This document shows, piece by piece, positions 1 through 64,000 of a DNA stretch of 64,000 nt. The stretch's first letter is position 1, and the number at the start of each line of letters is the position of its first letter. The DNA lies in assembly GCF_900143005.1 (NCBI RefSeq), contig NZ_FRCS01000006.1, positions 62,001 to 126,000 on the forward strand, in the 5' to 3' direction. The position numbers and the translations under genes were made by a program. This stretch comes from Cryptosporangium aurantiacum. GTDB lineage: Bacteria; Actinomycetota; Actinomycetes; Mycobacteriales; Cryptosporangiaceae. The notes beneath the pieces were generated by a model. The model worked only from the letters and a program-made list of their open reading frames with translations. It ran no database searches and was not told where the DNA came from.

Positions 1-1266
1 CATCGCGAAGTGGCCGCCGCCGTACGCCTTGCGGAGGACCACGCCGATCTTCGGCACGGTCGCTTCGGCGATCGCGGAGACCACCGCCTCGTAGCCGTGC
101 AGGATGCCGCCGCGTTCGGCTTGGGTGCCGATCATCAGACCGGGGACGTCCTGCAGGAACACCAGCGGCAGTCCGAACGTGTCGCAGAGCTCCACGAACG
201 CGCGTTCCTTCGCCAGCGCGGCCGGGTCGAGCGCACCGGCCCGCGCGATCGGCTGGTTGCCGATCAGCCCGACCGGCCGACCCTCGATCCGGGCGAGCGC
301 GCACAGCAGGCTGGGGCCCCAGCCGTCGCCCCAGGGCAGGATGCTGGCCTCGTCCGCGAGGCACGCGAAGACGTCGCGCATGTCGTAACCGGACCGCGCG
401 CCGAGCGGCACGATCGTCTCCAGCTCACCGGGGTCCCGCGCGGGCGGCAGCGGCGGCGCGAGCGGAGGGCGCTGGGTCGAATTCTGCGGTAGGTAGGACA
501 GGAACGCGGCGATCGCGTCCAGCGCGTCGGCCTCGGTCTCGACGACGAGGTGCACGTTCCCGGCCTCGGTCGCCGCCGCGGGGCCGCCGAGTTCGGTGTC
601 GGTGACCTTCTCGCCGATCGCCGGTTCGACCACGGACGGCCCGGACAGCGCGATCGATCCGCTGCGGACCATCACGACGAAGTGCGCGGTGGAGGCGTGC
701 AGCGCGGAGTCCCCGTAGGACGGACCGAGCACCGCGGCGGCCCGCGGGATGCGCGGTGCGCCGGGCGGCGGCTTGAGGAACGTCGTGAAGTCCAGCGGCA
801 GGCTGGAGAAGCGCCAGCCCGAGACGTCCGGCATCCGGCCACCGTCGGCGTCACAGAGCAGCACGAGGGGGAAACCGTGCCGCTGGGCGTGCTCGATCAG
901 CCGTCCCTGCTTGCGCATGCTGATCGGTGCGGTGGTGCCGGCGACGACGCTGGAGTCGATGCCGATCACGCCGATCCGCCTGCCGTCGAGCAGCCCGAAC
1001 CCGGTGACGACGGCGTCACCGGGGATCGGCTTGTCGCGGCGCAGCTCAGGCAGTGCGAGGGCGCCGATCTCGAACCAGGTTCCGGGGTCGACGAGCAGGT
1101 CGATGCGCTCCCGGACGGGCAGGCGGCCGGATTCGCGGTGCCTTTTGAGTCCTTCCGGCCCGCCGCTGGCGAGCGCGGCTTCGCGCTTGTCGCGCAGCAC
1201 GGCGAGCCGGTCAGCCATCGTGACTTCGTCCGCGTTCCCGTTCGCGTTGATGGTCTTGGTCGTCAC
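1..1266 (-). CDS. Acyl-CoA carboxylase carboxyltransferase (beta) subunit, 3' end cut by window edge
   Basis: Reads as a crotonase-fold biotin-dependent carboxyltransferase, which moves CO2 from carboxybiotin to an acyl-CoA such as acetyl- or propionyl-CoA. The 422 visible codons run off the left edge, so the C-terminal end is missing. Family segments are readable: an N-terminal stretch beginning MADRLAVLRDKREAA, the oxyanion-type segment GIDSSVVAGTTAPISMRKQGR region, and FLQDVPGLMIGTQAERGG followed by YGGGHFAM at the edge. GTG at 1266 is chosen because GGAGG lies 4 nt upstream; ATG at 1218 is a weaker alternative. It is divergent from the biotin carboxylase gene at 1362, and the two subunits probably form one complex. 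The substrate cannot be told from sequence. Confidence 0.9.
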   Translation of the reverse strand, partial: MTTKTINANGNADEVTMADRLAVLRDKREAALASGGPEGLKRHRESGRLPVRERIDLLVDPGTWFEIGALALPELRRDKPIPGDAVVTGFGLLDGRRIGVIGIDSSVVAGTTAPISMRKQGRLIEHAQRHGFPLVLLCDADGGRMPDVSGWRFSSLPLDFTTFLKPPPGAPRIPRAAAVLGPSYGDSALHASTAHFVVMVRSGSIALSGPSVVEPAIGEKVTDTELGGPAAATEAGNVHLVVETEADALDAIAAFLSYLPQNSTQRPPLAPPLPPARDPGELETIVPLGARSGYDMRDVFACLADEASILPWGDGWGPSLLCALARIEGRPVGLIGNQPIARAGALDPAALAKERAFVELCDTFGLPLVFLQDVPGLMIGTQAERGGILHGYEAVVSAIAEATVPKIGVVLRKAYGGGHFAM

Positions 1267-1298
1267 CGGACCTCCGCTCTCCGTCCAGCGCCGCTAGA

Positions 1299-1320
1299 CT
1301 ACCAGACGTCCGGTTGGTAG
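1299..1320. promoter_or_regulatory. Palindromic operator between divergent acyl-CoA carboxylase genes
   Basis: Inverted repeat with arms CTACCA(G) and (T)TGGTAG spaced symmetrically across 22 bp, placed between two divergent starts (1266 minus, 1362 plus). The right half CCGGTTGGTAG recurs in closely similar form at 6947 and 9535. A TetR-type repressor site is my inference; no cognate regulator is visible next to it. Confidence 0.5.
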
Positions 1321-1361
1321 ATAGTTTCTCGAACGCCTGCCCGCTGAGCCGAGGAGCCCCG

Positions 1362-3149
1362 ATGCCGGGAACGACCGTCCTGGTGGCGAACCGCGGCGAG
1401 ATCGCGGTGCGCGTCATCCGCGCCTGCCACGAGCTCGGCCTGCGTGCGGCCGCCGTCTACAGCGACGCCGACGCCGACGCTTTGCACGTGCGGCTGGCCG
1501 ACGAGTCTCACCGGATCGGCCCGGCTCCGGCCCGCGCGTCCTATCTCGACCGGGACGCCGTGCTGCGTGCCGCGTCGGCGTCCGGCGCTGACCTCGTCCA
1601 CCCGGGGTACGGGCTGCTCAGCGAGGACGCCGAGTTCGCGCGGGCGGTGACCGCGGCCGGGCTGGCGTTCGTCGGCCCTCCGGCGGAGGTCATCGCCGGG
1701 ATGGGCGACAAGGTCGCCGCCCGCGCGGTCGCGGAGAAGTGCGGCATCCCGGTGCCGCCGGGCACCGGTGCGCTGACTCCGGAGCAGGCGCTCGGCGAGG
1801 CCGCGCGGATCGGCTTCCCGCTCGTCGTCAAGGCCTCGTTCGGCGGTGGCGGGCGCGGCCTGCGGGTCGTGACGTCGGCCTCCGGCCTGGCCGGCGCGAT
1901 GGCCGCGGCCGGGCGCGAGGCCGGTGCCGCGTTCGGGCGGTCCGACGTCCACCTCGAGCGGTACCTCCAGCCGGCGCGGCACGTCGAGGTGCAGGTGTTC
2001 GGCGACGCCTACGGCGCCGTCGTCCACCTCGCCGACCGGGACTGTTCGGTGCAGCGGCGGCACCAGAAGCTGATCGAGGAGGCCCCGGCGTTCGGGCTGT
2101 CGGCGTCGCTGCGTGCGGCGGTGCGCGAGGCTGCGGTGGCGCTCGCCCGGGAGGTCGGTTACGTCGGCGCCGGGACCGTCGAGTTTCTCGTCGTGCCGGG
2201 GACGGACGAGTTCTTCTTCCTGGAGATGAACACCCGGCTGCAGGTGGAGCACGGGGTGACTGAGCTGGTCACCGGCGTCGACCTCGTCGCCGCGCAGCTG
2301 CGGGTCGCGCGGGGTGAGCCGTTGCCGTTCACCCAGGACGAGATCGTGGTGCGGGGGCACGCGATCCAGGCGCGGATCGCCGCCGAGGACCCGTGGGCGG
2401 ACTTCCGGCCCGCGCCCGGAACCCTGACGGCGCTGTCCGTGCCGCTCGGGCCGGGTATTCGCAACGACTTCGGCGTCGAGGCCGGGGACAGCGTGCCGGC
2501 GGCGTACGACTCGCTGTTCGGCAAGGTGCTGGCGCTGGGTGCGGACCGGGAGGCGGCGCGGCGTCGGCTCGGGGTGGCGCTCGACGCGTTGCGGGTCGAC
2601 GGGGTGCCGACGACCGCACCGTACCTCCGGTCGATTCTCGACTCCGAGTCGTTCACCGCGGGGACGCACGACACGAGTTCGGTGGCCCGGGAGTGGGCAC
2701 CATCGGCGCTCGGCCTTCAGGTGGCCGCGCCACCGTCCGGGGTGGCGCCACCGTCCGGGGTGGCACCACCGTCCGGGCCGGCAACGCCGTCCGGGCCGGC
2801 GCCGTCCGGCGGGGTGGCTGCTCGGCGCGTCCGGATCGCCACCGACCGGGGGCCGGTCGAGATCGCGATCTACGGTTCCGCGCCTCGCGCGTCTCGGACC
2901 ACCGCCACCGCCGCCGGCACCGCGGGAAGCGCGGTGGGTGGCCCGCCGACGGCGCCGATGGACGCCACCGTCGTCGCGATCCACGTCGAGCCGGGTCAGC
3001 AGGTGGCCGCGGGCGACGTCGTCGCCGTGCTCGAAGCGATGAAGATGGAAATGCCGATCCGCACCGAGGCCGCAGGCACCGTCGCCGAGATCCTCGTCGC
3101 CCCCGGCACCGCCGTCCCGGCCGGCACCGCCCTACTCGCCCTCAGCTGA
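1362..3149 (+). CDS. Acyl-CoA carboxylase alpha subunit (biotin carboxylase + BCCP)
   Basis: A 595-residue fusion of biotin carboxylase and biotin carboxyl carrier protein, which carboxylates its own biotin with ATP and bicarbonate. It starts VLVANRGEIAVRVIRACHEL, the standard N-terminus of the family. The ATP-grasp glycine loop KASFGGGGRGLR, the active-site segment FFFLEMNTRLQVEH and the C-terminal biotinylation motif EAMKMEM (lysine near residue 560) are all present. Between the carboxylase and the carrier domain lies a low-complexity Ala/Pro/Ser/Gly linker encoded by an 18-bp tandem repeat. ATG at 1362 has GAGGAG 6 nt upstream; an upstream in-frame ATG at 1314 falls inside the operator region and lacks a ribosome site. 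It pairs with the divergent carboxyltransferase gene. Confidence 0.94.
   Translation: MPGTTVLVANRGEIAVRVIRACHELGLRAAAVYSDADADALHVRLADESHRIGPAPARASYLDRDAVLRAASASGADLVHPGYGLLSEDAEFARAVTAAGLAFVGPPAEVIAGMGDKVAARAVAEKCGIPVPPGTGALTPEQALGEAARIGFPLVVKASFGGGGRGLRVVTSASGLAGAMAAAGREAGAAFGRSDVHLERYLQPARHVEVQVFGDAYGAVVHLADRDCSVQRRHQKLIEEAPAFGLSASLRAAVREAAVALAREVGYVGAGTVEFLVVPGTDEFFFLEMNTRLQVEHGVTELVTGVDLVAAQLRVARGEPLPFTQDEIVVRGHAIQARIAAEDPWADFRPAPGTLTALSVPLGPGIRNDFGVEAGDSVPAAYDSLFGKVLALGADREAARRRLGVALDALRVDGVPTTAPYLRSILDSESFTAGTHDTSSVAREWAPSALGLQVAAPPSGVAPPSGVAPPSGPATPSGPAPSGGVAARRVRIATDRGPVEIAIYGSAPRASRTTATAAGTAGSAVGGPPTAPMDATVVAIHVEPGQQVAAGDVVAVLEAMKMEMPIRTEAAGTVAEILVAPGTAVPAGTALLALS
2727..2813 (+). repeat. 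18-bp tandem repeat encoding the linker before the biotin carrier domain
   Basis: Four successive 18-bp units built on GCGCCACCGTCCGGGGTG (2727, 2745, 2763, 2781), then a partial unit. Each encodes the hexapeptide APPSGV or a variant. The first two units are identical, so the copy number probably changes by slippage. The product is the flexible hinge on which the biotin domain swings. Confidence 0.8.
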
Positions 3150-3161
3150 GGTGCGAGGAAC

Positions 3162-3199
3162 GCGGATTAGTCCTGCTATGACGACACCGATCCGCTTTT
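3162..3199 (+). terminator. Possible terminator downstream of the carboxylase alpha gene
   Basis: GCGGAT at 3162 and its complement ATCCGC at 3190 are followed directly by TTTT, between two convergent genes (stops at 3149 and 3202). The stem is only 6 bp and the loop is long (22 nt), so this is a weak call. Confidence 0.35.
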
Positions 3200-3201
3200 C
3201 A

Positions 3202-3984
3202 TCAGAGCGCGACGATCGGGGTGTCCGGGCCACCGCCGTCGACCGTGATGCGCTGGCCGGTCACGTACCCGGCGGCGGACGAGGCCAGAAACGCCACGAC
3301 GCCCGCCACGTCCTCCGGCCGGGCCACCCGGCCGAACGGATAGCGCCCGTCCAGCTCCGCGATCGTCGCACCACCCGACGCCGCCACCAGCCGTTCCCCC
3401 ATGTCGGTCGCGACCAGCCCCGGCGCGACGACGTTGACGCGCACGCCGTGCGCACGCTCCTCGAACGCCAGGGTCCGCGCCGCGGCCTCCATCGCCGCCT
3501 TCGCCATCGTGTACGCCGCTCCCCCGCGCGGCGTCGACTGCACGATCGAGCTGGACACCACGATGACGTCGCCGCGCCCGGCGGCCCGCAGCCCGGGCAG
3601 CGCCGCCCGGATCAACGCGAGCGGCCCGAGCGTGTGGACCCGGAGCAGCCGCAGATACTCCTCGTCGCCGGTGTCGGCGATCGACGTCCCGCGGCTCGCC
3701 GTGCCCGCGTTGCTGACCAGCAGGTCGACCGGCCCGTAGTCGGCCCGGACCTGCTCGACCAGCCCCGCGGCCGCGGCCGGGTCGTCGATCGACGCCCGGT
3801 AGGCCCGCGCGGTCCCGCCCGCCTCCGTGACGAGCCCGACGACCTCCTCGGCCGCCGCAGCGTCCCGCCGGTAGTTGACGGCGACCACCGCCCCGCCGGC
3901 CGCCAGCCGCAGCGCCACCGCCCGGCCGACGCCACGCGAGCCGCCGGTCACGAGCGCGATCCGACCGGCGAGATCACCCGTCAC
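3202..3984 (-). CDS. SDR family oxidoreductase (FabG-like)
   Basis: A 260-residue short-chain dehydrogenase/reductase expected to use NAD(P)(H) on a hydroxyl/ketone. The Rossmann glycine motif TGGSRGVGRA is near residue 12, then VSNAG, a catalytic serine in VVSSS and the YTMAK catalytic pair. The C-terminus ITVDGGGPDTP is typical of the family. GTG at 3984 overlaps the stop of the upstream SDR (GTGA), so the two are translationally coupled. It is the last gene of a minus-strand run from the SnoaL-like gene at 6812. The ligase-plus-two-dehydrogenase context suggests oxidation of an alcohol or beta-hydroxyacyl intermediate; the substrate is unknown. Confidence 0.88.
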   Translation of the reverse strand: MTGDLAGRIALVTGGSRGVGRAVALRLAAGGAVVAVNYRRDAAAAEEVVGLVTEAGGTARAYRASIDDPAAAAGLVEQVRADYGPVDLLVSNAGTASRGTSIADTGDEEYLRLLRVHTLGPLALIRAALPGLRAAGRGDVIVVSSSIVQSTPRGGAAYTMAKAAMEAAARTLAFEERAHGVRVNVVAPGLVATDMGERLVAASGGATIAELDGRYPFGRVARPEDVAGVVAFLASSAAGYVTGQRITVDGGGPDTPIVAL

Positions 3985-4814
3985 TTGACCGCGGCTCCGG
4001 CGTCGACGGGCAGCGTCGCCCCGGTGATGTAGCGCGCCTCGTCGCTGGCCAGGAACAGCACCGCGTTGGCGATGTCGACCGAATCGATCCACGGGACCTC
4101 CAGCGCGTTGAGCGACATGAAGCCCGGCATCGCCTTCTCCTGGGTCGGCTCCGGGTCGTCGGGCGCGAACATCCCCCAGGTGCCGGGGTTCTGGATCATG
4201 TGCGTGTCGACGTTCGTGGGGTGCACGGTGTTGACGCGGATCCGGTGCGGCGCGAGTTCGTTGGCCATCGTGCGCATCAGCCCGACGATCCCGTGCTTCG
4301 CCGCGACGTAGTGCGCGACCTGCATGATCCCCTTCAGACCGCCGATCGAGCTGGTGAAGACCATCGACCCGCCACCTCGGCGCATCAGGTGCGGCACGGC
4401 TGCCTTGGCGGTGTGCCACACCCCGGTGAGGTTGACGTCGAGCATGTCCTTCCACATCTCGTCGGTCAGTTCCCAGGAGAGCCCGTAGCTGGCGATACCG
4501 GCGTTGGCGACCACGATGTCCAGGCCACCGAGCTGGGCGGCTCCCGCGTCGAGCGCGGCCTGCAGCGCCGCCGGGTCGCGGACGTCGGCCTTCCTGGCGA
4601 CGATCCGGCGATCCAGCTTCTCGACAATGGCGACGGTCTCGGCCAGGTCTTCCTCGGTGGCGAGCGGATACTTGTCCACCGTGGCGATCGGCGCGCAGGA
4701 GTCGACCGCGATGATGTCGGCGCCCTCCTCCGCGAGCCGCACCGCGTGCGCCCGGCCCTGGCCGCGCGCCGCACCGGTGATGAACGCGACCTTTCCGGAA
4801 ACCCGTCCCGTCAT
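3981..4814 (-). CDS. Mycofactocin-coupled SDR family oxidoreductase
   Basis: A 277-residue SDR carrying the signature of the mycofactocin-associated subfamily: GAARGQGRAHAVRLAEEGAD followed by IIAVD, and an insertion of about 20 residues after the second strand (DSCAPIATVDKYPLATEEDL). Catalytic residues are present: VANAG, TSSIGG and YVAAK. Enzymes of this type hold NAD non-exchangeably and pass electrons to the peptide-derived cofactor mycofactocin; they are usually alcohol or terpene-alcohol (carveol-type) dehydrogenases. That is family knowledge, and no mycofactocin biosynthesis genes lie in this window. It sits 11 nt after the acyl-CoA ligase stop and overlaps the next SDR by GTGA. A purine-rich GGAGG-like site precedes ATG at 4814. 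Confidence 0.88.
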   Translation of the reverse strand: MTGRVSGKVAFITGAARGQGRAHAVRLAEEGADIIAVDSCAPIATVDKYPLATEEDLAETVAIVEKLDRRIVARKADVRDPAALQAALDAGAAQLGGLDIVVANAGIASYGLSWELTDEMWKDMLDVNLTGVWHTAKAAVPHLMRRGGGSMVFTSSIGGLKGIMQVAHYVAAKHGIVGLMRTMANELAPHRIRVNTVHPTNVDTHMIQNPGTWGMFAPDDPEPTQEKAMPGFMSLNALEVPWIDSVDIANAVLFLASDEARYITGATLPVDAGAAVK

Positions 4815-4825
4815 GCTCGCCTCCT

Positions 4826-6385
4826 TCAGATGGAGCGCTCGCGGTCGGCCCAGTACCGGGCACGGAGCTCACGCTTGAGGATCTTTCCGGTGGGTGCCTT
4901 GGGCAGAGCGTCGACGAACTCGACCGAGCGCGGCTTCTGGTACGACGCGAGGTGCAGCTTCGCCGTCTCGACGATGTCGGCCTCGGTCGCGCTGGTCTCC
5001 GGCTTGAGCACGACGAACGCCTTCACGGCCTCGCCCCACTCGTCGTCCGGGACGCCGATCACCGCGCACTCCAGCACCGAGGGGTGGCGGTTGACGGCTT
5101 CCTCGACCTGGATCGAGTAGATGTTCTCGCCGCCGGAGATGATCATGTCCTTGGCGCGGTCGACGATGTAGACGTAGGACTCGGAGTCCCAGGTCGCGAT
5201 GTCGCCGGTCCACATCCAGCCGTCGCGGATCGTCGCCGCGGTGAGGTCGGGCCGGTTGTAGTAGCCGAGCATGTTCGCCTCGGAGCGGACAACGATCTGC
5301 CCCGCGGTGGCTCCGTCCCTCGGCACCTCGTTGCCGGCCGGATCCACGATCCGGACCGTGGTGACAAAACCCTCGCGCCCGCACGACATCAGCCGCTCGG
5401 GGTGGATCCCGCGGATCGCGTCGCGGTGGTCCTCCTGGGACAGGAAGCACATCGTGGTGCCCTCGGTCTGCCCGTATCCCTGGATCAGCGTGCACGGGAA
5501 GTTCTCCAGCGCGGCCTTCACCACCGAGGACGGCATCGGGCCGCCGCCGTACTGGATGTTGCGCAGCGACGAAATGTCGTAGGACGAGAAGCCGGGCACC
5601 GCCATCATCCAGTTCAGCATCGTGGTGATGCCGAGGAAGGCCGAGACCTTCTCCTCCTGAATCAGCTCCAGCGCCGTCCGCGCCTCGAAGTTCATCAACA
5701 CCAGCGGGCAGCCGTGGCGCATGTAGTTCATCGAGAGCACGACCGGGATGTGGTACATCTGCCCGGTCAGCATGTAGACGTCGGTCGCGACGATCCGCTC
5801 GGCGACGGTCTGGTTGAGCATCCCGTACGACACGCTGGTGTGGCTGTGCAGCGCGCCCTTGGACTCGCCGGTCGTGCCGCCGGTGTAGAGGATGAAGAAC
5901 GGATCCGCATCTCCGGTCGATGCCGACCGCGCCGGCTCGTCGTCGGAGGATCGGGCCTGCAGCTCCGCGTAGCTCCCGTCGCTCGCGTCGCCGAACTGCA
6001 GCCAGTGCGGAACGTCGACGATCGCCTGTAACTGTTTCGCGGCGTCCAGCCACTCGTCGGAGACGATCACCGCCTTCGGGGCCCCGTCGGCGACGATCTT
6101 GGCGAGTTCGGGCACGTTCAGGCGCCAGTTCAGCGGTTGTGCGACCAGCCCCGCGCGCCCGGCGGCGTAGTAGATCTCCTGGTACTCGATCGAGTTCTTG
6201 GCCAGGACCGCGACCCGGTCCCCCTTGGCCAGCCCGAGGCCGTCGACCAGGCCGTTGGCGAGCCGGCGGACCCGCTCGTCCAGCGTCCGCCAGTCCAGCC
6301 GCCGCCCGCTCGGGGCGTCGACGATCGCGTCACGGGTGGGCGTCAGCGCGGCCCACTTCTCCGGGATCCGTCCGATGTTGACCAT
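4826..6385 (-). CDS. AMP-forming acyl-CoA ligase (class I adenylate-forming)
   Basis: A 519-residue ANL-superfamily enzyme that activates a carboxylic acid as acyl-AMP and then acyl-CoA. The phosphate-binding loop YTGGTTGESKGA is near residue 165, GYGQTEGT supplies the A5 motif, WTGDIA the hinge-side aspartate, and PTGKILKREL the catalytic lysine near the C-terminus. Length is normal. It lies between the SnoaL-like gene (16 nt upstream) and the mycofactocin-coupled SDR (11 nt downstream), so it is probably the activating step of the same pathway. Acid specificity cannot be read; the family includes medium- and long-chain fatty acid and aryl acid ligases. Confidence 0.92.
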   Translation of the reverse strand: MVNIGRIPEKWAALTPTRDAIVDAPSGRRLDWRTLDERVRRLANGLVDGLGLAKGDRVAVLAKNSIEYQEIYYAAGRAGLVAQPLNWRLNVPELAKIVADGAPKAVIVSDEWLDAAKQLQAIVDVPHWLQFGDASDGSYAELQARSSDDEPARSASTGDADPFFILYTGGTTGESKGALHSHTSVSYGMLNQTVAERIVATDVYMLTGQMYHIPVVLSMNYMRHGCPLVLMNFEARTALELIQEEKVSAFLGITTMLNWMMAVPGFSSYDISSLRNIQYGGGPMPSSVVKAALENFPCTLIQGYGQTEGTTMCFLSQEDHRDAIRGIHPERLMSCGREGFVTTVRIVDPAGNEVPRDGATAGQIVVRSEANMLGYYNRPDLTAATIRDGWMWTGDIATWDSESYVYIVDRAKDMIISGGENIYSIQVEEAVNRHPSVLECAVIGVPDDEWGEAVKAFVVLKPETSATEADIVETAKLHLASYQKPRSVEFVDALPKAPTGKILKRELRARYWADRERSI

Positions 6386-6401
6386 GCGGCGTCCCGGGGG
6401 A

Positions 6402-6812
6402 TCAGTAGGGCAGGTCGAGGTAGATGTGCCGGGTGGCGATCAGCCACCCGCTCCCCTGCTTGACCAGGTCGTCGCGGTACCAGCCGCTGGAGATGACCTT
6501 CAGCGCGCCGTTCTCGATCGACAGCAGGGTGAGGTTCGACGTCACCGAGGCGGTGTCCGCCGTCTCCTTGACGATCACCAGGTTCGAGATGTTGTGCCGG
6601 CGCTGGTCGGTCTGCGCCGCGAGCGAGTCGGCGTGCAGCTTGTGGATGGCGGCCCGGCCTTCGAACGGGCCGACCACGTCGCCGTCGCGACCGATCTGCA
6701 GGGTCAGCGTCGCCGTCTCGGTGAACTGCTCGGCGAGGAGGTCGACGTCGTTCTCGTCGTAGCCCCAGGCGGCTCTGTTCAGGACGTTTTCGATTTCGGC
6801 ACGAGCGGTCAT
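6402..6812 (-). CDS. SnoaL-like / nuclear transport factor 2 fold protein
   Basis: A 136-residue protein of the NTF2-like alpha+beta barrel type: start TARAEIENVLNRAAWGYDEND, then the conserved beta-strand end IATRHIYLDLPY. Members include ketosteroid isomerase-like enzymes, polyketide cyclases and dioxygenase small subunits, so the activity is uncertain. ATG at 6812 is preceded by GGAGGGC at a good distance; longer in-frame starts would translate a GC-rich repeat and are unlikely. It is the first gene of the minus-strand operon continuing through the ligase and two SDRs, under the operator-like site at 6940. Confidence 0.8.
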   Translation of the reverse strand: MTARAEIENVLNRAAWGYDENDVDLLAEQFTETATLTLQIGRDGDVVGPFEGRAAIHKLHADSLAAQTDQRRHNISNLVIVKETADTASVTSNLTLLSIENGALKVISSGWYRDDLVKQGSGWLIATRHIYLDLPY

Positions 6813-6831
6813 GAGCGGCCCTCCGAAGTGA

Positions 6832-6882
6832 GCATCGCAGCGAGCGCTAGCGAGCAAGGAGCGGAGCGGAGGAGGGGCGCGG
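6832..6882. repeat. GAGCG/GCGGAGCGG-type intergenic repeat
   Basis: A run of short near-repeats (CGAGCGCTAGCGAG, then GGAGCGGAGCGGAGGAG) in the leader of the SnoaL-like gene. It looks like a small dispersed intergenic element rather than coding DNA. I see no other copy in the window, so this rests on internal repetitiveness only. Confidence 0.3.
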
Positions 6883-6939
6883 GACACACAGTCATGACGG
6901 CCTCCTCGGGCGAGGGTGGAGGTGAGGTGTCGACGTTGA

Positions 6940-6957
6940 CTAACGGCCGTTTGGTAG
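6940..6957. promoter_or_regulatory. Operator-like site upstream of the SnoaL-ligase-SDR operon
   Basis: Contains the perfect 10-bp palindrome AACGGCCGTT and the half-site CCGTTTGGTAG, which matches the right half of the operator at 1299-1320 and the site at 9535. It lies about 130 bp upstream of the SnoaL-like start and 40 bp after the preceding gene. Probably bound by the same unknown regulator; this is an inference from the shared half-site. Confidence 0.45.
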
Positions 6958-6995
6958 CGATGAGGCTAGCATTACGCCGGAACCCCAACAAGGAG

Positions 6996-8114
6996 TTACG
7001 CGAGCCGCTGCTTCAGCTCCGCCATGGCCCCGAACGACCACTTCGCCAGCGACGGATCGCCGAACGCGGTGATGTTCCACATCACGAGGTGACGCAGGCC
7101 GTTCGCGCGGTACTCGGCCAGTTCCTCGGCGACCTGCGCCGGCGTGCCGCAGAACGCGTAGTGCCGTACGACCTGGGGCGGGATCGCCGCGATGATCCGC
7201 AGCGACTCGGCGCGGTCGATCGTCGTCGGAATGAAATCGTGGAACCCGGAGCCGTGCGGGCCACCCTCGAGTGGCGGAGCCACTCCCAGGTCGCGGAAGA
7301 CCTGCGCGGGCAACAGGACGCAGAGGGCCCGCACGAGCGGGGCCTCGGTGAGCCGGCGCACGGTCTCGGCGTCCGGGCCCATCAGCACGTAGCCGAGCAT
7401 GCCGGGCGTGAGGCCGGCCGGGTCGCGCCCGGCGTCCTGTGCCGCCTGGTTGATGACGGTCAGCGACTTGCCGTACTCCGGCGCGGTCATCTTCGTCGGC
7501 AGCCAGCCGTCGGCCTTGGTGCCGGTGAGCCGCAGCATCCGCGGTCCGTGGGCGGCCGTCCAGATCTCCGGCGGCCGGTCGCCGTAGGGCCGTAAGCCGA
7601 GCACCGCCTTCTCCAGCGTGTGGAACGTCCCCCGGTAGTCGACCGGGCCGTCGGAGTCCCAGAGCAGGCGCATCACGTCGATGCCCTCGGAGAGCCGCGC
7701 GACGGGCTTGTCGAACTCCATCCCGTACGGGGTGACGTTCAGCTTCTCGCCGCTCCCCAGGCCGAGGATCGCCCGGCCCTTGGTGACGTGGTCGAGCGTG
7801 AGCGCGCTGGCCGCGGCCATCGCCGGGTTGCGGCGGATGAGGTCGGTGACGACGACCCCGACCTTGATCCGCTCGGTCTGCGCACCGACGACGCCCATCA
7901 TGATCAGCGGGTCGAAGTACGTGTGCGGGTTGTCCTGCACGCGCGCCAGCGGCGTCAGGTCCGGCGTCCACATCGTGTCGGGGTGCCAGCCCATCAGGTG
8001 GTCGGGCCACCACACCGCGTCGAACCCGTCGGCCTCGGCGCGCCGCGCGAACCGGACGGCCGCGTCGGCGGGCGGCATGATCTGCCCGGGAACCCCGAGC
8101 TGGAGGCGTTCCAT
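6996..8114 (-). CDS. LLM-class (probably F420-dependent) oxidoreductase, phthiodiolone-ketoreductase-like
   Basis: A 372-residue luciferase-like TIM-barrel enzyme. ADGFDAVWWPDHLMGW, RIKVGVVVTDLIRRNPA, TKGRAILGLGSGE and PEIWTAAHGPRMLRLTG are close to the mycobacterial F420-dependent phthiodiolone ketoreductase group as I remember it, so ketone reduction with F420H2 is the best guess. ATG at 8114 overlaps the stop of the upstream FAD enzyme (TGATG); an in-frame ATG at 8126 is possible. It is the second gene of a two-gene unit starting at 9499. Cofactor choice (F420 or FMN) is inferred from similarity, not from a diagnostic residue. Confidence 0.85.
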   Translation of the reverse strand: MERLQLGVPGQIMPPADAAVRFARRAEADGFDAVWWPDHLMGWHPDTMWTPDLTPLARVQDNPHTYFDPLIMMGVVGAQTERIKVGVVVTDLIRRNPAMAAASALTLDHVTKGRAILGLGSGEKLNVTPYGMEFDKPVARLSEGIDVMRLLWDSDGPVDYRGTFHTLEKAVLGLRPYGDRPPEIWTAAHGPRMLRLTGTKADGWLPTKMTAPEYGKSLTVINQAAQDAGRDPAGLTPGMLGYVLMGPDAETVRRLTEAPLVRALCVLLPAQVFRDLGVAPPLEGGPHGSGFHDFIPTTIDRAESLRIIAAIPPQVVRHYAFCGTPAQVAEELAEYRANGLRHLVMWNITAFGDPSLAKWSFGAMAELKQRLA

Positions 8115-9499
8115 CAGTATCGCCATCCGTCGCCGAAGGTGGTGAGACGTCGGCCCAGGTAGTCCTCGACGCAGGTCAGCGCGGCACGGGCCGCGCGGTC
8201 GGTGCCGACGCCACGGCTGCGGAACGTCTCGCTGGCGAACCACAGGCCGTCGACGTTCGGGGCGCGCCAGTGCGGCCGGTAGCGCCCGACCAGCCCGGGC
8301 ATCTGGATCACGCCGAACGACGGCTCGAAGACGAGGTGGCGACGCCGCCAGACCGCGTTCGCGAACCCCGGCCACATCGTCGTGAGGTCGCGCTCGAACG
8401 CCTCCATCGTGGCCCGGCACCACTCCCGGTCCCGGCCCTTGGCGCCGGGGATGATCGCCCCCATGACGTGCAGGTGGGTCCCGGGCGGCGAGCACGACGG
8501 GTCCATCGCGGACTGGTCGAACATGAACCCGGAGCAGGACGTCGACGGCGTGGCGGTCCACGTCGCCAGCTCGCGCGGATCGAACCGGGTGACCGGCTCC
8601 TCGGTCGCGAGGTAGAGGCCGAGCCAGGCGATGCGGAACTTGTCCTGCGCGAGGAACTCGATCTGCGACGCGTACCACTCGGGTAACGCGCTGCGCGGCA
8701 CGACGTTCAGGACGGTCCAGACCGGCAGCGTGGAGATGACCGCCGGCGCCTCCAGGATCTCCTCCTCGAAGAACTCGTTCGGCATCACCCGCGGCTGCCG
8801 GCCGATCGCGACGCCCTTGACCTCGCCGTTCTCGATCACGACGCGCTCGACCGAGGTCCCGAGCCGCAGTTCACCGCCGTGCTCGACGAGCGCGTCGGCG
8901 AGGTCGCGCCACAGGCCGTCCCAGCCCTGCCCCGGCCAGAACGAGTACGCGGCGGTGTTGCGCTCCTCGAAGTGCATCTTGCGGACGTAGAGGTTGTCGC
9001 TCGCGGAGTGGTCGTACCAGTTGTCGGTCATGCATTCGAGGACGGAGATGAACTCGAACAGGTCGACCACACCCTGGTCGTCGGTGTACTGCCGGATCCA
9101 CTCCCGCAGCGAACGGTCGTCCCAGTCGTCGAGCGCCTCGTACGGGGTGTTGACCAGGGCCTTGATGACCTTTTTGAGCTCGGTCCGGTCGGTGTAGCGG
9201 TCCCGGATCGAGCCCCAGCCGGCCCCGTTCTGCCAGATCGGCATGTCGTTGCTGACCTCGCCGTGGACCAGTTCCTTGCCCACGTGCTCGAAGACCTTGG
9301 TCAGGCCGGAGCCGCCGTCCTCCACGAGGTGCCCGCCGAGGTTGACGGTGAACCCCTCGTCCGGCACGGCCATCGCGCGTCCCCCGAGGTGCGGGCTGCG
9401 GTCGAGGACCACCACCCGCCGCCCCTCCTTGGCCAGCAGCGCGCCCGCGGTCAGCCCGGCGGCGCCCGCTCCGATCACCACCACGTCGTAGGTCGGCAT
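8114..9499 (-). CDS. Phytoene desaturase-like FAD-dependent oxidoreductase
   Basis: A 461-residue flavoprotein with the N-terminal dinucleotide-binding motif VVVIGAGAAGLTAGALLAKEG and the ADP-ribose acidic end LDRSPHLGGRA, as in phytoene dehydrogenase/amine oxidase relatives. The C-terminal FAD motif is recognisable around GLWFASETFRSRGVGTDRAA. It likely oxidises or isomerises a C-C bond in a lipid- or terpenoid-like substrate; the substrate is unknown. ATG at 9499 (PTYDVVVIGAG) is preferred; GTG at 9517 would add six residues. The gene is coupled by overlap to the LLM enzyme and lies directly downstream of the motif at 9535. Confidence 0.85.
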   Translation of the reverse strand: MPTYDVVVIGAGAAGLTAGALLAKEGRRVVVLDRSPHLGGRAMAVPDEGFTVNLGGHLVEDGGSGLTKVFEHVGKELVHGEVSNDMPIWQNGAGWGSIRDRYTDRTELKKVIKALVNTPYEALDDWDDRSLREWIRQYTDDQGVVDLFEFISVLECMTDNWYDHSASDNLYVRKMHFEERNTAAYSFWPGQGWDGLWRDLADALVEHGGELRLGTSVERVVIENGEVKGVAIGRQPRVMPNEFFEEEILEAPAVISTLPVWTVLNVVPRSALPEWYASQIEFLAQDKFRIAWLGLYLATEEPVTRFDPRELATWTATPSTSCSGFMFDQSAMDPSCSPPGTHLHVMGAIIPGAKGRDREWCRATMEAFERDLTTMWPGFANAVWRRRHLVFEPSFGVIQMPGLVGRYRPHWRAPNVDGLWFASETFRSRGVGTDRAARAALTCVEDYLGRRLTTFGDGWRY

Positions 9500-9534
9500 G
9501 GGATCACGATCGACCACCCACGCTATTTCGTCAA

Positions 9535-9545
9535 ACGGTTGTTAG
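9535..9545. promoter_or_regulatory. Third copy of the GGTTG-TTAG operator half-site
   Basis: ACGGTTGTTAG, followed by ATAGATTT. The longer string CGGTTG-TTAGATAG resembles the right side of the operator at 1310-1327 (CGGTTGGTAGATAG). It sits 36 bp upstream of the FAD oxidoreductase ATG and overlaps the last codons of the MarR gene. The inverted left half is poor here (CAAAC/GGTTG only). Confidence 0.4.
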
Positions 9546-10000
9546 ATAGATTTGTCCAAGCGCGCACGGAGGGCTGCGGCGACGTCGCGGGCCGCGTCGA
9601 GTTGCTCCGGCGTGAGCGCGTCGACGAACAGTTCCCGGATGACCTTGAAGTGCGGGACCGTGGCCGCCCGGAACGCGTCGGCGCCGACGCGTTCCAGCAC
9701 GACGTCGGCGCCACGGTTGTCGGTCGGAGACGATTCGCGCCGGATCAGCCCGCGACGCTCCATCCGGCCGAGGTGGTGCGAGAGCCGGCTCCGCTCCCAG
9801 CCGACGGCGGTGGCCAGGTCGGACGAGCGGAGCCGGTTGCCGTCGGCCTCGCTCAGCGCCAGCAGCACGCCGTAGTCACCCGGCGAGAGTCCGGTGTCGC
9901 GGTGGAGCCGGGCACCGACGGCCGTGCGCAGCGCCTCGGTGGTCTCGAGAAAATCCCGCCAGACGGCCAGCTCCTCGCGCGTCGGCAATCGTCTGGGCAT
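9542..10000 (-). CDS. MarR family transcriptional regulator
   Basis: A 152-residue winged-helix regulator. The DNA-binding core is LSPGDYGVLLALSEADGNRL, RSSDLATAVGWERSRLSHHL, GRMERRGLIRRE and the wing SPTDNRGADVVL, which is the MarR arrangement. ATG at 10000 has GGAAGGGG 8 nt upstream, so the longer reading from 10036, which would run through the palindrome, is rejected. It is divergent from the LLM gene at 10065, with a near-perfect palindrome between them. It therefore probably represses itself and the LLM/F420-reductase-like pair in response to a small aromatic or lipophilic ligand. Confidence 0.9.
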   Translation of the reverse strand: MPRRLPTREELAVWRDFLETTEALRTAVGARLHRDTGLSPGDYGVLLALSEADGNRLRSSDLATAVGWERSRLSHHLGRMERRGLIRRESSPTDNRGADVVLERVGADAFRAATVPHFKVIRELFVDALTPEQLDAARDVAAALRARLDKSI

Positions 10001-10021
10001 AACCGTGACCCCTTCCGCGTT

Positions 10022-10039
10022 TGATTGACACGTCAATCA
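10022..10039. promoter_or_regulatory. MarR-type palindromic operator
   Basis: TGATTGACACGTCAATCA: two perfect 8-bp arms around a 2-bp spacer, located between the divergent MarR (10000) and LLM (10065) starts. Symmetry, size and position all fit an autoregulatory MarR site. Confidence 0.75.
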
Positions 10040-10064
10040 TAGCGACGCAGGGAGAACCACAGCC

Positions 10065-11096
10065 ATGACCGAGTTCGAGATGGGCCTCGACACGTTCGGC
10101 GACGTTCCGGCGGACGACGACGGCCTGCTGGTTTCCCACGGCCGGGCGATCCGGCAGGTGGTCGACGAGGCCGTGCTCGCCGACGAGCTGGGCGTGGACG
10201 TGATCGCGCTCGGCGAGCACCACCGGCCGGAGTACTCGATCTCCACCCCGGAGACCGTCCTCGCCGGGATCGCCACCCGCACGCAGCGCATCAAGCTCGC
10301 GTCCGGCGTGACCGTGCTCAGCTCCGACGACCCGGTCCGCGTGTTCCAGCGCTTCGCCACCGTCGACGCGCTCTCGCAGGGCCGCGCCCAGGTGATCCTG
10401 GGGCGCGGGTCGTTCACCGAGTCGTTCCCGCTGTTCGGCTACGACCTGAGCGACTACGACGTGCTGTTCGAGGAGAAACTCGACCTGTTCGCGAAACTCC
10501 TGGACGAGGAGCCGGTCACCTGGGACGGCACCACCCGCGCGGCGCTGACCGACGCGGACGTGTTCCCCAAGACCGAGTCCGGGCACCTGGACACGTGGGT
10601 CGGCGTCGGTGGTTCGCCGCAGTCGGTCGTGCGCACGGCCCGGTACGGGCTGCCGCTGATGCTCGCGATCATCGGCGGGCCCGCCGCCCGGTTCGCCCCG
10701 TACATCGAGCTGTACCGCCGGGCCGCCGAGCAGCTCGGCACGGTCGCGCACCCCGTCGGCATGCACTCCCCCGGCTTCGTCGCCGACACCGACGAGGAGG
10801 CGAAGGAGCTGTTCTACCCGGCCTACAAGGTGCAGCGCGACCGGATCGGCGCCCTGCGCGGCTGGCCGCCGCTGCAGCGCGCCGAGTACGACGCCGAGGT
10901 CGAGAACGGTTCGCTCTACATCGGAGCGCCCGAGACCGTCGCCCGCCGGATCGCGGCCGCGGTGAAGACGCTCGGCGTCGGACGCTTCGACATGATCTAC
11001 ACCGCCGGTGCGCAGACGATCAGCGCCCGGACGCGAGCCGTCGAGCTCTACGGCGCGAAGGTCATGCCGATGGTTCGCGAGCTGGTGGCGGAGTGA
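10065..11096 (+). CDS. LLM-class flavin- or F420-dependent oxidoreductase
   Basis: A 343-residue luciferase-like enzyme with [41 protein letters not shown], the Gly-rich [19 protein letters not shown] and [20 protein letters not shown]. This is the bacterial luciferase-like monooxygenase type often annotated as an oxidoreductase of unknown substrate. ATG at 10065 follows GGGAGAACC. It overlaps the next gene by GTGA and faces the MarR gene across the palindrome at 10022, so all three probably form one ligand-controlled unit. Confidence 0.87.
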
Positions 11097-11740
11097 CCAC
11101 CATCGGCATCCTCGGAGCCGGCAAGGTCGGCACCGTCCTGGCCCGGCTGGCCCTCGCCGCCGGCTACGACGTGCTGATCGCCGGCTCCGGCGATCCGTCG
11201 AAGATCGCGTTGATCGTCGACGTCCTGGTGCCCGGCGCTACGGTCGTGCGCGCCGCCGAAGCGGCGGAGCGTGCGGACGTGGTCATCCTGGCGCTGCCGC
11301 TCGGTAAGTACCGGACCGTTCCGGTGGACGCCCTGCGCGGCAAGCTCGTCGTCGACGCGATGAACTACTGGTGGGAGATCGACGGCGTCCGCGAGGACCT
11401 CACCGACCCGCGGACGTCGTCCAGCGAGATCGTGCAGGCGTATCTGCCGGACTCGCGGGTCGTGAAGGCGTTCAACCACATGGGCTACCACGACCTCGAC
11501 GGGGAGGCGCGGACCGCGGGCGCGCCCGGGCGCAAGGCGATCGCGATCGCCGGTGATTCGGACGCCGACGTGGCCGCGGTCGCCGCGCTGGTCGACGCGC
11601 TGGGCTTCGATCCGGTGGTGGCCGGGCCACTCGCGGGGGGGGTGCGGATGCAGCCCGGTACCGAGGTGTTCGGCGCCAACGTCGACGCGGACCGAGTTCG
11701 GGCGATGCTCTCCCGCGTCACAGTGAACAAAGTATATTAG
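11093..11740 (+). CDS. NADPH:F420 reductase-like NAD(P)-binding protein
   Basis: A 215-residue Rossmann protein, starting [21 protein letters not shown]. The segments [28 protein letters not shown] and [13 protein letters not shown] resemble the NADP-dependent F420 reductase (Fno/NADP oxidoreductase coenzyme F420-dependent) family, which exchanges hydride between NADP(H) and F420. GTG at 11093 overlaps the LLM stop. Coupling to a LLM enzyme suggests local supply or recovery of reduced F420; this is an inference from context. Many homologues of this family are not true F420 reductases, so the specific activity is uncertain. Confidence 0.8.
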
Positions 11741-11745
11741 ATACG

Positions 11746-13278
11746 GTGGAGACTGCCGCGTTTCAGTTCGCCGGCCAGGACATCCCCTGGCTGCTCGCCG
11801 GATGGGCCGCACGTCAGCCGGACAAGACGTTCCTGATCTGGGCACCGCACTCCGGCCCCGGCCGGAGCTGGACCTACGCCGAGTTCTGGGCCGACGTCCG
11901 CCGGGTAGCGGCCGGGCTGGCGGAGCGCGGCATCACCCCCGGCGACAAGGTCCTGCTGCACGCGGACAACTGCCCGGAGGGTCTGCTCACCTGGTACGCC
12001 TGCGCGACGCTCGGCGCGGTGACCGTCACGACGAACACCCGCAGCGCGCCGGACGAGGTCACTTACTTCGCGGAGAAGACCGGCTGCGTCGCGGCGGTCA
12101 CCCAGCCCGAGTACGCGGACCTGGTCACCGCGGCCGCACCGGACCTGAAGTGGATCGCGGTCACCGACGCGTTCGAGGCCCTGTACGGCGACCCGGACAC
12201 GCTGCCGGCCCGGGAGGCGGACCCGCTCGCGCCCGCCGGGATCCTGTTCACCTCGGGGACGACGTCGCGCCCGAAGGCCGTCGTGCACACCCACGCCAAC
12301 GCACTCTGGGCCGCCCGCATCGCCCCCAGCACCCTACGGATGACGGCGGCCGACACCTACCTCGTCTACCTGCCGTTCTTCCATGTCAACGCGCAGAGCT
12401 GGTCGATCTGGACGACGCTCGGCGCCGGCGGGACGATCGTGCTGCAGCCGAAGTTCTCCACGTCCCGGTTCTGGGACGTCGTCACCGCCCACCGCGTCAC
12501 GCACATCTCGCTGCTGCCGTTCGTGCTCAACGCGATCCTCGGGCAGCAGCCCCCGGCCGCCCACACGCTCAAGGCCGGGGTGTTCGGCGCGGTGATCCCC
12601 GAGCTCGACGCCGCGCTGGGGTTCTCGGTGCTGCCCGCGTTCGGCATGACCGAGACCGTCACGCCGGCGATCACGGCCGGTCCGGGGCTGCCGCCCGCGC
12701 CGCGGTCGATGGGCCGGTCGACGCCCGGCTACGAGACGCTGATCGTCGATCCGGAGACCGGTGAGGTGTGCGCCGACGGGCGCCCCGGTGAGCTGCGCAT
12801 CCGCGGCACCCGGGGCGTCGCGCTGTTCGCCGAGTACTACGACGATCCGGCGGCCACCGCGAAGAGTTTCACCGACGACGGCTGGTTCCGCACCGGCGAC
12901 ATCGTCCGGCTCGGTGAGACCGGCGACCTCGTCTACTGCGAGCGTGACTCCGACCTGCTCAAGGTCGGTGGGGAGAACGTCTCCGCGCGCGAGGTCGAGG
13001 ACGTCTGCCGCCAGGTGCCCGGCGTCGCCGACGTGGCGGTCGTCGGCGGCCCGCACCCGATGCTCGACGAGGTGCCCGTCGCGTTCGTCATCCTGCGGCC
13101 GGACGCGGCCGACTCGGGTGACATCGGAGCCGCCGTGATCGACCGCTGCCGGGAGGCTCTCGCCGACTTCAAGGTGCCCCGCGCCGTGCACGTCGTCGAT
13201 GAGTTTCCCCGCGCCACGCTCGACAAGGTCGCCAAGAACCAGCTCCGTGACCGGGCCAGGGAGCTCGCCGCGCACTAG
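11746..13278 (+). CDS. AMP-forming acyl-CoA ligase
   Basis: A 510-residue ANL enzyme: phosphate loop FTSGTTSRPKAVVHTHAN, A5 motif FGMTET, WFRTGDIVRL hinge region and C-terminal lysine in LDKVAKNQLR. The overall style recalls the crotonobetaine/carnitine-CoA ligase and medium-chain ligase groups; the substrate is not determinable. It starts with GTG 5 nt after the preceding stop and without a convincing Shine-Dalgarno sequence; TATATTAGATAC just upstream looks like a -10 element, so a near-leaderless start is possible. It probably belongs to the LLM/F420-reductase-like transcript. Confidence 0.9.
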   Translation: METAAFQFAGQDIPWLLAGWAARQPDKTFLIWAPHSGPGRSWTYAEFWADVRRVAAGLAERGITPGDKVLLHADNCPEGLLTWYACATLGAVTVTTNTRSAPDEVTYFAEKTGCVAAVTQPEYADLVTAAAPDLKWIAVTDAFEALYGDPDTLPAREADPLAPAGILFTSGTTSRPKAVVHTHANALWAARIAPSTLRMTAADTYLVYLPFFHVNAQSWSIWTTLGAGGTIVLQPKFSTSRFWDVVTAHRVTHISLLPFVLNAILGQQPPAAHTLKAGVFGAVIPELDAALGFSVLPAFGMTETVTPAITAGPGLPPAPRSMGRSTPGYETLIVDPETGEVCADGRPGELRIRGTRGVALFAEYYDDPAATAKSFTDDGWFRTGDIVRLGETGDLVYCERDSDLLKVGGENVSAREVEDVCRQVPGVADVAVVGGPHPMLDEVPVAFVILRPDAADSGDIGAAVIDRCREALADFKVPRAVHVVDEFPRATLDKVAKNQLRDRARELAAH

Positions 13279-13353
13279 CCCTCGGGAGGACCGGATGCTC
13301 GATTCGAAGATCGTCGGCGGACCACGGCCGGGCCGCCTGCTGCGCGGAGCGCG

Positions 13354-14307
13354 TTAGCTTTGGGTCACGACCACCTTGCCGAGGGCCCGGCCCTCGCCCA
13401 CCTCGGCCAGCGCTTCCGGCACCTCGTCCAGGCCGAACGTCCGGCCGATGTGGATGCGGAGGTCACCCGCGACGCAGAGGTCGGCCACCGGGGTGAAGTG
13501 CGCCGGTCCCTCCTTGACGGCGAGCACGCCCAGCCGCCGCCGAGTGAGGCGGCCGGCCACAAACCCGACGGTCAGGACGCGCAGCAGCGTCGGCACCGAC
13601 CCGCCGACGCACCGATACCTGCCGCCGGGGGCCAGCGCCCGGCGGTAGGCGAACACCGACTTGGTCGCGACCAGGTCGAGGATGAGGTCGTACGGGCCGC
13701 GGCGGGTGAAGTCCTCCCGGCGGTAGTCGAGCACCTCGTCCGCGCCGACCGACCGCATGAAGTCCAGCTTGTGAGCGTTGTCGACGCCGGTCACGTGCGC
13801 GCCCGCGCGCTTGGCGAGCTGGATCGCCCACGCTCCCGAACCACCGCCCGCGCCGTTGATCAGGACGCGGGCTCCGGCGGCGGCGCCGTCGGTGCCCTGC
13901 AGTGCGATCACGCCCGCCTGCGGAATCGTCGACGCTTCGGCGAACGTCAGCGCCGCGGGCTTGGGCGCCAGCGCCGACTCGGGAGCGATCGCATACTCGG
14001 CGAAGCCGCCCTTGAGCGCCAGGTTGTCGCCATACACCTCGTCGCCGTGCCGGAACGCGGTGACGTCCGGCCCGACCGCCTCGACCCGGCCGGCGATGTC
14101 CGAGCCGAGTACGCGCCGGGCCGGAGCGCGCAGCCCGCCGATCCGGGAGTACAGCGGCGAGCCGCGCAGCGTCTCCCAGTCGCTCAGGTTGAGCGAGGTG
14201 GCGGCCACCTTGACGAGCACCTGCCCGGCGCCGGGAACCGGCTCGGGAATCTCCTCGATCCGCAGCTCGTCCGGGAGCCCGTACCTGTCGTAGACGACCG
14301 CGCGCAT
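13354..14307 (-). CDS. Zinc-independent medium-chain dehydrogenase (quinone oxidoreductase-like)
   Basis: A 317-residue MDR enzyme predicted to reduce an alpha,beta-unsaturated carbonyl or quinone with NADPH. It begins MRAVVYDRYGLPDELRIEEI, has LGSDIAGRVEAVG, the nucleotide-binding LINGAGGGSGAWAIQLAKRAGA and the ending GKVVVTQS. Structural-zinc cysteines are absent, as expected for this subgroup. ATG at 14307 is preceded by GATGGGGAC. It is convergent with the ligase gene (75-bp gap) and divergent from the SDR at 14345. Confidence 0.88.
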   Translation of the reverse strand: MRAVVYDRYGLPDELRIEEIPEPVPGAGQVLVKVAATSLNLSDWETLRGSPLYSRIGGLRAPARRVLGSDIAGRVEAVGPDVTAFRHGDEVYGDNLALKGGFAEYAIAPESALAPKPAALTFAEASTIPQAGVIALQGTDGAAAGARVLINGAGGGSGAWAIQLAKRAGAHVTGVDNAHKLDFMRSVGADEVLDYRREDFTRRGPYDLILDLVATKSVFAYRRALAPGGRYRCVGGSVPTLLRVLTVGFVAGRLTRRRLGVLAVKEGPAHFTPVADLCVAGDLRIHIGRTFGLDEVPEALAEVGEGRALGKVVVTQS

Positions 14308-14344
14308 GTCCCCATCATGGTGCTGCCGTAAAGGAGCGGAACCC

Positions 14345-15196
14345 GTGACCGACCTGACGACGAAGTACGGCAGCTGGGTCCTGGTGGCCGGCGCGTCCGC
14401 GGGCCTGGGCGCCGCGTTCGCGGAGAGCGCGGCGAAACGCGGGCTGAACCTCGTGCTCGCCGCGCGCCGCGCGACCGTGCTGGAGGAGCGCGCGCGGGAG
14501 TTCGGAGCACGGTACGGCGTGCGAACCCGCGTCGTTCCGGTCGACTTGGGCGACGAGGACGCGGCGGACCGGCTGCTGGTCGCGACCGACGACCTCGACC
14601 TGGGCATCGTGATCTACAACGCGGCCGCCGAACCGGCCGGTCTGTTCCTGGACGCCGACCGCGAGGACCTCCGGACGAACCTCGCGGTCAACTGCTGGAC
14701 GCCGACGCTGCTCGCCCAGGGGCTGGGGCGGCGGTTCCGCGATCGGCGCCGGGGCGCGCTCGCACTGGTCAGCTCGATGGCCGCGCAGCAGGGCATCGCC
14801 CGGTTCGCCGCCTACGGTGCCGCGAAGTCGTACGAGCTGATCCTCGCCGAGAGCCTGTGGGACGAGTGGCGCGAGTTCGGCGTCGACGCGCTGGCGTACA
14901 TCGTCGGCGCCACCGCCAGCACCGGCTTCCGGGGCGCTGCCCCGGGGGCCTACCGCGACAACCCCGACCTGTCCGAGGGCGCGTCGCGGATCCTCGTCCC
15001 GGCCTCTCCGGAGGACGTCGCCGAACGCCTCTACGACCGGTTCCACCTCGGTCCCCGGCAGTACTCGCACGACGCGGACGAGGAGAAGACCCGCGCCGAC
15101 GCGACGAAGAGCCGCGCCGACGTCGTCACCGCGATGGGCCTGGTGACCGCCGGGCTGGCCCGCTTCCACCCCGGCGCCTCCCGGCTCAGCCGTTGA
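14345..15196 (+). CDS. SDR family oxidoreductase
   Basis: A 283-residue SDR with GASAGLGAAFAESAAKRG, IVIYNAAAE in place of the usual NAG, LVSSMAAQQG and the YGAAK catalytic motif. The reaction is NAD(P)-dependent alcohol/ketone interconversion by family. GTG at 14345 has AGGAG about 8 nt upstream. It is divergent from the MDR gene and its last 11 bp overlap the convergent Nramp-like gene. No specific pathway is evident. Confidence 0.85.
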   Translation: MTDLTTKYGSWVLVAGASAGLGAAFAESAAKRGLNLVLAARRATVLEERAREFGARYGVRTRVVPVDLGDEDAADRLLVATDDLDLGIVIYNAAAEPAGLFLDADREDLRTNLAVNCWTPTLLAQGLGRRFRDRRRGALALVSSMAAQQGIARFAAYGAAKSYELILAESLWDEWREFGVDALAYIVGATASTGFRGAAPGAYRDNPDLSEGASRILVPASPEDVAERLYDRFHLGPRQYSHDADEEKTRADATKSRADVVTAMGLVTAGLARFHPGASRLSR

Positions 15197-16631
15197 ACAG
15201 CTCCCGCAGCTGCTGGTTGAAGGTCAGCACGGACAACACGCCGAACAGCAGGAACGCCCAGATCAGCGCCGCGACCCGCACCGCGCCCGGACGGATCTCC
15301 ACCGGCAGCACCCGTCGGTTGATCACGAGCAGCAGCGCCGAGTACATGAACATCATCAGCCCGCCGGTGACCGCCGAGATGACGAGCAGGATCAGCGGCT
15401 GGGTGAGCCCGGACAGCAGGACGATGACACCGATCGTCACCAGGCCCCAGACCAGCGCGAAGTAGATCCTGCTCTCGTTCGTCGTCTTCAGGTACGCGGT
15501 CCGCAGGACGTCGGCGCCCAGCCGGCTGGTGTAGTCGACGATTCCGAGCGCCGCGGCGAACAGCGAGAAGGCACCGATGATCCAGAAGAACGTGCCGAAC
15601 CAGCCGCCGACGGACTCGTTGAGGACGTCACCCTCCGCTTCCAGGAACGAGATGTCGCTGCTCAGCCCTTCCCGGCCGTAGACGGTGGCGTAGGCCAGCA
15701 GCGAGGTGAAGAAGATCGTGAGGAAGCTGATCAGCACGAACGTGCTGAGCTGCTCGAGGTTGGCGAACCGCCACCAGCGCCGCCACCGGTCGAGGTGCTC
15801 GGGTGTGGGCTCGAAGACGTAGCCGGTCGACGGCGCGGCCTCCGGGTGGCCGGTGACCGGGCTGACGATCCGCGGGACGTACGAGCCCATGCCGAAGCCC
15901 TTGTCCCGGATCCAGTTGCTCTGGCACAGGTTCTGGCCGCCTCCGGCGCCGGCGAACGCCAGCGCCCCGAGCAGCAGCGCGAACCCGAGCTCCTCGTGGG
16001 GCACCCCCGCCTCGGTGATGATCTGGTAGCTGTCGGCCCAGGCCGTGGCCCCGATCGCGGCGAACGCGGCGACGACGATGAGCAGCAGGACGGCCGCGAC
16101 CTTGACCATCTCGATCTTCTCGAGCGCCTGGTAGACGACCGGAGCCATGGTCAGGACGGCGCCGATCAGGACCAGGATGCCGATCGCGATCGCGGTCGAA
16201 CTGCCACCGACGAGGTACGTGATCAGGGTGGCCGAGCTGGTGGCCCAGCCCGGCCAGATGTTGGCGAAGTAGGCCATGATCGCGAAGACCAGACCCCAGT
16301 GCCGCCAGTACCGGCTGAAGCCGGTGAGCGCGGTCTCCCCCGTCGCGAGCGTGTACCGCTCGATCTCCATGTTGAGGAAGTACTGGGTGGCCAGGCCCAC
16401 GAACGCTGCCCAGACGAACACCAGCCCGACCTGGGACGCGATGTACGGATAGAGGATGAACTCACCGCTGGCCATGCCGACGCCGGCGGCGATGATCCCC
16501 GGCCCGATGACCCGCCGGAAGTTCGCCGGTGGCTCGGGCAGCTCCCGGACCTCGGGGGCGGCCAGGTACTTGGTCGGGAACCGGTCCACCACCGAGGTGC
16601 GGCTTCCTCCGGTCGAAGGGACGCTGACCAT
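15186..16631 (-). CDS. Nramp-family metal-ion transporter, non-canonical
   Basis: A 481-residue inner-membrane protein with about eleven to twelve hydrophobic helices. VIGPGIIAAGVGMASGEF and LYPYIASQVGLVF mark TM1, and FAGAGGGQNLCQSNWIRDKG follows TM6, so the fold is Nramp/LeuT-type. The canonical TM1 metal site DPGN and TM6 MPH motif are not present: TM1 reads GMASGEF and TM6 reads GAGGGQN. Canonical Mn/Fe proton symport cannot therefore be assumed. It is 28 bp downstream of the alpha-hydroxyacid dehydrogenase gene on the same strand and probably co-transcribed. It overlaps the convergent SDR by 11 bp. Confidence 0.83.
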   Translation of the reverse strand: MVSVPSTGGSRTSVVDRFPTKYLAAPEVRELPEPPANFRRVIGPGIIAAGVGMASGEFILYPYIASQVGLVFVWAAFVGLATQYFLNMEIERYTLATGETALTGFSRYWRHWGLVFAIMAYFANIWPGWATSSATLITYLVGGSSTAIAIGILVLIGAVLTMAPVVYQALEKIEMVKVAAVLLLIVVAAFAAIGATAWADSYQIITEAGVPHEELGFALLLGALAFAGAGGGQNLCQSNWIRDKGFGMGSYVPRIVSPVTGHPEAAPSTGYVFEPTPEHLDRWRRWWRFANLEQLSTFVLISFLTIFFTSLLAYATVYGREGLSSDISFLEAEGDVLNESVGGWFGTFFWIIGAFSLFAAALGIVDYTSRLGADVLRTAYLKTTNESRIYFALVWGLVTIGVIVLLSGLTQPLILLVISAVTGGLMMFMYSALLLVINRRVLPVEIRPGAVRVAALIWAFLLFGVLSVLTFNQQLRELFNG

Positions 16632-16659
16632 GGGTCCTCCTTCATCCGTGCGCTGTCGG

Positions 16660-17946
16660 TCAGACCGCGACGTGCGGGTGGTCGCCTGCTCCCTGCGGGG
16701 TAAAGGCCACGTGCCGGCCGGAGAGGTCCTCGCTGCGCCGCACGCCGAGCAGCTGCATCGACCGCTGGTACTCCTCGGCGAGGAGCTCGTAGGCCCGGAG
16801 CACGCCGTCCCGGCCGCCGGCCATGAGCCCGTAGAGGTAGGCGCGGCCGATCATCACCGCGTCCGCTCCGAGCGCCCGGGCGGCGACGATGTCCTGTCCG
16901 TGCAGGACACCGCCGTCGATGAGCACGGTCGCCTCCGGCCCGACCTCGGCCCGGATGGCCGGCAGCACGTCGAGGGTCGCCGCCGTGCGGTCCAGCTGCC
17001 GCCCGCCGTGGTTCGAGACCACGACGCCGTTCGCGCCGTGCTCCATCACCTCGCGCGCCGAGGCGGGTGTCGTCACGCCCTTGACGACGAGGTCGCCCCG
17101 CCAGCGCCGGCGTAACCAGGCCAACGAGTCCAGGTCCAGGCCCGGGTCGAACATCAGGCTCGCGACCTCGGCCGGTGTCGGGTTGCCCGGGACGACCTCG
17201 GCGAGCGAGGCGAACGTCATCCCTCCGGTGGTCAGCTTGTTGAACCACCACGCCGGAAAGCGGGACATGTTCAGCACGGTTCGGGCCGTCAGCGTCGGCG
17301 GGATCGTGAGGCCGTTGACGACGTCCCGCAGGCGCATCCCGGACACCGTCGTATCGACGGTCAGCAGGATCGTCGAGTACCCCGCTGCCTCGGCCCGCAC
17401 GATCAGGTCCTCGTTCACCCGCGGGTCGGCGGTGAGGAACAGCTGGAACCACAGGTCGCCGTCGGGCGCTGCGGCGCGCACGTCCTCGATCGACGTCGTG
17501 CCCACCGTGGACAGCGCGTAGGGCACGCCGACGTGCTGGGCCACCGCGGCGACGGCCGCCTCACCGTGGTGGTGCATCATCCGCGTGTAGCCGGTGGGAG
17601 CGAACACCAGCGGTAAGGCGATGCGCCGTCCCCGGAGTACGACGCTCGGATCAGGCTCGGCGACCGAGCGCAGGGCGTCCGGGGAAAACGTGACCCGCCG
17701 GTACGCGGCGACGTTCCGCGCCGCGGTGATCTCTTCCTCCGCCGCGCCGTCCACGTAGTCGAAGACCGCCCGCGGGGTCGTGCGCCGAGCCACCTCGCGC
17801 AGTTCGCGGACCGAGTGCGCGTGCTCCAGCCTGCGCTTCACCCGGTTCAGTCGCGGCTTGCGGAACTGCGCGACCGCACGCAGCTCCGACCAGGTCGGTG
17901 ACCGTCGGACGGTCCTGACCGGCGGGAGTGGTGCCCGGTTGCTCAC
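16660..17946 (-). CDS. FMN-dependent alpha-hydroxy-acid dehydrogenase (LldD/MftD-like)
   Basis: A 428-residue TIM-barrel flavoenzyme oxidising an L-2-hydroxyacid. It contains FDYVDGAAEEE, APTGYTRMMHHHGE, LLTVDTTVSGMRLRD, VVKGV and the catalytic [11 protein letters not shown], followed by VLIDGGVLHGQDI and [13 protein letters not shown]. It resembles lactate dehydrogenase LldD and also pre-mycofactocin synthase MftD; the N-terminal extension and lack of neighbouring mft genes leave the choice open, with L-lactate or a related hydroxyacid preferred. GTG at 17946 has GGAGG 5 nt upstream. It probably forms a unit with the Nramp-like gene downstream, and a strong hairpin separates it from the BtrH gene upstream. 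Confidence 0.87.
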   Translation of the reverse strand: MSNRAPLPPVRTVRRSPTWSELRAVAQFRKPRLNRVKRRLEHAHSVRELREVARRTTPRAVFDYVDGAAEEEITAARNVAAYRRVTFSPDALRSVAEPDPSVVLRGRRIALPLVFAPTGYTRMMHHHGEAAVAAVAQHVGVPYALSTVGTTSIEDVRAAAPDGDLWFQLFLTADPRVNEDLIVRAEAAGYSTILLTVDTTVSGMRLRDVVNGLTIPPTLTARTVLNMSRFPAWWFNKLTTGGMTFASLAEVVPGNPTPAEVASLMFDPGLDLDSLAWLRRRWRGDLVVKGVTTPASAREVMEHGANGVVVSNHGGRQLDRTAATLDVLPAIRAEVGPEATVLIDGGVLHGQDIVAARALGADAVMIGRAYLYGLMAGGRDGVLRAYELLAEEYQRSMQLLGVRRSEDLSGRHVAFTPQGAGDHPHVAV

Positions 17947-18040
17947 CGTCTCTCCTCCCGTCGGGCGGGGCGGACGCGGAGCTGCTCGGCAAGGGGTGAG
18001 TTGAGTTCCACTTCCCCCTCGGGGGCGGTCCGAAACGGGA

Positions 18041-18071
18041 CGGCACAGGCGTCCGGCGAACGCCTGTGCCG
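18041..18071 (-). terminator. Strong hairpin terminator after the BtrH/DUF4872 gene
   Basis: Perfect 12-bp arms CGGCACAGGCGT and ACGCCTGTGCCG around a 7-nt loop, beginning 6 nt after the BtrH-like stop on the minus strand. No T-tract follows, as is common for actinobacterial hairpins. It would isolate the downstream hydroxyacid dehydrogenase gene. Confidence 0.75.
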
Positions 18072-18076
18072 ATCGT

Positions 18077-19333
18077 CTACAGCGTGCCCAGCACCCGCAC
18101 CGCGTCGGCCTCGGCTGCGTGCACCGCACGCAGCCGTTCGGCCAGCGCACCGAGGTCCGGCGCCACGGGTGGCCGCCGGTCCAGCTCGGCCCGGAGCGCC
18201 CACAGCTCGGCCGCGGCGTCCGCCCGGAGGCCCGCGCCGTCGTCGCCCAGTGCCACGCCCTCGGCGACCGCGGCTTCCAGGTCGCGCAGGCGCGCGTACT
18301 CCGGAACGTCGGCGGGCAGCGCGGCGTCCGCGAACGCGTGCCACCGCCGGCCGGACTCCCGGAACGCCTCCGCCGCCTCTGCTGCCCGCTCGCCGAGCAG
18401 CGGCGTCGCCTCGTCGAGGAAGTCCGCGTACAAGCCGCGCAGGTGACCACCGGTCATGCCGACCGGCTCGACCGCCTCCCACACGGTGAGCAGCGCGGTG
18501 GCCAGGCCACGGCCGTCGGCGAAGACGGTCGGCCAGCCCTTGGCGTTGCGCCGGTCGGTGAGCAGCTTGGCCCACTTCTGCCAGGCCGGGATCGCAAACG
18601 ACGTGGAGGTACCGCCCAGCTGCTCGGCGCACTGCCGCACCGCCTCGCCCACCAGGTCGGCGAGCTTCTCCGGCGCGGTCGCCCCCTCGACGACGACCAT
18701 GCGGTTCCGGTACGAGCTGACCCGCGCCCTCGCCCGGTGCAGCACGTCGGCCGGGACAGTCAGCGGGCGGGTGTTGCGATCGTCGAGGCGGATTCCCGCC
18801 TCGGTCGCCGCGTAGGCGACCACCGAGTGCCCGCCGTGCGCCTCGAGGTGCGCGGGCAGCTGCCAGTAGCCGACCAGGTGCCGGTCGGGGACGACGATGG
18901 CCGGTTCACCGGCCGCGAGCGCCGCGTCCAAGGCGGCTGCCGCGCCCTTCGCTCCGGCCGTGGTGTGTACCCGGTATTCGGCGCCGAGCCGGTCGAGCAC
19001 CCGGTCGGTCCAGTCGAGGTAGTTCCACCGGTGCCGGAACCCCAGCGTGAGATGGGTGGTGTCGTGCGCGGCGAACTCCCAGAGAATGTACCCGGCGCCG
19101 AGGCCGCCACCGAGGCCGAGGACCATGGCCTCGGACAGCTCCACGCCCCGGCGGGCGAGCACGTGCGCCACCGCGGCGGTGTCCGGGTGCAGCCCGCCCC
19201 GCAGCGTCCAGCCGTGGTCGGTGCCGGGTCGCTCGGCGTCACCCACCACGTGGCGGCGCGCCACGGAGTACCGCTCGCCGGTCCGGGCCATCCGCGCGCG
19301 GATGCGGGCCTTGAGGTGCTTCTGCTCGGTCAT
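18077..19333 (-). CDS. BtrH N-terminal / DUF4872 domain protein
   Basis: A 418-residue protein in two parts. The N-terminal half (GLHPDTAAVAHVLARRGVEL, then LGLGGGLGAGYILWEF) reads as the BtrH N-terminal papain-like fold, named for an acyltransferase in butirosin biosynthesis; the C-terminal half is the associated DUF4872 helical region. In BtrH-type enzymes an HC motif supplies the nucleophile; here the equivalent position reads HPDT, so classical cysteine chemistry is doubtful. No biosynthetic cluster surrounds it. ATG at 19333 is used. A strong hairpin lies directly after the stop. Confidence 0.72.
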   Translation of the reverse strand: MTEQKHLKARIRARMARTGERYSVARRHVVGDAERPGTDHGWTLRGGLHPDTAAVAHVLARRGVELSEAMVLGLGGGLGAGYILWEFAAHDTTHLTLGFRHRWNYLDWTDRVLDRLGAEYRVHTTAGAKGAAAALDAALAAGEPAIVVPDRHLVGYWQLPAHLEAHGGHSVVAYAATEAGIRLDDRNTRPLTVPADVLHRARARVSSYRNRMVVVEGATAPEKLADLVGEAVRQCAEQLGGTSTSFAIPAWQKWAKLLTDRRNAKGWPTVFADGRGLATALLTVWEAVEPVGMTGGHLRGLYADFLDEATPLLGERAAEAAEAFRESGRRWHAFADAALPADVPEYARLRDLEAAVAEGVALGDDGAGLRADAAAELWALRAELDRRPPVAPDLGALAERLRAVHAAEADAVRVLGTL

Positions 19334-19489
19334 CGCTATCCCGTCCGGTCACGCGCACGCCGACCAGCCCACGCTGCGGCGTTGCGCACAACCGTCGGTT
19401 CGTGTCAGCGATGGACGGTCGCTCTCCCGAGGCCGGACACCCCTTTGCCTCCGCGGTGCCGGGCGGCGTGGGCGCCCGGGAGGAGGTTG

Positions 19490-19505
19490 GGCACGGGAGC
19501 GTGCC
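19490..19505 (-). terminator. Small hairpin in the 223-bp gap after the DUF899 operon
   Basis: GGCACG and CGTGCC arms with a 4-nt loop, about 50 bp beyond the DUF899 stop on the minus strand. It is the only recognisable structure in the gap 19334-19556, where I see no gene. Confidence 0.3.
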
Positions 19506-19556
19506 AGCCGTCACGGTAGCGCCCCGGCGCGGCGCCGTCGAGGCCGCGGCCCGGGG

Positions 19557-20141
19557 TCACGACGGGTCGCCGTGCCGGCCGAGGGTCTCCACGGGGCCCG
19601 CGCCGGGGCGGGTCCACTGCGGCACGGGGCGGCTGGTCGGGCCCCAGGTGGCGTTCCCCTCGGCGTCCGAGCGCCAGTACCAGCACGGCTCCTGCCCCTC
19701 GGGCCAGCCGTCCGGGTGGTCCTCCCAGGCCTCGCCGCGGCCGTACGGAGTCATGTCGAGCAGGCCGAACGACCCGTTGGCCGGCTCGATGCCACGGCCC
19801 GTCGTGGCGTAGGTGAGGAACACGCGGTCGCCGTCACGGAGGAAGCTCGACAGGTAGCCCATGCCGCCGCCGACCGGTGTGTCCAGGTCGCGCACCGAGT
19901 ACCAGGGCTGGGTGTAGCCCATGAACTCGACGAACGGGGTTACCTCGTCCCACCGGCCCGTGGTCAGGATCGCGAACGAGACGCCGCGGGCGTTGAGGTA
20001 GACGGCGTCCTTGAGGTGCCAGGCCGCGTCGGTGCAGCCCTCGCGGGTGTGGGTCTTCTCGCGGACGAGCAGCTCGTCCCGGGCGGCCTGCCAGGTGCCG
20101 AGGTCGACGACGGGCGGCCGGCCGGGCAGCGTGGTGGTCAT
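19557..20141 (-). CDS. DUF899 family (thioredoxin-like) protein, internally shortened
   Basis: A 194-residue protein of the DUF899 group. It keeps the N-terminal LLVREKTHTREG, the strand segment GVSFAILTTGRWDEV, MGYTQPWYSV and the C-terminal YLSSFLRDGDRVFLTYATTGRG and LLDMTPYGRGEAWEDHP. Family members I know carry roughly 50 residues between the HTR element and the EGCT element; here HTREGCT is contiguous, so the thioredoxin-like first half appears to be missing while the frame is kept. ATG at 20141 overlaps the upstream stop (ATGA) and has AAGGAGG. It is the last gene of a three-gene operon and may be non-functional. Confidence 0.75.
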   Translation of the reverse strand: MTTTLPGRPPVVDLGTWQAARDELLVREKTHTREGCTDAAWHLKDAVYLNARGVSFAILTTGRWDEVTPFVEFMGYTQPWYSVRDLDTPVGGGMGYLSSFLRDGDRVFLTYATTGRGIEPANGSFGLLDMTPYGRGEAWEDHPDGWPEGQEPCWYWRSDAEGNATWGPTSRPVPQWTRPGAGPVETLGRHGDPS

Positions 20142-21478
20142 GGGGCCCTCCTTCTTCTGATGACGACGTCGAGCGCGCCGACGATCGCGAGTCCCAGCAG
20201 CCCGGCGGTGACCAGCAGCACGGTCGGGAGCACCGGCCAGCCGGGGCCGGTGAGCGAGAGGTGGCCGGTGGGGTACTCGAGCAGCCGGGCGTTGAAGCGG
20301 GTGAGCGGTACGTTCTCGTGTTCGGCCAGGTCGCGCAGCGTCGCGTCGAACGGGAAGCCGTCCGAGCCCACGTGCACGTAGTACGGCCGGATGCCGGTGT
20401 CCTCCACCTGGGAGCGCACGCGGGGCGGCACCGTGCGGCCGGGCACCACGAGACGGTCGAGCTCCGGAGGGTCGTCGAGCGCGTAGCGGGGGACGAACGT
20501 CAGCCCATGTGCGGACCGCACCGAGGAGGGCCCCAGCGACGTCGTCCGCGACGTGAACGCCGGCCCGGGGTAGGCGTCGAACGCGGAGGCGAGCTCGATC
20601 TCGGACGCGCCCTCGGTGACGACCACCCCGATCTGCGGTTTATGCGGTGTCCAGGCGCCGCGCAGGACGTAGAGGGCACGGTCGGCGGGGCTCAGCGCGT
20701 CGACCGGGATCCGGGGCTCGTCGCCGAGCCGGGTGTCGGGGTAGCCGATGCGCTCGGCCAGCGCGGTCGCGGCCGGTTCCCCCAACCGGTCCCGGACGAC
20801 GTGCAACGCCGCGACGACGCCGGACGTGACACCGGCGCTGGTGAGCACGGTGCCGTCCTGGACGTAGCGGCTGCCCCGCACCCACTTCACGTCCGGGTGC
20901 CGCTTCTCCCACTTCGCCAGGTTGGCCCAGCTCGCGGTCGCGCGCCTGCCCTCCAGGAGCCCGGCGTCGGCCAGGACCTCGGCGCCGTCGCACACCGACA
21001 TCAGCGTGCCGATGCTCGGAGCGTGTTTCCGCAGCCAGTCGGCGACCGGCCGCTGTCCGGCGGACCCGACCCGCCACATCGCGGGCACCACGACGACGTC
21101 CGGCGACCGGCCGCCGAGCCTGCGGTCCAGTTCGGCGAGCGAGAGCTGGGGCAGCACGTCGAGTCCGCCGCTGAGCGTCACCTGCCGCTTCGTGGGCGCG
21201 GCCAGGTAGACGTTGAACGCCCCCGACTCGGCGAACACCTGGAACGGGGCCAGCGCGTCGGTGACCTCGGTACCACCGTGGTTGAGGAGCACGACCGCGG
21301 TCGGCTTCGCCGGGTCGTGGGCGGGGACCGCCACCTGCGCGCTTCGTTCGCCCGGCGGTGGTTCGTAGCGGTCGGCCAGCGCCGCCCGCACCCCGACGAC
21401 GCTGATCAGCACCGGTGGCACGACGAACGCGACCAGGTAGACGGCGATCCGCGCAGCCCTGGTGAGGATTCGCCTCAT
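20138..21478 (-). CDS. Membrane-anchored DJ-1/PfpI (GATase1-like) protein
   Basis: A 446-residue protein with an N-terminal hydrophobic anchor (YLVAFVVPPVLISVVGV), a GlxA-like DJ-1/PfpI domain and a second hydrophobic segment at the C-terminus (LLVTAGLLGLAIVGALDVVI) before RRRR. The domain shows VVLLNHGGTEVTDALAPFQVF, VVVPAMWRVG and the nucleophile elbow LMSVCDGAEVLADAGLLEG, so the cysteine is intact. Soluble relatives form the sensor half of GlxA/AraC regulators, but no HTH is present here. It may sense or process a small molecule at the membrane; this is a guess. ATGA overlaps link it to both neighbours. Confidence 0.75.
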   Translation of the reverse strand: MRRILTRAARIAVYLVAFVVPPVLISVVGVRAALADRYEPPPGERSAQVAVPAHDPAKPTAVVLLNHGGTEVTDALAPFQVFAESGAFNVYLAAPTKRQVTLSGGLDVLPQLSLAELDRRLGGRSPDVVVVPAMWRVGSAGQRPVADWLRKHAPSIGTLMSVCDGAEVLADAGLLEGRRATASWANLAKWEKRHPDVKWVRGSRYVQDGTVLTSAGVTSGVVAALHVVRDRLGEPAATALAERIGYPDTRLGDEPRIPVDALSPADRALYVLRGAWTPHKPQIGVVVTEGASEIELASAFDAYPGPAFTSRTTSLGPSSVRSAHGLTFVPRYALDDPPELDRLVVPGRTVPPRVRSQVEDTGIRPYYVHVGSDGFPFDATLRDLAEHENVPLTRFNARLLEYPTGHLSLTGPGWPVLPTVLLVTAGLLGLAIVGALDVVIRRRRAP

Positions 21479-21876
21479 CGGACGGCGCTGTGATGGTGGG
21501 CCTTCGTATACTGGTCACGCCGGACGAGCATGTAGGCGACCATCCCGCCGATCATCGCCACGTGGGTCAGCACCATCAGCGTGCCCTCGTCCGCGAGCCA
21601 GGCCGGGGCGACGTCCAGCGCGACGGGAATCACCAGCACGAACATCGGCACGAGCATCGCCGCGGTCATCTGCCCGCCCTCGGACCAGGAGTGACCGCGG
21701 TACCGCATCCACCCGACCATCGGCACCGCCATCGCGACACCCATGGCGGTGTAGGTGACCAGCGGACGGTCGTAGCCGGGCGGCTCACCGGCGACCATCA
21801 GTCCGATGCCGAGGACCGCCATCCCGACGAACATCGCGAGCAACATCTCACCGAGGTGGCGAAGGAACCGCAGCAC
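21475..21876 (-). CDS. Small four-helix membrane protein
   Basis: A 133-residue protein with four hydrophobic stretches (MLLAMFVGMAVLGIGLMVAG, TAMGVAMAVPMVGWM, MLVPMFVLVIPVAL and VLTHVAMIGGMVAYMLVRR) and a His-rich tail AHHHSAVR. I do not recognise a named family. GTG at 21876 has AAGGGAG 6 nt upstream. It heads the operon that continues into the DJ-1/PfpI protein by ATGA overlap. A perfect 9-bp hairpin lies immediately before its ribosome site. Confidence 0.7.
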   Translation of the reverse strand: MLRFLRHLGEMLLAMFVGMAVLGIGLMVAGEPPGYDRPLVTYTAMGVAMAVPMVGWMRYRGHSWSEGGQMTAAMLVPMFVLVIPVALDVAPAWLADEGTLMVLTHVAMIGGMVAYMLVRRDQYTKAHHHSAVR

Positions 21877-21887
21877 GTCGTACTCCC

Positions 21888-21911
21888 TTCCTGGCGGATG
21901 ATCGCCAGGAA
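21888..21911 (-). terminator. Perfect 9-bp hairpin abutting the ribosome site
   Basis: TTCCTGGCG and CGCCAGGAA with a 6-nt loop (arms 21888-21896 and 21903-21911). In the minus-strand transcript it ends right at the GGGAG of the membrane-protein gene and starts 28 nt after the LuxR stop. It could terminate the LuxR message or modulate downstream translation. Confidence 0.5.
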
Positions 21912-21939
21912 GCTATCGATCGGCGTCCCCGGACGGCTT

Positions 21940-24543
21940 CTACCGAAAGGTAGAGATCGACGGCAGATTCAGCGCTCGGGCCCGCGCGAGCGCCTGCGTC
22001 CGGCTGTGCGCGCCCAGCTTGCGGTACAGGTTGTTCAGATGCGTCTTGACGGTGCCGACGCTGACGAACAGCTCCGCTGCGATCTCCCGGTTCGTCTTGC
22101 CGGCGGCGAGCAGCCGCAGGACGTCCGACTCGCGATCGGTCATCGGCTCGGCGAGCGCCGGTTCCGGTGGGACGGCCTGCTGCCGCTCGAAGGCAGCCCG
22201 GAGCTCCTCCGCGCCGTCGACCCGCGGGAGAAGCGCGGCCAGCGCCGGGCCCTCGTCGACGAACGTCCGGACGTAGTGCTCCGGCGCCGCGCGCGCGAGC
22301 GCGTCGGCCAGCGTCGCGGCGGCCTCGTCCGGCTCCGACGCCAGCGCCTGCACCACCAGGATCTCCAGCAGATCCCGCCCCCGGCCGGCGGCCTGCGCGG
22401 CGTCGCGGAGCGGCCGCAGCAGACGCAACGCGTCGCGCGAGCGGCCGCGCGCCAGCGACAGCCGCGCCGCGGCGAGCCTGCCGGGGATCTCGGCGCCCGG
22501 CGTTCCGGCCTCGGCGTGCCGGGCCAGCGTCTGTTCGGCGGCGGCGGCCTCCGGGAGCTCATCGCGCAGCAGGCGGAGCCGCACCATCCAGGCCGCGGCG
22601 ACCACGGCCTCCGGGTTGGCCCCGTAGTCCCGGGCGACCCGCTCCGCCCGCAGCGCGGTGGCGAGCGCCGCGTCGGGGCGGTGGCGGGCCTGTTCGAGCC
22701 GGGACAGTCCGACGAGGCCCCAGGTCAGATCGGTGACGTTGCCGGTTCGTTCGGCCGACTCGACGCCGGTGCGGAACGCCACCTCGGCGGCGTCCAGGTC
22801 GTCGCGCTCGTACTGCAGCGCCGCCAGCCCCAGGTGAAGCGCGGCCGTGGCCGAGGACGCGCCCATGTCCTGCTGCAGCGCGTACCGCTCGGCGCGCAGC
22901 AGCGTGGCGTGTGCCCGGCCGAGCCGCCCGCGTTCGGATTGGACTCGCGCGAGCAGCGTCAGGGCCGACAGCGTCCCGTAGACGTGGCCGGCGTCGGTGC
23001 CGATGGCGGCGGCGTCGGTGAGGGCCGTCTCCGCCGCCGGGAGATCGCCGAGTGACCACAGCGAATCGCCGAGGGAATCCGCGGCGAAGACGCGCAGCCC
23101 GCCCCGATCGGCGGGCAGGAGCGTGAGCGCCTGCCGGGCCAGGTCGATGGCGGGGTGCAGATCGCCGCGGAGCCGGGCGCACCACGACCGGACGGCGGCC
23201 GAGAACCCCGCCAGCAGCGGCTCCTCGCCACGGACGGACTCGGCGAGCCGCTGTGCCCGGTCCGGCTTGCCGGTCAGCGCCAGGGCCAGCGCCTGCTGAA
23301 GGACCAGCCTGGGCTGCTGCTCCCGCACGTCGGCGGGCAGCGCCTCGATCCAGCCGAGGACGGTCGGCACCTCGCCCCGGCTCCAGGCCGCGTCGGCGCC
23401 CGCCAGGATCAGGCCGATCGCGCGGTCGTGGTCGGCCGCCGAGATCGCGTGCCCGATCGCGTCGGGCAGGGCGCCGTTCGCCTCACACCACCGGGACGCC
23501 CGCGCGTGAAGCTCGCCGCGATCCGGCCCCGGCCGGGCACGATCCGGCTCCAGCCGGAGGAAGTCCGCGAACAGGTGGTGGTATCGGTACCAGCGGCGTT
23601 CGTCGTCCAGCGCGACCACGAACAGGTTCTCCCGCTCCAGCCGCTCCAGCGTCTCCTGCCCGTCGGTGCGGCCGGTGACCGCGTCGCACAGCGGCCCGCT
23701 CAGCTGGTCGAGGATCGACGTCTCGACGAGGAACCGCCGCACTTCCGCGGGCTGCCGGTCGAGGACCTCCTCGCCCAGGAAGTCGAAGACGTCGCGGTGC
23801 CGGCCGGAGAACGACGCGACGAACTCCGCGGGGCTCGTGCGGCCACGCAGCGAGAGTGCGGCGATCTGCAGCCCGGCGACCCAGCCCTCGGTCTTCTCGT
23901 GCAGCCGCACCAGGTCCTGCCGGGCCAGCTCCAGCCGCATCACGTCCCGCACGAACGCCGCGGCCTCCGGCACCGTGAACGCCAGGTCGTCGGCGCCCAG
24001 CCGGACCAGCTCGCCGCGGACCCGCCACCGGGCCAGCGGCAGCGGCGGATCCACCCGGCCGGACACGATCAGGTGCAGGTGCTCCGGTGCGTGCTCCACC
24101 AGGAACACACACGCCCGGTGCACCGCGTCGCCGGTGATCACGTGGTAGTCGTCGAGGACGACGTCCACCGGCTCGGGCAACCGTTCGAGATCGGCGAGCA
24201 GCGCGCCGATCAGCGCGTCCGGATGACGGAGGTCAGGCGAGCGCAGCGCGGCCAGCACGCCCTTCCCCAGTTCGTCGTCGCCGGAGCCCTGGCGCAGCGC
24301 ACCGATCAGCGAGGTGAGGAACCGGTTCTCTTCGTTGTCCCGCTCGTCCAGCGTCAGCCAGCCCACGCGCTCCCGGGTCCCGGCCCACGTGCCGAGCAGC
24401 GTCGTCTTGCCGTAGCCGGCGGGAGCCACGACGACGGTGAGCCGGCGACCGGGGCCGGGGTCCAACCGGTCGGCGAGGCGGGCGCGGCGGACCACGGACG
24501 CCCGCCGCGTGTTCGGGCGGAGTGCCTGGCCCGAGCCGTCCAT
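21940..24543 (-). CDS. MalT-like LuxR family ATP-dependent regulator
   Basis: An 867-residue large transcriptional regulator. The Walker A motif APAGYGKTTLL is at residues 40-50, a Walker B-like VDVVLDDYH at about 129-137, then HHLFADFLR typical of the MalT NTPase module, a long helical TPR-like sensor region and a C-terminal LuxR HTH (MTDRESDVLRLLAAGKTNREI, then GTVKTHLNNLYRKLGAHSR). Such proteins bind an inducer in the TPR region, oligomerise with ATP and activate nearby genes. ATG at 24543 lies 27 bp after the glycosyltransferase stop. The three-gene operon downstream at 21876 is an obvious candidate target. Confidence 0.92.
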   Translation of the reverse strand: MDGSGQALRPNTRRASVVRRARLADRLDPGPGRRLTVVVAPAGYGKTTLLGTWAGTRERVGWLTLDERDNEENRFLTSLIGALRQGSGDDELGKGVLAALRSPDLRHPDALIGALLADLERLPEPVDVVLDDYHVITGDAVHRACVFLVEHAPEHLHLIVSGRVDPPLPLARWRVRGELVRLGADDLAFTVPEAAAFVRDVMRLELARQDLVRLHEKTEGWVAGLQIAALSLRGRTSPAEFVASFSGRHRDVFDFLGEEVLDRQPAEVRRFLVETSILDQLSGPLCDAVTGRTDGQETLERLERENLFVVALDDERRWYRYHHLFADFLRLEPDRARPGPDRGELHARASRWCEANGALPDAIGHAISAADHDRAIGLILAGADAAWSRGEVPTVLGWIEALPADVREQQPRLVLQQALALALTGKPDRAQRLAESVRGEEPLLAGFSAAVRSWCARLRGDLHPAIDLARQALTLLPADRGGLRVFAADSLGDSLWSLGDLPAAETALTDAAAIGTDAGHVYGTLSALTLLARVQSERGRLGRAHATLLRAERYALQQDMGASSATAALHLGLAALQYERDDLDAAEVAFRTGVESAERTGNVTDLTWGLVGLSRLEQARHRPDAALATALRAERVARDYGANPEAVVAAAWMVRLRLLRDELPEAAAAEQTLARHAEAGTPGAEIPGRLAAARLSLARGRSRDALRLLRPLRDAAQAAGRGRDLLEILVVQALASEPDEAAATLADALARAAPEHYVRTFVDEGPALAALLPRVDGAEELRAAFERQQAVPPEPALAEPMTDRESDVLRLLAAGKTNREIAAELFVSVGTVKTHLNNLYRKLGAHSRTQALARARALNLPSISTFR

Positions 24544-24570
24544 GGCGCACCAGCGTAGCGGGACGATCCT

Positions 24571-26028
24571 CTAGTCCGGCACGTCCTCGAAGCCCGCACG
24601 GGTCATCACGCCCCAGTCCGCGCGGGTGCGCCGGATCGCCTGGTAGGTGCCCTGGACGCGCCACCAGGCGGTCAGCTGCCGGAACCCGAAGTTCTCGACG
24701 ACCGCGGCGAGGACGAGCACGCCCAGGTCCCGCCAGCGCTTGTAGCGGTGGAACGCGAACTCCTCCACCGCGATCGCCGCGAACGTCACCAGGATCGCGT
24801 AGCCGTAGGCGACCAGCAGGAGCTGGAACGCGAACCCGGGATCGACGACCCCGAGCGCCAGCCCGAGCGGAACCAGGATCACCCCGGCCAGCTCCAGCAG
24901 CGGAGCGAGCGCTTCGAACAGCAGGAAGTAGGGCAGCGCGACGGTGCCGATCCGGCCGTAGCGGGGGTTGCCGATCATCGTCACGTGTTTGGTCAGCAGC
25001 TCGATCAAGCCGCGCTGCCAGCGTCGCCGCTGCCGCGCCAGGACGTCCCGGGTGCTGGGCACCTCGGTCCAGGACACCGGTTCGCCCACGAACAGGATCC
25101 GGTAGCGCTCCCGCCGCCTCCGTAGCTGCCGGTGCAGACGGACGACCAGCTCGGCGTCCTCCCCGATCGACGCGGCGTCCAGACCACCGGCGGCGACCAC
25201 GACGTCCCGCCGGAAGAGACCGAACGCGCCGGAGATGACGAGCAGCCCGTCGAGCTTCGACCAGCCGGTTCGTCCGAGGAGGAACGCCCGCAGGTACTCG
25301 GCGACCTGGATCCGCGGCAGCCACTGGCGGGGCGCGCGGACCTCGGTGATACGGCCGGCCCGGACCGCGCACCCGTTGACCACCCGGATGACGCCGCCGG
25401 TCGCGACGACCCGCAGCGGGTCGTCGCCGAACGGCTGCGCGACCGCGAGCAGCGCGTCGGGGTCGAGCAGCGAGTCCGCGTCGACCATGCAGACCAGCGG
25501 ATGCCGGGAGGCGTTGAGCGCGGTGTTCAGCGCGTCGGCGCGGCCGCCGTTGACCTTGTGGATGACGGTCAGCGCCGGGGTTCCCGCGCGGGGCGCGTAG
25601 CTGGCCAGGATCGGTGACCGGGTCGGAACATCGTCGGGAATCACGCGGATCGTGCGCACGAGGTCGAACGCCTCGGTCAGCCGCGCCAGGGTCCGGTCGG
25701 TGGAGCCGTCGATCACGACGACGACCTCGAACGCCGGGTAGCGCAGCGCGAGCATGGCCCGCACCGACTCGACGATCGTCAGCTCCTCGTTGTACGCGGG
25801 CACGAGCACCGAGACCGGCGGGGTCAGCGGGCTGACGTAGGTCTCCTCACGACCGGCGTACGACTGCCGCCGCAGGTACTGGGTGAACTCGATCGAGGCG
25901 AGCAGGATCAGCAGCAGGTAGCTGCTGTTGATCGCCAGGAAGTACCAGAACACGAGGTCGCCGATCGTGTCGAGGACGGCGACCAGCGCGGCTCGGAGCG
26001 TTGGCAGGTCGGGCAGCCAATCGGTCAT
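24571..26028 (-). CDS. Membrane glycosyltransferase family 2 (BcsA/PgaC-like)
   Basis: A 485-residue processive-type glycosyltransferase. One N-terminal hydrophobic helix precedes the catalytic domain VSVLVPAYNEE, VVVVIDGSTDRT, CMVDADSLLDPDAL (DxD), SIGEDAELVVRLH and QRRRWQRG, the last being the Q/RxxRW motif of cellulose and poly-GlcNAc synthases. Three to four helices follow. It probably uses a UDP-sugar to extend and extrude a surface polysaccharide; the sugar is unknown. It overlaps the upstream HEAT-repeat gene by ATGA (26025-26028), so the two proteins are made together. No PilZ or deacetylase partner is seen. Confidence 0.9.
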   Translation of the reverse strand: MTDWLPDLPTLRAALVAVLDTIGDLVFWYFLAINSSYLLLILLASIEFTQYLRRQSYAGREETYVSPLTPPVSVLVPAYNEELTIVESVRAMLALRYPAFEVVVVIDGSTDRTLARLTEAFDLVRTIRVIPDDVPTRSPILASYAPRAGTPALTVIHKVNGGRADALNTALNASRHPLVCMVDADSLLDPDALLAVAQPFGDDPLRVVATGGVIRVVNGCAVRAGRITEVRAPRQWLPRIQVAEYLRAFLLGRTGWSKLDGLLVISGAFGLFRRDVVVAAGGLDAASIGEDAELVVRLHRQLRRRRERYRILFVGEPVSWTEVPSTRDVLARQRRRWQRGLIELLTKHVTMIGNPRYGRIGTVALPYFLLFEALAPLLELAGVILVPLGLALGVVDPGFAFQLLLVAYGYAILVTFAAIAVEEFAFHRYKRWRDLGVLVLAAVVENFGFRQLTAWWRVQGTYQAIRRTRADWGVMTRAGFEDVPD

Positions 26029-27200
26029 TCGGGCTGGACCCGTCGGTCGGCGTCGAGGGCGGCGGCCGCGTAACAGGCCGCGGTGCTCACCGAGCGGACG
26101 TCGGCGGCCAGCGCTACCAGCGCTTCTTCCGAGCCCCAGTCCGCGTGCAGATCGGTGACGGTCCGGCCGAAGACCGGTCCGGGCCGTGCGGTGGAGAGCA
26201 CGGTGGTCAGCGCGGTGCGCCCCGGTGCGCCGAGCTGGAGCAGCGAGGTCGCCGCCGCGTCGGCCACCACGTGAACCCGCTCATAGAGCAGCGGGATCAG
26301 GACCCGGACCGCCCGCTCCGACCCCAGTTCGCCCAGCCCACGGGCGGCGGCCGCGCGCAGCGTCGAGTGCTCGGCGGACCGGATCACGCCGACGAGCGCG
26401 TCGACGCCCGCCGGATGGCCGATCGCTCCGAGCGCCTTCGCGGCTCGGACACGGACGTCCAGCGACGGGTCCTCGGTCACCGACGCGACCAGTGCCTGGG
26501 TGGCGGCAACCGCGCGCAGGAGACCGAAGATCTCGGCGACGGCGGCGCGCACGGTCTCGCTCTCGTCGTGCAGCGCGGGCAGGAGCGGCGGTGCCGCTCG
26601 CGTCCCCAACCGCAGAACCGCTTGGATGACGCTCTGGGCAGGCACCGTTCTGGCGCCGTCGAGCGCGCCGATCAGCGCCGGGGCCACGCTCGGGTCACCG
26701 ATGCGTCCGAGGGCCCGCACCGCGACCCGCCGGACGTCCGGCGAACGGTCGGCCAGCCGCTCGCGGAGAACCTCGATCGACGACTCGTCGCCCAGCAGCC
26801 CGAGCGTCTCGGCGGCCCTGGCGCGCCGGACGGCACTGCGGCGGTGGATGTCGCGGCGGGCTCGCTGGGCAGCGCCGCGGGACTCCAGCAACCCGGTGAG
26901 CACCCCGCGGGCCTCACCACGAACCTTGCCCAGCACCCGGACGACGAGCGGCTCGACCGCGACCCAGGTGGCCGTGGGCACCGCCGCCAGCGTCCGCAAC
27001 GCGTCCCCGTCCTCGTCGGCGTCGGCCGCCAACGTCAGCACCAGCGGGCGGACCGGGTCCTCGAGTGCCGCGCGCCGACGGGTCGACACCTCGACCCACA
27101 ACCGGCGAACCGCCGTGACCACGACGAGTGCCGCACAGAGGCCCAGCACGGCCGCGACGGACCAGCCGAGGATCCCGGACCCGGCCAATGCGTCGGACAC
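26025..27200 (-). CDS. Membrane-anchored HEAT-repeat protein
   Basis: A 391-residue protein with one N-terminal helix (GWSVAAVLGLCAALVVVTAV) followed by Arg-rich sequence and then about seven HEAT-type repeats, for example ADRSPDVRRVAVRALGRIGD and DPSLDVRVRAAKALGAIGHP. HEAT arrays are binding scaffolds. Coupling by ATGA overlap to the glycosyltransferase suggests it assembles or regulates the synthase at the cytoplasmic face; this is an inference. A short AT-richer promoter region lies between it and the divergent methyltransferase at 27283. Confidence 0.83.
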   Translation of the reverse strand: MSDALAGSGILGWSVAAVLGLCAALVVVTAVRRLWVEVSTRRRAALEDPVRPLVLTLAADADEDGDALRTLAAVPTATWVAVEPLVVRVLGKVRGEARGVLTGLLESRGAAQRARRDIHRRSAVRRARAAETLGLLGDESSIEVLRERLADRSPDVRRVAVRALGRIGDPSVAPALIGALDGARTVPAQSVIQAVLRLGTRAAPPLLPALHDESETVRAAVAEIFGLLRAVAATQALVASVTEDPSLDVRVRAAKALGAIGHPAGVDALVGVIRSAEHSTLRAAAARGLGELGSERAVRVLIPLLYERVHVVADAAATSLLQLGAPGRTALTTVLSTARPGPVFGRTVTDLHADWGSEEALVALAADVRSVSTAACYAAAALDADRRVQPE

Positions 27201-27282
27201 GCCCAGACCATAACACTAGTGCGCATAGCTCACATTTAGCCGTGAGCCGTCGGGTGGTGAGCGACGGTGTCACAGTGCACGC

Positions 27283-28038
27283 ATGGACCAGACGACGCGC
27301 GCGAACCGGCAGGCGTGGGAGACCGCTTCCGAGAAGCACGTGCGGGAGTACTCGGACTTGCTGGCGGTGGCCGCGGCCGGCTCGTCGCTCATCGACCTGG
27401 AGCGCGAGCTACTGCGCGAGATTTTGCAGCGCGCCCCGGAGGTCGTCCATCTGCAGAGCGGCAACGGCACCGACGACGTCGCGCTGGCGCAGGCGGGCGC
27501 GCGGTCCGTGGTCGGCGTCGACTTCAGCGAGGTGGCCGTCCGCGCGGCACAACAGCGCGCCGACGAACTCGGCGCTCCCTGCCGGTACGTCGTCGGCGTG
27601 CTGCCCGGCGCTCCGCTACCCGACGCGAGCGCCGACCTCGTCTACACCGGCAAGGGCGCGGTGATCTGGATGCGGGACCTGGACGCGTGGGCAGCGGACA
27701 TCGCCCGGCTGCTGCGCCCGTCCGGGCACCTGTTCGTGTACGACGAGCACCCGGCCTTCTCGCTGTGGACGTGGGACGAGGACGAGCCCCGCATCCGGCC
27801 GGACCGCAGCTACTTCGCCGAGAGCCACGTCGACGACACGTATCCGGCCAACGGCGCGGTCCAGTTCCAGGCGACGCTCGGCCGGATCGTCACCGCGGTG
27901 GCGGCGGCCGGGCTGGAGATCCGGCACCTCGCGGAGTACCCGGAGCCGTTCTGGCGGATGGGCGGTGTCTCGGCGGCGTCGTGGAACGGACGCCTGCCGA
28001 ACTCGTTCTCGCTGCTCGCCCGCCGCCCGGCGGCCTGA
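27283..28038 (+). CDS. Class I SAM-dependent methyltransferase
   Basis: A 251-residue methyltransferase of the UbiE/COQ5 type. Motif I is VVHLQSGNGTDDVALAQAGA with the acidic end VVGVDFSEVA; motif post-I/II appears in DLVYTGKGAVIWMRDLDAWAA and LLRPSGHLFVYDEHP. The glycine motif is the variant QSGNGTD rather than GxGxG, common in actinobacterial members. The substrate is unknown. ATG at 27283 lacks a clear Shine-Dalgarno sequence. It stands alone, divergent from the HEAT gene and followed by a REP-like element. Confidence 0.87.
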   Translation: MDQTTRANRQAWETASEKHVREYSDLLAVAAAGSSLIDLERELLREILQRAPEVVHLQSGNGTDDVALAQAGARSVVGVDFSEVAVRAAQQRADELGAPCRYVVGVLPGAPLPDASADLVYTGKGAVIWMRDLDAWAADIARLLRPSGHLFVYDEHPAFSLWTWDEDEPRIRPDRSYFAESHVDDTYPANGAVQFQATLGRIVTAVAAAGLEIRHLAEYPEPFWRMGGVSAASWNGRLPNSFSLLARRPAA

Positions 28039-28083
28039 GCCCTCAATGGTTGCTGCGCTTTCCGCCTACCCCACCCCGTCGTT

Positions 28084-28151
28084 GTGGCACCTCCCGTGCC
28101 ATAGCACGGAAAGCGCCACTTTCACGCGCCGCCGCAGGCGGAGAGCGCCAC
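28084..28151. repeat. REP-like composite palindrome, copy 1
   Basis: A 36-bp imperfect palindrome (starts GTGGCACCTCCCGTGCC, ends GCACGGAAAGCGCCAC; 28084-28119) followed by a second, GC-rich hairpin unit ending CGGAGAGCGCCAC at 28151. Both units recur at 29248-29314, with the second unit in the opposite orientation. It occupies most of the gap between the methyltransferase and the AbiEi-like gene. Confidence 0.8.
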
Positions 28152-28248
28152 ATCCATTCCGGCGCGCTCTGTCCACAGATTGCCGACTCCGTCCACAGAT
28201 CGCCGAGCGGCCTGGCGTCGCTGACTGCCCGCCCGTCAGCGTGAGGCG

Positions 28249-29199
28249 ATGGGCGATCTTCTCCGGCAACTCCTCGCCGCGCAGCAGGGACTCATCCTCC
28301 GCCGCCAGGCGCTGGAACTCGGGCTCACCGACGAGGCGATTGCGTGGCGGATCCACCGGGGTCTCTGGCGGCGCGTCGTCCGCGGCCTGTACGCCACGTT
28401 CCCCGGCCCGCCCTCCGACCGACAGCGGCTCGTCGCCGCGAATCTGCTCGCCGGAGAAGGGGCACAGATCACCGGCGTGGCCGCATTGCGCTGGCACGGA
28501 CTGCGCTATCTCCCCGACGACCAGCGCGTCCACGTGCTGACACCGCTCAGCCCTCGCCGACTCACCCGCAGCATCGTCGTCCTCATCCGCACCACACGAC
28601 CGGATCCGCATGCGATCCACCGGCCCCAGTTTGATGTGTGCTCCGTCGCGCGCGCCGGTGCCGACGCGGCCCGGTCGGGTTATTCAGAACGTGACGTACA
28701 TGCGTTCCTTTGCGAGATGGTGCAACGCCGCCGCACGACCGTCGACCGACTGGACGCCGAATGGCGCGCGGGCCCTGTTGGCGGCAGCAAGCTGCTCGGC
28801 ACCGTGCTCAGCGCGTTGCGGGACGGTGTCCTCTCTGCGCCGGAGGCCGAACTACGAATGCTGACCGGGGCCAGCCTGGTCCTTCCGGAAATCTGCTGGA
28901 ATCCGGTACTCGTCGGCGCCGACGGCCGCACGCTCCCGATCCCGGACGGCTGGATCCAAGACGTCGGCATGGCACTCGAGTCCGACTCCGACGAGTTCCA
29001 CACCACCGTCGAGGACCACCGCCGCACTCGGGACCGGCACAATCTGCTCGCTACCTACGGCATCCTCACGCTGCACTTCTCACCACGAGAGATCCGAGAC
29101 CGACCGCGGCACGTGCTGGCCACTCTCGAGAACGCCTACCTCCAGCGCCCTCACGGCTTTACCGGAGCCCACGCGGGGGCCGTCGACTCTTCCGAGTGA
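28249..29199 (+). CDS. AbiEi-type antitoxin domain / restriction-endonuclease-like fusion
   Basis: A 316-residue protein of a type common in actinobacteria. The N-terminus is an AbiEi-like winged helix (LLAAQQGLILRRQALELGLT, then IAWRIHRGLWRRVVRGLYAT) followed by the ITGVAALRWHGLRYLP strand region. The C-terminus reads like a DUF559/Vsr-type nuclease fold (GMALESDSDEFHTTVEDH, RTRDRHNLLATYG, ILTLHFSPREI). AbiEi proteins are antitoxins of abortive-infection systems, but no AbiEii toxin is adjacent, so the role is unclear. ATG at 28249 is used. REP-like elements flank the gene on both sides. Confidence 0.75.
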   Translation: MGDLLRQLLAAQQGLILRRQALELGLTDEAIAWRIHRGLWRRVVRGLYATFPGPPSDRQRLVAANLLAGEGAQITGVAALRWHGLRYLPDDQRVHVLTPLSPRRLTRSIVVLIRTTRPDPHAIHRPQFDVCSVARAGADAARSGYSERDVHAFLCEMVQRRRTTVDRLDAEWRAGPVGGSKLLGTVLSALRDGVLSAPEAELRMLTGASLVLPEICWNPVLVGADGRTLPIPDGWIQDVGMALESDSDEFHTTVEDHRRTRDRHNLLATYGILTLHFSPREIRDRPRHVLATLENAYLQRPHGFTGAHAGAVDSSE

Positions 29200-29247
29200 C
29201 CGACCAAACGGGTGTCGCGCTTCCCCGAGCAAGTACCCCAGATCAAT

Positions 29248-29314
29248 GTGGCGCTTTCCGCCTGCGGCGGCGCGGAATGTGGCACCTCCCGTGCCCTGGC
29301 ACGGAAAGCGCCAC
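29248..29314. repeat. REP-like composite palindrome, copy 2
   Basis: The GC-rich hairpin unit (29248-29283, TTCCGC and GCGGAA arms) precedes the 36-bp palindrome (29279-29314). The 36-bp unit matches copy 1 at all but one position and has the same orientation. The GC-rich unit is the reverse complement of that in copy 1. It occupies the gap before the TPR gene. Confidence 0.8.
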
Positions 29315-29448
29315 AACCATCCCCAACGCTACGCGGAAACGGGCGCAACCATGCGTCGACCCGCACGAGAAATGCGCACCGCGCGGGCGGCCGGGACCTG
29401 GCACGATCTGGGGATCACCGTGGACCGCGGCGGTGCCACGGTAAACCC

Positions 29449-31701
29449 GTGACCACTGACGATGCGGACGAGCTGCGCCGACTCCGAGCCGCGGCACCCG
29501 CCGCCGAAGACGAGATCAGCAACGACCCGGCCGGCTGGCCGTGGTGGGCCGAATCGTTAACCCGCGTCCTCGAGGTGGCCGGCCGTGTCCTCGACGCCCG
29601 ATCGGCGAGCGACGACGACCACCGCGCGGCGTCCTGGCTGTTGAACCAGGCCTGCGCGTATCTGGTCGAGGTCGAGCGTCCGGAGCAGGCAGTGACGGTC
29701 GCCGAGACCGTGGTGAACGCCGGCAACGAACGCTTCGGCCCCGCCCACCCGGACACCCTCACCAGCCAGGAGTTCCTCGCAGCGGCGCTGTCGGAAGCCG
29801 ACCGGTTCTCCGAGTCGCAGCAGCTGACCGAGCAGATCGTCGCCGACCGGACCGCGGTGCTGGGCCCCGACCACCCCGCGACGCTGCGCATCCGGGACAC
29901 CGCGGCCCTCGGCATCCTCGAGGACGGCCGGACCGGGGAGGCGATCGCGCTGTTCGACGAGGTCCTGGCCGACCGGCGCCGGCTCCTCGGCGAGGAGCAC
30001 CGGGACACGCTGGTCTCGATGCACAACCTGGCCTACGCCTACCAGGAGGACGGCCGCGCCGAGGACGCGATCACGCTCTACACCCGGGTCCACGAGGCCT
30101 CGGTGCGGGTCCTCGGAGCCGACCACCCGGAGACGCTGTTCACGCTGAAGGCTCTCGCCGACGCCTACGTGGACGCCGACCGCCCGGACGAGGCCGCGGT
30201 CCACTTCGAGCAGGCCTACCAGGGATGCCGCCGGGTGCTCGGCGACGACCACGCCGAGACCCTGGTCAGCCTGCACGGCCTGGCCGACGCCTGCTTCGGC
30301 GTCGACCGGCTCTCCGACGCCATCACCCATCTGGAGGCGGTGGTCGCGCGCTGGCGTGCGCGCGGTCGTCCGGACGATGCCCGGCTGCTCAACGCGGCGC
30401 ACGACCTCGGATTCCTCTACGCGCAGTCCGACCGGGACGCCGAGGCCGTCGCGATCTTCGCGGAGTGCCTCCCCCGCTTCCGCGCGGTGCTCGGCGAGGA
30501 CACGCCGCGAACCATCTACGCCTCGCTCGGCCTCGCGGCCGCCTACGTGGACGACGACCGGACCGAGGAGGCGGTCGCGCTCTACGAGCGCACGCTCGCC
30601 GCCTGCGAGCGGGCCTACGGCCCGGACCATCAGCGCACGGTGCAGGTGTGCTACGAGCTGGCCAACCTGCATGCGGACGAAGGGCGCGACGACACCGCGA
30701 TCGCGCTGTTCCAGCAGGTGCTGGCCGCCGAGCGGACGCTGCACGGCGCCGATCACGAGGACACCGAGCAGACTCGCGTCGACCTGCTGCTGGCCTACCA
30801 GCGCGCCGGGCGCCACGACGAGGCCGCGCAGCTGCTCGACGAGACGCTGGCCGAGCGCACCGCGCGGCTGGGCGCCGACGCTCCCGACACGCTGCTCGTC
30901 GCCCGCCAATTGGCCGACGCGCTCGCGGACGCCGAGCGTTACGACGAGGCGGTCGCGGCGTACGAGCAGGTCGCCGACGGCTACCGCCGGACCGCGGGCG
31001 CCGACGCCCCGGTGACGCTGAACACGGTCCGCCTGTTTGCGCGCACCCACCGCCGCGCCGGGCGTCCGCACCGGGCGATCACGATGTTCGAGGAGCTCGT
31101 CGCGCGGCAGCGGACGGCCCTCGGCGAACGGCACGAGGAGACCCTGGACACGCTCCACGAGCTCGCCGACACGTGCCTGCGGGCGGAGCGCCCCGACGAC
31201 AGCGTGTTCTGGTACGCGTGGGCCGTCCGGGGTTACCGGGAGACGCTCGGCGACGACGACGCGGTGACCCACGACGTATCGTGCGGCCTCGCGGACGCCT
31301 ATCTCGCCGCCGACCGCCCGGACGACGCCGTGGAGGTCTACATCCGCGTCCTCACCGGACGGCGTCTGCTCTGGGGCGAGGACCACTCGTTGACGCTGGT
31401 CACCGCCCACAACCTGGCCCACGCCCACCAGAGCGCCGGACGCCTGACCACGGCGATCACGCTCTACGAGGGCGTGCTGGACGATCGGCGCCGGATCCAG
31501 GGCGAGGAGCACGAGGGCACGCTGATCACCGCCCACAACCTGGCGTCGGCGTACCTGGCGACCGGCCAGCTCGAGCGGGCGATCCGCCTGCACGAGCACG
31601 TGCAGGCGACCGCGCGCCGCGCGTTCGGTGCGGACAACCCGCTCGCGCTGGAGGCCGGCCTCTTCCTCGACGAAGCGCACCGAGCCCGCGACGAGGGCTG
31701 A
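29449..31701 (+). CDS. Kinesin-light-chain-type tetratricopeptide repeat protein
   Basis: A 750-residue soluble protein made almost entirely of 42-residue TPR units with the kinesin-light-chain signature, for example NLAYAYQEDGRAEDAITLYT and RVLGADHPETLFTLKALADA; I count about fifteen. It has no NB-ARC, protease or HTH domain, unlike many related regulators, so it is probably an adaptor. GTG at 29449 is the likely start: upstream in-frame codons fall in the REP-like element. No clear ribosome site precedes it, so it may be leaderless. A perfect palindrome follows the gene. Confidence 0.85.
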   Translation: MTTDDADELRRLRAAAPAAEDEISNDPAGWPWWAESLTRVLEVAGRVLDARSASDDDHRAASWLLNQACAYLVEVERPEQAVTVAETVVNAGNERFGPAHPDTLTSQEFLAAALSEADRFSESQQLTEQIVADRTAVLGPDHPATLRIRDTAALGILEDGRTGEAIALFDEVLADRRRLLGEEHRDTLVSMHNLAYAYQEDGRAEDAITLYTRVHEASVRVLGADHPETLFTLKALADAYVDADRPDEAAVHFEQAYQGCRRVLGDDHAETLVSLHGLADACFGVDRLSDAITHLEAVVARWRARGRPDDARLLNAAHDLGFLYAQSDRDAEAVAIFAECLPRFRAVLGEDTPRTIYASLGLAAAYVDDDRTEEAVALYERTLAACERAYGPDHQRTVQVCYELANLHADEGRDDTAIALFQQVLAAERTLHGADHEDTEQTRVDLLLAYQRAGRHDEAAQLLDETLAERTARLGADAPDTLLVARQLADALADAERYDEAVAAYEQVADGYRRTAGADAPVTLNTVRLFARTHRRAGRPHRAITMFEELVARQRTALGERHEETLDTLHELADTCLRAERPDDSVFWYAWAVRGYRETLGDDDAVTHDVSCGLADAYLAADRPDDAVEVYIRVLTGRRLLWGEDHSLTLVTAHNLAHAHQSAGRLTTAITLYEGVLDDRRRIQGEEHEGTLITAHNLASAYLATGQLERAIRLHEHVQATARRAFGADNPLALEAGLFLDEAHRARDEG

Positions 31702-31740
31702 CGCGAACCGCCGTCGCTTCGGCCCGCGCGCCGTTGAGCA

Positions 31741-31780
31741 GATTGCATTTGGAAGACCTATGGCCCTCCCAAATGCAATC
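31741..31780. terminator. Bidirectional terminator-like palindrome
   Basis: GATTGCATTTGG at 31741-31752 and its exact complement CCAAATGCAATC at 31769-31780, loop 16 nt. It lies between the convergent TPR (stop 31701) and RidA-like (stop 31801) genes. Its AT-rich arms stand out in this GC-rich DNA. Confidence 0.6.
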
Positions 31781-31800
31781 CGCTTCGGGCGGCGACACGG

Positions 31801-32226
31801 TCACGGCCGTTGCAGGCGCTCGGTGGGGATGACGGCGACGCCGAGGATCTCGATCAGGGCCTCGGGCTGCCACAGCGCCGTCGTCCCGATCCCGGCCATC
31901 GCCGGGTAGGCCGGCCCGGCCAGTTCGCGCCACACCTGTCCGATCTCGCGGCCGTGGGCCTGGTAGTCGGGGATGTCGGTGAGGTAGAGCGTGATGCTCA
32001 CCAGGTCCGACGGCACACCACCGGCCTCGCTCAGCGTCGTGAGCACGTTGCTGAACGCCTGCCGGAACTGGTCGACGATCGTGCCGGGGACGATCCGCAT
32101 GTCCTTGTCCAGGGCGGTCTGGCCACCCAGGTAGAGCGTGTTGCCCGACAGCGTGCCGTGGGAGTAGCCGCGCGGCACGGGCAGCGCCGCGGGGTTGACC
32201 GGGATCGGGGTGAGGTCGGTGCTCAT
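31801..32226 (-). CDS. RidA/YjgF-family protein lacking the canonical catalytic residues
   Basis: A 141-residue Rid-family subunit, expected to trimerise: PVPRGYSHGTLSGNTLYLGG, VDQFRQAFSNVLTTLSEAGG, LVSITLYLTDIPDY and ALIEILGVAVIP. RidA deaminases that hydrolyse enamines/imines use an arginine in the FPARSCVEV segment and a glutamate in IEIEAIAV; here the same places read YPAMAGIGT and IEILGVAV, so both are replaced. It is therefore a non-RidA subgroup member of uncertain chemistry. It is divergent from the 2-aminobenzoate-type operon starting at 32310 and shares its promoter region, which suggests a role in that pathway. Confidence 0.85.
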   Translation of the reverse strand: MSTDLTPIPVNPAALPVPRGYSHGTLSGNTLYLGGQTALDKDMRIVPGTIVDQFRQAFSNVLTTLSEAGGVPSDLVSITLYLTDIPDYQAHGREIGQVWRELAGPAYPAMAGIGTTALWQPEALIEILGVAVIPTERLQRP

Positions 32227-32247
32227 CGAGCCTTCCCTGGAAGCTTA

Positions 32248-32282
32248 TTGACAACTTCTTGACGGTCGTGACGATACTGTCA
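32248..32282. promoter_or_regulatory. Divergent promoter/operator of the aromatic-acid operon
   Basis: TTGACA at 32248 with GATACT at 32273 (19-nt spacing) forms a possible promoter for the cupin operon. An inverted repeat TGACGGT / ACTGTCA (32260-32266, 32276-32282) overlaps the spacer and -10, a good position for repression. The PaaX regulator at the operon end is the obvious candidate binder. Confidence 0.45.
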
Positions 32283-32309
32283 TCCCGACGGTCCAGGAAG
32301 GAGCTGACC

Positions 32310-32792
32310 GTGGTTGAGTCCGCGAGTTACGCGCTCGAGGGTGACAACTCCGCGTATGCGAACGAACAGGGCCTGGTCGTCCCGGTCGTCACGCGAGCCG
32401 GCGCGGAGCCGGACAGCACCGAACAGTCAGCCGGAGCGACCCGCGTGTCGGGGGTGAGCGTCCAGCACACGCCGGCCACCAAGCTGTGGTTCGGTCAGGT
32501 GCACAACCTGGCCGGATACCGCTCGGTGCCGCACCACCACGGCGAGGCGGAGACCGGAGGGTTCGTGCTCGCCGGCCGGGCCAGGATCTACTTCGGCGCC
32601 GAGTTCGAGGACTACTACGACTTCCGCGAAGGCGACTGGGTGTTCGTCCCCCCGTTCATGCCGCACATCGAGTGCAATCTGGACCGGAACTCCCCGCTGA
32701 CCTGGATGACGTGCCGTACGCCGGAGAACATCGTGGTCAACCTCCCCGATGTTCCCGACGCGGCGCTGCGCGACTGGAACACCCGGCCGTGA
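32310..32792 (+). CDS. Cupin domain protein
   Basis: A 160-residue single-cupin protein. Metal-binding motif 1 is VPHHHGEAETGGFVLAGRA (His-His-His-Glu) and motif 2 is GDWVFVPPFMPHIECN, giving a typical 3-His/1-Glu site. Cupins next to aromatic catabolic genes can be dioxygenases, isomerases or small-molecule sensors; which applies here is not visible. GTG at 32310 has AAGGAG 6 nt upstream. It is the first gene of the operon and overlaps the thioesterase gene by GTGA. Confidence 0.85.
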   Translation: MVESASYALEGDNSAYANEQGLVVPVVTRAGAEPDSTEQSAGATRVSGVSVQHTPATKLWFGQVHNLAGYRSVPHHHGEAETGGFVLAGRARIYFGAEFEDYYDFREGDWVFVPPFMPHIECNLDRNSPLTWMTCRTPENIVVNLPDVPDAALRDWNTRP

Positions 32793-33724
32793 GCGCGCCC
32801 GAGCCGAGCTACACGTCGGCCGTCTTCACCGACGCGGTGACGCTGAGCGCGGTGCCCCCGGAGACGTTCGACCTGGCCTTCACCGCCCGTACCCAGGACT
32901 GTCCCTGGCCGAAGGCCTACGGCGGTGACCTGGTCGCCCAGGCCGCCGCCGCGGCGCTCCGATCGGTGACCGACGGCAAGACGCTGCACTCGATGCACTC
33001 GTACTTCATGCGCCCCGCGGAGATCGGCGCCGAGGTCCGCTACGAGGTCGAGCTCCTCCGGGACGGCCGCGGTTACAGCACCCGCCAGGTTCGCGGTTAC
33101 CAGGCGGGCAAGGTGCTGTACGTCTGCCTGGCGAGCTTCGCGGCCGGTGAGCCCGGCGACAGCTTCGCGCCGCCGCTGCCGACCGAACTGGACGACGTTC
33201 CCGAGCCGGAGACGTTACCCAGCTCGGCCGCGTACCTGCGCGACCGCTCCGGCGGCACGATGACCGCGCGGTCCAAGGCGTACTGGTCCGGCGGTCGTTC
33301 GTTCGACATGCGGCACGTCCCCGGCCCGGTGTACCTCACGGTCGAGGGCGAGCGGGTTCCCCACCAGGCCATCTGGGTCCGGCCGTTCGACGCGTTGAAA
33401 CCGGTCCCCGGGCTCACCGACACGCAGCGCGACCTCGCCGCTCTCGCGTACGTCTGCGACTACACGATCCTCGAGCCGGTGCTTCGCGTCCACGGGCTGA
33501 GCTGGGCCGACGACGGCCTGGTCACGGCCAGCCTCGACCACGCGATGTGGTTCCACCGCGTTCCCGGCCCCGGCGTCGTCGACGGGTGGCTGCTCTACGC
33601 GCAACAAGCGCTCTCCGCGGACGCCGGTCGCGGCGCGAGCATCGGCCGCTTCTTCACCCCCGACCACACCCACGTGGCCACCGCCGTCCAGGAAGGCCTG
33701 ATCCGCCCCCACCTCGGAGGCTAA
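32789..33724 (+). CDS. Acyl-CoA thioesterase II (TesB family)
   Basis: A 311-residue double-hotdog thioesterase that hydrolyses acyl-CoA to free acid and CoA. The N-terminal hotdog contains YGGDLVAQAAAAALRSV and LHSMHSYFMRPAEIG; the C-terminal one has DLAALAYVCDYTILEPVL, ASLDHAMWFHR and WLLYAQQALSADAGRGASIG, with the expected Asp/Gln catalytic region. GTG at 32789 overlaps the cupin stop. In this operon it may recycle CoA trapped in dead-end aryl-CoA intermediates; that is an inference. Confidence 0.9.
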   Translation: MSAPEPSYTSAVFTDAVTLSAVPPETFDLAFTARTQDCPWPKAYGGDLVAQAAAAALRSVTDGKTLHSMHSYFMRPAEIGAEVRYEVELLRDGRGYSTRQVRGYQAGKVLYVCLASFAAGEPGDSFAPPLPTELDDVPEPETLPSSAAYLRDRSGGTMTARSKAYWSGGRSFDMRHVPGPVYLTVEGERVPHQAIWVRPFDALKPVPGLTDTQRDLAALAYVCDYTILEPVLRVHGLSWADDGLVTASLDHAMWFHRVPGPGVVDGWLLYAQQALSADAGRGASIGRFFTPDHTHVATAVQEGLIRPHLGG

Positions 33725-33726
33725 CG

Positions 33727-35397
33727 ATGCCCCTCTCCCCCAGCGGGCACATCGACACGTTCGCCCGCGACCACCTCCCGCCGGCCGAACAGTGGCCGGT
33801 GCTGGAGTTCACCACCGAGACCCTGCAGTACGCCGAACACCTCAACGCCGCCGAGGAGCTCATCGACGTCCCGGCGCGGACGTGGCCGGACCGGCCGGCG
33901 CTGCGGACCCCCGACGGAACCACGTGGACCTACGCCGAACTCCGCACCAGGGCCGACCAGGTCGCCCAGGTACTGACCGAGGACCTCGGTCTCGTGCCGG
34001 GGAACCGGGTGCTGCTGCGGTCCCCGAACAACCCCTGGACCGTCGCGGCCTGGCTGGGCGTCCTCAAAGCCGGTGGTATCGCGGTCACGACGTTCGCGGC
34101 CCTCCGGGTCCGCGAACTGACCCGGATCGCCGAGAAGACGCGCCCGAGCATCGCGTTGGTCGACCACCGGTGGGTCGCCGACGTCGAAACGCTGCGCGAC
34201 ACGGCCTTTCCCGACCTCACGATCGTGCCGTACGGCGGCGCGGGCACCGACGACCTGGTGGCGAGGGCCGGCACCAAGTCCGGGGCGTTCACCAACGTCG
34301 TGACCGCGGCGGACGATGTCGCGCTGTTCTGCCCCACCTCGGGCAGCACCGGAGTGCCGAAGATCTGCACGCACTTCCACCGGGACGTGTTGTCGATCGA
34401 CAACACGTTCGGCCGTACCGTGCTGGCGCTGCGGCCCGACGACGTCGTGGCGTGCACCGCCCCGTTCGCGTTCACGTTCGGGCTCGGCATGCTCGTCGTG
34501 TTCACGCTGCGCGCCGGAGCGAGCTCGCTGTTGCTGGAAGCGGCGACCCCGGTGCAGCTGGCCGACCATGTGGCGGCTCACGGCGTCACCGTGCTCGCGA
34601 CGGCACCGACCGCCTACCGGCAGATTCTGACCGGCGGCAAGCTCGACCGGCTGCGCGGGCTGCGCCTCGCGGTCAGCGCGGGAGAGCACATCCCGCAGCA
34701 GCTCTGGGAACGGATCCGGGACGAGATCGGGCTGAAGATCGTCGACGGCATCGGGGCCACCGAGCTGCTGCACATCTTCCTCACCGCCGCCGGCGACGAC
34801 ATCCGTCCCGGGGCGACCGGCAAGCCGGTGCCCGGGTTCCGCGCGGCCGTGCTGGGTGAGGACGGTACGGAACTGGGCCCGGGGCTGAAAGGGCGGCTGG
34901 CGGTCATCGGCCCGATCGGCTGTCGCTACCTCGCCGACGACCGCCAGCGCGACTACGTCCTCGACGGCTGGAACATCACCGGCGACACCTTCGTCCGCGA
35001 CGGCGACGGGTACTTCTACTACCAGTCCCGCACCGACAACCTCATCATCTCGTCCGGCTACAACATCGCCGGTCCCGAGGTCGATGCCGTCATCGACGAC
35101 CATCCCGACGTTCTCGAGTCGGCGTGTGTGGCCGCGCCGGACGCCGAGCGCGGGTCGATCGTCTGCGCGTTCGTCGTGCTCAGGGACGGCGTCGCGGGGA
35201 ACGCGGCCAAGGCGAAGGAGATCCAGGACCACGTCAAGCAGACGATCGCGCCGTACAAGTACCCCCGCGAGGTCCGCTTCGTCGCCGCGTTACCGCGCAA
35301 CACCAGCGGCAAGCTTCAGCACTTCGTCCTTCGTCAGCTGGCCGGTGCCGACCGACCGGCCGAAACCGTCGCGGTGACCGGAAAGGACACCTCGTGA
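33727..35397 (+). CDS. Aryl-CoA ligase, 2-aminobenzoate-CoA ligase type
   Basis: A 556-residue ANL enzyme that makes aryl-CoA from a benzoate derivative, ATP and CoA. It shows the N-terminal element DTFARDHLPPAEQWP typical of the benzoate/2-aminobenzoate ligase group, the phosphate loop FCPTSGSTGVPKICTHFHRD, the A5 motif DGIGATELLHIF and the C-terminal lysine in NTSGKLQHFVLRQL. ATG at 33727 follows the thioesterase stop by 2 nt, and the end overlaps the monooxygenase gene by GTGA. Adjacency to a 2-aminobenzoyl-CoA monooxygenase/reductase-type gene strongly favours anthranilate (or salicylate) as substrate. Confidence 0.9.
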   Translation: MPLSPSGHIDTFARDHLPPAEQWPVLEFTTETLQYAEHLNAAEELIDVPARTWPDRPALRTPDGTTWTYAELRTRADQVAQVLTEDLGLVPGNRVLLRSPNNPWTVAAWLGVLKAGGIAVTTFAALRVRELTRIAEKTRPSIALVDHRWVADVETLRDTAFPDLTIVPYGGAGTDDLVARAGTKSGAFTNVVTAADDVALFCPTSGSTGVPKICTHFHRDVLSIDNTFGRTVLALRPDDVVACTAPFAFTFGLGMLVVFTLRAGASSLLLEAATPVQLADHVAAHGVTVLATAPTAYRQILTGGKLDRLRGLRLAVSAGEHIPQQLWERIRDEIGLKIVDGIGATELLHIFLTAAGDDIRPGATGKPVPGFRAAVLGEDGTELGPGLKGRLAVIGPIGCRYLADDRQRDYVLDGWNITGDTFVRDGDGYFYYQSRTDNLIISSGYNIAGPEVDAVIDDHPDVLESACVAAPDAERGSIVCAFVVLRDGVAGNAAKAKEIQDHVKQTIAPYKYPREVRFVAALPRNTSGKLQHFVLRQLAGADRPAETVAVTGKDTS

Positions 35398-37826
35398 GGA
35401 TCGCGATCGTGGGAGGCGGGCCCGGCGGGCTCTATTTCGCCGCGCTGATGAAGGGCCTCGATCCCGGTCACGAGATCACGATCTGGGAGCGCAACGCTCC
35501 GGACGACACGTTCGGCTTCGGCGTGGTCTTCTCCGACGAGACGCTCGGCAGCATCGCGGGCGCCGACCCGGTGATCCACGAGGAGATCGAGCGGCGGTTC
35601 GCTCGATGGAGCGACATCGACGTTTCGATCACCGACTCCTCCGGCGCCACGCACCCGTTCACGATCGGCGGGCAGGGCTTCGCGGCGATGGGGCGCAAGG
35701 ACCTGCTGAAGATCCTGCAGGCACGCGTCGCCGCGCTCGGCGTCACCGTGCACTACCGCACCCCGGCGCCCGATCCCGACGCCCTGCGCGGCTCCTACGA
35801 CCTGGTGCTGGCCGCGGACGGCGCCAACTCCACGGTGCGGACGAAGTACGGCGACGCGTTCGGGCCGCACCTCGACGTCCGGCGCAACAAGTACATCTGG
35901 CTCGGCACCGACCTGGTCTTCGAGGCGTTCCAGTTCTTCGTCAAGTCGACGGAGTGGGGAACGATGCAGATCCACGGCTACCCGTACTCCGACACCGCGT
36001 CGACGTTCATCGCCGAGATGCACGAGGACGTCTGGCGCCGGGCGGGCCTGGACGCCACCGAGGCGCAGACCTTCGAGCCGGGCGTCTCCGACGAGTACGC
36101 GGTGCGCCGGATCGCGGAGATCTTCGCCGACGAATTGCGCGGTCACCAGGTTCTGACCAACAACTCCAAGTGGATCAGCTTCACCACGGTCCGCAACGAG
36201 CGTTGGTACGACGGCAACGTCGTCCTGGTGGGCGACGCGGCCCACACCGCTCACTTCTCGATCGGCTCGGGCACCAAACTCGCCATGGAGGACGCGCTCG
36301 CGCTCGCCGCGTGCCTCCACGAGCACCCGAGCGTTCCGGCCGCGCTCGCGGCGTACCAAGCCGAGCGCAAGCCGGTGGTCGAGTCGACGCAGCGGGCCGC
36401 GCAGGCGTCGCTGGAGTGGTTCGAGAACATCGGCATGTACGCCGGTCAGGACCCGGCCCAGTTCGTGTTCAACCTGCTCACCCGCTCGCGCCGCATCACG
36501 TTCGCCAACCTCCGGGACCGTGACGCCGAGTTCGCCCACCGGATGGAGTCCGAGTTCGCCCGGCACGAGGCCGCGCCCGGGCCGGCGCCCGCGATGTTCC
36601 AACCCGTGCGGATCGGGCCGTTGGCGCTGGCGAACCGGATCGTCGTCTCACCGATGGACATGTACAGCGCCGTCGACGGCGAGGCGAACGACTTCCACCT
36701 CGTCCATCTCGGCTCCAAGGCCCTCGGCGGCGCCGGCCTGGTGATGACCGAGATGATCTGCGTCTCCCCCGAGGGCCGCATCACGCCCGGGTGCACCGGT
36801 CTGTGGAACGACCGCCAGACGGCGGCCTACCGGCGCATCACCGACTTCATCCACGGTCGGTCCGGCGCCAAGATCGGTGCCCAGCTCGGCCACTCCGGCC
36901 GCAAGGGGTCGACCCGGCTGATGTGGGACGGGATGGACGTCCCCCTGGCCGAGAACAACTGGCCCGTCCTCGGGCCCTCCCCACTGCCCTACGGCGAGGG
37001 CTGCCACCTGCCGCGCGAGGCGACAAAAGCCGATTTGGACGACGTCCTCGACGACTTCCGGGCCGCCGCCGTCCGCGCGGTCGACGCGGGCTTCGACCTG
37101 GTCGAGGTCCACGCCGCCCACGGGTATCTGCTGTCCTCGTTTCTCTCGCCGATCGCGAACCACCGCACGGACGCCTACGGCGGTTCGCTCGACAACCGCC
37201 TCCGGTTCCCGCTGGAGGTGTTCGACGCGGTTCGCGCCGCGGTGCCGGAGAGCATCCCGGTGACCGTCCGGATCTCGGCCACCGACTGGCTGCCCGACGG
37301 CAACACCGACGAGGACGCGGTCGAGATCGCCCGCGCGTTCATCACCCACGGCGCCGCCGCCATCGACGTCTCCTCCGGCCAGATCGCCCAGAACGAGAAG
37401 CCCGCGTTCGGCCGCTCGTACCAGACGCCGTTCGCGGACAAGATCCGGCACCGGGTCGCCGCCCCGGCCGGCGTCAAGGTGATCGCCGTCGGCGCGATCT
37501 CCTCGTTCGACGACGTCAACTCGCTGCTCCTGGCCGGTCGCGCCGACCTCTGCGCGCTGGGCCGCACCCACCTCTACGACCCGCAGTGGACGCTGCACGC
37601 CGCAGCCGAGCAGGACTACGACGGGGCCGGGGCCACCTGGCCGGTGCAGTGGCAGGCGGGTCGCCGCAAGCCGCCGGCCACCCGGACCGACAAGATCCCC
37701 CCGCGCCTCTCGCTGCTCCGCGAGGGACCGGCTGGCGTCGTGCATCTGCGCTGGAGGCCCGCGGCGGCGGGCTGGGGGCCCCGGCCGGGCCGACATCCGC
37801 TCACTCCGGCACAATTGTCCGAGTGA
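35394..37826 (+). CDS. Bifunctional aryl-CoA monooxygenase/reductase (2-aminobenzoyl-CoA or salicylyl-CoA type)
   Basis: An 810-residue fusion. The N-terminal ~390 residues are a class A FAD monooxygenase: IAIVGGGPGGLYFAALMKG, then VLVGDAAHTAHFSIGSGTK. The C-terminal ~370 residues are an old-yellow-enzyme FMN reductase: PVRIGPLALANRIVVSPMDM, IGAQLGHSGRKG, VHAAHGYLLSSFLSP and YGGSLDNR. This architecture is that of 2-aminobenzoyl-CoA monooxygenase/reductase, which hydroxylates and dearomatises the ring, and of bifunctional salicylyl-CoA 5-hydroxylases. GTG at 35394 overlaps the ligase stop, and the end overlaps the PaaX regulator by GTGA. The last ~40 residues are Arg/Pro-rich and look unstructured. 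Confidence 0.92.
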   Translation: MRIAIVGGGPGGLYFAALMKGLDPGHEITIWERNAPDDTFGFGVVFSDETLGSIAGADPVIHEEIERRFARWSDIDVSITDSSGATHPFTIGGQGFAAMGRKDLLKILQARVAALGVTVHYRTPAPDPDALRGSYDLVLAADGANSTVRTKYGDAFGPHLDVRRNKYIWLGTDLVFEAFQFFVKSTEWGTMQIHGYPYSDTASTFIAEMHEDVWRRAGLDATEAQTFEPGVSDEYAVRRIAEIFADELRGHQVLTNNSKWISFTTVRNERWYDGNVVLVGDAAHTAHFSIGSGTKLAMEDALALAACLHEHPSVPAALAAYQAERKPVVESTQRAAQASLEWFENIGMYAGQDPAQFVFNLLTRSRRITFANLRDRDAEFAHRMESEFARHEAAPGPAPAMFQPVRIGPLALANRIVVSPMDMYSAVDGEANDFHLVHLGSKALGGAGLVMTEMICVSPEGRITPGCTGLWNDRQTAAYRRITDFIHGRSGAKIGAQLGHSGRKGSTRLMWDGMDVPLAENNWPVLGPSPLPYGEGCHLPREATKADLDDVLDDFRAAAVRAVDAGFDLVEVHAAHGYLLSSFLSPIANHRTDAYGGSLDNRLRFPLEVFDAVRAAVPESIPVTVRISATDWLPDGNTDEDAVEIARAFITHGAAAIDVSSGQIAQNEKPAFGRSYQTPFADKIRHRVAAPAGVKVIAVGAISSFDDVNSLLLAGRADLCALGRTHLYDPQWTLHAAAEQDYDGAGATWPVQWQAGRRKPPATRTDKIPPRLSLLREGPAGVVHLRWRPAAAGWGPRPGRHPLTPAQLSE

Positions 37827-38665
37827 GCACCCCGCACGACGGCGTGAACCCGGCCGCCCGGCGCTCACGCAACCTCCTGGTCACGTTCCTCGGCGCGGTC
37901 GTGCGCCGCCTGGGCAACTGGATGCCGATCGCGGGAACGATCGAGCTGACCGGTGAGCTGGGGCTGGACGAGGCGAGCGTCCGCACGGCCGTGTCCCGGC
38001 TCAAGAAGCGGGGCTGGCTCGACCCCGAGGTCCTCGACGGCGTCCGCGGCTACCGCCTCACGGCCCACGCCCTCGACGAACTCGCGGCAGGCGACGAGGT
38101 CATCTGGCACGCGCGCCAGCCCGCCGACCTGGGCGACGGCTGGTGCGTCGTCAACTTCTCGGTCCCCGAATCCGCCCGGACCAAGCGTCACCAGCTACGC
38201 ACCCACCTCGCCGCCCTCGGCTTCGGCAACATCAGCGCCGCCGTCTGGATCGCCCCGGCACGCATGCAAGACGCGGCGACGAAGGCGATCGCCGAGCTCG
38301 ACCTCCTCGACCACTGCGCGCTGTTCGCCGGGAGCCACGTCGGTGGCAAGGACCTCCGCTCGCTGCTCCACGAGGCTTGGGATCTCTCCGAGATCGAACG
38401 CAGTTACGCGGCGTTCATCGACGCCCACCAGCACCTGACCGAAGGCTCGCTGCTGAGCGCGATGCCCGGCGACGACGCGTTCGTCACCTACCTCGGCGTC
38501 GTCGACCGGTGGCGGAAGCTGCCCTACCGGGACCCGGGCCTGCCTCTCGAAGTGCTGCCCGAGGATTGGAACGGCCCGATCGCCACCGCCCTGTTCGAGA
38601 AGCTGGTGGCCGCGCTGGAGGCGGACGCGCTGGTGCACGCCGCGCGTCACTGGACGACGCGCTGA
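37823..38665 (+). CDS. PaaX family transcriptional regulator
   Basis: A 280-residue repressor of the phenylacetyl-CoA-responsive family. The N-terminal winged helix reads NLLVTFLGAVVRRLGNWMPI, ELGLDEASVRTAVSRLKKRG and GYRLTAHALDEL; the central region begins WCVVNFSVPESARTKRHQLR. PaaX proteins are released from DNA by aryl-CoA thioesters, so this one probably senses the CoA product of the ligase. GTG at 37823 overlaps the monooxygenase stop, so the regulator is made with the operon it likely controls. Confidence 0.9.
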   Translation: MSTPHDGVNPAARRSRNLLVTFLGAVVRRLGNWMPIAGTIELTGELGLDEASVRTAVSRLKKRGWLDPEVLDGVRGYRLTAHALDELAAGDEVIWHARQPADLGDGWCVVNFSVPESARTKRHQLRTHLAALGFGNISAAVWIAPARMQDAATKAIAELDLLDHCALFAGSHVGGKDLRSLLHEAWDLSEIERSYAAFIDAHQHLTEGSLLSAMPGDDAFVTYLGVVDRWRKLPYRDPGLPLEVLPEDWNGPIATALFEKLVAALEADALVHAARHWTTR

Positions 38666-38672
38666 CCACTCG

Positions 38673-39557
38673 CTACAGGCGCAGATTGCCGTCCGCGACG
38701 ATCAGGCCGGAACCGCTCAGGCGCACCTGCGTTCCCGTCACCGTGACCCGCAACCGGCTCGGACGCCCGAGCGCGAACCCCTGCTCCACGACGGCCGCCG
38801 CGCCTTCGGCCACGCTTCCCGCCGCGACCAACGCCGCGACGAGGGGTCCGGCCGCGGTGCCGGTCGCCGGGTCCTCGGTGATGCCGACCGTCGGGTTGAA
38901 GAACCGCGCGTACGCGACCGACTCGGCGTCGATCGGATCGCGGCTGTACACGTAACAACCCTCCGCGCCCGCGTCCCGCAGCACGCGCAGCAACCGCCCG
39001 GGGTCGACGTCCACCCGGTCGACGACGTCCCGCCCGCGGACCGGCACCAGCAGGTGGTCCGCGCCGGTCGAGACGGTCTGCGCGGCGTCGTCGGCCAGGT
39101 CGCCGAGCCCGAGCCCGAGCGCGTCGGCGAGCGCAGCCCGATCCTCGGCTGTGCGGCCGAACACGGGCGCCGACTGGTCCATCGACACTTCGCTGCGTTC
39201 CCCGGCCCGGCGGGTCACCCGGACCGGGAGCACCTCGTCGCCGATCTCCTGGGCGAACACCGACTCGGCGGCCGGTAGCCGCCCGGCGTCCGCCAGCCAG
39301 ATCCAGGCCCCCATCGCGTTGTGGCCCGCCCCGAACACCTCGGCCCCGATCGGCGTGAACGACCGCAGCCGCCACGTCGCGTCGTCGCGCGTCGGACGCA
39401 CCAGGAACGTGGTCTCGGACTGGTTGAACTCGCGTGCGATCGCCTGCATCCGCTCGACCGGGAGATCGTCCGCGTCCGGGACGAGCGCGAGTGGATTTCC
39501 GGTCAACGGCTCGTCCGCGAACACGTCCACCAGGAAGAACGGAACCGCAGACGCCAT
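38673..39557 (-). CDS. PhzF family phenazine biosynthesis-like isomerase
   Basis: A 294-residue protein with the diaminopimelate-epimerase-like fold. FFLVDVFADEPLTGNPLALV opens it, the catalytic glutamate lies in REFNQSETTFLV, and RSFTPIGAEVFGAGHNAMGA and ITEDPATGTAAGPL give the paired substrate loops. PhzF isomerises dihydro-hydroxyanthranilate in phenazine synthesis, but most homologues act elsewhere. The neighbouring anthranilate-type operon makes a hydroxyanthranilate-like substrate thinkable, though it is convergent, with a 7-bp gap, and not part of that transcript. ATG at 39557 has GAGGAGG 8 nt upstream. Confidence 0.88.
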   Translation of the reverse strand: MASAVPFFLVDVFADEPLTGNPLALVPDADDLPVERMQAIAREFNQSETTFLVRPTRDDATWRLRSFTPIGAEVFGAGHNAMGAWIWLADAGRLPAAESVFAQEIGDEVLPVRVTRRAGERSEVSMDQSAPVFGRTAEDRAALADALGLGLGDLADDAAQTVSTGADHLLVPVRGRDVVDRVDVDPGRLLRVLRDAGAEGCYVYSRDPIDAESVAYARFFNPTVGITEDPATGTAAGPLVAALVAAGSVAEGAAAVVEQGFALGRPSRLRVTVTGTQVRLSGSGLIVADGNLRL

Positions 39558-39596
39558 GTTCAAGACCTCCTCGTCCGCCCCAGTATCCACACCGGC

Positions 39597-40229
39597 CTAC
39601 CGGGCCGGGTCGGCCCGGGTCCCGTCCTCGGCGTCCCACGGCGTCCAGCGGGGACGTTCGGACGCCAGGACGGCGAGCAGGCCCAGCGCGACCGCCACCA
39701 GGCACGCGGGTGCGGCTGCCACCACGACGGCCGGATCCGAGTCGCTGAGCAGCACCGCGACCACCGGCGCCGCGAGCGAGGGCACGCAGTAGAGCAGGAG
39801 GTCGACGAGTATCTGCCCGGCTTTCTGCACGCGGTACTGGGTGCCGGCGCGGTGGGCGACCTCCCACGCCAGGACCGGCTCGCGGCTCGCCGACCAGGCC
39901 TGTAGTCGCGGTCGGAGCACCCCGTCGATGTAGCGCCGGATGTGCGTGATCTTGAGGTCGTTCACGATCCGCGTCCACCCGAGGACCGCGCAGACGAGCG
40001 GAACCAGCAGCAGCACCTGAGGTCGTCCGCTGGTGAGCGCGGTCCCGGCCAGCACCGCCTGCGCGGCGAGCGTCGTGTAGACGAGGTTGTCCCTGGTAGC
40101 GATCCGGGCGCGCTGCTCCTCCTTCAGGTGCCCGTATTCGAGGGCCAGGACGTCCGCGAGTCGCCGGCCGGCGTCCGAGGGCCGATCGCGCCGCCATTCT
40201 CCGCCCCCGACGCCGTTCTCTCCGCGCAT
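39597..40229 (-). CDS. Small membrane protein of unknown function
   Basis: A 210-residue protein with a charged N-terminal third (DVLALEYGHLKEEQRARIATRDN) and four hydrophobic segments in two pairs (VYTTLAAQAVLAGTALTSG with VLLLVPLVCAVLGWTRIV, and ILVDLLLYCVPSLAAPVVAVLL with VVVAAAPACLVAVALGLLAVLA). The middle loop contains THIRRYIDGVLRPRLQAW. This recalls small integral membrane proteins found with NTPases in actinobacteria, but I cannot name a family. ATG at 40229 has GGAGGAG 8 nt upstream; 40235 is an alternative. It is divergent from the NrtR-like gene. Confidence 0.7.
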   Translation of the reverse strand: MRGENGVGGGEWRRDRPSDAGRRLADVLALEYGHLKEEQRARIATRDNLVYTTLAAQAVLAGTALTSGRPQVLLLVPLVCAVLGWTRIVNDLKITHIRRYIDGVLRPRLQAWSASREPVLAWEVAHRAGTQYRVQKAGQILVDLLLYCVPSLAAPVVAVLLSDSDPAVVVAAAPACLVAVALGLLAVLASERPRWTPWDAEDGTRADPAR

Positions 40230-40269
40230 GGCCATGGCTCCTCCTCGACAGCCGCGCACGGGTTCCCGG

Positions 40270-40296
40270 CCGGTCTCCCCCCTCGCCTGAGACCGG
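40270..40296. other. 8-bp hairpin in the intergenic region
   Basis: CCGGTCTC (40270-40277) and GAGACCGG (40289-40296), loop 11 nt, between divergent genes. The function is unclear: possibly transcription-factor binding or folding of the leader of the membrane-protein transcript. Confidence 0.4.
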
Positions 40297-40315
40297 ACGA
40301 GAACCCGTGACGCGC

Positions 40316-40360
40316 CTTACTGTCACTCCGACGATTAGTTATCGTCACGATGACGGTAAG
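40316..40360. promoter_or_regulatory. 45-bp two-tier palindrome in the NrtR-like promoter
   Basis: Outer arms CTTACTGTCA (40316) and TGACGGTAAG (40351) enclose inner arms ACGAT (40331) and ATCGT (40341), separated by 5-nt spacers that keep the symmetry exact around a central TAGTT. Size and symmetry suit two dimers of a regulator bound side by side. Placed 50 bp upstream of the Nudix regulator, it is probably its autoregulatory site. Confidence 0.6.
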
Positions 40361-40409
40361 TTTCCGGACCAGTGGACGTCAACCTGCGACGAAGAACTAG
40401 GGTCGAACT

Positions 40410-41102
40410 GTGAGCGACTGGGAGCCACCGATCGCCAACATCGCTGTGGACCTGGTGGTCCTGACGGTGCGGCAGGACGCGCTGCACCTCTTGGTCATCG
40501 AACGCGGCATCGAGCCGTACCGGGGAGCGCTCGCGCTGCCCGGCGGCTTCGTGCAGGAGGACGAGGATCTCCCCGACGCTGCCCGGCGCGAGCTGATGGA
40601 GGAGACCCGGATCCCCGGTGCGCCGCTGCACCTCGAGCAGCTCCGCACCTACGCCGAACCGGGGCGGGATCCCCGCGGCCGGGTCATCTCGGTCGCGTAC
40701 CTGGCGCTCGCCCCGAATCTCCCGACGCCGACCGGCGACACCGATGCCGCTCGTGCCTTCTGGATGCCGGTCAGCCGGCTGACCGGCGCCACCGGCCGGC
40801 CGCTCGCCTTCGACCACGCGAACATCGTGCGCGACGGCATCGAGCGCGCCCGCTCCAAGCTCGAGTACACGACGCTCGCGACGACGTTCTGCCCCGAGCG
40901 CTTCACGATCACCGAGCTACGGCGGGTGTACGAGGTCGTCTGGGGCGCCCGGCTGGACGCCCGCAACTTCCAGCGCAAGGTGCTGAGCACCGAGGGCTTC
41001 GTCGTGCCCACCGGGGAGATCCGGCGCGGGGAAGCCGGACGTCCCGCCCGCCTCTACACGCGCGGGCTCGCCACGAACTTGTTCCCACCGATCGCGCGGT
41101 GA
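40410..41102 (+). CDS. NrtR-type Nudix-related transcriptional regulator
   Basis: A 230-residue fusion of a Nudix domain and a C-terminal winged helix. The Nudix box GGFVQEDEDLPDAARRELME, then ETRI, keeps the catalytic Glu pair and Arg but has Arg for the usual final glycine. The C-terminal segment FTITELRRVYEVVWGARLDA, then RNFQRKVLSTEGFV, is the NrtR HTH. NrtR proteins bind ADP-ribose-type ligands and control NAD metabolism genes. Here, instead of NAD genes, it is coupled by GTGA overlap to a nucleoside phosphorylase fusion. GTG at 40410 has only a weak ribosome site. Confidence 0.87.
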   Translation: MSDWEPPIANIAVDLVVLTVRQDALHLLVIERGIEPYRGALALPGGFVQEDEDLPDAARRELMEETRIPGAPLHLEQLRTYAEPGRDPRGRVISVAYLALAPNLPTPTGDTDAARAFWMPVSRLTGATGRPLAFDHANIVRDGIERARSKLEYTTLATTFCPERFTITELRRVYEVVWGARLDARNFQRKVLSTEGFVVPTGEIRRGEAGRPARLYTRGLATNLFPPIAR

Positions 41103-42520
41103 CAAATACACTCGGTCAGGTGAACCCAGGGGTGGGACCGGGCGGCGTCGTCGTCATTCTGACCGCCCTCGAGCTGGAACACCGGGCCGTGCACCGGCAC
41201 CTGCGCCGGGTGCACACCGTCGTCCACCCGGCGGGCACGATCTTCGACGTGGGCGAACTCGAGGGCTCGACGATCCGGGTCGCGCTGGCGGTGACCGGAC
41301 CCGGCAACACCGGCGCGGGCATCCTCGCCGAACGGTCGATCGCGATGTTCGCCCCGTCGGCCGTGTTCTTCGTCGGCGTCGCGGGCTCGCTCGCCACCGA
41401 CATCGACCTCGGCGACGTCGTGTTCGCGACCCGCGTCTACTTCTACCAGGGCGGGCTCGAGAGCCCGACCGGCTTCTCACCGCGGCCCGCGGCGTGGCCC
41501 GCGCCGCACCGCATCGAACAGCTGGCACGACACGTCAGCCGCACCGGCCAGTTCGGCACGACCGTCCACTTCCGCCCGATCGCCGCGGGTGACGTCGTCC
41601 TCGACTCGCTCGACGGGCCGCTGATCGCCCGGATCCGGCAGAACTACAACGACGCGGCGGCGGTCGAGATGGAGAGCGCCGGGCTCCATCAGGCCGGCCA
41701 GCTGAACGAGTCGTTACCGGTGCTGACCGTGCGCGGCGTGAGCGACCGCGCGGACGGCAAGAAGGAACTCGCCGACCGGCGAGGGCTCCAGCACCGGGCG
41801 GCCGACACCGCTGCCGCGTTCGCCGTCGCGCTGTGCCGTGCGCTCGAATCCGGCCCCGGCCCTCCGGCGACCGTCGCCGAATCCGTGCGAATCTCGACCG
41901 CGGCGCTGCTCCGCGTCCGCGACGACGATCGTTTTATCCTGTTTCACTCGCCCACCCGGCCGGGTGCCTACGGTCCACCCGGCGGCGTCGTGAAACTCCG
42001 TTCGAGCGACGCCCTGGAAGCCGTCGGATTCCGCGCGGAGCCGCGCCGCAACAGCGCCATGCACGGCGACCTCCGCGGCTTCGTCCCGGGTATCGCGCTC
42101 GGCGACTTCCTGCGCTGGTGGCGCACCGGCGCGGACCGCGAGAGCGCGCCGGACTGCCTGCGGCGCGAGCTGGTCGAGGAACTGGCCGAGATCGGCCGTC
42201 CGGATCTGGCGCCGGAAGTGGACGACGTCCCCCTGACCCCGGTGCGTTCGGTGGTCGACGGCCCGTGGAGCGTCCCCGCGGCACCGTACGACCAGCTCCG
42301 CGTGTTCGAGGTCTACGACCTGGCGCCCGGCGACGCCCGCGCCGAGCGATTTCGCCGCACGCTCACCGGTCTCGCCGACGATCCCGCCGAGCCGAGCGTG
42401 ATCTGGGCCGACCGCACCGACATCGAGTACGGACGCTGCGGACCGCACTACATCACGCCGCCCTCGGCGTTCCTGTTCGGCGATCGCCGCATTCACCCCG
42501 ACCTCCCGATGCTGCGATGA
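41099..42520 (+). CDS. Nucleoside phosphorylase (MTAN-like) fused to a Nudix-like effector domain
   Basis: A 473-residue protein. Residues ~15-250 are a purine nucleoside phosphorylase/nucleosidase fold: VVILTALELEHRAV, AVFFVGVAGSLATDIDLGDV, the substrate-binding AAVEMESAGLHQAG near residue 188 and VRGVSDRADGKKEL near 213. Residues ~275-473 form a second domain with AYGPPGGVVKL and CLRRELVEELAEIG, reminiscent of a Nudix fold although the Nudix box is not intact. Such phosphorylase fusions occur in bacterial conflict systems as nucleotide-cleaving or sensing modules (family knowledge, not proven here). GTG at 41099 overlaps the NrtR stop. The last 28 bp overlap the convergent kinase-NTPase gene. 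Confidence 0.75.
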   Translation: MTNTLGQVNPGVGPGGVVVILTALELEHRAVHRHLRRVHTVVHPAGTIFDVGELEGSTIRVALAVTGPGNTGAGILAERSIAMFAPSAVFFVGVAGSLATDIDLGDVVFATRVYFYQGGLESPTGFSPRPAAWPAPHRIEQLARHVSRTGQFGTTVHFRPIAAGDVVLDSLDGPLIARIRQNYNDAAAVEMESAGLHQAGQLNESLPVLTVRGVSDRADGKKELADRRGLQHRAADTAAAFAVALCRALESGPGPPATVAESVRISTAALLRVRDDDRFILFHSPTRPGAYGPPGGVVKLRSSDALEAVGFRAEPRRNSAMHGDLRGFVPGIALGDFLRWWRTGADRESAPDCLRRELVEELAEIGRPDLAPEVDDVPLTPVRSVVDGPWSVPAAPYDQLRVFEVYDLAPGDARAERFRRTLTGLADDPAEPSVIWADRTDIEYGRCGPHYITPPSAFLFGDRRIHPDLPMLR

Positions 42521-45500
42521 CCACCGGCCCCGGGTGCCGGTCGTACCCGGGTGCCCGCGCGGTGCTCGAATCGGCGGCGGAGGCGGAGCAGCGCCGACCG
42601 CACCTCGGCCGGATCATTCCCACCGGCGAACCGATCGGCGAGATACCGCGCGGCGGCTACCGCCTCCGTTCGGGGGATCCAGTGCGCCGCGAGGTTACCG
42701 CCGATCGCGCTCAGCCGTGGATCGTCGCCGATCGACTCCAGCACCGGCTGCCACGCGCCGAGGTACGCGAGCCCGGCCGCTCGTCCGATCGCGACGCTCG
42801 GGTGGGCCCCGGCCGGATCGAGCGCGAGGAGCACGTCCCGGGGTTCGGCGGGGGCGGAACGGCCGAGGTAGCCGAGCGCGGCGGCGGCGTCGGCGAGCAG
42901 CGACACCTCGAGCGGATCCTGGCCGGCGAGGCCGACCGGGGACACGGTCCCCTCCCAGCGCCGGGACACGACCGCGTCGCGCAGCAGGGGTACGGCGTCG
43001 ACGGCGCCGAGCGTGGCGGCGGCGGTCGGTAGCCACGGCTCGACCGGACGGCGTCCGGTCAACCGGTCGACGACCTGTGCACGCAGCCGGACGACGTCGT
43101 CGGCCGCCCACTGCGGACCCGGCGCCGCGAGCTGCGGGAACCGCTGGTTGCCGAGTATCTCGAGCGCGAGGTCGGGGTCGGTCTCGGCCAGGGCGAGCAC
43201 ACCGTCCTGACCTGCGGTGCATCGGGCCAGCGCGGTCGCCCACGGCCAGCGGAACCGTTCCGCGACCCTGCCCGCGGCCAGCCGGCGGTGGGCTGCCCAC
43301 GCGGTGCGGAGGCCCACGGCGCGGTCCCGTCCGGACAACGCGGTCGCCAGGGAGGCGAGGTGCTCGAGGTCGGTCGACTGCCCGGTGGCGACCCGGTCCG
43401 CCGCTGTCACCACGCGCTCTGCCTGCTGCGAGAGCGGCTCGGGGTCCGCGTCCGCGTCGACCGGATCCCCGAGCTCGGCCAGCAGATGGCGGCAGAGCTC
43501 GCCGATCTCGAACGCGGATTGCCGGGCGCGCAGCGCCACCCGGCGTTCGCTCGGCGGGAGACGCTCCACCAGCTGCATCCGCTCGGTCTGCAGCCGGTTC
43601 ACCTCCGGCCCGTCGGGCTGCGCGGGCAGCGAGCGTTCGAGGTCGGCGAGCGCCGCCGCCTCGGTGGCGCGGATCGCACGCTCCAGCGTCGGCGGTGACG
43701 GCAGCGCGAGCGCCCGCGCTGCCCGGACGGCGGCCAGGGCCACGGCGGGGTTCGCGGGATCGATCAGATCGGTGACCAGCCCGCCGAGGCGGCGCAGTCG
43801 CAGGTCCGCCACCGTGGTCAACGCGCTGCGAACGAGTTCGGGCGGGTGGTCGGCGGAGAGCAACGGCGGGACGTGACGGGTCATCACCTGCGCGATCCGG
43901 TCCCGGTTCGCCGGAGCGTCGTCGGCGGCGAGCGCCGCCTGGCGCAGGGCGTCCAGGGCGCGCGTGCGCGCGCTCGGCGTCGCGTTCGGGTCGGCGAACG
44001 CCCGTCGGAGCGCCGCCCACCCGAGCGGCGCTTCGACGGCGGCGAGCGCCGCGGCGGCTTCGGCCTGCTCCGCCGGGACGCCGTCCGGGTCGCGCAGCAC
44101 CGTCTCCAACCGGGCCAGGACCCGCTCCGCCAACCGATCGGGGTCGCGAGGTAGCGCGCCCAGCATCGCCGCAGCCTGCACCGGATCGACGCTCTCCACG
44201 ACGTGGATCAACCCGGCGCCGACGGGCGAAGCGGGGCGCGCCGCCAGCGCCCGGAACACGTCGTCCCACCGGGGGCGGAGCACGAATCGCGCCGGGTCCG
44301 GAGCGGCGCCCAGCCACCGCGCCGCGAAGTAGTCGCGTTCGGTCCGACCCGCGAAGTCCAGCCGTGCGCCGGACCGCACGAGCAGCCCGGCGTCGAGCAA
44401 CGGGCCGAGGCGGTCGGCACCGCTCGGTTCGGGCGGCGCGGGGACGACGTCCGGGTCGGTGCGGTGCGCGGCGAGCGCTTCGGCGTAGGCGACGATCTCC
44501 GGGTCGTCCCACTCGTCCGCCAGCGCGCCGTAGTACTTCTCCAGCAGGCGGACGTCGGCGCGGACCGCCGGACCATCGAACGACGATTCCGGTACCTGCG
44601 CGATCGTGGCGACGAGCAGCGGTCCGCACCGTCCGTCGGCGACGAAGTGCGACCACCGGCCGTCGCCGACGACCGCGGCCGCGGGGTGCCTCCCCCGGCT
44701 GCGCAGGTGGTCGACCGCGTCGACGAGCGTCACCGGGAGCAGCCGCACGGTCGACCAACCGCTCGGCTGCCCGTCCGGACGCGGGTCTCCCCCGGTGAGG
44801 CAGATCGCCACCGCCGGGTACCGGGCCCGGAAACTCTCCGCCTCGGCCAGCACGGCCCGGCGGGCCTCGACCGGCAGTCGTCCTGGCTCGTCGACCAGGA
44901 CGTGGACGGCACCGGCTCCGAGCAGCGCCTCGACCGGCTCCACCGACGCCCCCGCGAGCGCCGTGCGCACTGCCGGTTCGAACCAGCCGGCGATCGCGTC
45001 CGGGCCGGGTACCGCCAGCCGGACCGGGATCCGGCCGGTGGAGTGACCGGCGAGCAGCGTGCGCTCCACCATCCGCAGCAGCGTCGACCGTCCGGACCCG
45101 ACGGTGCCGACCAGCACGGTGTGCGTGCGATCCAGCACCGCGGACAGCGCGGGCACGATCGCGGAATCGACCTCCGCGGACAACGGAATGGCCGGATAGC
45201 CGTCGTCCTCCGGCGCCCGGAGCCCGGCGCGGCGCACGGCCGCCGCCGCGATCCGCGCGCGGAACGGCCGGAGCGCGTCCACCGGCACGTCGTCGGTGGC
45301 CGCGCCCCGCACCGCCGCGCCCCGGTCCACCGCGCCCCGGACCACCGCGCCGCGCACCACCGCGGCGAGGAATGCCGCGGACCGCTCGGGCTCCCCCGGG
45401 CTGCTCGGGACCGCGGGAACCCCGTCCAGCAACGGGGCGAGACGCGCCACCGCCGCCGTCAGCTCCTCCGGGCGCCACCACGTGAGCCCATCGCCGGGCG

Positions 45501-47070
45501 CGCTGAGCGTTTCGGTAGCGACGGCGGCGATCGCGAGCTGCGCCCGCCAGACAGCGTCGGTGTGGGTGTCGTCCGCCCACTTCATCGCCCGGTGCGCCGA
45601 GAGCAGCAGCGTCGCGAGGTACTCGTGCCACCACACTGGCTTCGCACGGCCCGGATAGATGCGCTGGGCGTGGCGCCGGATCGTGCCGAGCACCAGCACC
45701 GCAGCGACGGCCGCCTCGCCGCGGTCAGCGACGTGCTCGGCGAGGCGTGCGGTCACCTCTGCGTGCCGGTCGGCCGGGAGCAGGTCGGCGACGCGGTCGC
45801 CCAGCAGCAGCAGCCGTTGGATCGCGACCAGATCCGGAAAGCTCAGCGCCTCGGCCAGCGGCGCGCGGAGCAGGTTGAGTTCCAGCCAGGCCAGGTCGGT
45901 CAGGATCGGCCGCGACGAGCCGCCGCGTGCGTAATCGATCAGGTAGGCCTGCTCGCGGGCGAACAGGACGTTACCCGGGTTGAGATCGCCGTGGATACTC
46001 GCCGTCGCCGCGGCCTCGACCGGCTCGGACAGCACGCGGCGCAGCGCGGCGAACGGATGGGCGGCGCGACAGCCGTCCACGCTGATCGCGCCGTCGTCCT
46101 CGAGCCGCAGACCGGGCAGCGCCGCTCGCAACTGCTCCCACCGGCGGGCGGAGCGGCCGTCGAGCACCGAACCGCGCAGGTCGCTCACGTCGATCGGCGC
46201 GGGGACGTGGCCGCCCGCCGGGACGATCCCGACCGTGACGCCGTCGCGGGTCACTACCTGCCGGTCACCGTCCACGGGTCGGAAGCCTCGGAGCCGGACG
46301 AGGCATCCGGGTTCCGGTCCGGCGGGGTCGTCCAAGCCTGGCACGTGGAAGGCGGCGTCCAGGACGTCGTCCGGATAGACGTAGCGGGCCTCCGACCCCG
46401 GCGGCCCGTACGTCCACCGGCCCTCGGCGTCGAGGCCGTCGACCAGGAGCCGCAGCTCGGGCCCGAGCCGCCAGCGGCGTACCTCCCGGAGTCCCGGCCC
46501 GTCGGCGACCTGATGCTTCGCGTACAGCGCCTCCCCCACCCGGTCGAGGAAGTCGTCGAGCAGGTGGACCGCGCGTCGCCGGGCCCGCGGCCCCGCCATC
46601 GCCGCGGCGATCACGTCGCCGAGGGACTCCGGTGGGAGGCCAGGTTTACCGACGAAGGACCCGAGGTCGGTGTAGAGGACCGCCTCGCCCTCCTCCTCGA
46701 TCGCCGTGGCCGGGTCGAGCACGCCGGTGGTGACGGCCTCGATCGGGACGAAGAGCGCCCGCCGCTCCTCGGCCATGCCGCGGAACGCGTCCCACTCCCG
46801 GAGAGCCTCGGCGGGTGATCCGAGTTTCGCGACGTACTGCGTCGTCGCGCGTCCGCGGTGGGCGACCACCCCCAGCACGAGCGCGCCGCCGCGCCCCTCG
46901 TTGTACATGCGGACGACGTCGAGCGTGTCGGGTGACGTCGCGAGCCGGCCTTCGCCGGGTCCGATCGCGAGGCGCCGGAGCACCGCCCGGATCCGCCCGG
47001 CGGGGAAGGCCTCGGAGGTAAAACCGTCCGGGACACCAACGGGCACCGGGGACTCGCGTTCCTCCGTCAT
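42493..47070 (-). CDS. Giant APH-like kinase / P-loop NTPase / HEAT-repeat protein
   Basis: A 1525-residue multidomain protein. The N-terminal ~500 residues contain the phosphotransferase catalytic loop SIHGDLNPGNVLF (near residue 360) and YLIDYARGG (near 377), an aminoglycoside-phosphotransferase/choline-kinase-like fold. A repeat-encoded linker VVRGA follows near 585. Then comes a STAND-like NTPase with VLVGTVGSGRSTLLRMV near 650-665, Arg replacing the Walker A Lys, and Walker B VHVLVDEPG near 720. The remaining ~600 residues are Ala/Leu-rich HEAT-like helices. It resembles kinases of predicted ternary conflict systems (possibly the TCAD9 type, from memory). ATG at 47070 is preferred to 47082. 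It is divergent from the 119-residue gene. Confidence 0.75.
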   Translation of the reverse strand: MTEERESPVPVGVPDGFTSEAFPAGRIRAVLRRLAIGPGEGRLATSPDTLDVVRMYNEGRGGALVLGVVAHRGRATTQYVAKLGSPAEALREWDAFRGMAEERRALFVPIEAVTTGVLDPATAIEEEGEAVLYTDLGSFVGKPGLPPESLGDVIAAAMAGPRARRRAVHLLDDFLDRVGEALYAKHQVADGPGLREVRRWRLGPELRLLVDGLDAEGRWTYGPPGSEARYVYPDDVLDAAFHVPGLDDPAGPEPGCLVRLRGFRPVDGDRQVVTRDGVTVGIVPAGGHVPAPIDVSDLRGSVLDGRSARRWEQLRAALPGLRLEDDGAISVDGCRAAHPFAALRRVLSEPVEAAATASIHGDLNPGNVLFAREQAYLIDYARGGSSRPILTDLAWLELNLLRAPLAEALSFPDLVAIQRLLLLGDRVADLLPADRHAEVTARLAEHVADRGEAAVAAVLVLGTIRRHAQRIYPGRAKPVWWHEYLATLLLSAHRAMKWADDTHTDAVWRAQLAIAAVATETLSAPGDGLTWWRPEELTAAVARLAPLLDGVPAVPSSPGEPERSAAFLAAVVRGAVVRGAVDRGAAVRGAATDDVPVDALRPFRARIAAAAVRRAGLRAPEDDGYPAIPLSAEVDSAIVPALSAVLDRTHTVLVGTVGSGRSTLLRMVERTLLAGHSTGRIPVRLAVPGPDAIAGWFEPAVRTALAGASVEPVEALLGAGAVHVLVDEPGRLPVEARRAVLAEAESFRARYPAVAICLTGGDPRPDGQPSGWSTVRLLPVTLVDAVDHLRSRGRHPAAAVVGDGRWSHFVADGRCGPLLVATIAQVPESSFDGPAVRADVRLLEKYYGALADEWDDPEIVAYAEALAAHRTDPDVVPAPPEPSGADRLGPLLDAGLLVRSGARLDFAGRTERDYFAARWLGAAPDPARFVLRPRWDDVFRALAARPASPVGAGLIHVVESVDPVQAAAMLGALPRDPDRLAERVLARLETVLRDPDGVPAEQAEAAAALAAVEAPLGWAALRRAFADPNATPSARTRALDALRQAALAADDAPANRDRIAQVMTRHVPPLLSADHPPELVRSALTTVADLRLRRLGGLVTDLIDPANPAVALAAVRAARALALPSPPTLERAIRATEAAALADLERSLPAQPDGPEVNRLQTERMQLVERLPPSERRVALRARQSAFEIGELCRHLLAELGDPVDADADPEPLSQQAERVVTAADRVATGQSTDLEHLASLATALSGRDRAVGLRTAWAAHRRLAAGRVAERFRWPWATALARCTAGQDGVLALAETDPDLALEILGNQRFPQLAAPGPQWAADDVVRLRAQVVDRLTGRRPVEPWLPTAAATLGAVDAVPLLRDAVVSRRWEGTVSPVGLAGQDPLEVSLLADAAAALGYLGRSAPAEPRDVLLALDPAGAHPSVAIGRAAGLAYLGAWQPVLESIGDDPRLSAIGGNLAAHWIPRTEAVAAARYLADRFAGGNDPAEVRSALLRLRRRFEHRAGTRVRPAPGAGGHRSIGRSG
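45301..45360 (-). repeat. 15-bp tandem repeat in the kinase-NTPase linker
   Basis: Four 15-bp units (plus strand CGCGCCCCGCACCGC and variants at 45301, 45316, 45331, 45346), encoding VVRGA/AVRGA pentapeptides between the kinase and NTPase domains. Probably length-variable. Confidence 0.75.
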
Positions 47071-47123
47071 GCTACGGATCATCCCGGCCCGGCGCCGGGG
47101 ACGGCACGCTCGGGGGAGGGACA

Positions 47124-47483
47124 GTGGACGAGAGCGACCGATGGACGACGCTGTGCCAGGACTACTTCGCGATCCGGCAGGCGAGTTTCGCTCACGAGCT
47201 GAAGGCGCAGTGGCTCCGCCTGGCCGCACGCCGCCCGGCCCCGCTGGACGAGTGGTGGGCTCTGGTCACCGAACTCGAACGGCTCGGGCTCCAGCAGTGG
47301 AACGTGACGATGCGGCACGACGACGAGGACGGCGACGAGGACGACTACCGCATGCAGTGGGACGAGCCGGAGACGCCACGCCGGTACCGGTGCCCGGACC
47401 GCCGGTGCCACCGGGTCGAGGACGGTGCCCTGGAGGTACCGGTCTGCCGCCTCACGGGGAAGAACCTGGAGCCCGAGTACTGA
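47124..47483 (+). CDS. Small acidic protein with a Cys/His cluster, unknown function
   Basis: A 119-residue protein I do not recognise. The first half is helical (DYFAIRQASFAHELKAQWLR, then LDEWWALVTELERLGLQQW), the middle is strongly acidic (HDDEDGDEDDY) and the C-terminus has RCPDRRCHR and VPVCRLTGKNLEP, whose three cysteines and histidine could bind zinc. GTG at 47124 has GGGGGAGGG just upstream. It is divergent from the kinase-NTPase gene and only 4 bp from the convergent TPR-CHAT gene, so it is embedded in the locus and may be a regulator, sensor or target of it. The coding call rests on start context, codon style and position. Confidence 0.6.
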   Translation: MDESDRWTTLCQDYFAIRQASFAHELKAQWLRLAARRPAPLDEWWALVTELERLGLQQWNVTMRHDDEDGDEDDYRMQWDEPETPRRYRCPDRRCHRVEDGALEVPVCRLTGKNLEPEY

Positions 47484-47487
47484 GCCG

Positions 47488-50400
47488 TCAGACGCCGGTG
47501 TGCCGGTAGGCGGCCCACCTCGTCAGGGGCACTGCCGAGTTGCGCTCGGCGCGGACCACGCGGTGCAGCGCGTGGGCGGCCGACCGGCTGGGGTCGCCGT
47601 CCAGAGCGGCGTAGAACGAGCTGGCCAGCTCCGGTGCCGCCTCGTCACCGATCGACCAGTCCGCGGCGACCACCTGGCGGTAACCGGCGATCACCAGGGC
47701 ACCCGACAGGTCGAGCGCTTCGTCGGGCACGTCCGGGTCGATCGCCGCACCGTCGCACGAGGACAGGTACGCGAACTCGGCCCGCGCGAGCGCCAGCTGC
47801 GCGATCGCGGAGGCGGGCAGCTCTCCGTCGTCCAGGCGCAGACTGGCGTCGCCGGGATGCTCGGTTCCGGGGCCGCTGTGGCCGGCGAAGTGCAGCCAGC
47901 CGTGCCTGGTCAGACCGGCGAGGACGGCCGCGCGGTTGGCGTCGGACGAGAGCAGCAGCTCGGCGTCGCCGCCCGCACTCGTCCGGCGGGCGACGTCGTA
48001 CACGGACCGGGCTTCCTCCTCAGCCCGCGCCAGGTCGGCACCGCACCCGACCGCCAGCAGCGTCGGACGCGGATCGGCGGGCCGGTCACGAGCCTCCAGG
48101 AGCGCGGCGAGCGTCGGCGTGTAGCTGGACACCACCCGGTCGAGCGCACCGGTGTCGGCGAGCGTCGCAGCGTCGTAGTACTGCGCCGCGTGCAGCGGGA
48201 GCAACGCCAGCACACTGGCCGGACACCACCACAGCCGCGGCCAGTCGTCGCTGCGCGGGAGCAACGCCAGCCGGTCGAGGATCGGCCCGACGACCGTTCG
48301 CCACGACCACGCCAGCAGTGTGCGGAGTTCGTCCTCGGCGGTCTCCCCTCGTCGGATCCGTGCGGTCGCCCGGAAGTACACGCGCAGCGCCCTCGCCAGC
48401 GCGTCGGCGGTCAGCTGTCCGAGCGGGCAGAGCACGAGGGAGTCCTCGGTCAGTACGAGCGCGTCGCACCGGATCGTGCTCACGTTGACCAGCACGACGG
48501 GCCCGCCCTCGGCGACGGCTCTCAGCTCGGCGTAGCGACGCGATCGGCCGAGTTCGACGCCGAGTCGCGTCCGCACCTCGGCGCGTAGTTCGTCCCACGT
48601 CCGAGCCAGCTCACGACGTCGTTCGGCGCGGGCGATCGCCGCGGTCGAGGCCGGGCCGGCGAGCGAGCCGGGCGCGAGGCCCTCGGTGTCGTTCCAGGCC
48701 TCACGAACGGCCTCTAGGCGGTCGGCCAGGGCGGCGTCCAGCGCCCGGACCGGGGCGAGGTCTCCGCGAAGCTCGAGGATCTGGCCGTGCAGTACTCCGC
48801 GGCCTGCCTCCAGTACCTCGACGGCCCGCTCCGGGCGGCCTGCCTGCAGCGCGACCGCACCGGCGGCGCTGCCAAGTCCGGCGACCAGCGCGAGCAGGTG
48901 CCTGCGGTCGGTCCAGCGCAGCCCGTGCCACGCGACCGCGGGCAGGAGGTCCAGCGCGGCCTCGAAACCGGCCAGCGCGCGGTCCCAGCGTCGGGCCGGG
49001 ACGTTCCGGCCGGCCGATTCGAGCCCTCGGAGCCGGAGCACCTGGAGGGCACCCCACGACCGCGCCGCACGGAGCCGCACGAGCGGTGGAGCGGTAGGAA
49101 GCCGTGCCGCGCGCCGGTAGGCGTTGACAGCGGTCGCGGCGTCCCGGACCGCGCCGGTCAGCTCGAACCGCGCCCGGAGCGCGTTCCCGAGCCCGGCCAG
49201 TGCGGTCGCCAGATCGGGGTGGCCGGCCGGGAGCGAACGGACCGCCCGTCGGCCGATCCGGATCGCCTGGTCGAGGGACCGCCGGTGCCCGGTCGTGTCG
49301 AATCGGGCGTGCAGCGCGGCGCCGAGGTTGTTCAGGTAGCCGGCCCGGCCCGGGTGCCCGGGCAGGCTCAACCGCACCGCGCGCCAACCCGCCGCCACCG
49401 CGTCGTCGATCAACGCAAGAGGACCGGACGACGGCGCGGCCCCGGCGTCCGACCGATGCTCGAACCGGAGCCGCAACGCGGCACAGAGGTTCGAGTAGAC
49501 CGCGGCGTGCTCCGCGGTCGGCGGCCGGTCGACCGCGGATCGCAGGTGCTCCACCGCCAGGTCCAGCGCGACCGGGTCTCGTTCGATCTGCCACCGGTAC
49601 AACGCGGCCAGCCCGCGGTTGCTCACGACCGTCCAGCGGTCCGGGTCGCTGCTCGGGCTCCGGGACAACACCTCGTCCAGCCGGCGCTCCGCCTCCCGCA
49701 GGTCGCCGGCGCTCCCGGTGTGCACGGCCCGGGACTGGAGAGCCGAGGCGAGCTGGGCGACCCGGAGGCGGTAGGTACGGCGTTCCGGCGGTGTGATCCG
49801 GACGGCAGTCAAACAGCTGTCGACGGCCTGGTCGAGGTCGGTGGTGTCACCGGTCCGCTCGAAGCGAACCCGGTACACCCCGCCGAGGTTCGCGAGCGTG
49901 CGTGCGTGTTCCTCGGTGTCCGGTGTGGTGTCGTCGCGCGCGACGGTGAGCAGGTCGATCGCCGCCGTGGCGTCGACCAGTTCACCGGTCGCGGCGAACC
50001 GCGCCTCGTGGGCCAGCGCCAGCTGCGCCAGCGCGAGCGCACGTCCGGGCAGCTCGTCCCAGCTCTCGACGGCGGACCACCCGGCCTCGATCGCGTCTTC
50101 GATCCGCAGCGGATCAGCGGTGACCTCGAACAGGCGGTGCAGCACCACGCACCGCTGCGCGAGCGCGGGCGGGCGGTCGGCGTGGTCGGCGGGCAGCTCG
50201 CGCAACGCCCGGTCGGTGGCGTCGAGCGCAGCGTGCAGATCCGGAAGCGGGTCGAGCCGGATCCGGGACCGGGCGAGTACCACGACCGCGAGGTTGACCA
50301 GCCGAGCCGGCCGGTGGAGCCGGTCGGAGGCCGCGCACGCCGTGTTCGCGGCGGCGACCGCGCGGTCGTGATCCTCCGGGGAGCCGTCCCGCTCGGCCCG

Positions 50401-51189
50401 GGCATGCAGGCACAGCGCGAGGGTGTTGGCCGTGAGCCCCGGGTCGGGGTCGTCGGGGGGAACGAGCTCGACGGCGTCCACGGCCCGCGCGACCGCCTCG
50501 TCCAGTTCGGCCGGTGGCCCGCCGCGCTCGTGGTGTTCCCGCAAGGCGTCGGCGAGGTACGCCAGGCGCAACGAACGCGCGCCGACCGGAGCGTCCGGCT
50601 CGTCGGCGAGCCCGCGCAGCACGCGGATCGCGCGATCGAGACGTGCCGGGTACCGGGCATCCTGGGCGTCGTAGAACAGGAGGCCCGCTCCGGTCGTGCG
50701 GATCGTCGCCTCCTCGGGGTGGGACGAGATCGTCGGCAGATCGAGTCCGAGCACCGCGGCGACCCGGATCAGCCAGGGCCGGGGTGTGTTCCGGGCCAGG
50801 TGGAACAGGTCGACGATCGTGTCGTGCCGGAAGCCGATCGGATCGGACACCGGGATCCGCTCGCAGTAGCCGGTGAACTCCGCGGCGACCAGCTCGGCGA
50901 CACCGCCGTAGAGCACACGCAGGAGGTCCGCGGCGCGCGCCAGCTCGGCGAGCGTATTGCCCGGGTCGGTAGCGGTAGCGCTCACATACCGTGCCCAGCG
51001 GACCCCGGCTGCCAGCTGCACCAGCCGTGCGTCGATCACGGCCTCGTCGTCGTCGCGCGGCCGTAACGCTGCGGCTTCCAGGCGGGCGACGAGGTCGTCC
51101 GCCTCCGGAGTGAACAGCGTGCGGTCCCGGGTGATGTCGGTGATCGCCCCCAGCAGAGCGACCACCGCGTCAACCAGTGGATCGGTCAC
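47488..51189 (-). CDS. TPR-CHAT caspase-like protein 1
   Basis: A 1233-residue protein. After an N-terminal helical region come many TPR-type repeats of the CHAT-associated kind (for example LANLGGVYRVRFERTGDTTD and YLNNLGAALHARFDTTGHRR), up to about residue 800, then a C-terminal CHAT domain. CHAT (Caspase HetF Associated with TPRs) proteins are cysteine proteases; the catalytic pair is His1104 in GWLHFAGHSG and Cys1145 in YLSSCDGA. The proteolytic target is unknown. GTG at 51189 is 1 nt after the stop of the second CHAT gene with GGAG upstream, so the two are coupled. Activation by a partner sensed through the TPRs is expected from family knowledge. Confidence 0.88.
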   Translation of the reverse strand: MTDPLVDAVVALLGAITDITRDRTLFTPEADDLVARLEAAALRPRDDDEAVIDARLVQLAAGVRWARYVSATATDPGNTLAELARAADLLRVLYGGVAELVAAEFTGYCERIPVSDPIGFRHDTIVDLFHLARNTPRPWLIRVAAVLGLDLPTISSHPEEATIRTTGAGLLFYDAQDARYPARLDRAIRVLRGLADEPDAPVGARSLRLAYLADALREHHERGGPPAELDEAVARAVDAVELVPPDDPDPGLTANTLALCLHARAERDGSPEDHDRAVAAANTACAASDRLHRPARLVNLAVVVLARSRIRLDPLPDLHAALDATDRALRELPADHADRPPALAQRCVVLHRLFEVTADPLRIEDAIEAGWSAVESWDELPGRALALAQLALAHEARFAATGELVDATAAIDLLTVARDDTTPDTEEHARTLANLGGVYRVRFERTGDTTDLDQAVDSCLTAVRITPPERRTYRLRVAQLASALQSRAVHTGSAGDLREAERRLDEVLSRSPSSDPDRWTVVSNRGLAALYRWQIERDPVALDLAVEHLRSAVDRPPTAEHAAVYSNLCAALRLRFEHRSDAGAAPSSGPLALIDDAVAAGWRAVRLSLPGHPGRAGYLNNLGAALHARFDTTGHRRSLDQAIRIGRRAVRSLPAGHPDLATALAGLGNALRARFELTGAVRDAATAVNAYRRAARLPTAPPLVRLRAARSWGALQVLRLRGLESAGRNVPARRWDRALAGFEAALDLLPAVAWHGLRWTDRRHLLALVAGLGSAAGAVALQAGRPERAVEVLEAGRGVLHGQILELRGDLAPVRALDAALADRLEAVREAWNDTEGLAPGSLAGPASTAAIARAERRRELARTWDELRAEVRTRLGVELGRSRRYAELRAVAEGGPVVLVNVSTIRCDALVLTEDSLVLCPLGQLTADALARALRVYFRATARIRRGETAEDELRTLLAWSWRTVVGPILDRLALLPRSDDWPRLWWCPASVLALLPLHAAQYYDAATLADTGALDRVVSSYTPTLAALLEARDRPADPRPTLLAVGCGADLARAEEEARSVYDVARRTSAGGDAELLLSSDANRAAVLAGLTRHGWLHFAGHSGPGTEHPGDASLRLDDGELPASAIAQLALARAEFAYLSSCDGAAIDPDVPDEALDLSGALVIAGYRQVVAADWSIGDEAAPELASSFYAALDGDPSRSAAHALHRVVRAERNSAVPLTRWAAYRHTGV

Positions 51190-51190
51190 G

Positions 51191-54100
51191 TCACGCTCCG
51201 ATGTGGCAGTAGGCGGCCCAGGACAGCAGCGGCCCGGTAGCGCGCAGCTCCCGCACGGCGGCGTGCAGCGCGACGGCGGCCGGTACGCGTTCGGCGGGCT
51301 CTCGCGCGCTCGGTTCGGACAGCGCGCGGAGCGCGTCGTACACCGAGCCGGCGAGGCGAGGTCCGACGTCGTCCGGGACCGGCCAGAGCGCCGCGACGAC
51401 CTGGCGGTAGCCCGCGATCTGGAAACCGGCGGCGGTGGAGAACGCCTCGTCCGGCAGCTCGACCCCGGTCAACGCCGTCTCGCAGGAGGACAGGAACGCG
51501 AACTCACCCGACGCCCGGAGCGCGGCCAGCTGGAACACCGTGAGCGGGCGGTCGGCGAGCCGGAGACCACCACGCCCGGGCGCACCCAGCCGTTGCTCGG
51601 CGTGGCCGGCGAAGTGGAGCCAGGAGTGGCGGACGACCGCATCGGTCACCGCCGCCCAGGTGGCCGCCGCGTCGGCGAGCTCGGTCCGGGGACGGTCGCC
51701 GAGGTGTCCGGCCACCACCGAGGTCTCTTCCGCCGCGTACGGCAGCTCGGGCCGGTCCGGTGTGCCGGCGAGCGTCACCAGCACCGCGGACACCGGCGGG
51801 GCGTCGGCCGGCCGGCGCGAGCGCCGCAGCGCGTCCAGCGTGGACGCGTACGACGAGACGACGCGGTCCGGCAGACCGCTGTCGCGGTATTCCTCGGGCA
51901 GGTAACGCTGCGCGGCGTGCAGCGGCAGCAGCGAGAGCAGACCGGTCGGGATCCACCACACTCGCGGGAGATCGGCCGATCGTTCCGGCCAGGCGAGGGC
52001 CTCGGCTACCGGCGCGGCGACCGTCCGCCACAGCCAGGCGAGCGTGTCCCGGAGGCGCGCGTCGAGCGCCCGAACGTCCGGGTCCGGCCGCCGCAATCCG
52101 TCGAGCATGCCCAGGTGGTGGCGGGCGGCCCGCTCCACGGCGGCGGGCGTCAGGCCGGGGAGCGGCACGACGGCGGGTCCGGCGGCGGTCACCACGAGCG
52201 CGTCGCTGCGCAGCGCGCTGACGTTGACCAGCACGATCGTGTCCCCGCCCGCCGTGACCGCCCGCGACGAGAAGGACGCGGGTGCGAGGAACCGCTCGAA
52301 GCCCGGCAGCGTGCGGGCCCGCGCCACCAGTTCGTCCCAGCGCGCGGCGAGCCGCACCCGGTCGTCCCGGATCAGGCGGTCGACCGCCTCGTCGCGATCG
52401 GCGGCAGGCAGCGGCACGAGCGCGCTCTCGGCCTCGTAGTGGTCGAGCCGGTCGCGGACCTCGGCGAGCTCGGCCGCGACGTCCGGGGCGATCCGGGCCA
52501 GGTCGGCGAAGTCGTCCCTGCGGTGCAGGATCTGCGCCCAGACCACCGACCGTCCGAGCTCCAGCAACTCGACGGCCCGCTCGGGCCGGCCGCACGCCAC
52601 GGCGCAGGCCGCCGCGTCCGAGGCCAGCCCCGACCACAGCGCGAGCTGCTGCTCCTGGGCCTGCCGGTCGACGCCCTGCCCACCGGCCCTGGGCAGCAGC
52701 TCGATCGCGGCCGTGTAGTCGGTCAGCGCCGCGTCGAGATCACCCGCGTCGGCGAGCAGGCGGGCCGCGCTGTACGCCGCACCCACGCGCACCGTCACGG
52801 GGGCCGCTACCTCGGCGGACGCTGCGCGCCACCGGTCGGCGGCCTCCCGCCACCCGCCCGGTCGCCGTGTTCGCTCGTACCGCGCGCGGAGCAGGACGGC
52901 GAGGTTGGACAGCATGCGCGCGTGGTCGGGGTCGGGGTCGGCACCGTTGGTCGAAGCCGCCACCGCCCGCCGCTGGACGCGGATGGCCTCCCGGAGGTCC
53001 GCGGCGTCGCCGGTGAGGTGGTATCGCGCCGCCAGCGCACCGGCGAGGTCGGCCAGCCGCGACCGGTACGACCGGTGACGGCGGGCGGTGAGCGCGAGCG
53101 CGTGCCGATGGGCGTCCACCCGGAGGCCGGCCACCTCCCGGCCGACCGCGGCGTCGCTGTCGTCGGCACCGAGGAGCGTGTTGCCGAACGTCGACCAGAC
53201 CGAGGCGGACTCGGGTGCGTCCGGCCGGAGCGCGTCGACCGCAGCGGCCGCCGCGCGAAGGGCCACCTGCCGGTCGGCGTCGGGGGCCGGATCCCGGCGG
53301 GTGGGGTCGCGGGCGTCCCGGCGGGTGCGGTCGCGGGCGTCCCGGCCGCCGTGGGCATCCCGGCGGGCGCGGGTGTGGGCGTGGCGCAGTTGGCGGACCG
53401 TGGCGACGTTGGCCAGCCGCGCGGCGGTGAGCGGATCGTCCGGCCGCAGCGCGGCTGCCGCCTGTTCCGCGGCGTGCACCGCGTCGTCCAGGTCGGCGGG
53501 CATGCGCAGTCGCTGGAAGCGGGCGTGCAACGCGGACGCGAGGTTGGTCCAGGCGGCAGCGGTCTCCTGCGGTGGCGCGGCGGCTTCGTCCACGGCCTCC
53601 CGGCCGTACCGGACGGCGGCGTCCAGGTCGTCGGTGGCTCCGGTGAGCAGGAACCGGGCCCGCGCGGCGTCGCTCAGGTTGATCAAGCAGCGACGGCGCA
53701 GTGGCGTACCCGGCCCGCAGCGGTCCAGCGCTGCGGTGACGGCCGCCGTACCGGCTTCCAGGTCGGCCTTCGGGTCCGGCCCGGCACCCCGCTCGAACCG
53801 GAGGAGCAGCGCCGCGCCGAGGATGGCGAGGAAGAGCCCTCGCTCGGTGGAGGCCGGTGGGGTGGCCGCCACCGCGGACCCAGCGACCTCCACGGCCTCG
53901 GTGATGTCCGCTCGGCGTCCGATGAGGAGATACTTGATCCGGAGCGCGGCTGCCAGATTCGCCAGGCGGCGCGCACCGAGCGCCGGGTGCGCGGACCGGC
54001 TGCGCACCGCCCGGCGGCAGAGGCGCACGGCCTCGGTGGCGTCGCGCGAGTTCTGCTGCTGCTCGGCGCGGGTCGCCAGGGCGATCGCCACGGCGATCAG

Positions 54101-54868
54101 GTGGTCCGGACGATCGGGGTGCCTGACCGGGATGAGGTTCGCGGCCGCCTGCGCTGCCTCGACCGCCTCGTCGACGTCGGCGGCGTCCCCGGTGCCCGCG
54201 TGCCTGCGGAGCAGCGCGGTGCTCAGATGCAGCGAGTAGGCGGCCGAACCGGGAAGGTCCCGGTCCCTGGCCAGGGCGACCGCGCGCCGTCCGGCGTCGA
54301 TCGCTTCGTCGAGAGCCGACCGGTCGCCGACGAGTTCGTGGCGCATCTCGAGCATCGCGCTGAGGTTCGAGAGGTACTCGGGGAGCCATTCGTCGTCGTC
54401 GGTGGTTCGCGCCACCGCCTCTCGGGCCGCCTCGATCGCCGCGCTCGCCAGCTCGAGCCGATCGTCGGCATCGAGCGGCAGTTCCGCGAGCTGCGCGAGG
54501 GAGGCGGCGAGCGTCGAGTAGTAGCGCCCCAGGTCGGGGTCGTCGTCGGGGACGCCGAGGACGGCCTCCTGGGCGAGCGAGACCGACTCGGTCAGGTCCT
54601 CGACCCGGCCGGTCCGGCTCGCGCGGACGCCGAGCGCCGCGGCCAGGTTCGCCTGCCGGTTGGCGCGCACGAGCGCGACGTCGTGGGCTCCGGACGCCTC
54701 GCGGGCGTCCGGAGCGTCCACAGCGTCCAGCGCGCGGCGGGACAGCGTGACCGCGCGCTCCAACGCGGTCGGGGAGCCGGTGCGAAGGGATTCGTGCAGC
54801 GCCTCGATACTCGCTGCCTCGTCGTCCCCGGTCGCAGTCGTCCCGGTCGCACCGGACGCGGCCCCCAC
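51191..54868 (-). CDS. TPR-CHAT caspase-like protein 2
   Basis: A 1225-residue paralogue of the adjacent CHAT protein, with the same order: TPR array (for example WTNLASALHARFQRLRMPAD) then C-terminal CHAT domain with His1089 in SWLHFAGHAE and Cys1129 in FLSSCETA. The sequences align in the CHAT region (VVSSYASTLDALRRSR here, VVSSYTPTLAALLEAR there) but diverge in the repeats, which suggests an old duplication with different inputs. An Arg/Asp-rich linker near residue 515 is encoded by tandem repeats. GTG at 54868 lies 8 nt after the acyl-CoA ligase stop without a good ribosome site, implying translational coupling to that gene. Confidence 0.87.
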   Translation of the reverse strand: MGAASGATGTTATGDDEAASIEALHESLRTGSPTALERAVTLSRRALDAVDAPDAREASGAHDVALVRANRQANLAAALGVRASRTGRVEDLTESVSLAQEAVLGVPDDDPDLGRYYSTLAASLAQLAELPLDADDRLELASAAIEAAREAVARTTDDDEWLPEYLSNLSAMLEMRHELVGDRSALDEAIDAGRRAVALARDRDLPGSAAYSLHLSTALLRRHAGTGDAADVDEAVEAAQAAANLIPVRHPDRPDHLIAVAIALATRAEQQQNSRDATEAVRLCRRAVRSRSAHPALGARRLANLAAALRIKYLLIGRRADITEAVEVAGSAVAATPPASTERGLFLAILGAALLLRFERGAGPDPKADLEAGTAAVTAALDRCGPGTPLRRRCLINLSDAARARFLLTGATDDLDAAVRYGREAVDEAAAPPQETAAAWTNLASALHARFQRLRMPADLDDAVHAAEQAAAALRPDDPLTAARLANVATVRQLRHAHTRARRDAHGGRDARDRTRRDARDPTRRDPAPDADRQVALRAAAAAVDALRPDAPESASVWSTFGNTLLGADDSDAAVGREVAGLRVDAHRHALALTARRHRSYRSRLADLAGALAARYHLTGDAADLREAIRVQRRAVAASTNGADPDPDHARMLSNLAVLLRARYERTRRPGGWREAADRWRAASAEVAAPVTVRVGAAYSAARLLADAGDLDAALTDYTAAIELLPRAGGQGVDRQAQEQQLALWSGLASDAAACAVACGRPERAVELLELGRSVVWAQILHRRDDFADLARIAPDVAAELAEVRDRLDHYEAESALVPLPAADRDEAVDRLIRDDRVRLAARWDELVARARTLPGFERFLAPASFSSRAVTAGGDTIVLVNVSALRSDALVVTAAGPAVVPLPGLTPAAVERAARHHLGMLDGLRRPDPDVRALDARLRDTLAWLWRTVAAPVAEALAWPERSADLPRVWWIPTGLLSLLPLHAAQRYLPEEYRDSGLPDRVVSSYASTLDALRRSRRPADAPPVSAVLVTLAGTPDRPELPYAAEETSVVAGHLGDRPRTELADAAATWAAVTDAVVRHSWLHFAGHAEQRLGAPGRGGLRLADRPLTVFQLAALRASGEFAFLSSCETALTGVELPDEAFSTAAGFQIAGYRQVVAALWPVPDDVGPRLAGSVYDALRALSEPSAREPAERVPAAVALHAAVRELRATGPLLSWAAYCHIGA
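53292..53339 (-). repeat. 24-bp tandem repeat in TPR-CHAT protein 2
   Basis: Two near-identical 24-bp units (53292-53315, 53316-53339; begin TCCCGGCGGGTG), followed by degenerate copies to about 53388. Encodes the Arg/Asp-rich RRDARDPT-type linker inside the TPR region. Confidence 0.7.
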
Positions 54869-54876
54869 TCTGATGG

Positions 54877-56436
54877 CTAGCTGAGTTCCCGCTTGAGGAT
54901 CTTCCCGGTGGCGGTCATCGGCAGCGCGTCGACGAACTGGACGATGCGCGGGTACTTGTACGCGGCCATCTGCTCCTTCGCCCAGGCGACGAGTTGCTCC
55001 TCGGTGGTCGTCGCGCCCTCCACCGGGATGATGAACGCCTTGATCTCCTCGCCGTGGCTCTCGTGCGGCACGCCGATCACGGCGGCCAGCGAGACGTCGG
55101 GGTGGGTCATCAGGACCTCTTCGATCTCCCGCGGATACACGTTGAAGCCGCCGCGGATGATCATGTCCTTCGAGCGGTCGACGATGTAGTACCAGCCGTC
55201 GGCGTCGCGGCGCGCCAGGTCTCCGGAGCGGAACCAGCCGTCGCGGATGGCCTCCTCGGTGGCTTCCGGACGCTGGTAGTAGCCCTTCATGATGTTGTGG
55301 CCCTTGATCGCGATCTCGCCGACCGCGTCCGGCGTCCACTCGATCTCGTCCCAGGTGCCCGGCTGGAGCAACGTCATCTGGACGCCGGGGATCGGCGTGC
55401 CGATCGAACCGGGCCGGGCCGGCTCACCGAAGTGCGAGAAGCTCGCGACCGGCGAGGTCTCCGACAGGCCGTAGCCCTCCAGGATCGTGACGCCGAACCG
55501 CTTCTCGAAGTCCCGGTGCACCTCGACCGGCAACGCGGAGCCACCGGCGGCGGCGACCCGCAGGTTCCGGGCGATCTTCGCGACGTCCACCGAGTCGTCC
55601 AGCGCGCCGAGCAGCCCCCAGTACATCGTGGGGACGCCGGCGAAGAACGTGACGTCTTCCTTCTGCATCAGGGCCAGCGCCGGTTTCGCCTCGAACCGCG
55701 GTAGCAGGACGACCGTGCCGCCGAACGCGAACGCGCCGTTCTGGATGACGGTCTGGCCGAACGAGTGGAACAACGGCAGCACGCAGAGGAACGTGTCCGG
55801 CCGCTCGGCGTCGGCCTGGAACAGGTCGGTACCGATCAGCGCGTTGTCGCGCATGTTGCGGTGACGCAGTTCGGCGCCCTTGGGCCGGCCGGTGGTGCCG
55901 GACGTGTAGAGGATCACCGCGGTGTCGTCCTCATCCACCGCGACGGACTCGAACGTGCCGGGTTGGCCGGCCATCCCGGCGCCGAGCGTCTCGGCACCCT
56001 CGATCGGGGACGCCGCCGCGGGATCGACGGTGATCACGAAGAAGTGCTCGCAGCCGGGGATCTCGTTGAACCCGGCCCAGCCCTCGGCGCCGATCGGCAG
56101 TTCGGGCGTGCCCTGGAAGCAGAAGTACGCCTTCGCGTCGGAGTCGTCGAGGTGGTACGCGACCTCGCGGCCCTTGAGCAGGATGTTCAGCGGGACGACC
56201 GTCGCTCCGGCCTTGAGGATCCCGTAGTAGACGATCGGGAAGTACGGCAGGTTGGGGCAGGAGAGCGCGACCTTGTCCCCCGGCTGGATGCCGCGCGCGA
56301 CCAGCAGGTTCGCGACCTGGTTCGCGGCGCCATTGATCTGCGCGTAGGTCAGCCGGAGGTCGCCCAGGACAACCGCGACGCGCTCGGGATAGGTGGCGGC
56401 GGAGTCCTCCAGCAGCGAGGAGAGAGTCTTCGGCAT
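54877..56436 (-). CDS. AMP-forming long-chain acyl-CoA ligase
   Basis: A 519-residue ANL enzyme with the phosphate loop ILYTSGTTGRPKGAELRHRN near residue 175, A5 motif EGYGLSETSPVASF, hinge GWFRSGDLARRD and catalytic lysine TGKILKREL at the extreme C-terminus. By overall style a long-chain fatty acid-CoA ligase (FadD-like). ATG at 56436 has AAAGGG upstream. Its stop is 8 nt from the start of the second TPR-CHAT gene on the same strand, so the ligase and both CHAT proteins are probably one transcript. Whether the ligase belongs to the conflict-like system or is simply the upstream host gene is not clear. Confidence 0.9.
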   Translation of the reverse strand: MPKTLSSLLEDSAATYPERVAVVLGDLRLTYAQINGAANQVANLLVARGIQPGDKVALSCPNLPYFPIVYYGILKAGATVVPLNILLKGREVAYHLDDSDAKAYFCFQGTPELPIGAEGWAGFNEIPGCEHFFVITVDPAAASPIEGAETLGAGMAGQPGTFESVAVDEDDTAVILYTSGTTGRPKGAELRHRNMRDNALIGTDLFQADAERPDTFLCVLPLFHSFGQTVIQNGAFAFGGTVVLLPRFEAKPALALMQKEDVTFFAGVPTMYWGLLGALDDSVDVAKIARNLRVAAAGGSALPVEVHRDFEKRFGVTILEGYGLSETSPVASFSHFGEPARPGSIGTPIPGVQMTLLQPGTWDEIEWTPDAVGEIAIKGHNIMKGYYQRPEATEEAIRDGWFRSGDLARRDADGWYYIVDRSKDMIIRGGFNVYPREIEEVLMTHPDVSLAAVIGVPHESHGEEIKAFIIPVEGATTTEEQLVAWAKEQMAAYKYPRIVQFVDALPMTATGKILKRELS

Positions 56437-56577
56437 CGTTGCCCTTTCTCAGTGGCCGGCCGGACGCGTCGATCGTAAACGCAGGGCCGGACGCTGAGCA
56501 CCAATGGCGCACTTCAGCCGGGTGGGCCGGGACAGTTTTCGTCCCGGCCCACCCGGTGGCTCGTACGGCGCGCGTCG

Positions 56578-57435
56578 CTAGACGATGCAGCGCACCCGGA
56601 CGACCAGGCGCTCCTCGGGCCGCAGATCGACGGCCGCGGCGAACCACGCCTGCCGATCGTTGACGTTCGAGCTCGACACCCGGAGCGTGTGGATGAGGCG
56701 TCCGTTGACCGAGTCACCGTTGTTGACGTTGGTCATGTACGCGCCACCGGTGAGCGGCCGCATCCCGAACGGGCAGTTGGCGTACCCCTGCCCGACCCCG
56801 TTCACCGGTGCGAACGTCTCCTGGCGGGGCTGCGAACCGGTCAGCGGTGCGCACAGCGTCCTGATCACCAAACGATCGGTCGGTGCCGAGGTGTGGCCGG
56901 TCACCGTCCAGCCCCTGCCGTCCGCCGTGGGATAGCTGCCGACCAGCCGGGTTCCGCTGGTGGAGAAGAAAGCCTGCGAGGTCATGAAGTTCCCGCCGCC
57001 CGCGTAGGCCAGCTTGCCCACCGGGCACATCGCCGTGCCCGTGCGCAGCGTCGAGGGGGACGCCTGGGCGGTGAACGTCGCGATGCTGGTGTCGGTCGCC
57101 TGCGACACCGGCGCACACGTGGCCTGCAGGTTCATCGAGCCCGTGCCGGGACCGAGGATCTTGCCGGTCGCCCTGAGCATCCGGCTGCCGCCCGCGGTCG
57201 GGTTCACGCCCAGGCTGGTGATCGTGCTGGTGCCCGCGCCCGCAGCGACCACGATCTCGTCGTTGTTGCAGAACGCGGTGGGACTCACCTGCTGACCGGC
57301 CGTCCCGGTCGCGGTGACGTTGACCTCCCGGAGGGCGACGCCGCTGAACGCGGCGGCGGCCGGTGAGGCGGGTAGAACGAACAGCGCTCCGGCTGCCGCT
57401 ATCAGAAATACCGAACACATTCGTAGTAAGCGCAT
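56578..57435 (-). CDS. Secreted protein of unknown function
   Basis: A 285-residue exported protein. The signal peptide MRLLRMCSVFLIAAAGALFV has a likely cleavage after PASPAAAA. The mature part has a repeated Cys-containing module (TAFCNNDEIVVAAGAG, GTAMCPVGKLAYAGGGNF, GYANCPFGMRPLTGGAYM), each followed by a beta-rich stretch and a paired Cys (LQATCAPV, IRTLCAPL, RVRCIV). Three related ~90-residue modules with a disulfide each are the natural reading. No enzyme motif is seen. ATG at 57435 has only a weak GGGGTG site. It lies 76 bp after the AAA/LuxR regulator on the same strand and may be its target. Confidence 0.78.
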   Translation of the reverse strand: MRLLRMCSVFLIAAAGALFVLPASPAAAAFSGVALREVNVTATGTAGQQVSPTAFCNNDEIVVAAGAGTSTITSLGVNPTAGGSRMLRATGKILGPGTGSMNLQATCAPVSQATDTSIATFTAQASPSTLRTGTAMCPVGKLAYAGGGNFMTSQAFFSTSGTRLVGSYPTADGRGWTVTGHTSAPTDRLVIRTLCAPLTGSQPRQETFAPVNGVGQGYANCPFGMRPLTGGAYMTNVNNGDSVNGRLIHTLRVSSSNVNDRQAWFAAAVDLRPEERLVVRVRCIV

Positions 57436-57511
57436 GGAGGCACCCCGTGGTTGATGGCCGTTTGCCACGGCTGACGCTAGGGAGGCTCCGCGCGGGGAAC
57501 GTAGGTAGTCG

Positions 57512-60172
57512 TTACTCAACCGGACCGCTGTCGGGCCCGCGCAGGAGCTCGGCCAGCTCCCTACGGGTCCGGACGCCGAGCTTGGCGTACGCGCGTTGCA
57601 GGTGGTTGTCGACGGTGCGGACCGACAGGTGCAGCGCGTCGGCGATGTCCTTGCTGCGTGTCGCGGCGACCGCGAGGAGGACGACTTCCCGCTCACGCGC
57701 GGTGAGCGCGTACGTGGCCTCCCCGCTCGCGAGCAGCGGAGTGCGCGCGCCCGGACAGTGGGCGGCATAGGTGCGGGCCGCGTGCGCGGCGGCGGTCGCG
57801 CGCCGGGCCCGGCCCGCCCGGCGCCAACCGGTGGCCGCGCGGGTAGCCGCTTCGGCCGCGAGGAGGTGGGCCCCGATCGTCGCGAGTTCGGTCGCCACCG
57901 CGAGGAGCCGCTCGGGGTCGTCGTCGGCGAGCGCGGTGGCCAGGTGCGCACGGGCCGGCGCGAACGCGCCGTCGCACCGGAGGCTCAGGCCCCCCAATCG
58001 GTCGGCGACCTCGGCGGCGCCACCCAGCCGGGCGACGTCGGTCAGGAGCAGCATCTCCGAGGTGAGGTGTCCGGTCTCGCCGGCGGCGGCTGCCGCGTCG
58101 GTGAGGACGGTACGGGCTCGGGACAGCCGGCCACGGGCGACCTCGAGCCACGCCTCCCCCAGGCACTCCTCACCGGCCTGGTGCCCCATGACCGGGTACG
58201 ACCGCATCCGCGCCAACGCGCTCTCGGCGGTGTCGACGTCGCGGAGGACGGCGGCGGTGGCGGCGAGGCCGCCCCAGGCCTGGAACAGCGGCCGGATCTG
58301 GCCGTGCGCCCGACCCTGGGTGATCGCCTCCGCGTACCAGCGGCGCGCGGTCCGCACGTCGCCGGCCAGCCATTCCGCGCGGCCCCGGTAGACGGCGGCC
58401 CACACCCGGGTCTGCGCGGCGTCGTTGTCCACCAGCGTGGCCAGCACGCGATCGGCGACCGTGACGGCCTGCGCCAGGTCTCCCGCGTCGGTCGCCGCGA
58501 AGATCACCGGCACCAGCTGTGACGCGGGGTGCGCCGGGCCGAGCGTCCGATCGTCGACCGACACGTGCGCGGCGTGGGCGGCCAGGCCCCACTCGACCGC
58601 TTCGGTGCTCCGGCCGACGAAGGCCAGCCCGGCCGTCTTGGACATCGCGGCGAGCAACCATCCGTTGAGGTCCCGCGCGTCGTCCACCTCGGGTTCCAGC
58701 TCCTCCAACAGCGCCAACCCGTGCTCGGGCCGCCCGGAGATCGTCAGCAGGGCGCCTTCGTTCAGCGTGAGCACCTGCCGACCCGCCCGGCTGACGACCT
58801 CCTGACGCTCGGCGTCGTTCACGCCGAGGGCGTCCTCGGTGCGCGCGGCGACCCAGAAGAGGTTCCAGGTGCGGAGCATCGCCGCGGCGGTTCTCTGCTG
58901 CTCGGTCCCGGCGGCGCGCTGAGCCCGCGCCAGCATTTCGTCCGCCTCGCGCCACCGCCCGAGCTGGACCAGCGCGTCACCGTGCAGGAGCAGGGAATCG
59001 TGGTCGCGATCCGGGTGCGGAATCGCGGTCAGCAGCGCGAGCACGTGTTCGTAGTCGTGGGCGTGCCGTGCCAGCGCGGCCGCACGGCGCAGCAGCACCG
59101 GATCGGCGTTGCCGACCGCCGCCAACTGCCAGGACGCGATATGCAGCGCGTCGTCCCGGCGCCGGCCGCCCCGGGCGCTGACCCGCTCGATCTGCTGCAG
59201 GAGCAGTCCGCGCCGACGAACCACGGAAAGGTCTTCCCGCAGCGCCTCACCGTAGAGCGGGTGGCTCAACGCGACGACGGCGCGGCGTCGGTCCTGCCGG
59301 ACGTGGACGAGCCCGGTGTCCTCCAGGCCCGCGACGATTTCGGTCGACGCGGTGGCCGCCGCGTCGGCCAGCGACACCGGCGCGCAGACCGCGAGCAGCT
59401 CCAGCAGACGGCGCGCGGCCGGCGACGCGGCGGCCAGCCGTGTCCTGATCACCTCGCTGAGCCGCGACGTCGTGGGCAGCGAGCCGTCGGCGAGTTCCCA
59501 GATCTCGCCGTGCCAGGCCAGCGACCCGGCGTCCAGCGCGGCGTGTACCAGCTCACGCAGGTACAGCGCGTTGCCTCCGGACACCTCGAACAGCCGGTGG
59601 AGCGTGCGGTGGCTCAGCGGCGCGCCCAGCGCGGCCCGGAGGAGCCGTTCGGTCTCATTCCGATCGAACGGCGCCAGATCGATCCGGCAGGCGGCGTCGC
59701 CGTGCACCAGCGCTTCCACCGAGTCCGCGGCGGATCCACCGGTGCGCACGGTGGCGATGAGCCGAGCCACCCCGGCGTCCGTGAGGTAGCGGAGCAGCGC
59801 CGCCGACGTCGCATCCAGGAGGTGGAGGTCGTCGACGACGATCGCCCAGCGGTGAGGTGGGGAAGATTTCAGTGCGCGCGCGGTGTCGGCGAACAGCGCG
59901 ACCGGGTCGGACAGGTCGCTGCCCACCGGCACCAGGTGAGCGACCGCGCTCAACGGCACCGCAGCGGACGCCGCACTCGCCGTCACCCGCGCTCCGGTGT
60001 AGCCGCCGGCGACCGCGCGGGCCAGGAGTTCGTCGGCCAGCCGTGACTTGCCCACTCCGGCGGGGCCGCAGATCGCCACCGAGCGGCAGCCGCGCCGGCG
60101 CCACGCGCGCTCGAAGATCGCTATTTCCGAGCCCCGTTCCGTGAAGGGCCACGGCGACTCGCGAGGAGTCAT
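57512..60172 (-). CDS. AAA-type LuxR family transcriptional regulator
   Basis: About 886 residues: P-loop ATPase with ICGPAGVGKSRLADELL (Walker A) and WAIVVDDLHLLDATSAALL (Walker B), a long TPR-like helical region, and a C-terminal LuxR HTH (LTAREREVVLLAVAATRSKD, then RTVDNHLQRAYAKLGVRTRR). Such regulators integrate a ligand or partner signal and activate transcription. The start is uncertain: ATG at 60172 (TPRESPWPFTERGSEIAIFE) is chosen because the ATPase domain normally begins close to the N-terminus; in-frame ATGs at 60226 and 60244 are possible. A perfect 9-bp palindrome lies about 100 bp upstream. Sequence similar to one arm recurs just before the secreted-protein gene. Confidence 0.88.
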   Translation of the reverse strand: MTPRESPWPFTERGSEIAIFERAWRRRGCRSVAICGPAGVGKSRLADELLARAVAGGYTGARVTASAASAAVPLSAVAHLVPVGSDLSDPVALFADTARALKSSPPHRWAIVVDDLHLLDATSAALLRYLTDAGVARLIATVRTGGSAADSVEALVHGDAACRIDLAPFDRNETERLLRAALGAPLSHRTLHRLFEVSGGNALYLRELVHAALDAGSLAWHGEIWELADGSLPTTSRLSEVIRTRLAAASPAARRLLELLAVCAPVSLADAAATASTEIVAGLEDTGLVHVRQDRRRAVVALSHPLYGEALREDLSVVRRRGLLLQQIERVSARGGRRRDDALHIASWQLAAVGNADPVLLRRAAALARHAHDYEHVLALLTAIPHPDRDHDSLLLHGDALVQLGRWREADEMLARAQRAAGTEQQRTAAAMLRTWNLFWVAARTEDALGVNDAERQEVVSRAGRQVLTLNEGALLTISGRPEHGLALLEELEPEVDDARDLNGWLLAAMSKTAGLAFVGRSTEAVEWGLAAHAAHVSVDDRTLGPAHPASQLVPVIFAATDAGDLAQAVTVADRVLATLVDNDAAQTRVWAAVYRGRAEWLAGDVRTARRWYAEAITQGRAHGQIRPLFQAWGGLAATAAVLRDVDTAESALARMRSYPVMGHQAGEECLGEAWLEVARGRLSRARTVLTDAAAAAGETGHLTSEMLLLTDVARLGGAAEVADRLGGLSLRCDGAFAPARAHLATALADDDPERLLAVATELATIGAHLLAAEAATRAATGWRRAGRARRATAAAHAARTYAAHCPGARTPLLASGEATYALTAREREVVLLAVAATRSKDIADALHLSVRTVDNHLQRAYAKLGVRTRRELAELLRGPDSGPVE

Positions 60173-60277
60173 TTCGATAATCTGTTCTTCACGGCGTTTC
60201 TCCCGCGGCCCGATGGTGAATGGCATTTCGCCGGCGAAGCTCATTCGCGCGCCGAATAGCCCTACCGCGAAAAACTT

Positions 60278-60309
60278 AACTACCTGCGACGATGGCTCTC
60301 CAGGTAGTT
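60278..60309. promoter_or_regulatory. Palindromic operator upstream of the AAA/LuxR gene
   Basis: AACTACCTG at 60278-60286 and CAGGTAGTT at 60301-60309, perfect 9-bp arms with a 14-nt spacer, in the 265-bp gap between the LuxR gene (minus) and lldD2 (plus). AT-richer DNA surrounds it. It may serve either gene. Confidence 0.55.
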
Positions 60310-60437
60310 TTACCCAGAGTGGAATTGTGTCCGATGGCGGACTGACGAGTGCCCGGCCCACCCGCCCCGCCGGACGACGGCCGGCGGCAATATCCTCGTC
60401 CTAGCTCGTTACGAGCCTTGCACCCTGAGGAGACACG

Positions 60438-61676
60438 GTGGTCCAGCGACAGATTCCCAAGCCCGCCGAGATCTTCGAGCTCCTGCAGTTCAAGAAGCCG
60501 CAGTTCAACGGGCGCACGCGTCGGCTCGACGCCGCGTTGACGATCGAGGACCTCCGCCGGATCGCCCGGCGCCGCACCCCCCGCGCGGCCTTCGACTACA
60601 CCGACGGCGCCGCCGAGGCCGAGCTCTCGCTCCGCCGCGCCCGGCAGGCGTTCGCCGACGTGGAGTTCCACCCGTCGGTCCTGTCCGACGTCGCGAACGT
60701 CGACACGTCCACCACGGTTTTCGGTGGCCCGTCGGCGTTACCGTTCGGCATCGCGCCCACGGGTTTCACCCGGCTCATGCAGACCGAGGGTGAGATCGCG
60801 GGGGCGGGTGCGGCCGGCGCGGCCGGTATTCCGTTCACGCTGTCGACGCTCGGCACGACGTCGATCGAGGACGTCAAGGCGGCGAACCCGACCGGACGCA
60901 ACTGGTTCCAGCTCTACGTGATGCGTCAGCGCGAGATCTCCTACGGGCTGGTCGAGCGCGCCGCGAAGGCCGGGTTCGACACGCTGTTCTTCACCGTCGA
61001 CACCCCGGTCGCCGGCGCGCGGTTGCGCGACAAGCGCAACGGGTTCTCGATCCCGCCGCAGCTGTCCCTCCGCACGATCGCCAACGCCGTACCCCGCCCC
61101 TGGTGGTGGTACGACTTCCTCACCACGCCGAAGCTGGAGTTCGCGTCGCTGTCGTCCACCGGCGGCACGGTCGGCGAGCTGCTCGACGCCGCGATGGACC
61201 CGACGATCAGCTTCGAGGACCTGCGGATCATCCGGGAGATGTGGCCCGGAAAGCTCGCGGTCAAGGGCGTGCAGACGGTCGAGGACGCGAAGAAGCTCGT
61301 CGACTTCGGCGTCGACGGGATTCTGCTGTCCAACCACGGCGGCCGCCAGCTCGACCGCGCGCCGATCCCGTTCCACCTGCTGCCGGACGTCGTCCGCGAG
61401 GTGGGCAACGACGTCGAGGTCAGCGTCGACACCGGCATCATGAACGGCGCGGACATCGTCGCCTGCATCGCGCTCGGCGCGAAGTTCACGCTGGTGGGCC
61501 GCGCCTACCTCTACGGGCTGATGGCCGGCGGCCGCGCGGGCGTGGACAAGACGATCCAGATCCTGACCACCGAGATCGTCCGCACGATGAAGCTGCTCGG
61601 CGCCCACAGCCTCGAGGAGCTGACCCCCCAGCACGTCACCCAGCTGATCCGGCTGGCTCCGATCCGGCGGCCCTGA
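60438..61676 (+). CDS. lldD2: L-lactate dehydrogenase (quinone), LldD2 type
   Basis: A 412-residue FMN enzyme oxidising L-lactate to pyruvate at the membrane. It matches the mycobacterial LldD2 pattern from end to end: [60 protein letters not shown], the catalytic [20 protein letters not shown] and [13 protein letters not shown]-like [16 protein letters not shown] at 60438 has GAGGAG at a proper distance. It is a separate gene from the hydroxyacid dehydrogenase at 16660, which is more diverged. Regulation may involve the palindrome at 60278. Confidence 0.93.
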
Positions 61677-61694
61677 CGAGTCCGAACGGAGTGC

Positions 61695-62108
61695 TCACGG
61701 GCGTGCGTAGTAGGCGCGGCTCCGCGGGGAGAACACGAGGAGCAGCAGTACCAGGACGGAGGCCGCGAGCCCGGCGGCCGTGAGCACGCCGTCCTCGACC
61801 CGGGTGACGTCGACGACGCGGTCGGCCCCGGGCGAGACGGCGGCGGCACCGGCCGCGAGCTCGGACACCGTGTTGAGGACCGCGATCACGACCGCGACGA
61901 CGTACGCCGCGCGCCATCCGCGCCAGAGGCCGAACACCAGCAGTGCCCACAGGCCGCAGAAGACCACCGGGACGACTGCCCACGGCTCGGCGTCGAGAAC
62001 TTCGGTGACCGCGATGTAGGCCAGGCGGACGGGCGCGATCGCGAGCAGCACGGTGGCGATCAGCGCCGGTACCGGTGGGCGCGTCGGACGGCTCGGCGCG
62101 GAATGCAT
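61695..62108 (-). CDS. Small four-helix membrane protein
   Basis: A 137-residue protein with four hydrophobic segments (VPALIATVLLAIAPVRLAYI, VVPVVFCGLWALLVFGLW, AAYVVAVVIAVLNTVSELA and AAGLAASVLVLLLLVF). No family recognised. ATG at 62108 is chosen because it immediately precedes the hydrophobic region; longer readings add Arg/Pro-rich sequence. It is convergent with lldD2 (18-bp gap). Confidence 0.6.
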   Translation of the reverse strand: MHSAPSRPTRPPVPALIATVLLAIAPVRLAYIAVTEVLDAEPWAVVPVVFCGLWALLVFGLWRGWRAAYVVAVVIAVLNTVSELAAGAAAVSPGADRVVDVTRVEDGVLTAAGLAASVLVLLLLVFSPRSRAYYARP

Positions 62109-62257
62109 GCAGGACCCCCGTGGAGATGGACGAGTCAACATCCACGAGCGTCGCGTCTCGGGGCCGGCCGATCGGTTTCCGGCCCGACAGCACGGCTGTA
62201 CCGGCGGGAACACAGCGCCCGGTGAACTCCGCCGCGCCGGACATCGTCAATGGACGT

Positions 62258-62689
62258 ATGAAGCGGATGTTTCTGGGTGCTCTCGTCGTTCTCCTGGCGC
62301 TCGGCGCCTGCGGCTCCCCCGATGCTCAGTCGTCCGAGCCGACCGCCGCGGCCAGCAGTCCGTCGCCCCCGCCGGTCGCGACCGGAACCGTCGAACAGCT
62401 CGCCGCGCGGCTGGGATGTCAACCGCAGATCAGGACCGAGGCCGCGGAGCTTCGGCAGGGCGTCTGCCGAGCCGCGACCGGCGAATTCACCGTGACGACG
62501 TTTCCGCAAGAACGCTTCAAGCTGACCTGGCTGGACGCCGCGGCCGGCTGGGGCGGCTGGTACGTCGTGGGGCCGCTCTGGGCGGTCAGCGCGAGCACCA
62601 AGGCCATCGCGGACGACTTCCGGCAGACGCTGGGCGGGAGCCTCATCGACGGCTCGAAGATCCCCAAACCCGTCGGCCCGGGGCAGTAA
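62258..62689 (+). CDS. Small secreted lipoprotein
   Basis: A 143-residue exported protein with a classic lipoprotein signal MKRMFLGALVVLLALGAC (lipobox LGAC, Cys18 to be lipidated), a Ser/Pro/Ala linker and a ~100-residue mature domain containing two further cysteines (LGCQPQIRTEAAELRQGVC). The tryptophan-rich centre TWLDAAAGWGGWYVVGPLWA is distinctive but I cannot assign a function. Its stop abuts the convergent LacI gene with no gap. Confidence 0.75.
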   Translation: MKRMFLGALVVLLALGACGSPDAQSSEPTAAASSPSPPPVATGTVEQLAARLGCQPQIRTEAAELRQGVCRAATGEFTVTTFPQERFKLTWLDAAAGWGGWYVVGPLWAVSASTKAIADDFRQTLGGSLIDGSKIPKPVGPGQ

Positions 62690-63703
62690 TCAGACCGTCG
62701 CGGTGCTTCCGCGCGGCACGAGATGCGCACCGGGCGCCTGGACGCTCGTCGTGGCGCCGGTCGTGACCAGCTCGAGCAGGCTTCGGGCGGCGTTCGTGCC
62801 GTACGCGGCGACGTCGCGGGAGAGCGCGGTGAGCGGCGGGTGGACGATCCGGCAAAGCATCGAATCGTCCCAGGCGACGATCGAGAGGTCGCCGGGCACC
62901 GCGATCCCCATCTCCTGCGCCACCGCCAGGCCGGCGACCGCCATCAGGTCGTTGTCGTAGATCAGCGCGGTCGGCCGGTCGGGGGCGCTGAGCACCCGGC
63001 GGGTGACCCGGGTGCCCTCCTCCGCCGTGTAGTCGGCCGGCACCGTCACCGCGTGCTGGACGCCGAGCCGCTCACAGACCGCGGCGAACGCCCGGGTGCG
63101 GATCTCGGTGTGCAGCAGCTCGGGCATGCCGCCGACCCGGGTGATCGTGCGGTGCCCGAGCGCGCAGAGGTACTCCACGGCCTCGACGACCGCGGCGGCG
63201 TCGTCCGACCAGACGTTGGGTAGCCCGCCGAAGTCGCCGGGTCCGGCGATCACGATCGCGGGGAGCTGGAGGTCGCGGACGACGTCGAGCCGGTCGTCGT
63301 CGGTGTGCAGGTCGACGATCAGCACACCGTCGACCCGCCGTTCCCCCGCCCACCGGCGGTAGACCGCGATCTCGGCGGCGTGGTCGGGGACGACCTGGAG
63401 CGTCAGACCGTAGGAGCGCGCCGAGAGCTCGGCCTCGATGCCGCTGATCAGCTCCATGAAGAACGGCTCGACGCCGAGGACCTTCGCCGGACGGCACAGC
63501 GCCAGGCCGACCGCGCCCGCGCTGGCGCCGTTCAGCGCGCGCGCTGCGAGGTTGGGCCGGAAGCCCATCTCCGCCGCGATCGTGAGGATCCGCTCGCGGG
63601 TGGCTTCCGAGACGCCGGGCCGGTTGTTCAGCGCATACGACACCGCGCCCTTGGACACGCCCGCTGCGCGGGCGATGTCGGCGCTCGTGGGCCGCTTGTT
63701 CAC
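62690..63703 (-). CDS. LacI family transcriptional repressor
   Basis: A 337-residue regulator with the N-terminal HTH TSADIARAAGVSKGAVSYAL, hinge helix AARALNGASAG and a periplasmic-binding-like sensor domain (DGVLIVDLH, ALIYDNDLMAVAGLAVAQEM, DLSIVAWDDSMLCRIVHPPL). It probably senses a sugar. GTG at 63703 has AAGGGG upstream. It is divergent from the sugar-binding-type lipoprotein gene at 63915, whose promoter carries an 18-bp LacI-type palindrome. AACGTT-centred sequence near 63711 could be a weaker site for its own control. Confidence 0.92.
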   Translation of the reverse strand: MNKRPTSADIARAAGVSKGAVSYALNNRPGVSEATRERILTIAAEMGFRPNLAARALNGASAGAVGLALCRPAKVLGVEPFFMELISGIEAELSARSYGLTLQVVPDHAAEIAVYRRWAGERRVDGVLIVDLHTDDDRLDVVRDLQLPAIVIAGPGDFGGLPNVWSDDAAAVVEAVEYLCALGHRTITRVGGMPELLHTEIRTRAFAAVCERLGVQHAVTVPADYTAEEGTRVTRRVLSAPDRPTALIYDNDLMAVAGLAVAQEMGIAVPGDLSIVAWDDSMLCRIVHPPLTALSRDVAAYGTNAARSLLELVTTGATTSVQAPGAHLVPRGSTATV

Positions 63704-63797
63704 GGGTCCCCTTAACGTTCAGTACTTTCTTGACGCGTTCAGCTCGGCTCGCAGTGTAGCGCCTACCAGCGCGATCGTGGCCAGGAGCGTCCGCCCA

Positions 63798-63848
63798 TTG
63801 ACAGCGTTGCGCCCGACCTCTAGCTTCTGGTGCTTATCCGGTTAAGCA
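63798..63848 (+). promoter_or_regulatory. Promoter with overlapping LacI-type operator
   Basis: TTGACA (63798-63803), a 17-nt spacer and TAGCTT (63821-63826) make a sigma-70-like promoter. The palindrome TGCTTATCCGGTTAAGCA (63831-63848) is symmetric except for one base pair and has the central CG typical of LacI sites. It covers the expected start of transcription, so the adjacent LacI protein should repress the gene at 63915. Confidence 0.7.
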
Positions 63849-63914
63849 ACTCGGCGCCCCGCGCCGGAGCACCTCGTATCCCCAGGTCAACGCTGACTTC
63901 GAAGGTGGAACCCC

Positions 63915-64000
63915 ATGCGCAAACGGATCGTCGCCGGGCTCGTCGCGGCGGTGTTAAGTGCGGCATCACTGGCCGGCTGCGGCGGTGAGGACGACGGCAG
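63915..64000 (+). CDS. Extracellular lipoprotein, probably ABC sugar-binding protein (5' end only)
   Basis: Only 28 codons are present before the window ends: KRIVAGLVAAVLSAASLAGC gives a lipoprotein signal with lipobox LAGC followed by GGEDDG. ATG at 63915 has GAAGGTGG upstream. Position behind a LacI-controlled promoter and next to a LacI gene suggests the solute-binding protein of a carbohydrate ABC transporter; the sequence alone does not prove it. Confidence 0.6.
   Translation, partial: MRKRIVAGLVAAVLSAASLAGCGGEDDG

What the first reader, a model, noticed from the sequence alone, without database searches (positions are those of the whole stretch)
47488..54868. Tandem paralogous TPR-CHAT genes with a 1-nt gap
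Two proteins of almost identical length (1233 and 1225 residues) and identical architecture keep complete His/Cys pairs, yet their TPR arrays have diverged. Most CHAT proteases are single effectors. A coupled pair of intact ones suggests a heterodimer, a protease cascade, or two sensors feeding one output.
Basis: partly seen in the sequence, partly recalled or inferred. Interest (0 to 1): 0.7.

Follow-up and report, generated by a model that had tools for sequence, protein, structure and literature searches.

The report
Twin caspase-like proteases beside immune switch
Two neighbouring bacterial genes encode similar protein-cutting enzymes of the caspase type that probably act with a neighbouring ATP-driven switch against invaders such as viruses; having two of them side by side is uncommon, and whether they work together is untested.

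Summary
Two intact TPR-CHAT genes (1233 and 1225 aa) lie head to tail with a 1-nt gap; both keep the His/Cys pair that is invariant in 87 relatives. They are not a recent duplication: 36% identical, and each is as far from the other as from a single-copy Saccharothrix protein. Pairing is not conserved: another gene matching my CHAT model lies near 5 of 80 named loci (a lower bound), and no congener examined has the pair or TCAD9.

What is conserved is the surroundings. A TCAD9-NTPase gene runs divergently from a small Pfam-dark Cys protein in 15 of 18 TCAD9 loci. TPR-CHATs of this family (5 loci) and caspase-helicase fusions (2) recur beside it. The window is a rearranged TCAD9 locus with two TPR-CHATs and a PNP-NUDIX gene. 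A predicted model of protein B resembles Csx29 and separase. Most likely this is an accessory NTPase-gated conflict system with two TPR-CHAT effectors that differ in trigger or substrate. New variant of a known kind; moderate interest.

The parts
51191..54868 (-). TPR-CHAT protein A (1225 aa from GTG 54868); CHAT about residues 941-1224, dyad H1089/C1129
47488..51189 (-). TPR-CHAT protein B (1233 aa); CHAT about residues 960-1232, dyad H1104/C1145; predicted helical superhelix plus C-terminal caspase/separase-like fold
51190..51190 (-). 1-nt gap between A and B, with a GGAG upstream of B's start codon
47124..47483 (+). small Cys protein (119 aa, no Pfam hit): predicted N-terminal helices and C-terminal CP-x3-C-x-R...C motif; converges on B with 4 nt between
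42493..47082 (-). TCAD9 (APH-kinase-like loop HGDLNPGN...LIDY) followed by a P-loop region (Walker A reads GSGRST) and a helical-repeat-like tail (HEAT by eye, no Pfam hit); start ATG at 47082 or 47070
41099..42520 (+). PNP_UDP_1 + Sa_NUDIX protein, tail to tail with the TCAD9 gene (28-nt overlap); the listed ORF opens at 40307 but the domains begin near 41150 and GTG 41099 is a candidate start
39597..40259 (-). hydrophobic 220-aa protein with no Pfam hit, probably multi-pass membrane by eye; possible member of the same island (inference)
54877..56436 (-). AMP-binding (FadD-like) ligase just upstream of A; counterparts in two congeners have other neighbours, so probably a bystander at the island edge

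Best explanation
The pair belongs to an accessory, strain-specific conflict (anti-invader) locus built on a TCAD9-NTPase protein of STAND type (the STAND label is an inference) and a divergently encoded small Cys protein. Inferred mechanism: the TCAD9/P-loop/helical-repeat protein is the regulated switch that reads out invasion; the small protein is an adaptor; A and B are caspase/separase-fold cysteine peptidases whose TPR superhelices receive the signal and allosterically open the His/Cys site, cutting a host or partner protein and stopping growth; the PNP-NUDIX protein is a parallel nucleotide-acting arm. The two copies most likely have divided labour (different trigger or substrate feeding one response) rather than forming an obligate heterodimer. 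Shown: gene layout, domains, intact dyads, old divergence, the conserved TCAD9/small-protein core, recurrence of caspase-fold proteases there. Inferred: signal, allostery, substrate, outcome, division of labour.
For: TCAD9 at E 1.3e-138 next to the pair. Of 18 TCAD9 loci compared, 15 have the small protein, always on the opposite strand and divergent from TCAD9 (14, window; the search model was built from ten sequences that include window, L070 and L074). A TPR-CHAT of this family is at 5 of the 18 (window, L074, L162, L166, L169); caspase C14-helicase fusions lie on the far side of the small protein at L157 and L159; another CHAT protein at L158 above cut-off and at L070 below it. A, B and the TCAD9-linked L074/L162 proteins group together (86/97); on that 40-row tree, whose rows I selected, the TCAD9-linked label needs 2 changes against 5.7 for shuffled labels, 0 of 500 shuffles as low, but L074/L162 and L166/L169 are near-copies, which favours clustering. 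The model of B (pLDDT 84.8, pTM 0.84) aligns with Csx29 (Z 33.1, 527 residues, rmsd 6.8) and separase (Z 28.5, 310 residues, rmsd 2.9). Csx29 H615/C658, needed for cleavage by mutation (passages of PMC10028731), align with the dyad columns by my count along the alignment. The APH-type loop is kept in 18 of 18 TCAD9 proteins. Accessory nature: TCAD9 over cut-off in 1 of 5 family genomes, 4 of 298 order genomes, 2 of 394 class genomes, the window's own genome counted in each.
Against: I found no test of a TCAD9 system for defence: of two papers listed for 'TCAD9' one is a figure-legend mention and the other I saw in the listing only. PADLOC gives nothing for A, B or the small protein and only mads_8 at E 0.049 for the TCAD9 protein. 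AAA_22 in the TCAD9 protein is below Pfam's cut-off (21.7 against 27 bits); the window's Walker A has Arg for Lys, while 15 of 17 others keep GK[ST], so NTP hydrolysis is doubtful here. In the window the CHAT genes converge on the small protein, and the Sa_NUDIX gene lies on the other side and is fused to PNP, so co-regulation is not a given. Only L074 of the 80 TPR-CHAT loci carried TCAD9 in its flanks, so the association is one way. Three of 18 TCAD9 loci lack the small protein in my search (L154, L160, L164). Division of labour between A and B rests on divergence alone.
Confidence: 0.57

Rival explanations
1. A and B act as an obligate pair: a heterodimer or a two-step protease cascade (one activates the other) under the TCAD9 switch.
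For: 1-nt gap with a ribosome-binding-like GGAG, hence possible translational coupling; both dyads intact despite old divergence; both fall near the same TCAD9-linked lineage and an A+B clade is not rejected (AU p 0.247); other local CHAT pairs occur: L170 two TPR-CHATs 657 nt apart, 50% identical; L151 convergent, 56%; L107 two abutting CHAT genes of different subfamilies; L074 and L162 have further, different CHAT proteins nearby.
Against: Pairing not conserved: one TPR-CHAT of this family in each of the four other TCAD9 loci that have any; another CHAT-model gene at 5 of 80 loci (lower bound); one close pair among 38 listed genes in 24 other genomes (lower bound). No complex prediction was possible.
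Confidence: 0.2
2. Plain redundancy or replacement: A and B are two independently acquired or anciently duplicated TPR-CHATs kept in a locus that swaps effectors; one may be in the course of replacing the other.
For: A and B are not best hits of each other in the sample (B ranks A ninth, in a set that was selected with B as the confirming query; A's first 11 listed hits do not include B); distances A-B, A-Saccharothrix and B-Saccharothrix are alike (CHAT 47, 49, 47%); the genes beside TCAD9 and the small protein vary.
Against: Both remain intact with similar retention of conserved sites; grouping of A and B with the same TCAD9-linked proteins argues for shared history in this system.
Confidence: 0.17
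3. The pair has nothing to do with TCAD9: it is cotranscribed with the upstream AMP-binding ligase gene and serves metabolism or development.
For: Only 8 nt separate the ligase stop from the GTG taken as A's start.
Against: The ligase's counterparts in G002 (88% identity) and G001 (67%) stand among other genes, whereas TPR-CHAT next to TCAD9 recurs in 4 other loci.
Confidence: 0.06

Closest known systems
Csx29 / TPR-CHAT of type III-E CRISPR (Craspase)
   Same: TPR superhelix followed by a C-terminal CHAT caspase-like domain; His/Cys columns align with H615/C658
   Different: About 13% identity in the structural alignment, which leaves the N-terminal 480 or so residues of the model unmatched; no Cas7-11, Csx30 or Csx31 family among the 16 window proteins scanned; a TCAD9-NTPase gene is beside it instead
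Separase
   Same: Helical superhelix plus caspase-type protease domain; C-terminal 310 residues superpose at 2.9 A
   Different: Eukaryotic cohesin protease; about 17% identity over those residues; function not comparable
Ternary NTP-dependent conflict systems (vWA-MoxR-VMAP, iSTAND; PMC7159879, passages)
   Same: Multi-component NTPase-regulated loci in multicellular bacteria with caspase-like peptidases, NUDIX and other exchangeable effectors; TCAD9 is described as associated with vWA-MoxR-VMAP in a figure legend of PMC10910872 and sits beside a VMAP gene at L160
   Different: No vWA, MoxR or VMAP family among the 16 window proteins scanned; core here is TCAD9-NTPase plus a small Cys protein
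canu caspase-nuclease defence (PMC12799240, abstract and passages)
   Same: Caspase-family protease acting in an anti-phage pathway with a partner
   Different: No nuclease beside the pair; protease is CHAT with TPR, two copies

Membership tests
CHAT (PF12770) caspase-like peptidases | Pfam CHAT over gathering score | tested here: met
   117.2 and 110.5 bits against 24
CHAT (PF12770) caspase-like peptidases | catalytic His and Cys | tested here: met
   H1089/C1129 and H1104/C1145, invariant in 87 relatives; columns align with Csx29 H615/C658
CHAT (PF12770) caspase-like peptidases | caspase/separase fold | tested here: met
   for B only, predicted model; A was not modelled
CHAT (PF12770) caspase-like peptidases | peptidase activity | not testable with these tools
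   needs biochemistry
TCAD9-NTPase conflict locus | TCAD9 domain | tested here: met
   PF19974 463.2 bits against 40
TCAD9-NTPase conflict locus | STAND-type P-loop NTPase with working Walker A | tested here: inconclusive
   AAA_22 below cut-off; Walker A GSGRST, Lys replaced by Arg
TCAD9-NTPase conflict locus | HEAT-type repeats at the C-terminus | tested here: inconclusive
   tail is similar to that of other TCAD9 proteins but no Pfam repeat family was hit; HEAT is a label by eye
TCAD9-NTPase conflict locus | divergent small Cys protein | tested here: met
   47124-47483(+) against TCAD9 start 47070 or 47082(-); seen in 15 of 18 TCAD9 loci
vWA-MoxR-VMAP ternary system | vWA, MoxR and VMAP genes together | tested here: not met
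   none among the 16 window proteins scanned with Pfam; genes outside these were not scanned
Craspase (type III-E CRISPR) | Cas7-11 beside the TPR-CHAT gene | tested here: not met
   none among the 16 window proteins scanned; no search for CRISPR arrays was made
canu | gated nuclease next to a caspase-type gene | tested here: not met
   no nuclease family in the genes beside the pair; the only hit with such a name among the 16 proteins is PF01042 'Endoribonuclease L-PSP' at 31801-32226, 15 kb away

The most novel reading that the evidence does not exclude
A bacterial two-protease caspase relay: paired TPR-CHAT proteases, each reading its own signal through a diverged TPR superhelix, licensed by a kinase-like TCAD9/NTPase switch and a small Cys adaptor, in the manner of initiator and executioner caspases under an apoptosome, with a nucleotide-cleaving PNP-NUDIX arm in parallel.
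Probability: 0.13. Interest if true: 0.8.

Novelty: new variant of a known kind. Interest (0 to 1): 0.45.

Why it matters
If TCAD9 loci are NTPase-gated caspase systems, they extend the list of prokaryotic immune pathways that end in a caspase-fold protease, and the conserved divergent TCAD9/small-protein core gives a handle to find and test them. The tandem pair is a natural case for asking whether bacteria use more than one caspase-like enzyme in a single pathway.

Tried and rejected
Recent tandem duplication: rejected, since A and B are not each other's best hits in the sample and are as distant from one another as from the Saccharothrix protein. Whether A and B are sisters at all is unresolved: B groups with L074/L162 at 80/40, and holding A+B together is not rejected (AU p 0.247). 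The 80 loci were confirmed against B as first row of A1, which helps B find close rows and weighs against A in B's ranking.

Decay of one copy: no difference between the copies in retention of conserved positions, though both are low; dN/dS was not attempted, as no close orthologues were found. B deviates a little more near the Cys (T to G at Cys+2, L to D at 1177), noted but not decisive.

Mobile-element borders: no tRNA gene in the window; flanking genes match scattered places in congeners, in match lists that were partly capped, so no clean empty site was defined.

Small protein fold: AlphaFold2 model pLDDT 84.9, pTM 0.52, but Foldseek gave no match at E 0.001 or better, so 'ribbon' is a label from the Cys pattern, not a result. 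The six invariant columns hold for the 24 sequences I put into; variants that I left out of that alignment (for example L151, L075, L112) lack one of the Cys.

TCAD9 at G611 (L154): no small protein and no CHAT found there; L160 and L164 also lack the small protein in my search. At L164 the TCAD9 frame is short (594 aa).

Plasmid collection: 29 records hold a relative of A, none with one place covering 80% or more. Pairs there were not examined.

Limits of the counts: my CHAT model (five sequences) missed at least one gene that Pfam calls CHAT (L107:12107-14971), so counts of second CHAT genes are lower bounds. L111 was left out of that count because its two pieces look like one split gene (6 of 80 with it). 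G510:C1:6903031 and 6903688 were counted as one gene (same 1305-aa frame). Seven of the 18 TCAD9 loci come from one genus (g33: L071, L163, L165-L169), so counts are not independent. In one search only five candidates per genome were scored and only matches at E 1e-60 listed. Of the 80 named loci, 10 had 4.2 kb or less on one or both sides. The 40 rows of the second tree were chosen by me out of 92. Of the neighbours of TCAD9 genes only selected ones were given to Pfam. In one search many TCAD9 frames, as called, overlap the small gene at their 5' ends, so distances between them are not exact.

Papers: PMC7159879, PMC8195603, PMC10910872, PMC10028731 and PMC12799240 were seen as passages, besides the start of some abstracts in listings. 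Other papers were seen in search listings only.
Full report
What is there. Genes A (51191-54868, minus, 1225 aa) and B (47488-51189, minus, 1233 aa) are separated by one base, with a GGAG just ahead of B's GTG. Both end in a CHAT domain with the His/Cys pair intact. They are homologous over most of their length (36% over 1073 aa, E 2e-92). Pfam recognises TPR families only in B. A's length depends on the start chosen, 8 nt behind an AMP-binding ligase gene.

How old is the pair. In the C-terminal 540 residues, B finds A only ninth and A's first 11 listed hits do not include B; the sample had been confirmed against B, which biases the first of these. Identities of A-B, A-L074 and B-L074 (L074: single-copy protein of this family in Saccharothrix carnea) are 47.1, 49.1 and 47.2% for CHAT and 32.9, 35.4 and 31.7% for the TPR part. 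On a 40-row tree A, B, L074 and L162 group together (86/97), with the order inside unresolved and an A+B clade not rejected (AU p 0.247). An 89-row quick tree gave A, B and L074 as one group at SH-aLRT 95. So this is an old divergence, not a fresh duplication. At 94 positions conserved in 87 other proteins A keeps 81 and B 78 (others: mean 88.3, SD 3.6, 5th percentile 82, minimum 76). Both are somewhat divergent and neither stands out as decaying against the other.

Is pairing conserved. In the genus, G001 has one relative (L055) and G003 two separate single genes (L056, L057), while G002 gave only weak TPR matches; none of the three has TCAD9 over cut-off. Of 80 named actinobacterial loci, 5 (L074, L099, L105, L107, L151) hold another gene matched by my CHAT model in the fetched flanks. 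Only L105 and L107, which are nearly the same locus, have abutting same-strand CHAT genes; in L107 these are 16 nt apart as called and 28% identical in the matched part, of different subfamilies, without TCAD9. The model misses some CHAT genes, for example L107:12107-14971, so these are lower bounds. In a draw of 246 class genomes, 24 besides the window's have matches at E 1e-60 or better, 38 genes in all after merging two pieces of one, and one close pair turned up: L170, 657 nt apart, 50% identical. Pairs therefore arise repeatedly but are uncommon, and I saw no other in a TCAD9 locus with two genes of this family.

What the surroundings are. The neighbour 42493-47082(-) has a TCAD9 domain (463 bits), a P-loop region (AAA_22 below cut-off) and a helical-repeat-like tail without a Pfam hit. 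Its kinase-like loop (HGDLN..N..IDY/F) is kept in 18 of 18 compared proteins, while the window's Walker A reads GSGRST; 15 of the 17 others keep GK[ST], L157 has lost it and L164 is truncated. TCAD9 over cut-off was found in 4 of 298 order genomes, 2 of 394 class genomes and 16 of 390 genomes of the family of G191; the sets overlap. I compared 18 distinct TCAD9 loci. A small protein is present in 15 of the 18, always divergent from the TCAD9 gene by strand; in a 24-sequence alignment it has invariant C11, C90-P91, C95, R97 and C108, window numbering. Beside it come variable genes: Sa_NUDIX together with a 372-376-aa protein that looks like a nucleotide-cyclase fold by eye but has no Pfam hit (L070, L072, L074, L158, L159, L162, L164); TPR-CHAT in L074, L162, L166, L169 and the window; caspase-helicase fusions in L157 and L159; a pPIWI-RE protein at L072. 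L160 has TCAD9 beside a VMAP-EAD2 gene, which ties TCAD9 to the published ternary systems. The window has the same core but a different layout: the CHAT pair converges on the small protein, and the Sa_NUDIX domain is fused to a PNP domain on the far side of TCAD9. Results against a strict one-protease rule: L074 has two further CHAT genes of other kinds about 1.3-5 kb beyond its TPR-CHAT, and L162 has a TPR_12-CHAT gene beyond TCAD9 plus a CHAT fragment.

The small protein is not confined to TCAD9 loci. A model of its C-terminus finds it near the TPR-CHAT in 27 of 84 loci, window and L074 included, in 20 of the 27 head to head with the TPR-CHAT gene. A family of about 326 aa, membrane proteins by eye, is within 5 kb of the TPR-CHAT in 30 of the 84; the window is not among them.

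Structure. AlphaFold2 with a 30-row alignment gives B (residues 40-1233) pLDDT 84.8 and pTM 0.84, with a low-confidence first 140 residues or so, a long helical superhelix and a C-terminal alpha/beta domain. Best structural neighbours are Csx29 (Z 33.1, 527 residues, rmsd 6.8) and separase (Z 28.5, 310 residues, rmsd 2.9); Foldseek ranks human separase first (E 7.7e-15) and Csx29 sixth. In Csx29, H615 and C658 are needed for cleavage and are repositioned through the TPR domain on activation (passages of PMC10028731); by my count along the alignment these residues fall on the window family's dyad columns. That is the basis for proposing TPR-driven allostery, which remains an inference here. A was not modelled.

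Island. The upstream ligase has counterparts at 88% (G002) and 67% (G001); in the 18 kb fetched around each, no called gene matched a CHAT or TCAD9 gene of the window at E 1e-10. The locus is thus accessory in this strain; its exact borders were not found.

Interpretation. The conserved unit is the TCAD9 locus, not the protease pair. The pair is best read as two TPR-CHAT effectors of one NTPase-gated conflict locus, probably with divided labour. A heterodimer or cascade is possible but unsupported by conservation. Novelty lies in the combination (TCAD9, small Cys protein, two TPR-CHATs, PNP-NUDIX). I found no paper on it in searches of the held library, which lacks most subscription journals. 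After checking the text against the calls, the confidence of the best explanation was lowered from 0.58 to 0.57, because the NTPase and repeat parts of the TCAD9 protein rest on sub-threshold or by-eye evidence, and the ligase rival was raised from 0.05 to 0.06.

Noticed in passing
window 42493-47082(-): Walker A of the TCAD9-NTPase protein reads GSGRST (Lys to Arg) while the kinase-like loop is intact; 15 of 17 other TCAD9 proteins keep GK[ST].
   Followed up: partly
L056:5884-10048 and many of 84 TPR-CHAT loci: Recurrent actinobacterial neighbourhood of TPR-CHAT, small Cys protein (27 of 84) and a membrane-like protein of about 326 aa (30 of 84); the three small proteins of such loci that I scanned apart from the window's (L056, L104, L074) had no Pfam hit and the one membrane-like protein scanned (L056) none over cut-off.
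   Followed up: partly
L157:5976-9047 and L159:11260-14622: Caspase C14-helicase fusion proteins beside the small protein of TCAD9 loci.
   Followed up: no
L160:4439-5788(-): VMAP protein with EAD2 directly beside a TCAD9 gene, linking TCAD9 to vWA-MoxR-VMAP systems.
   Followed up: no
L074:6639-7757 and L070:5504-6634: Conserved 372-376-aa protein without Pfam hit next to Sa_NUDIX in seven TCAD9 loci, resembling a nucleotide-cyclase-type domain by eye.
   Followed up: no
window 29212-31701(+): 829-aa protein with an extensive TPR_12 array elsewhere in the window.
   Followed up: no
G000:C1:1419859 and 1422115 (L058): A second pair of neighbouring CHAT-domain genes in the same genome, of a different kind and size.
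   Followed up: partly
L105 and L107: Nearly identical CHAT clusters in records labelled Rhodococcus rhodnii and Kibdelosporangium aridum: recent transfer or a mislabelled assembly.
   Followed up: no
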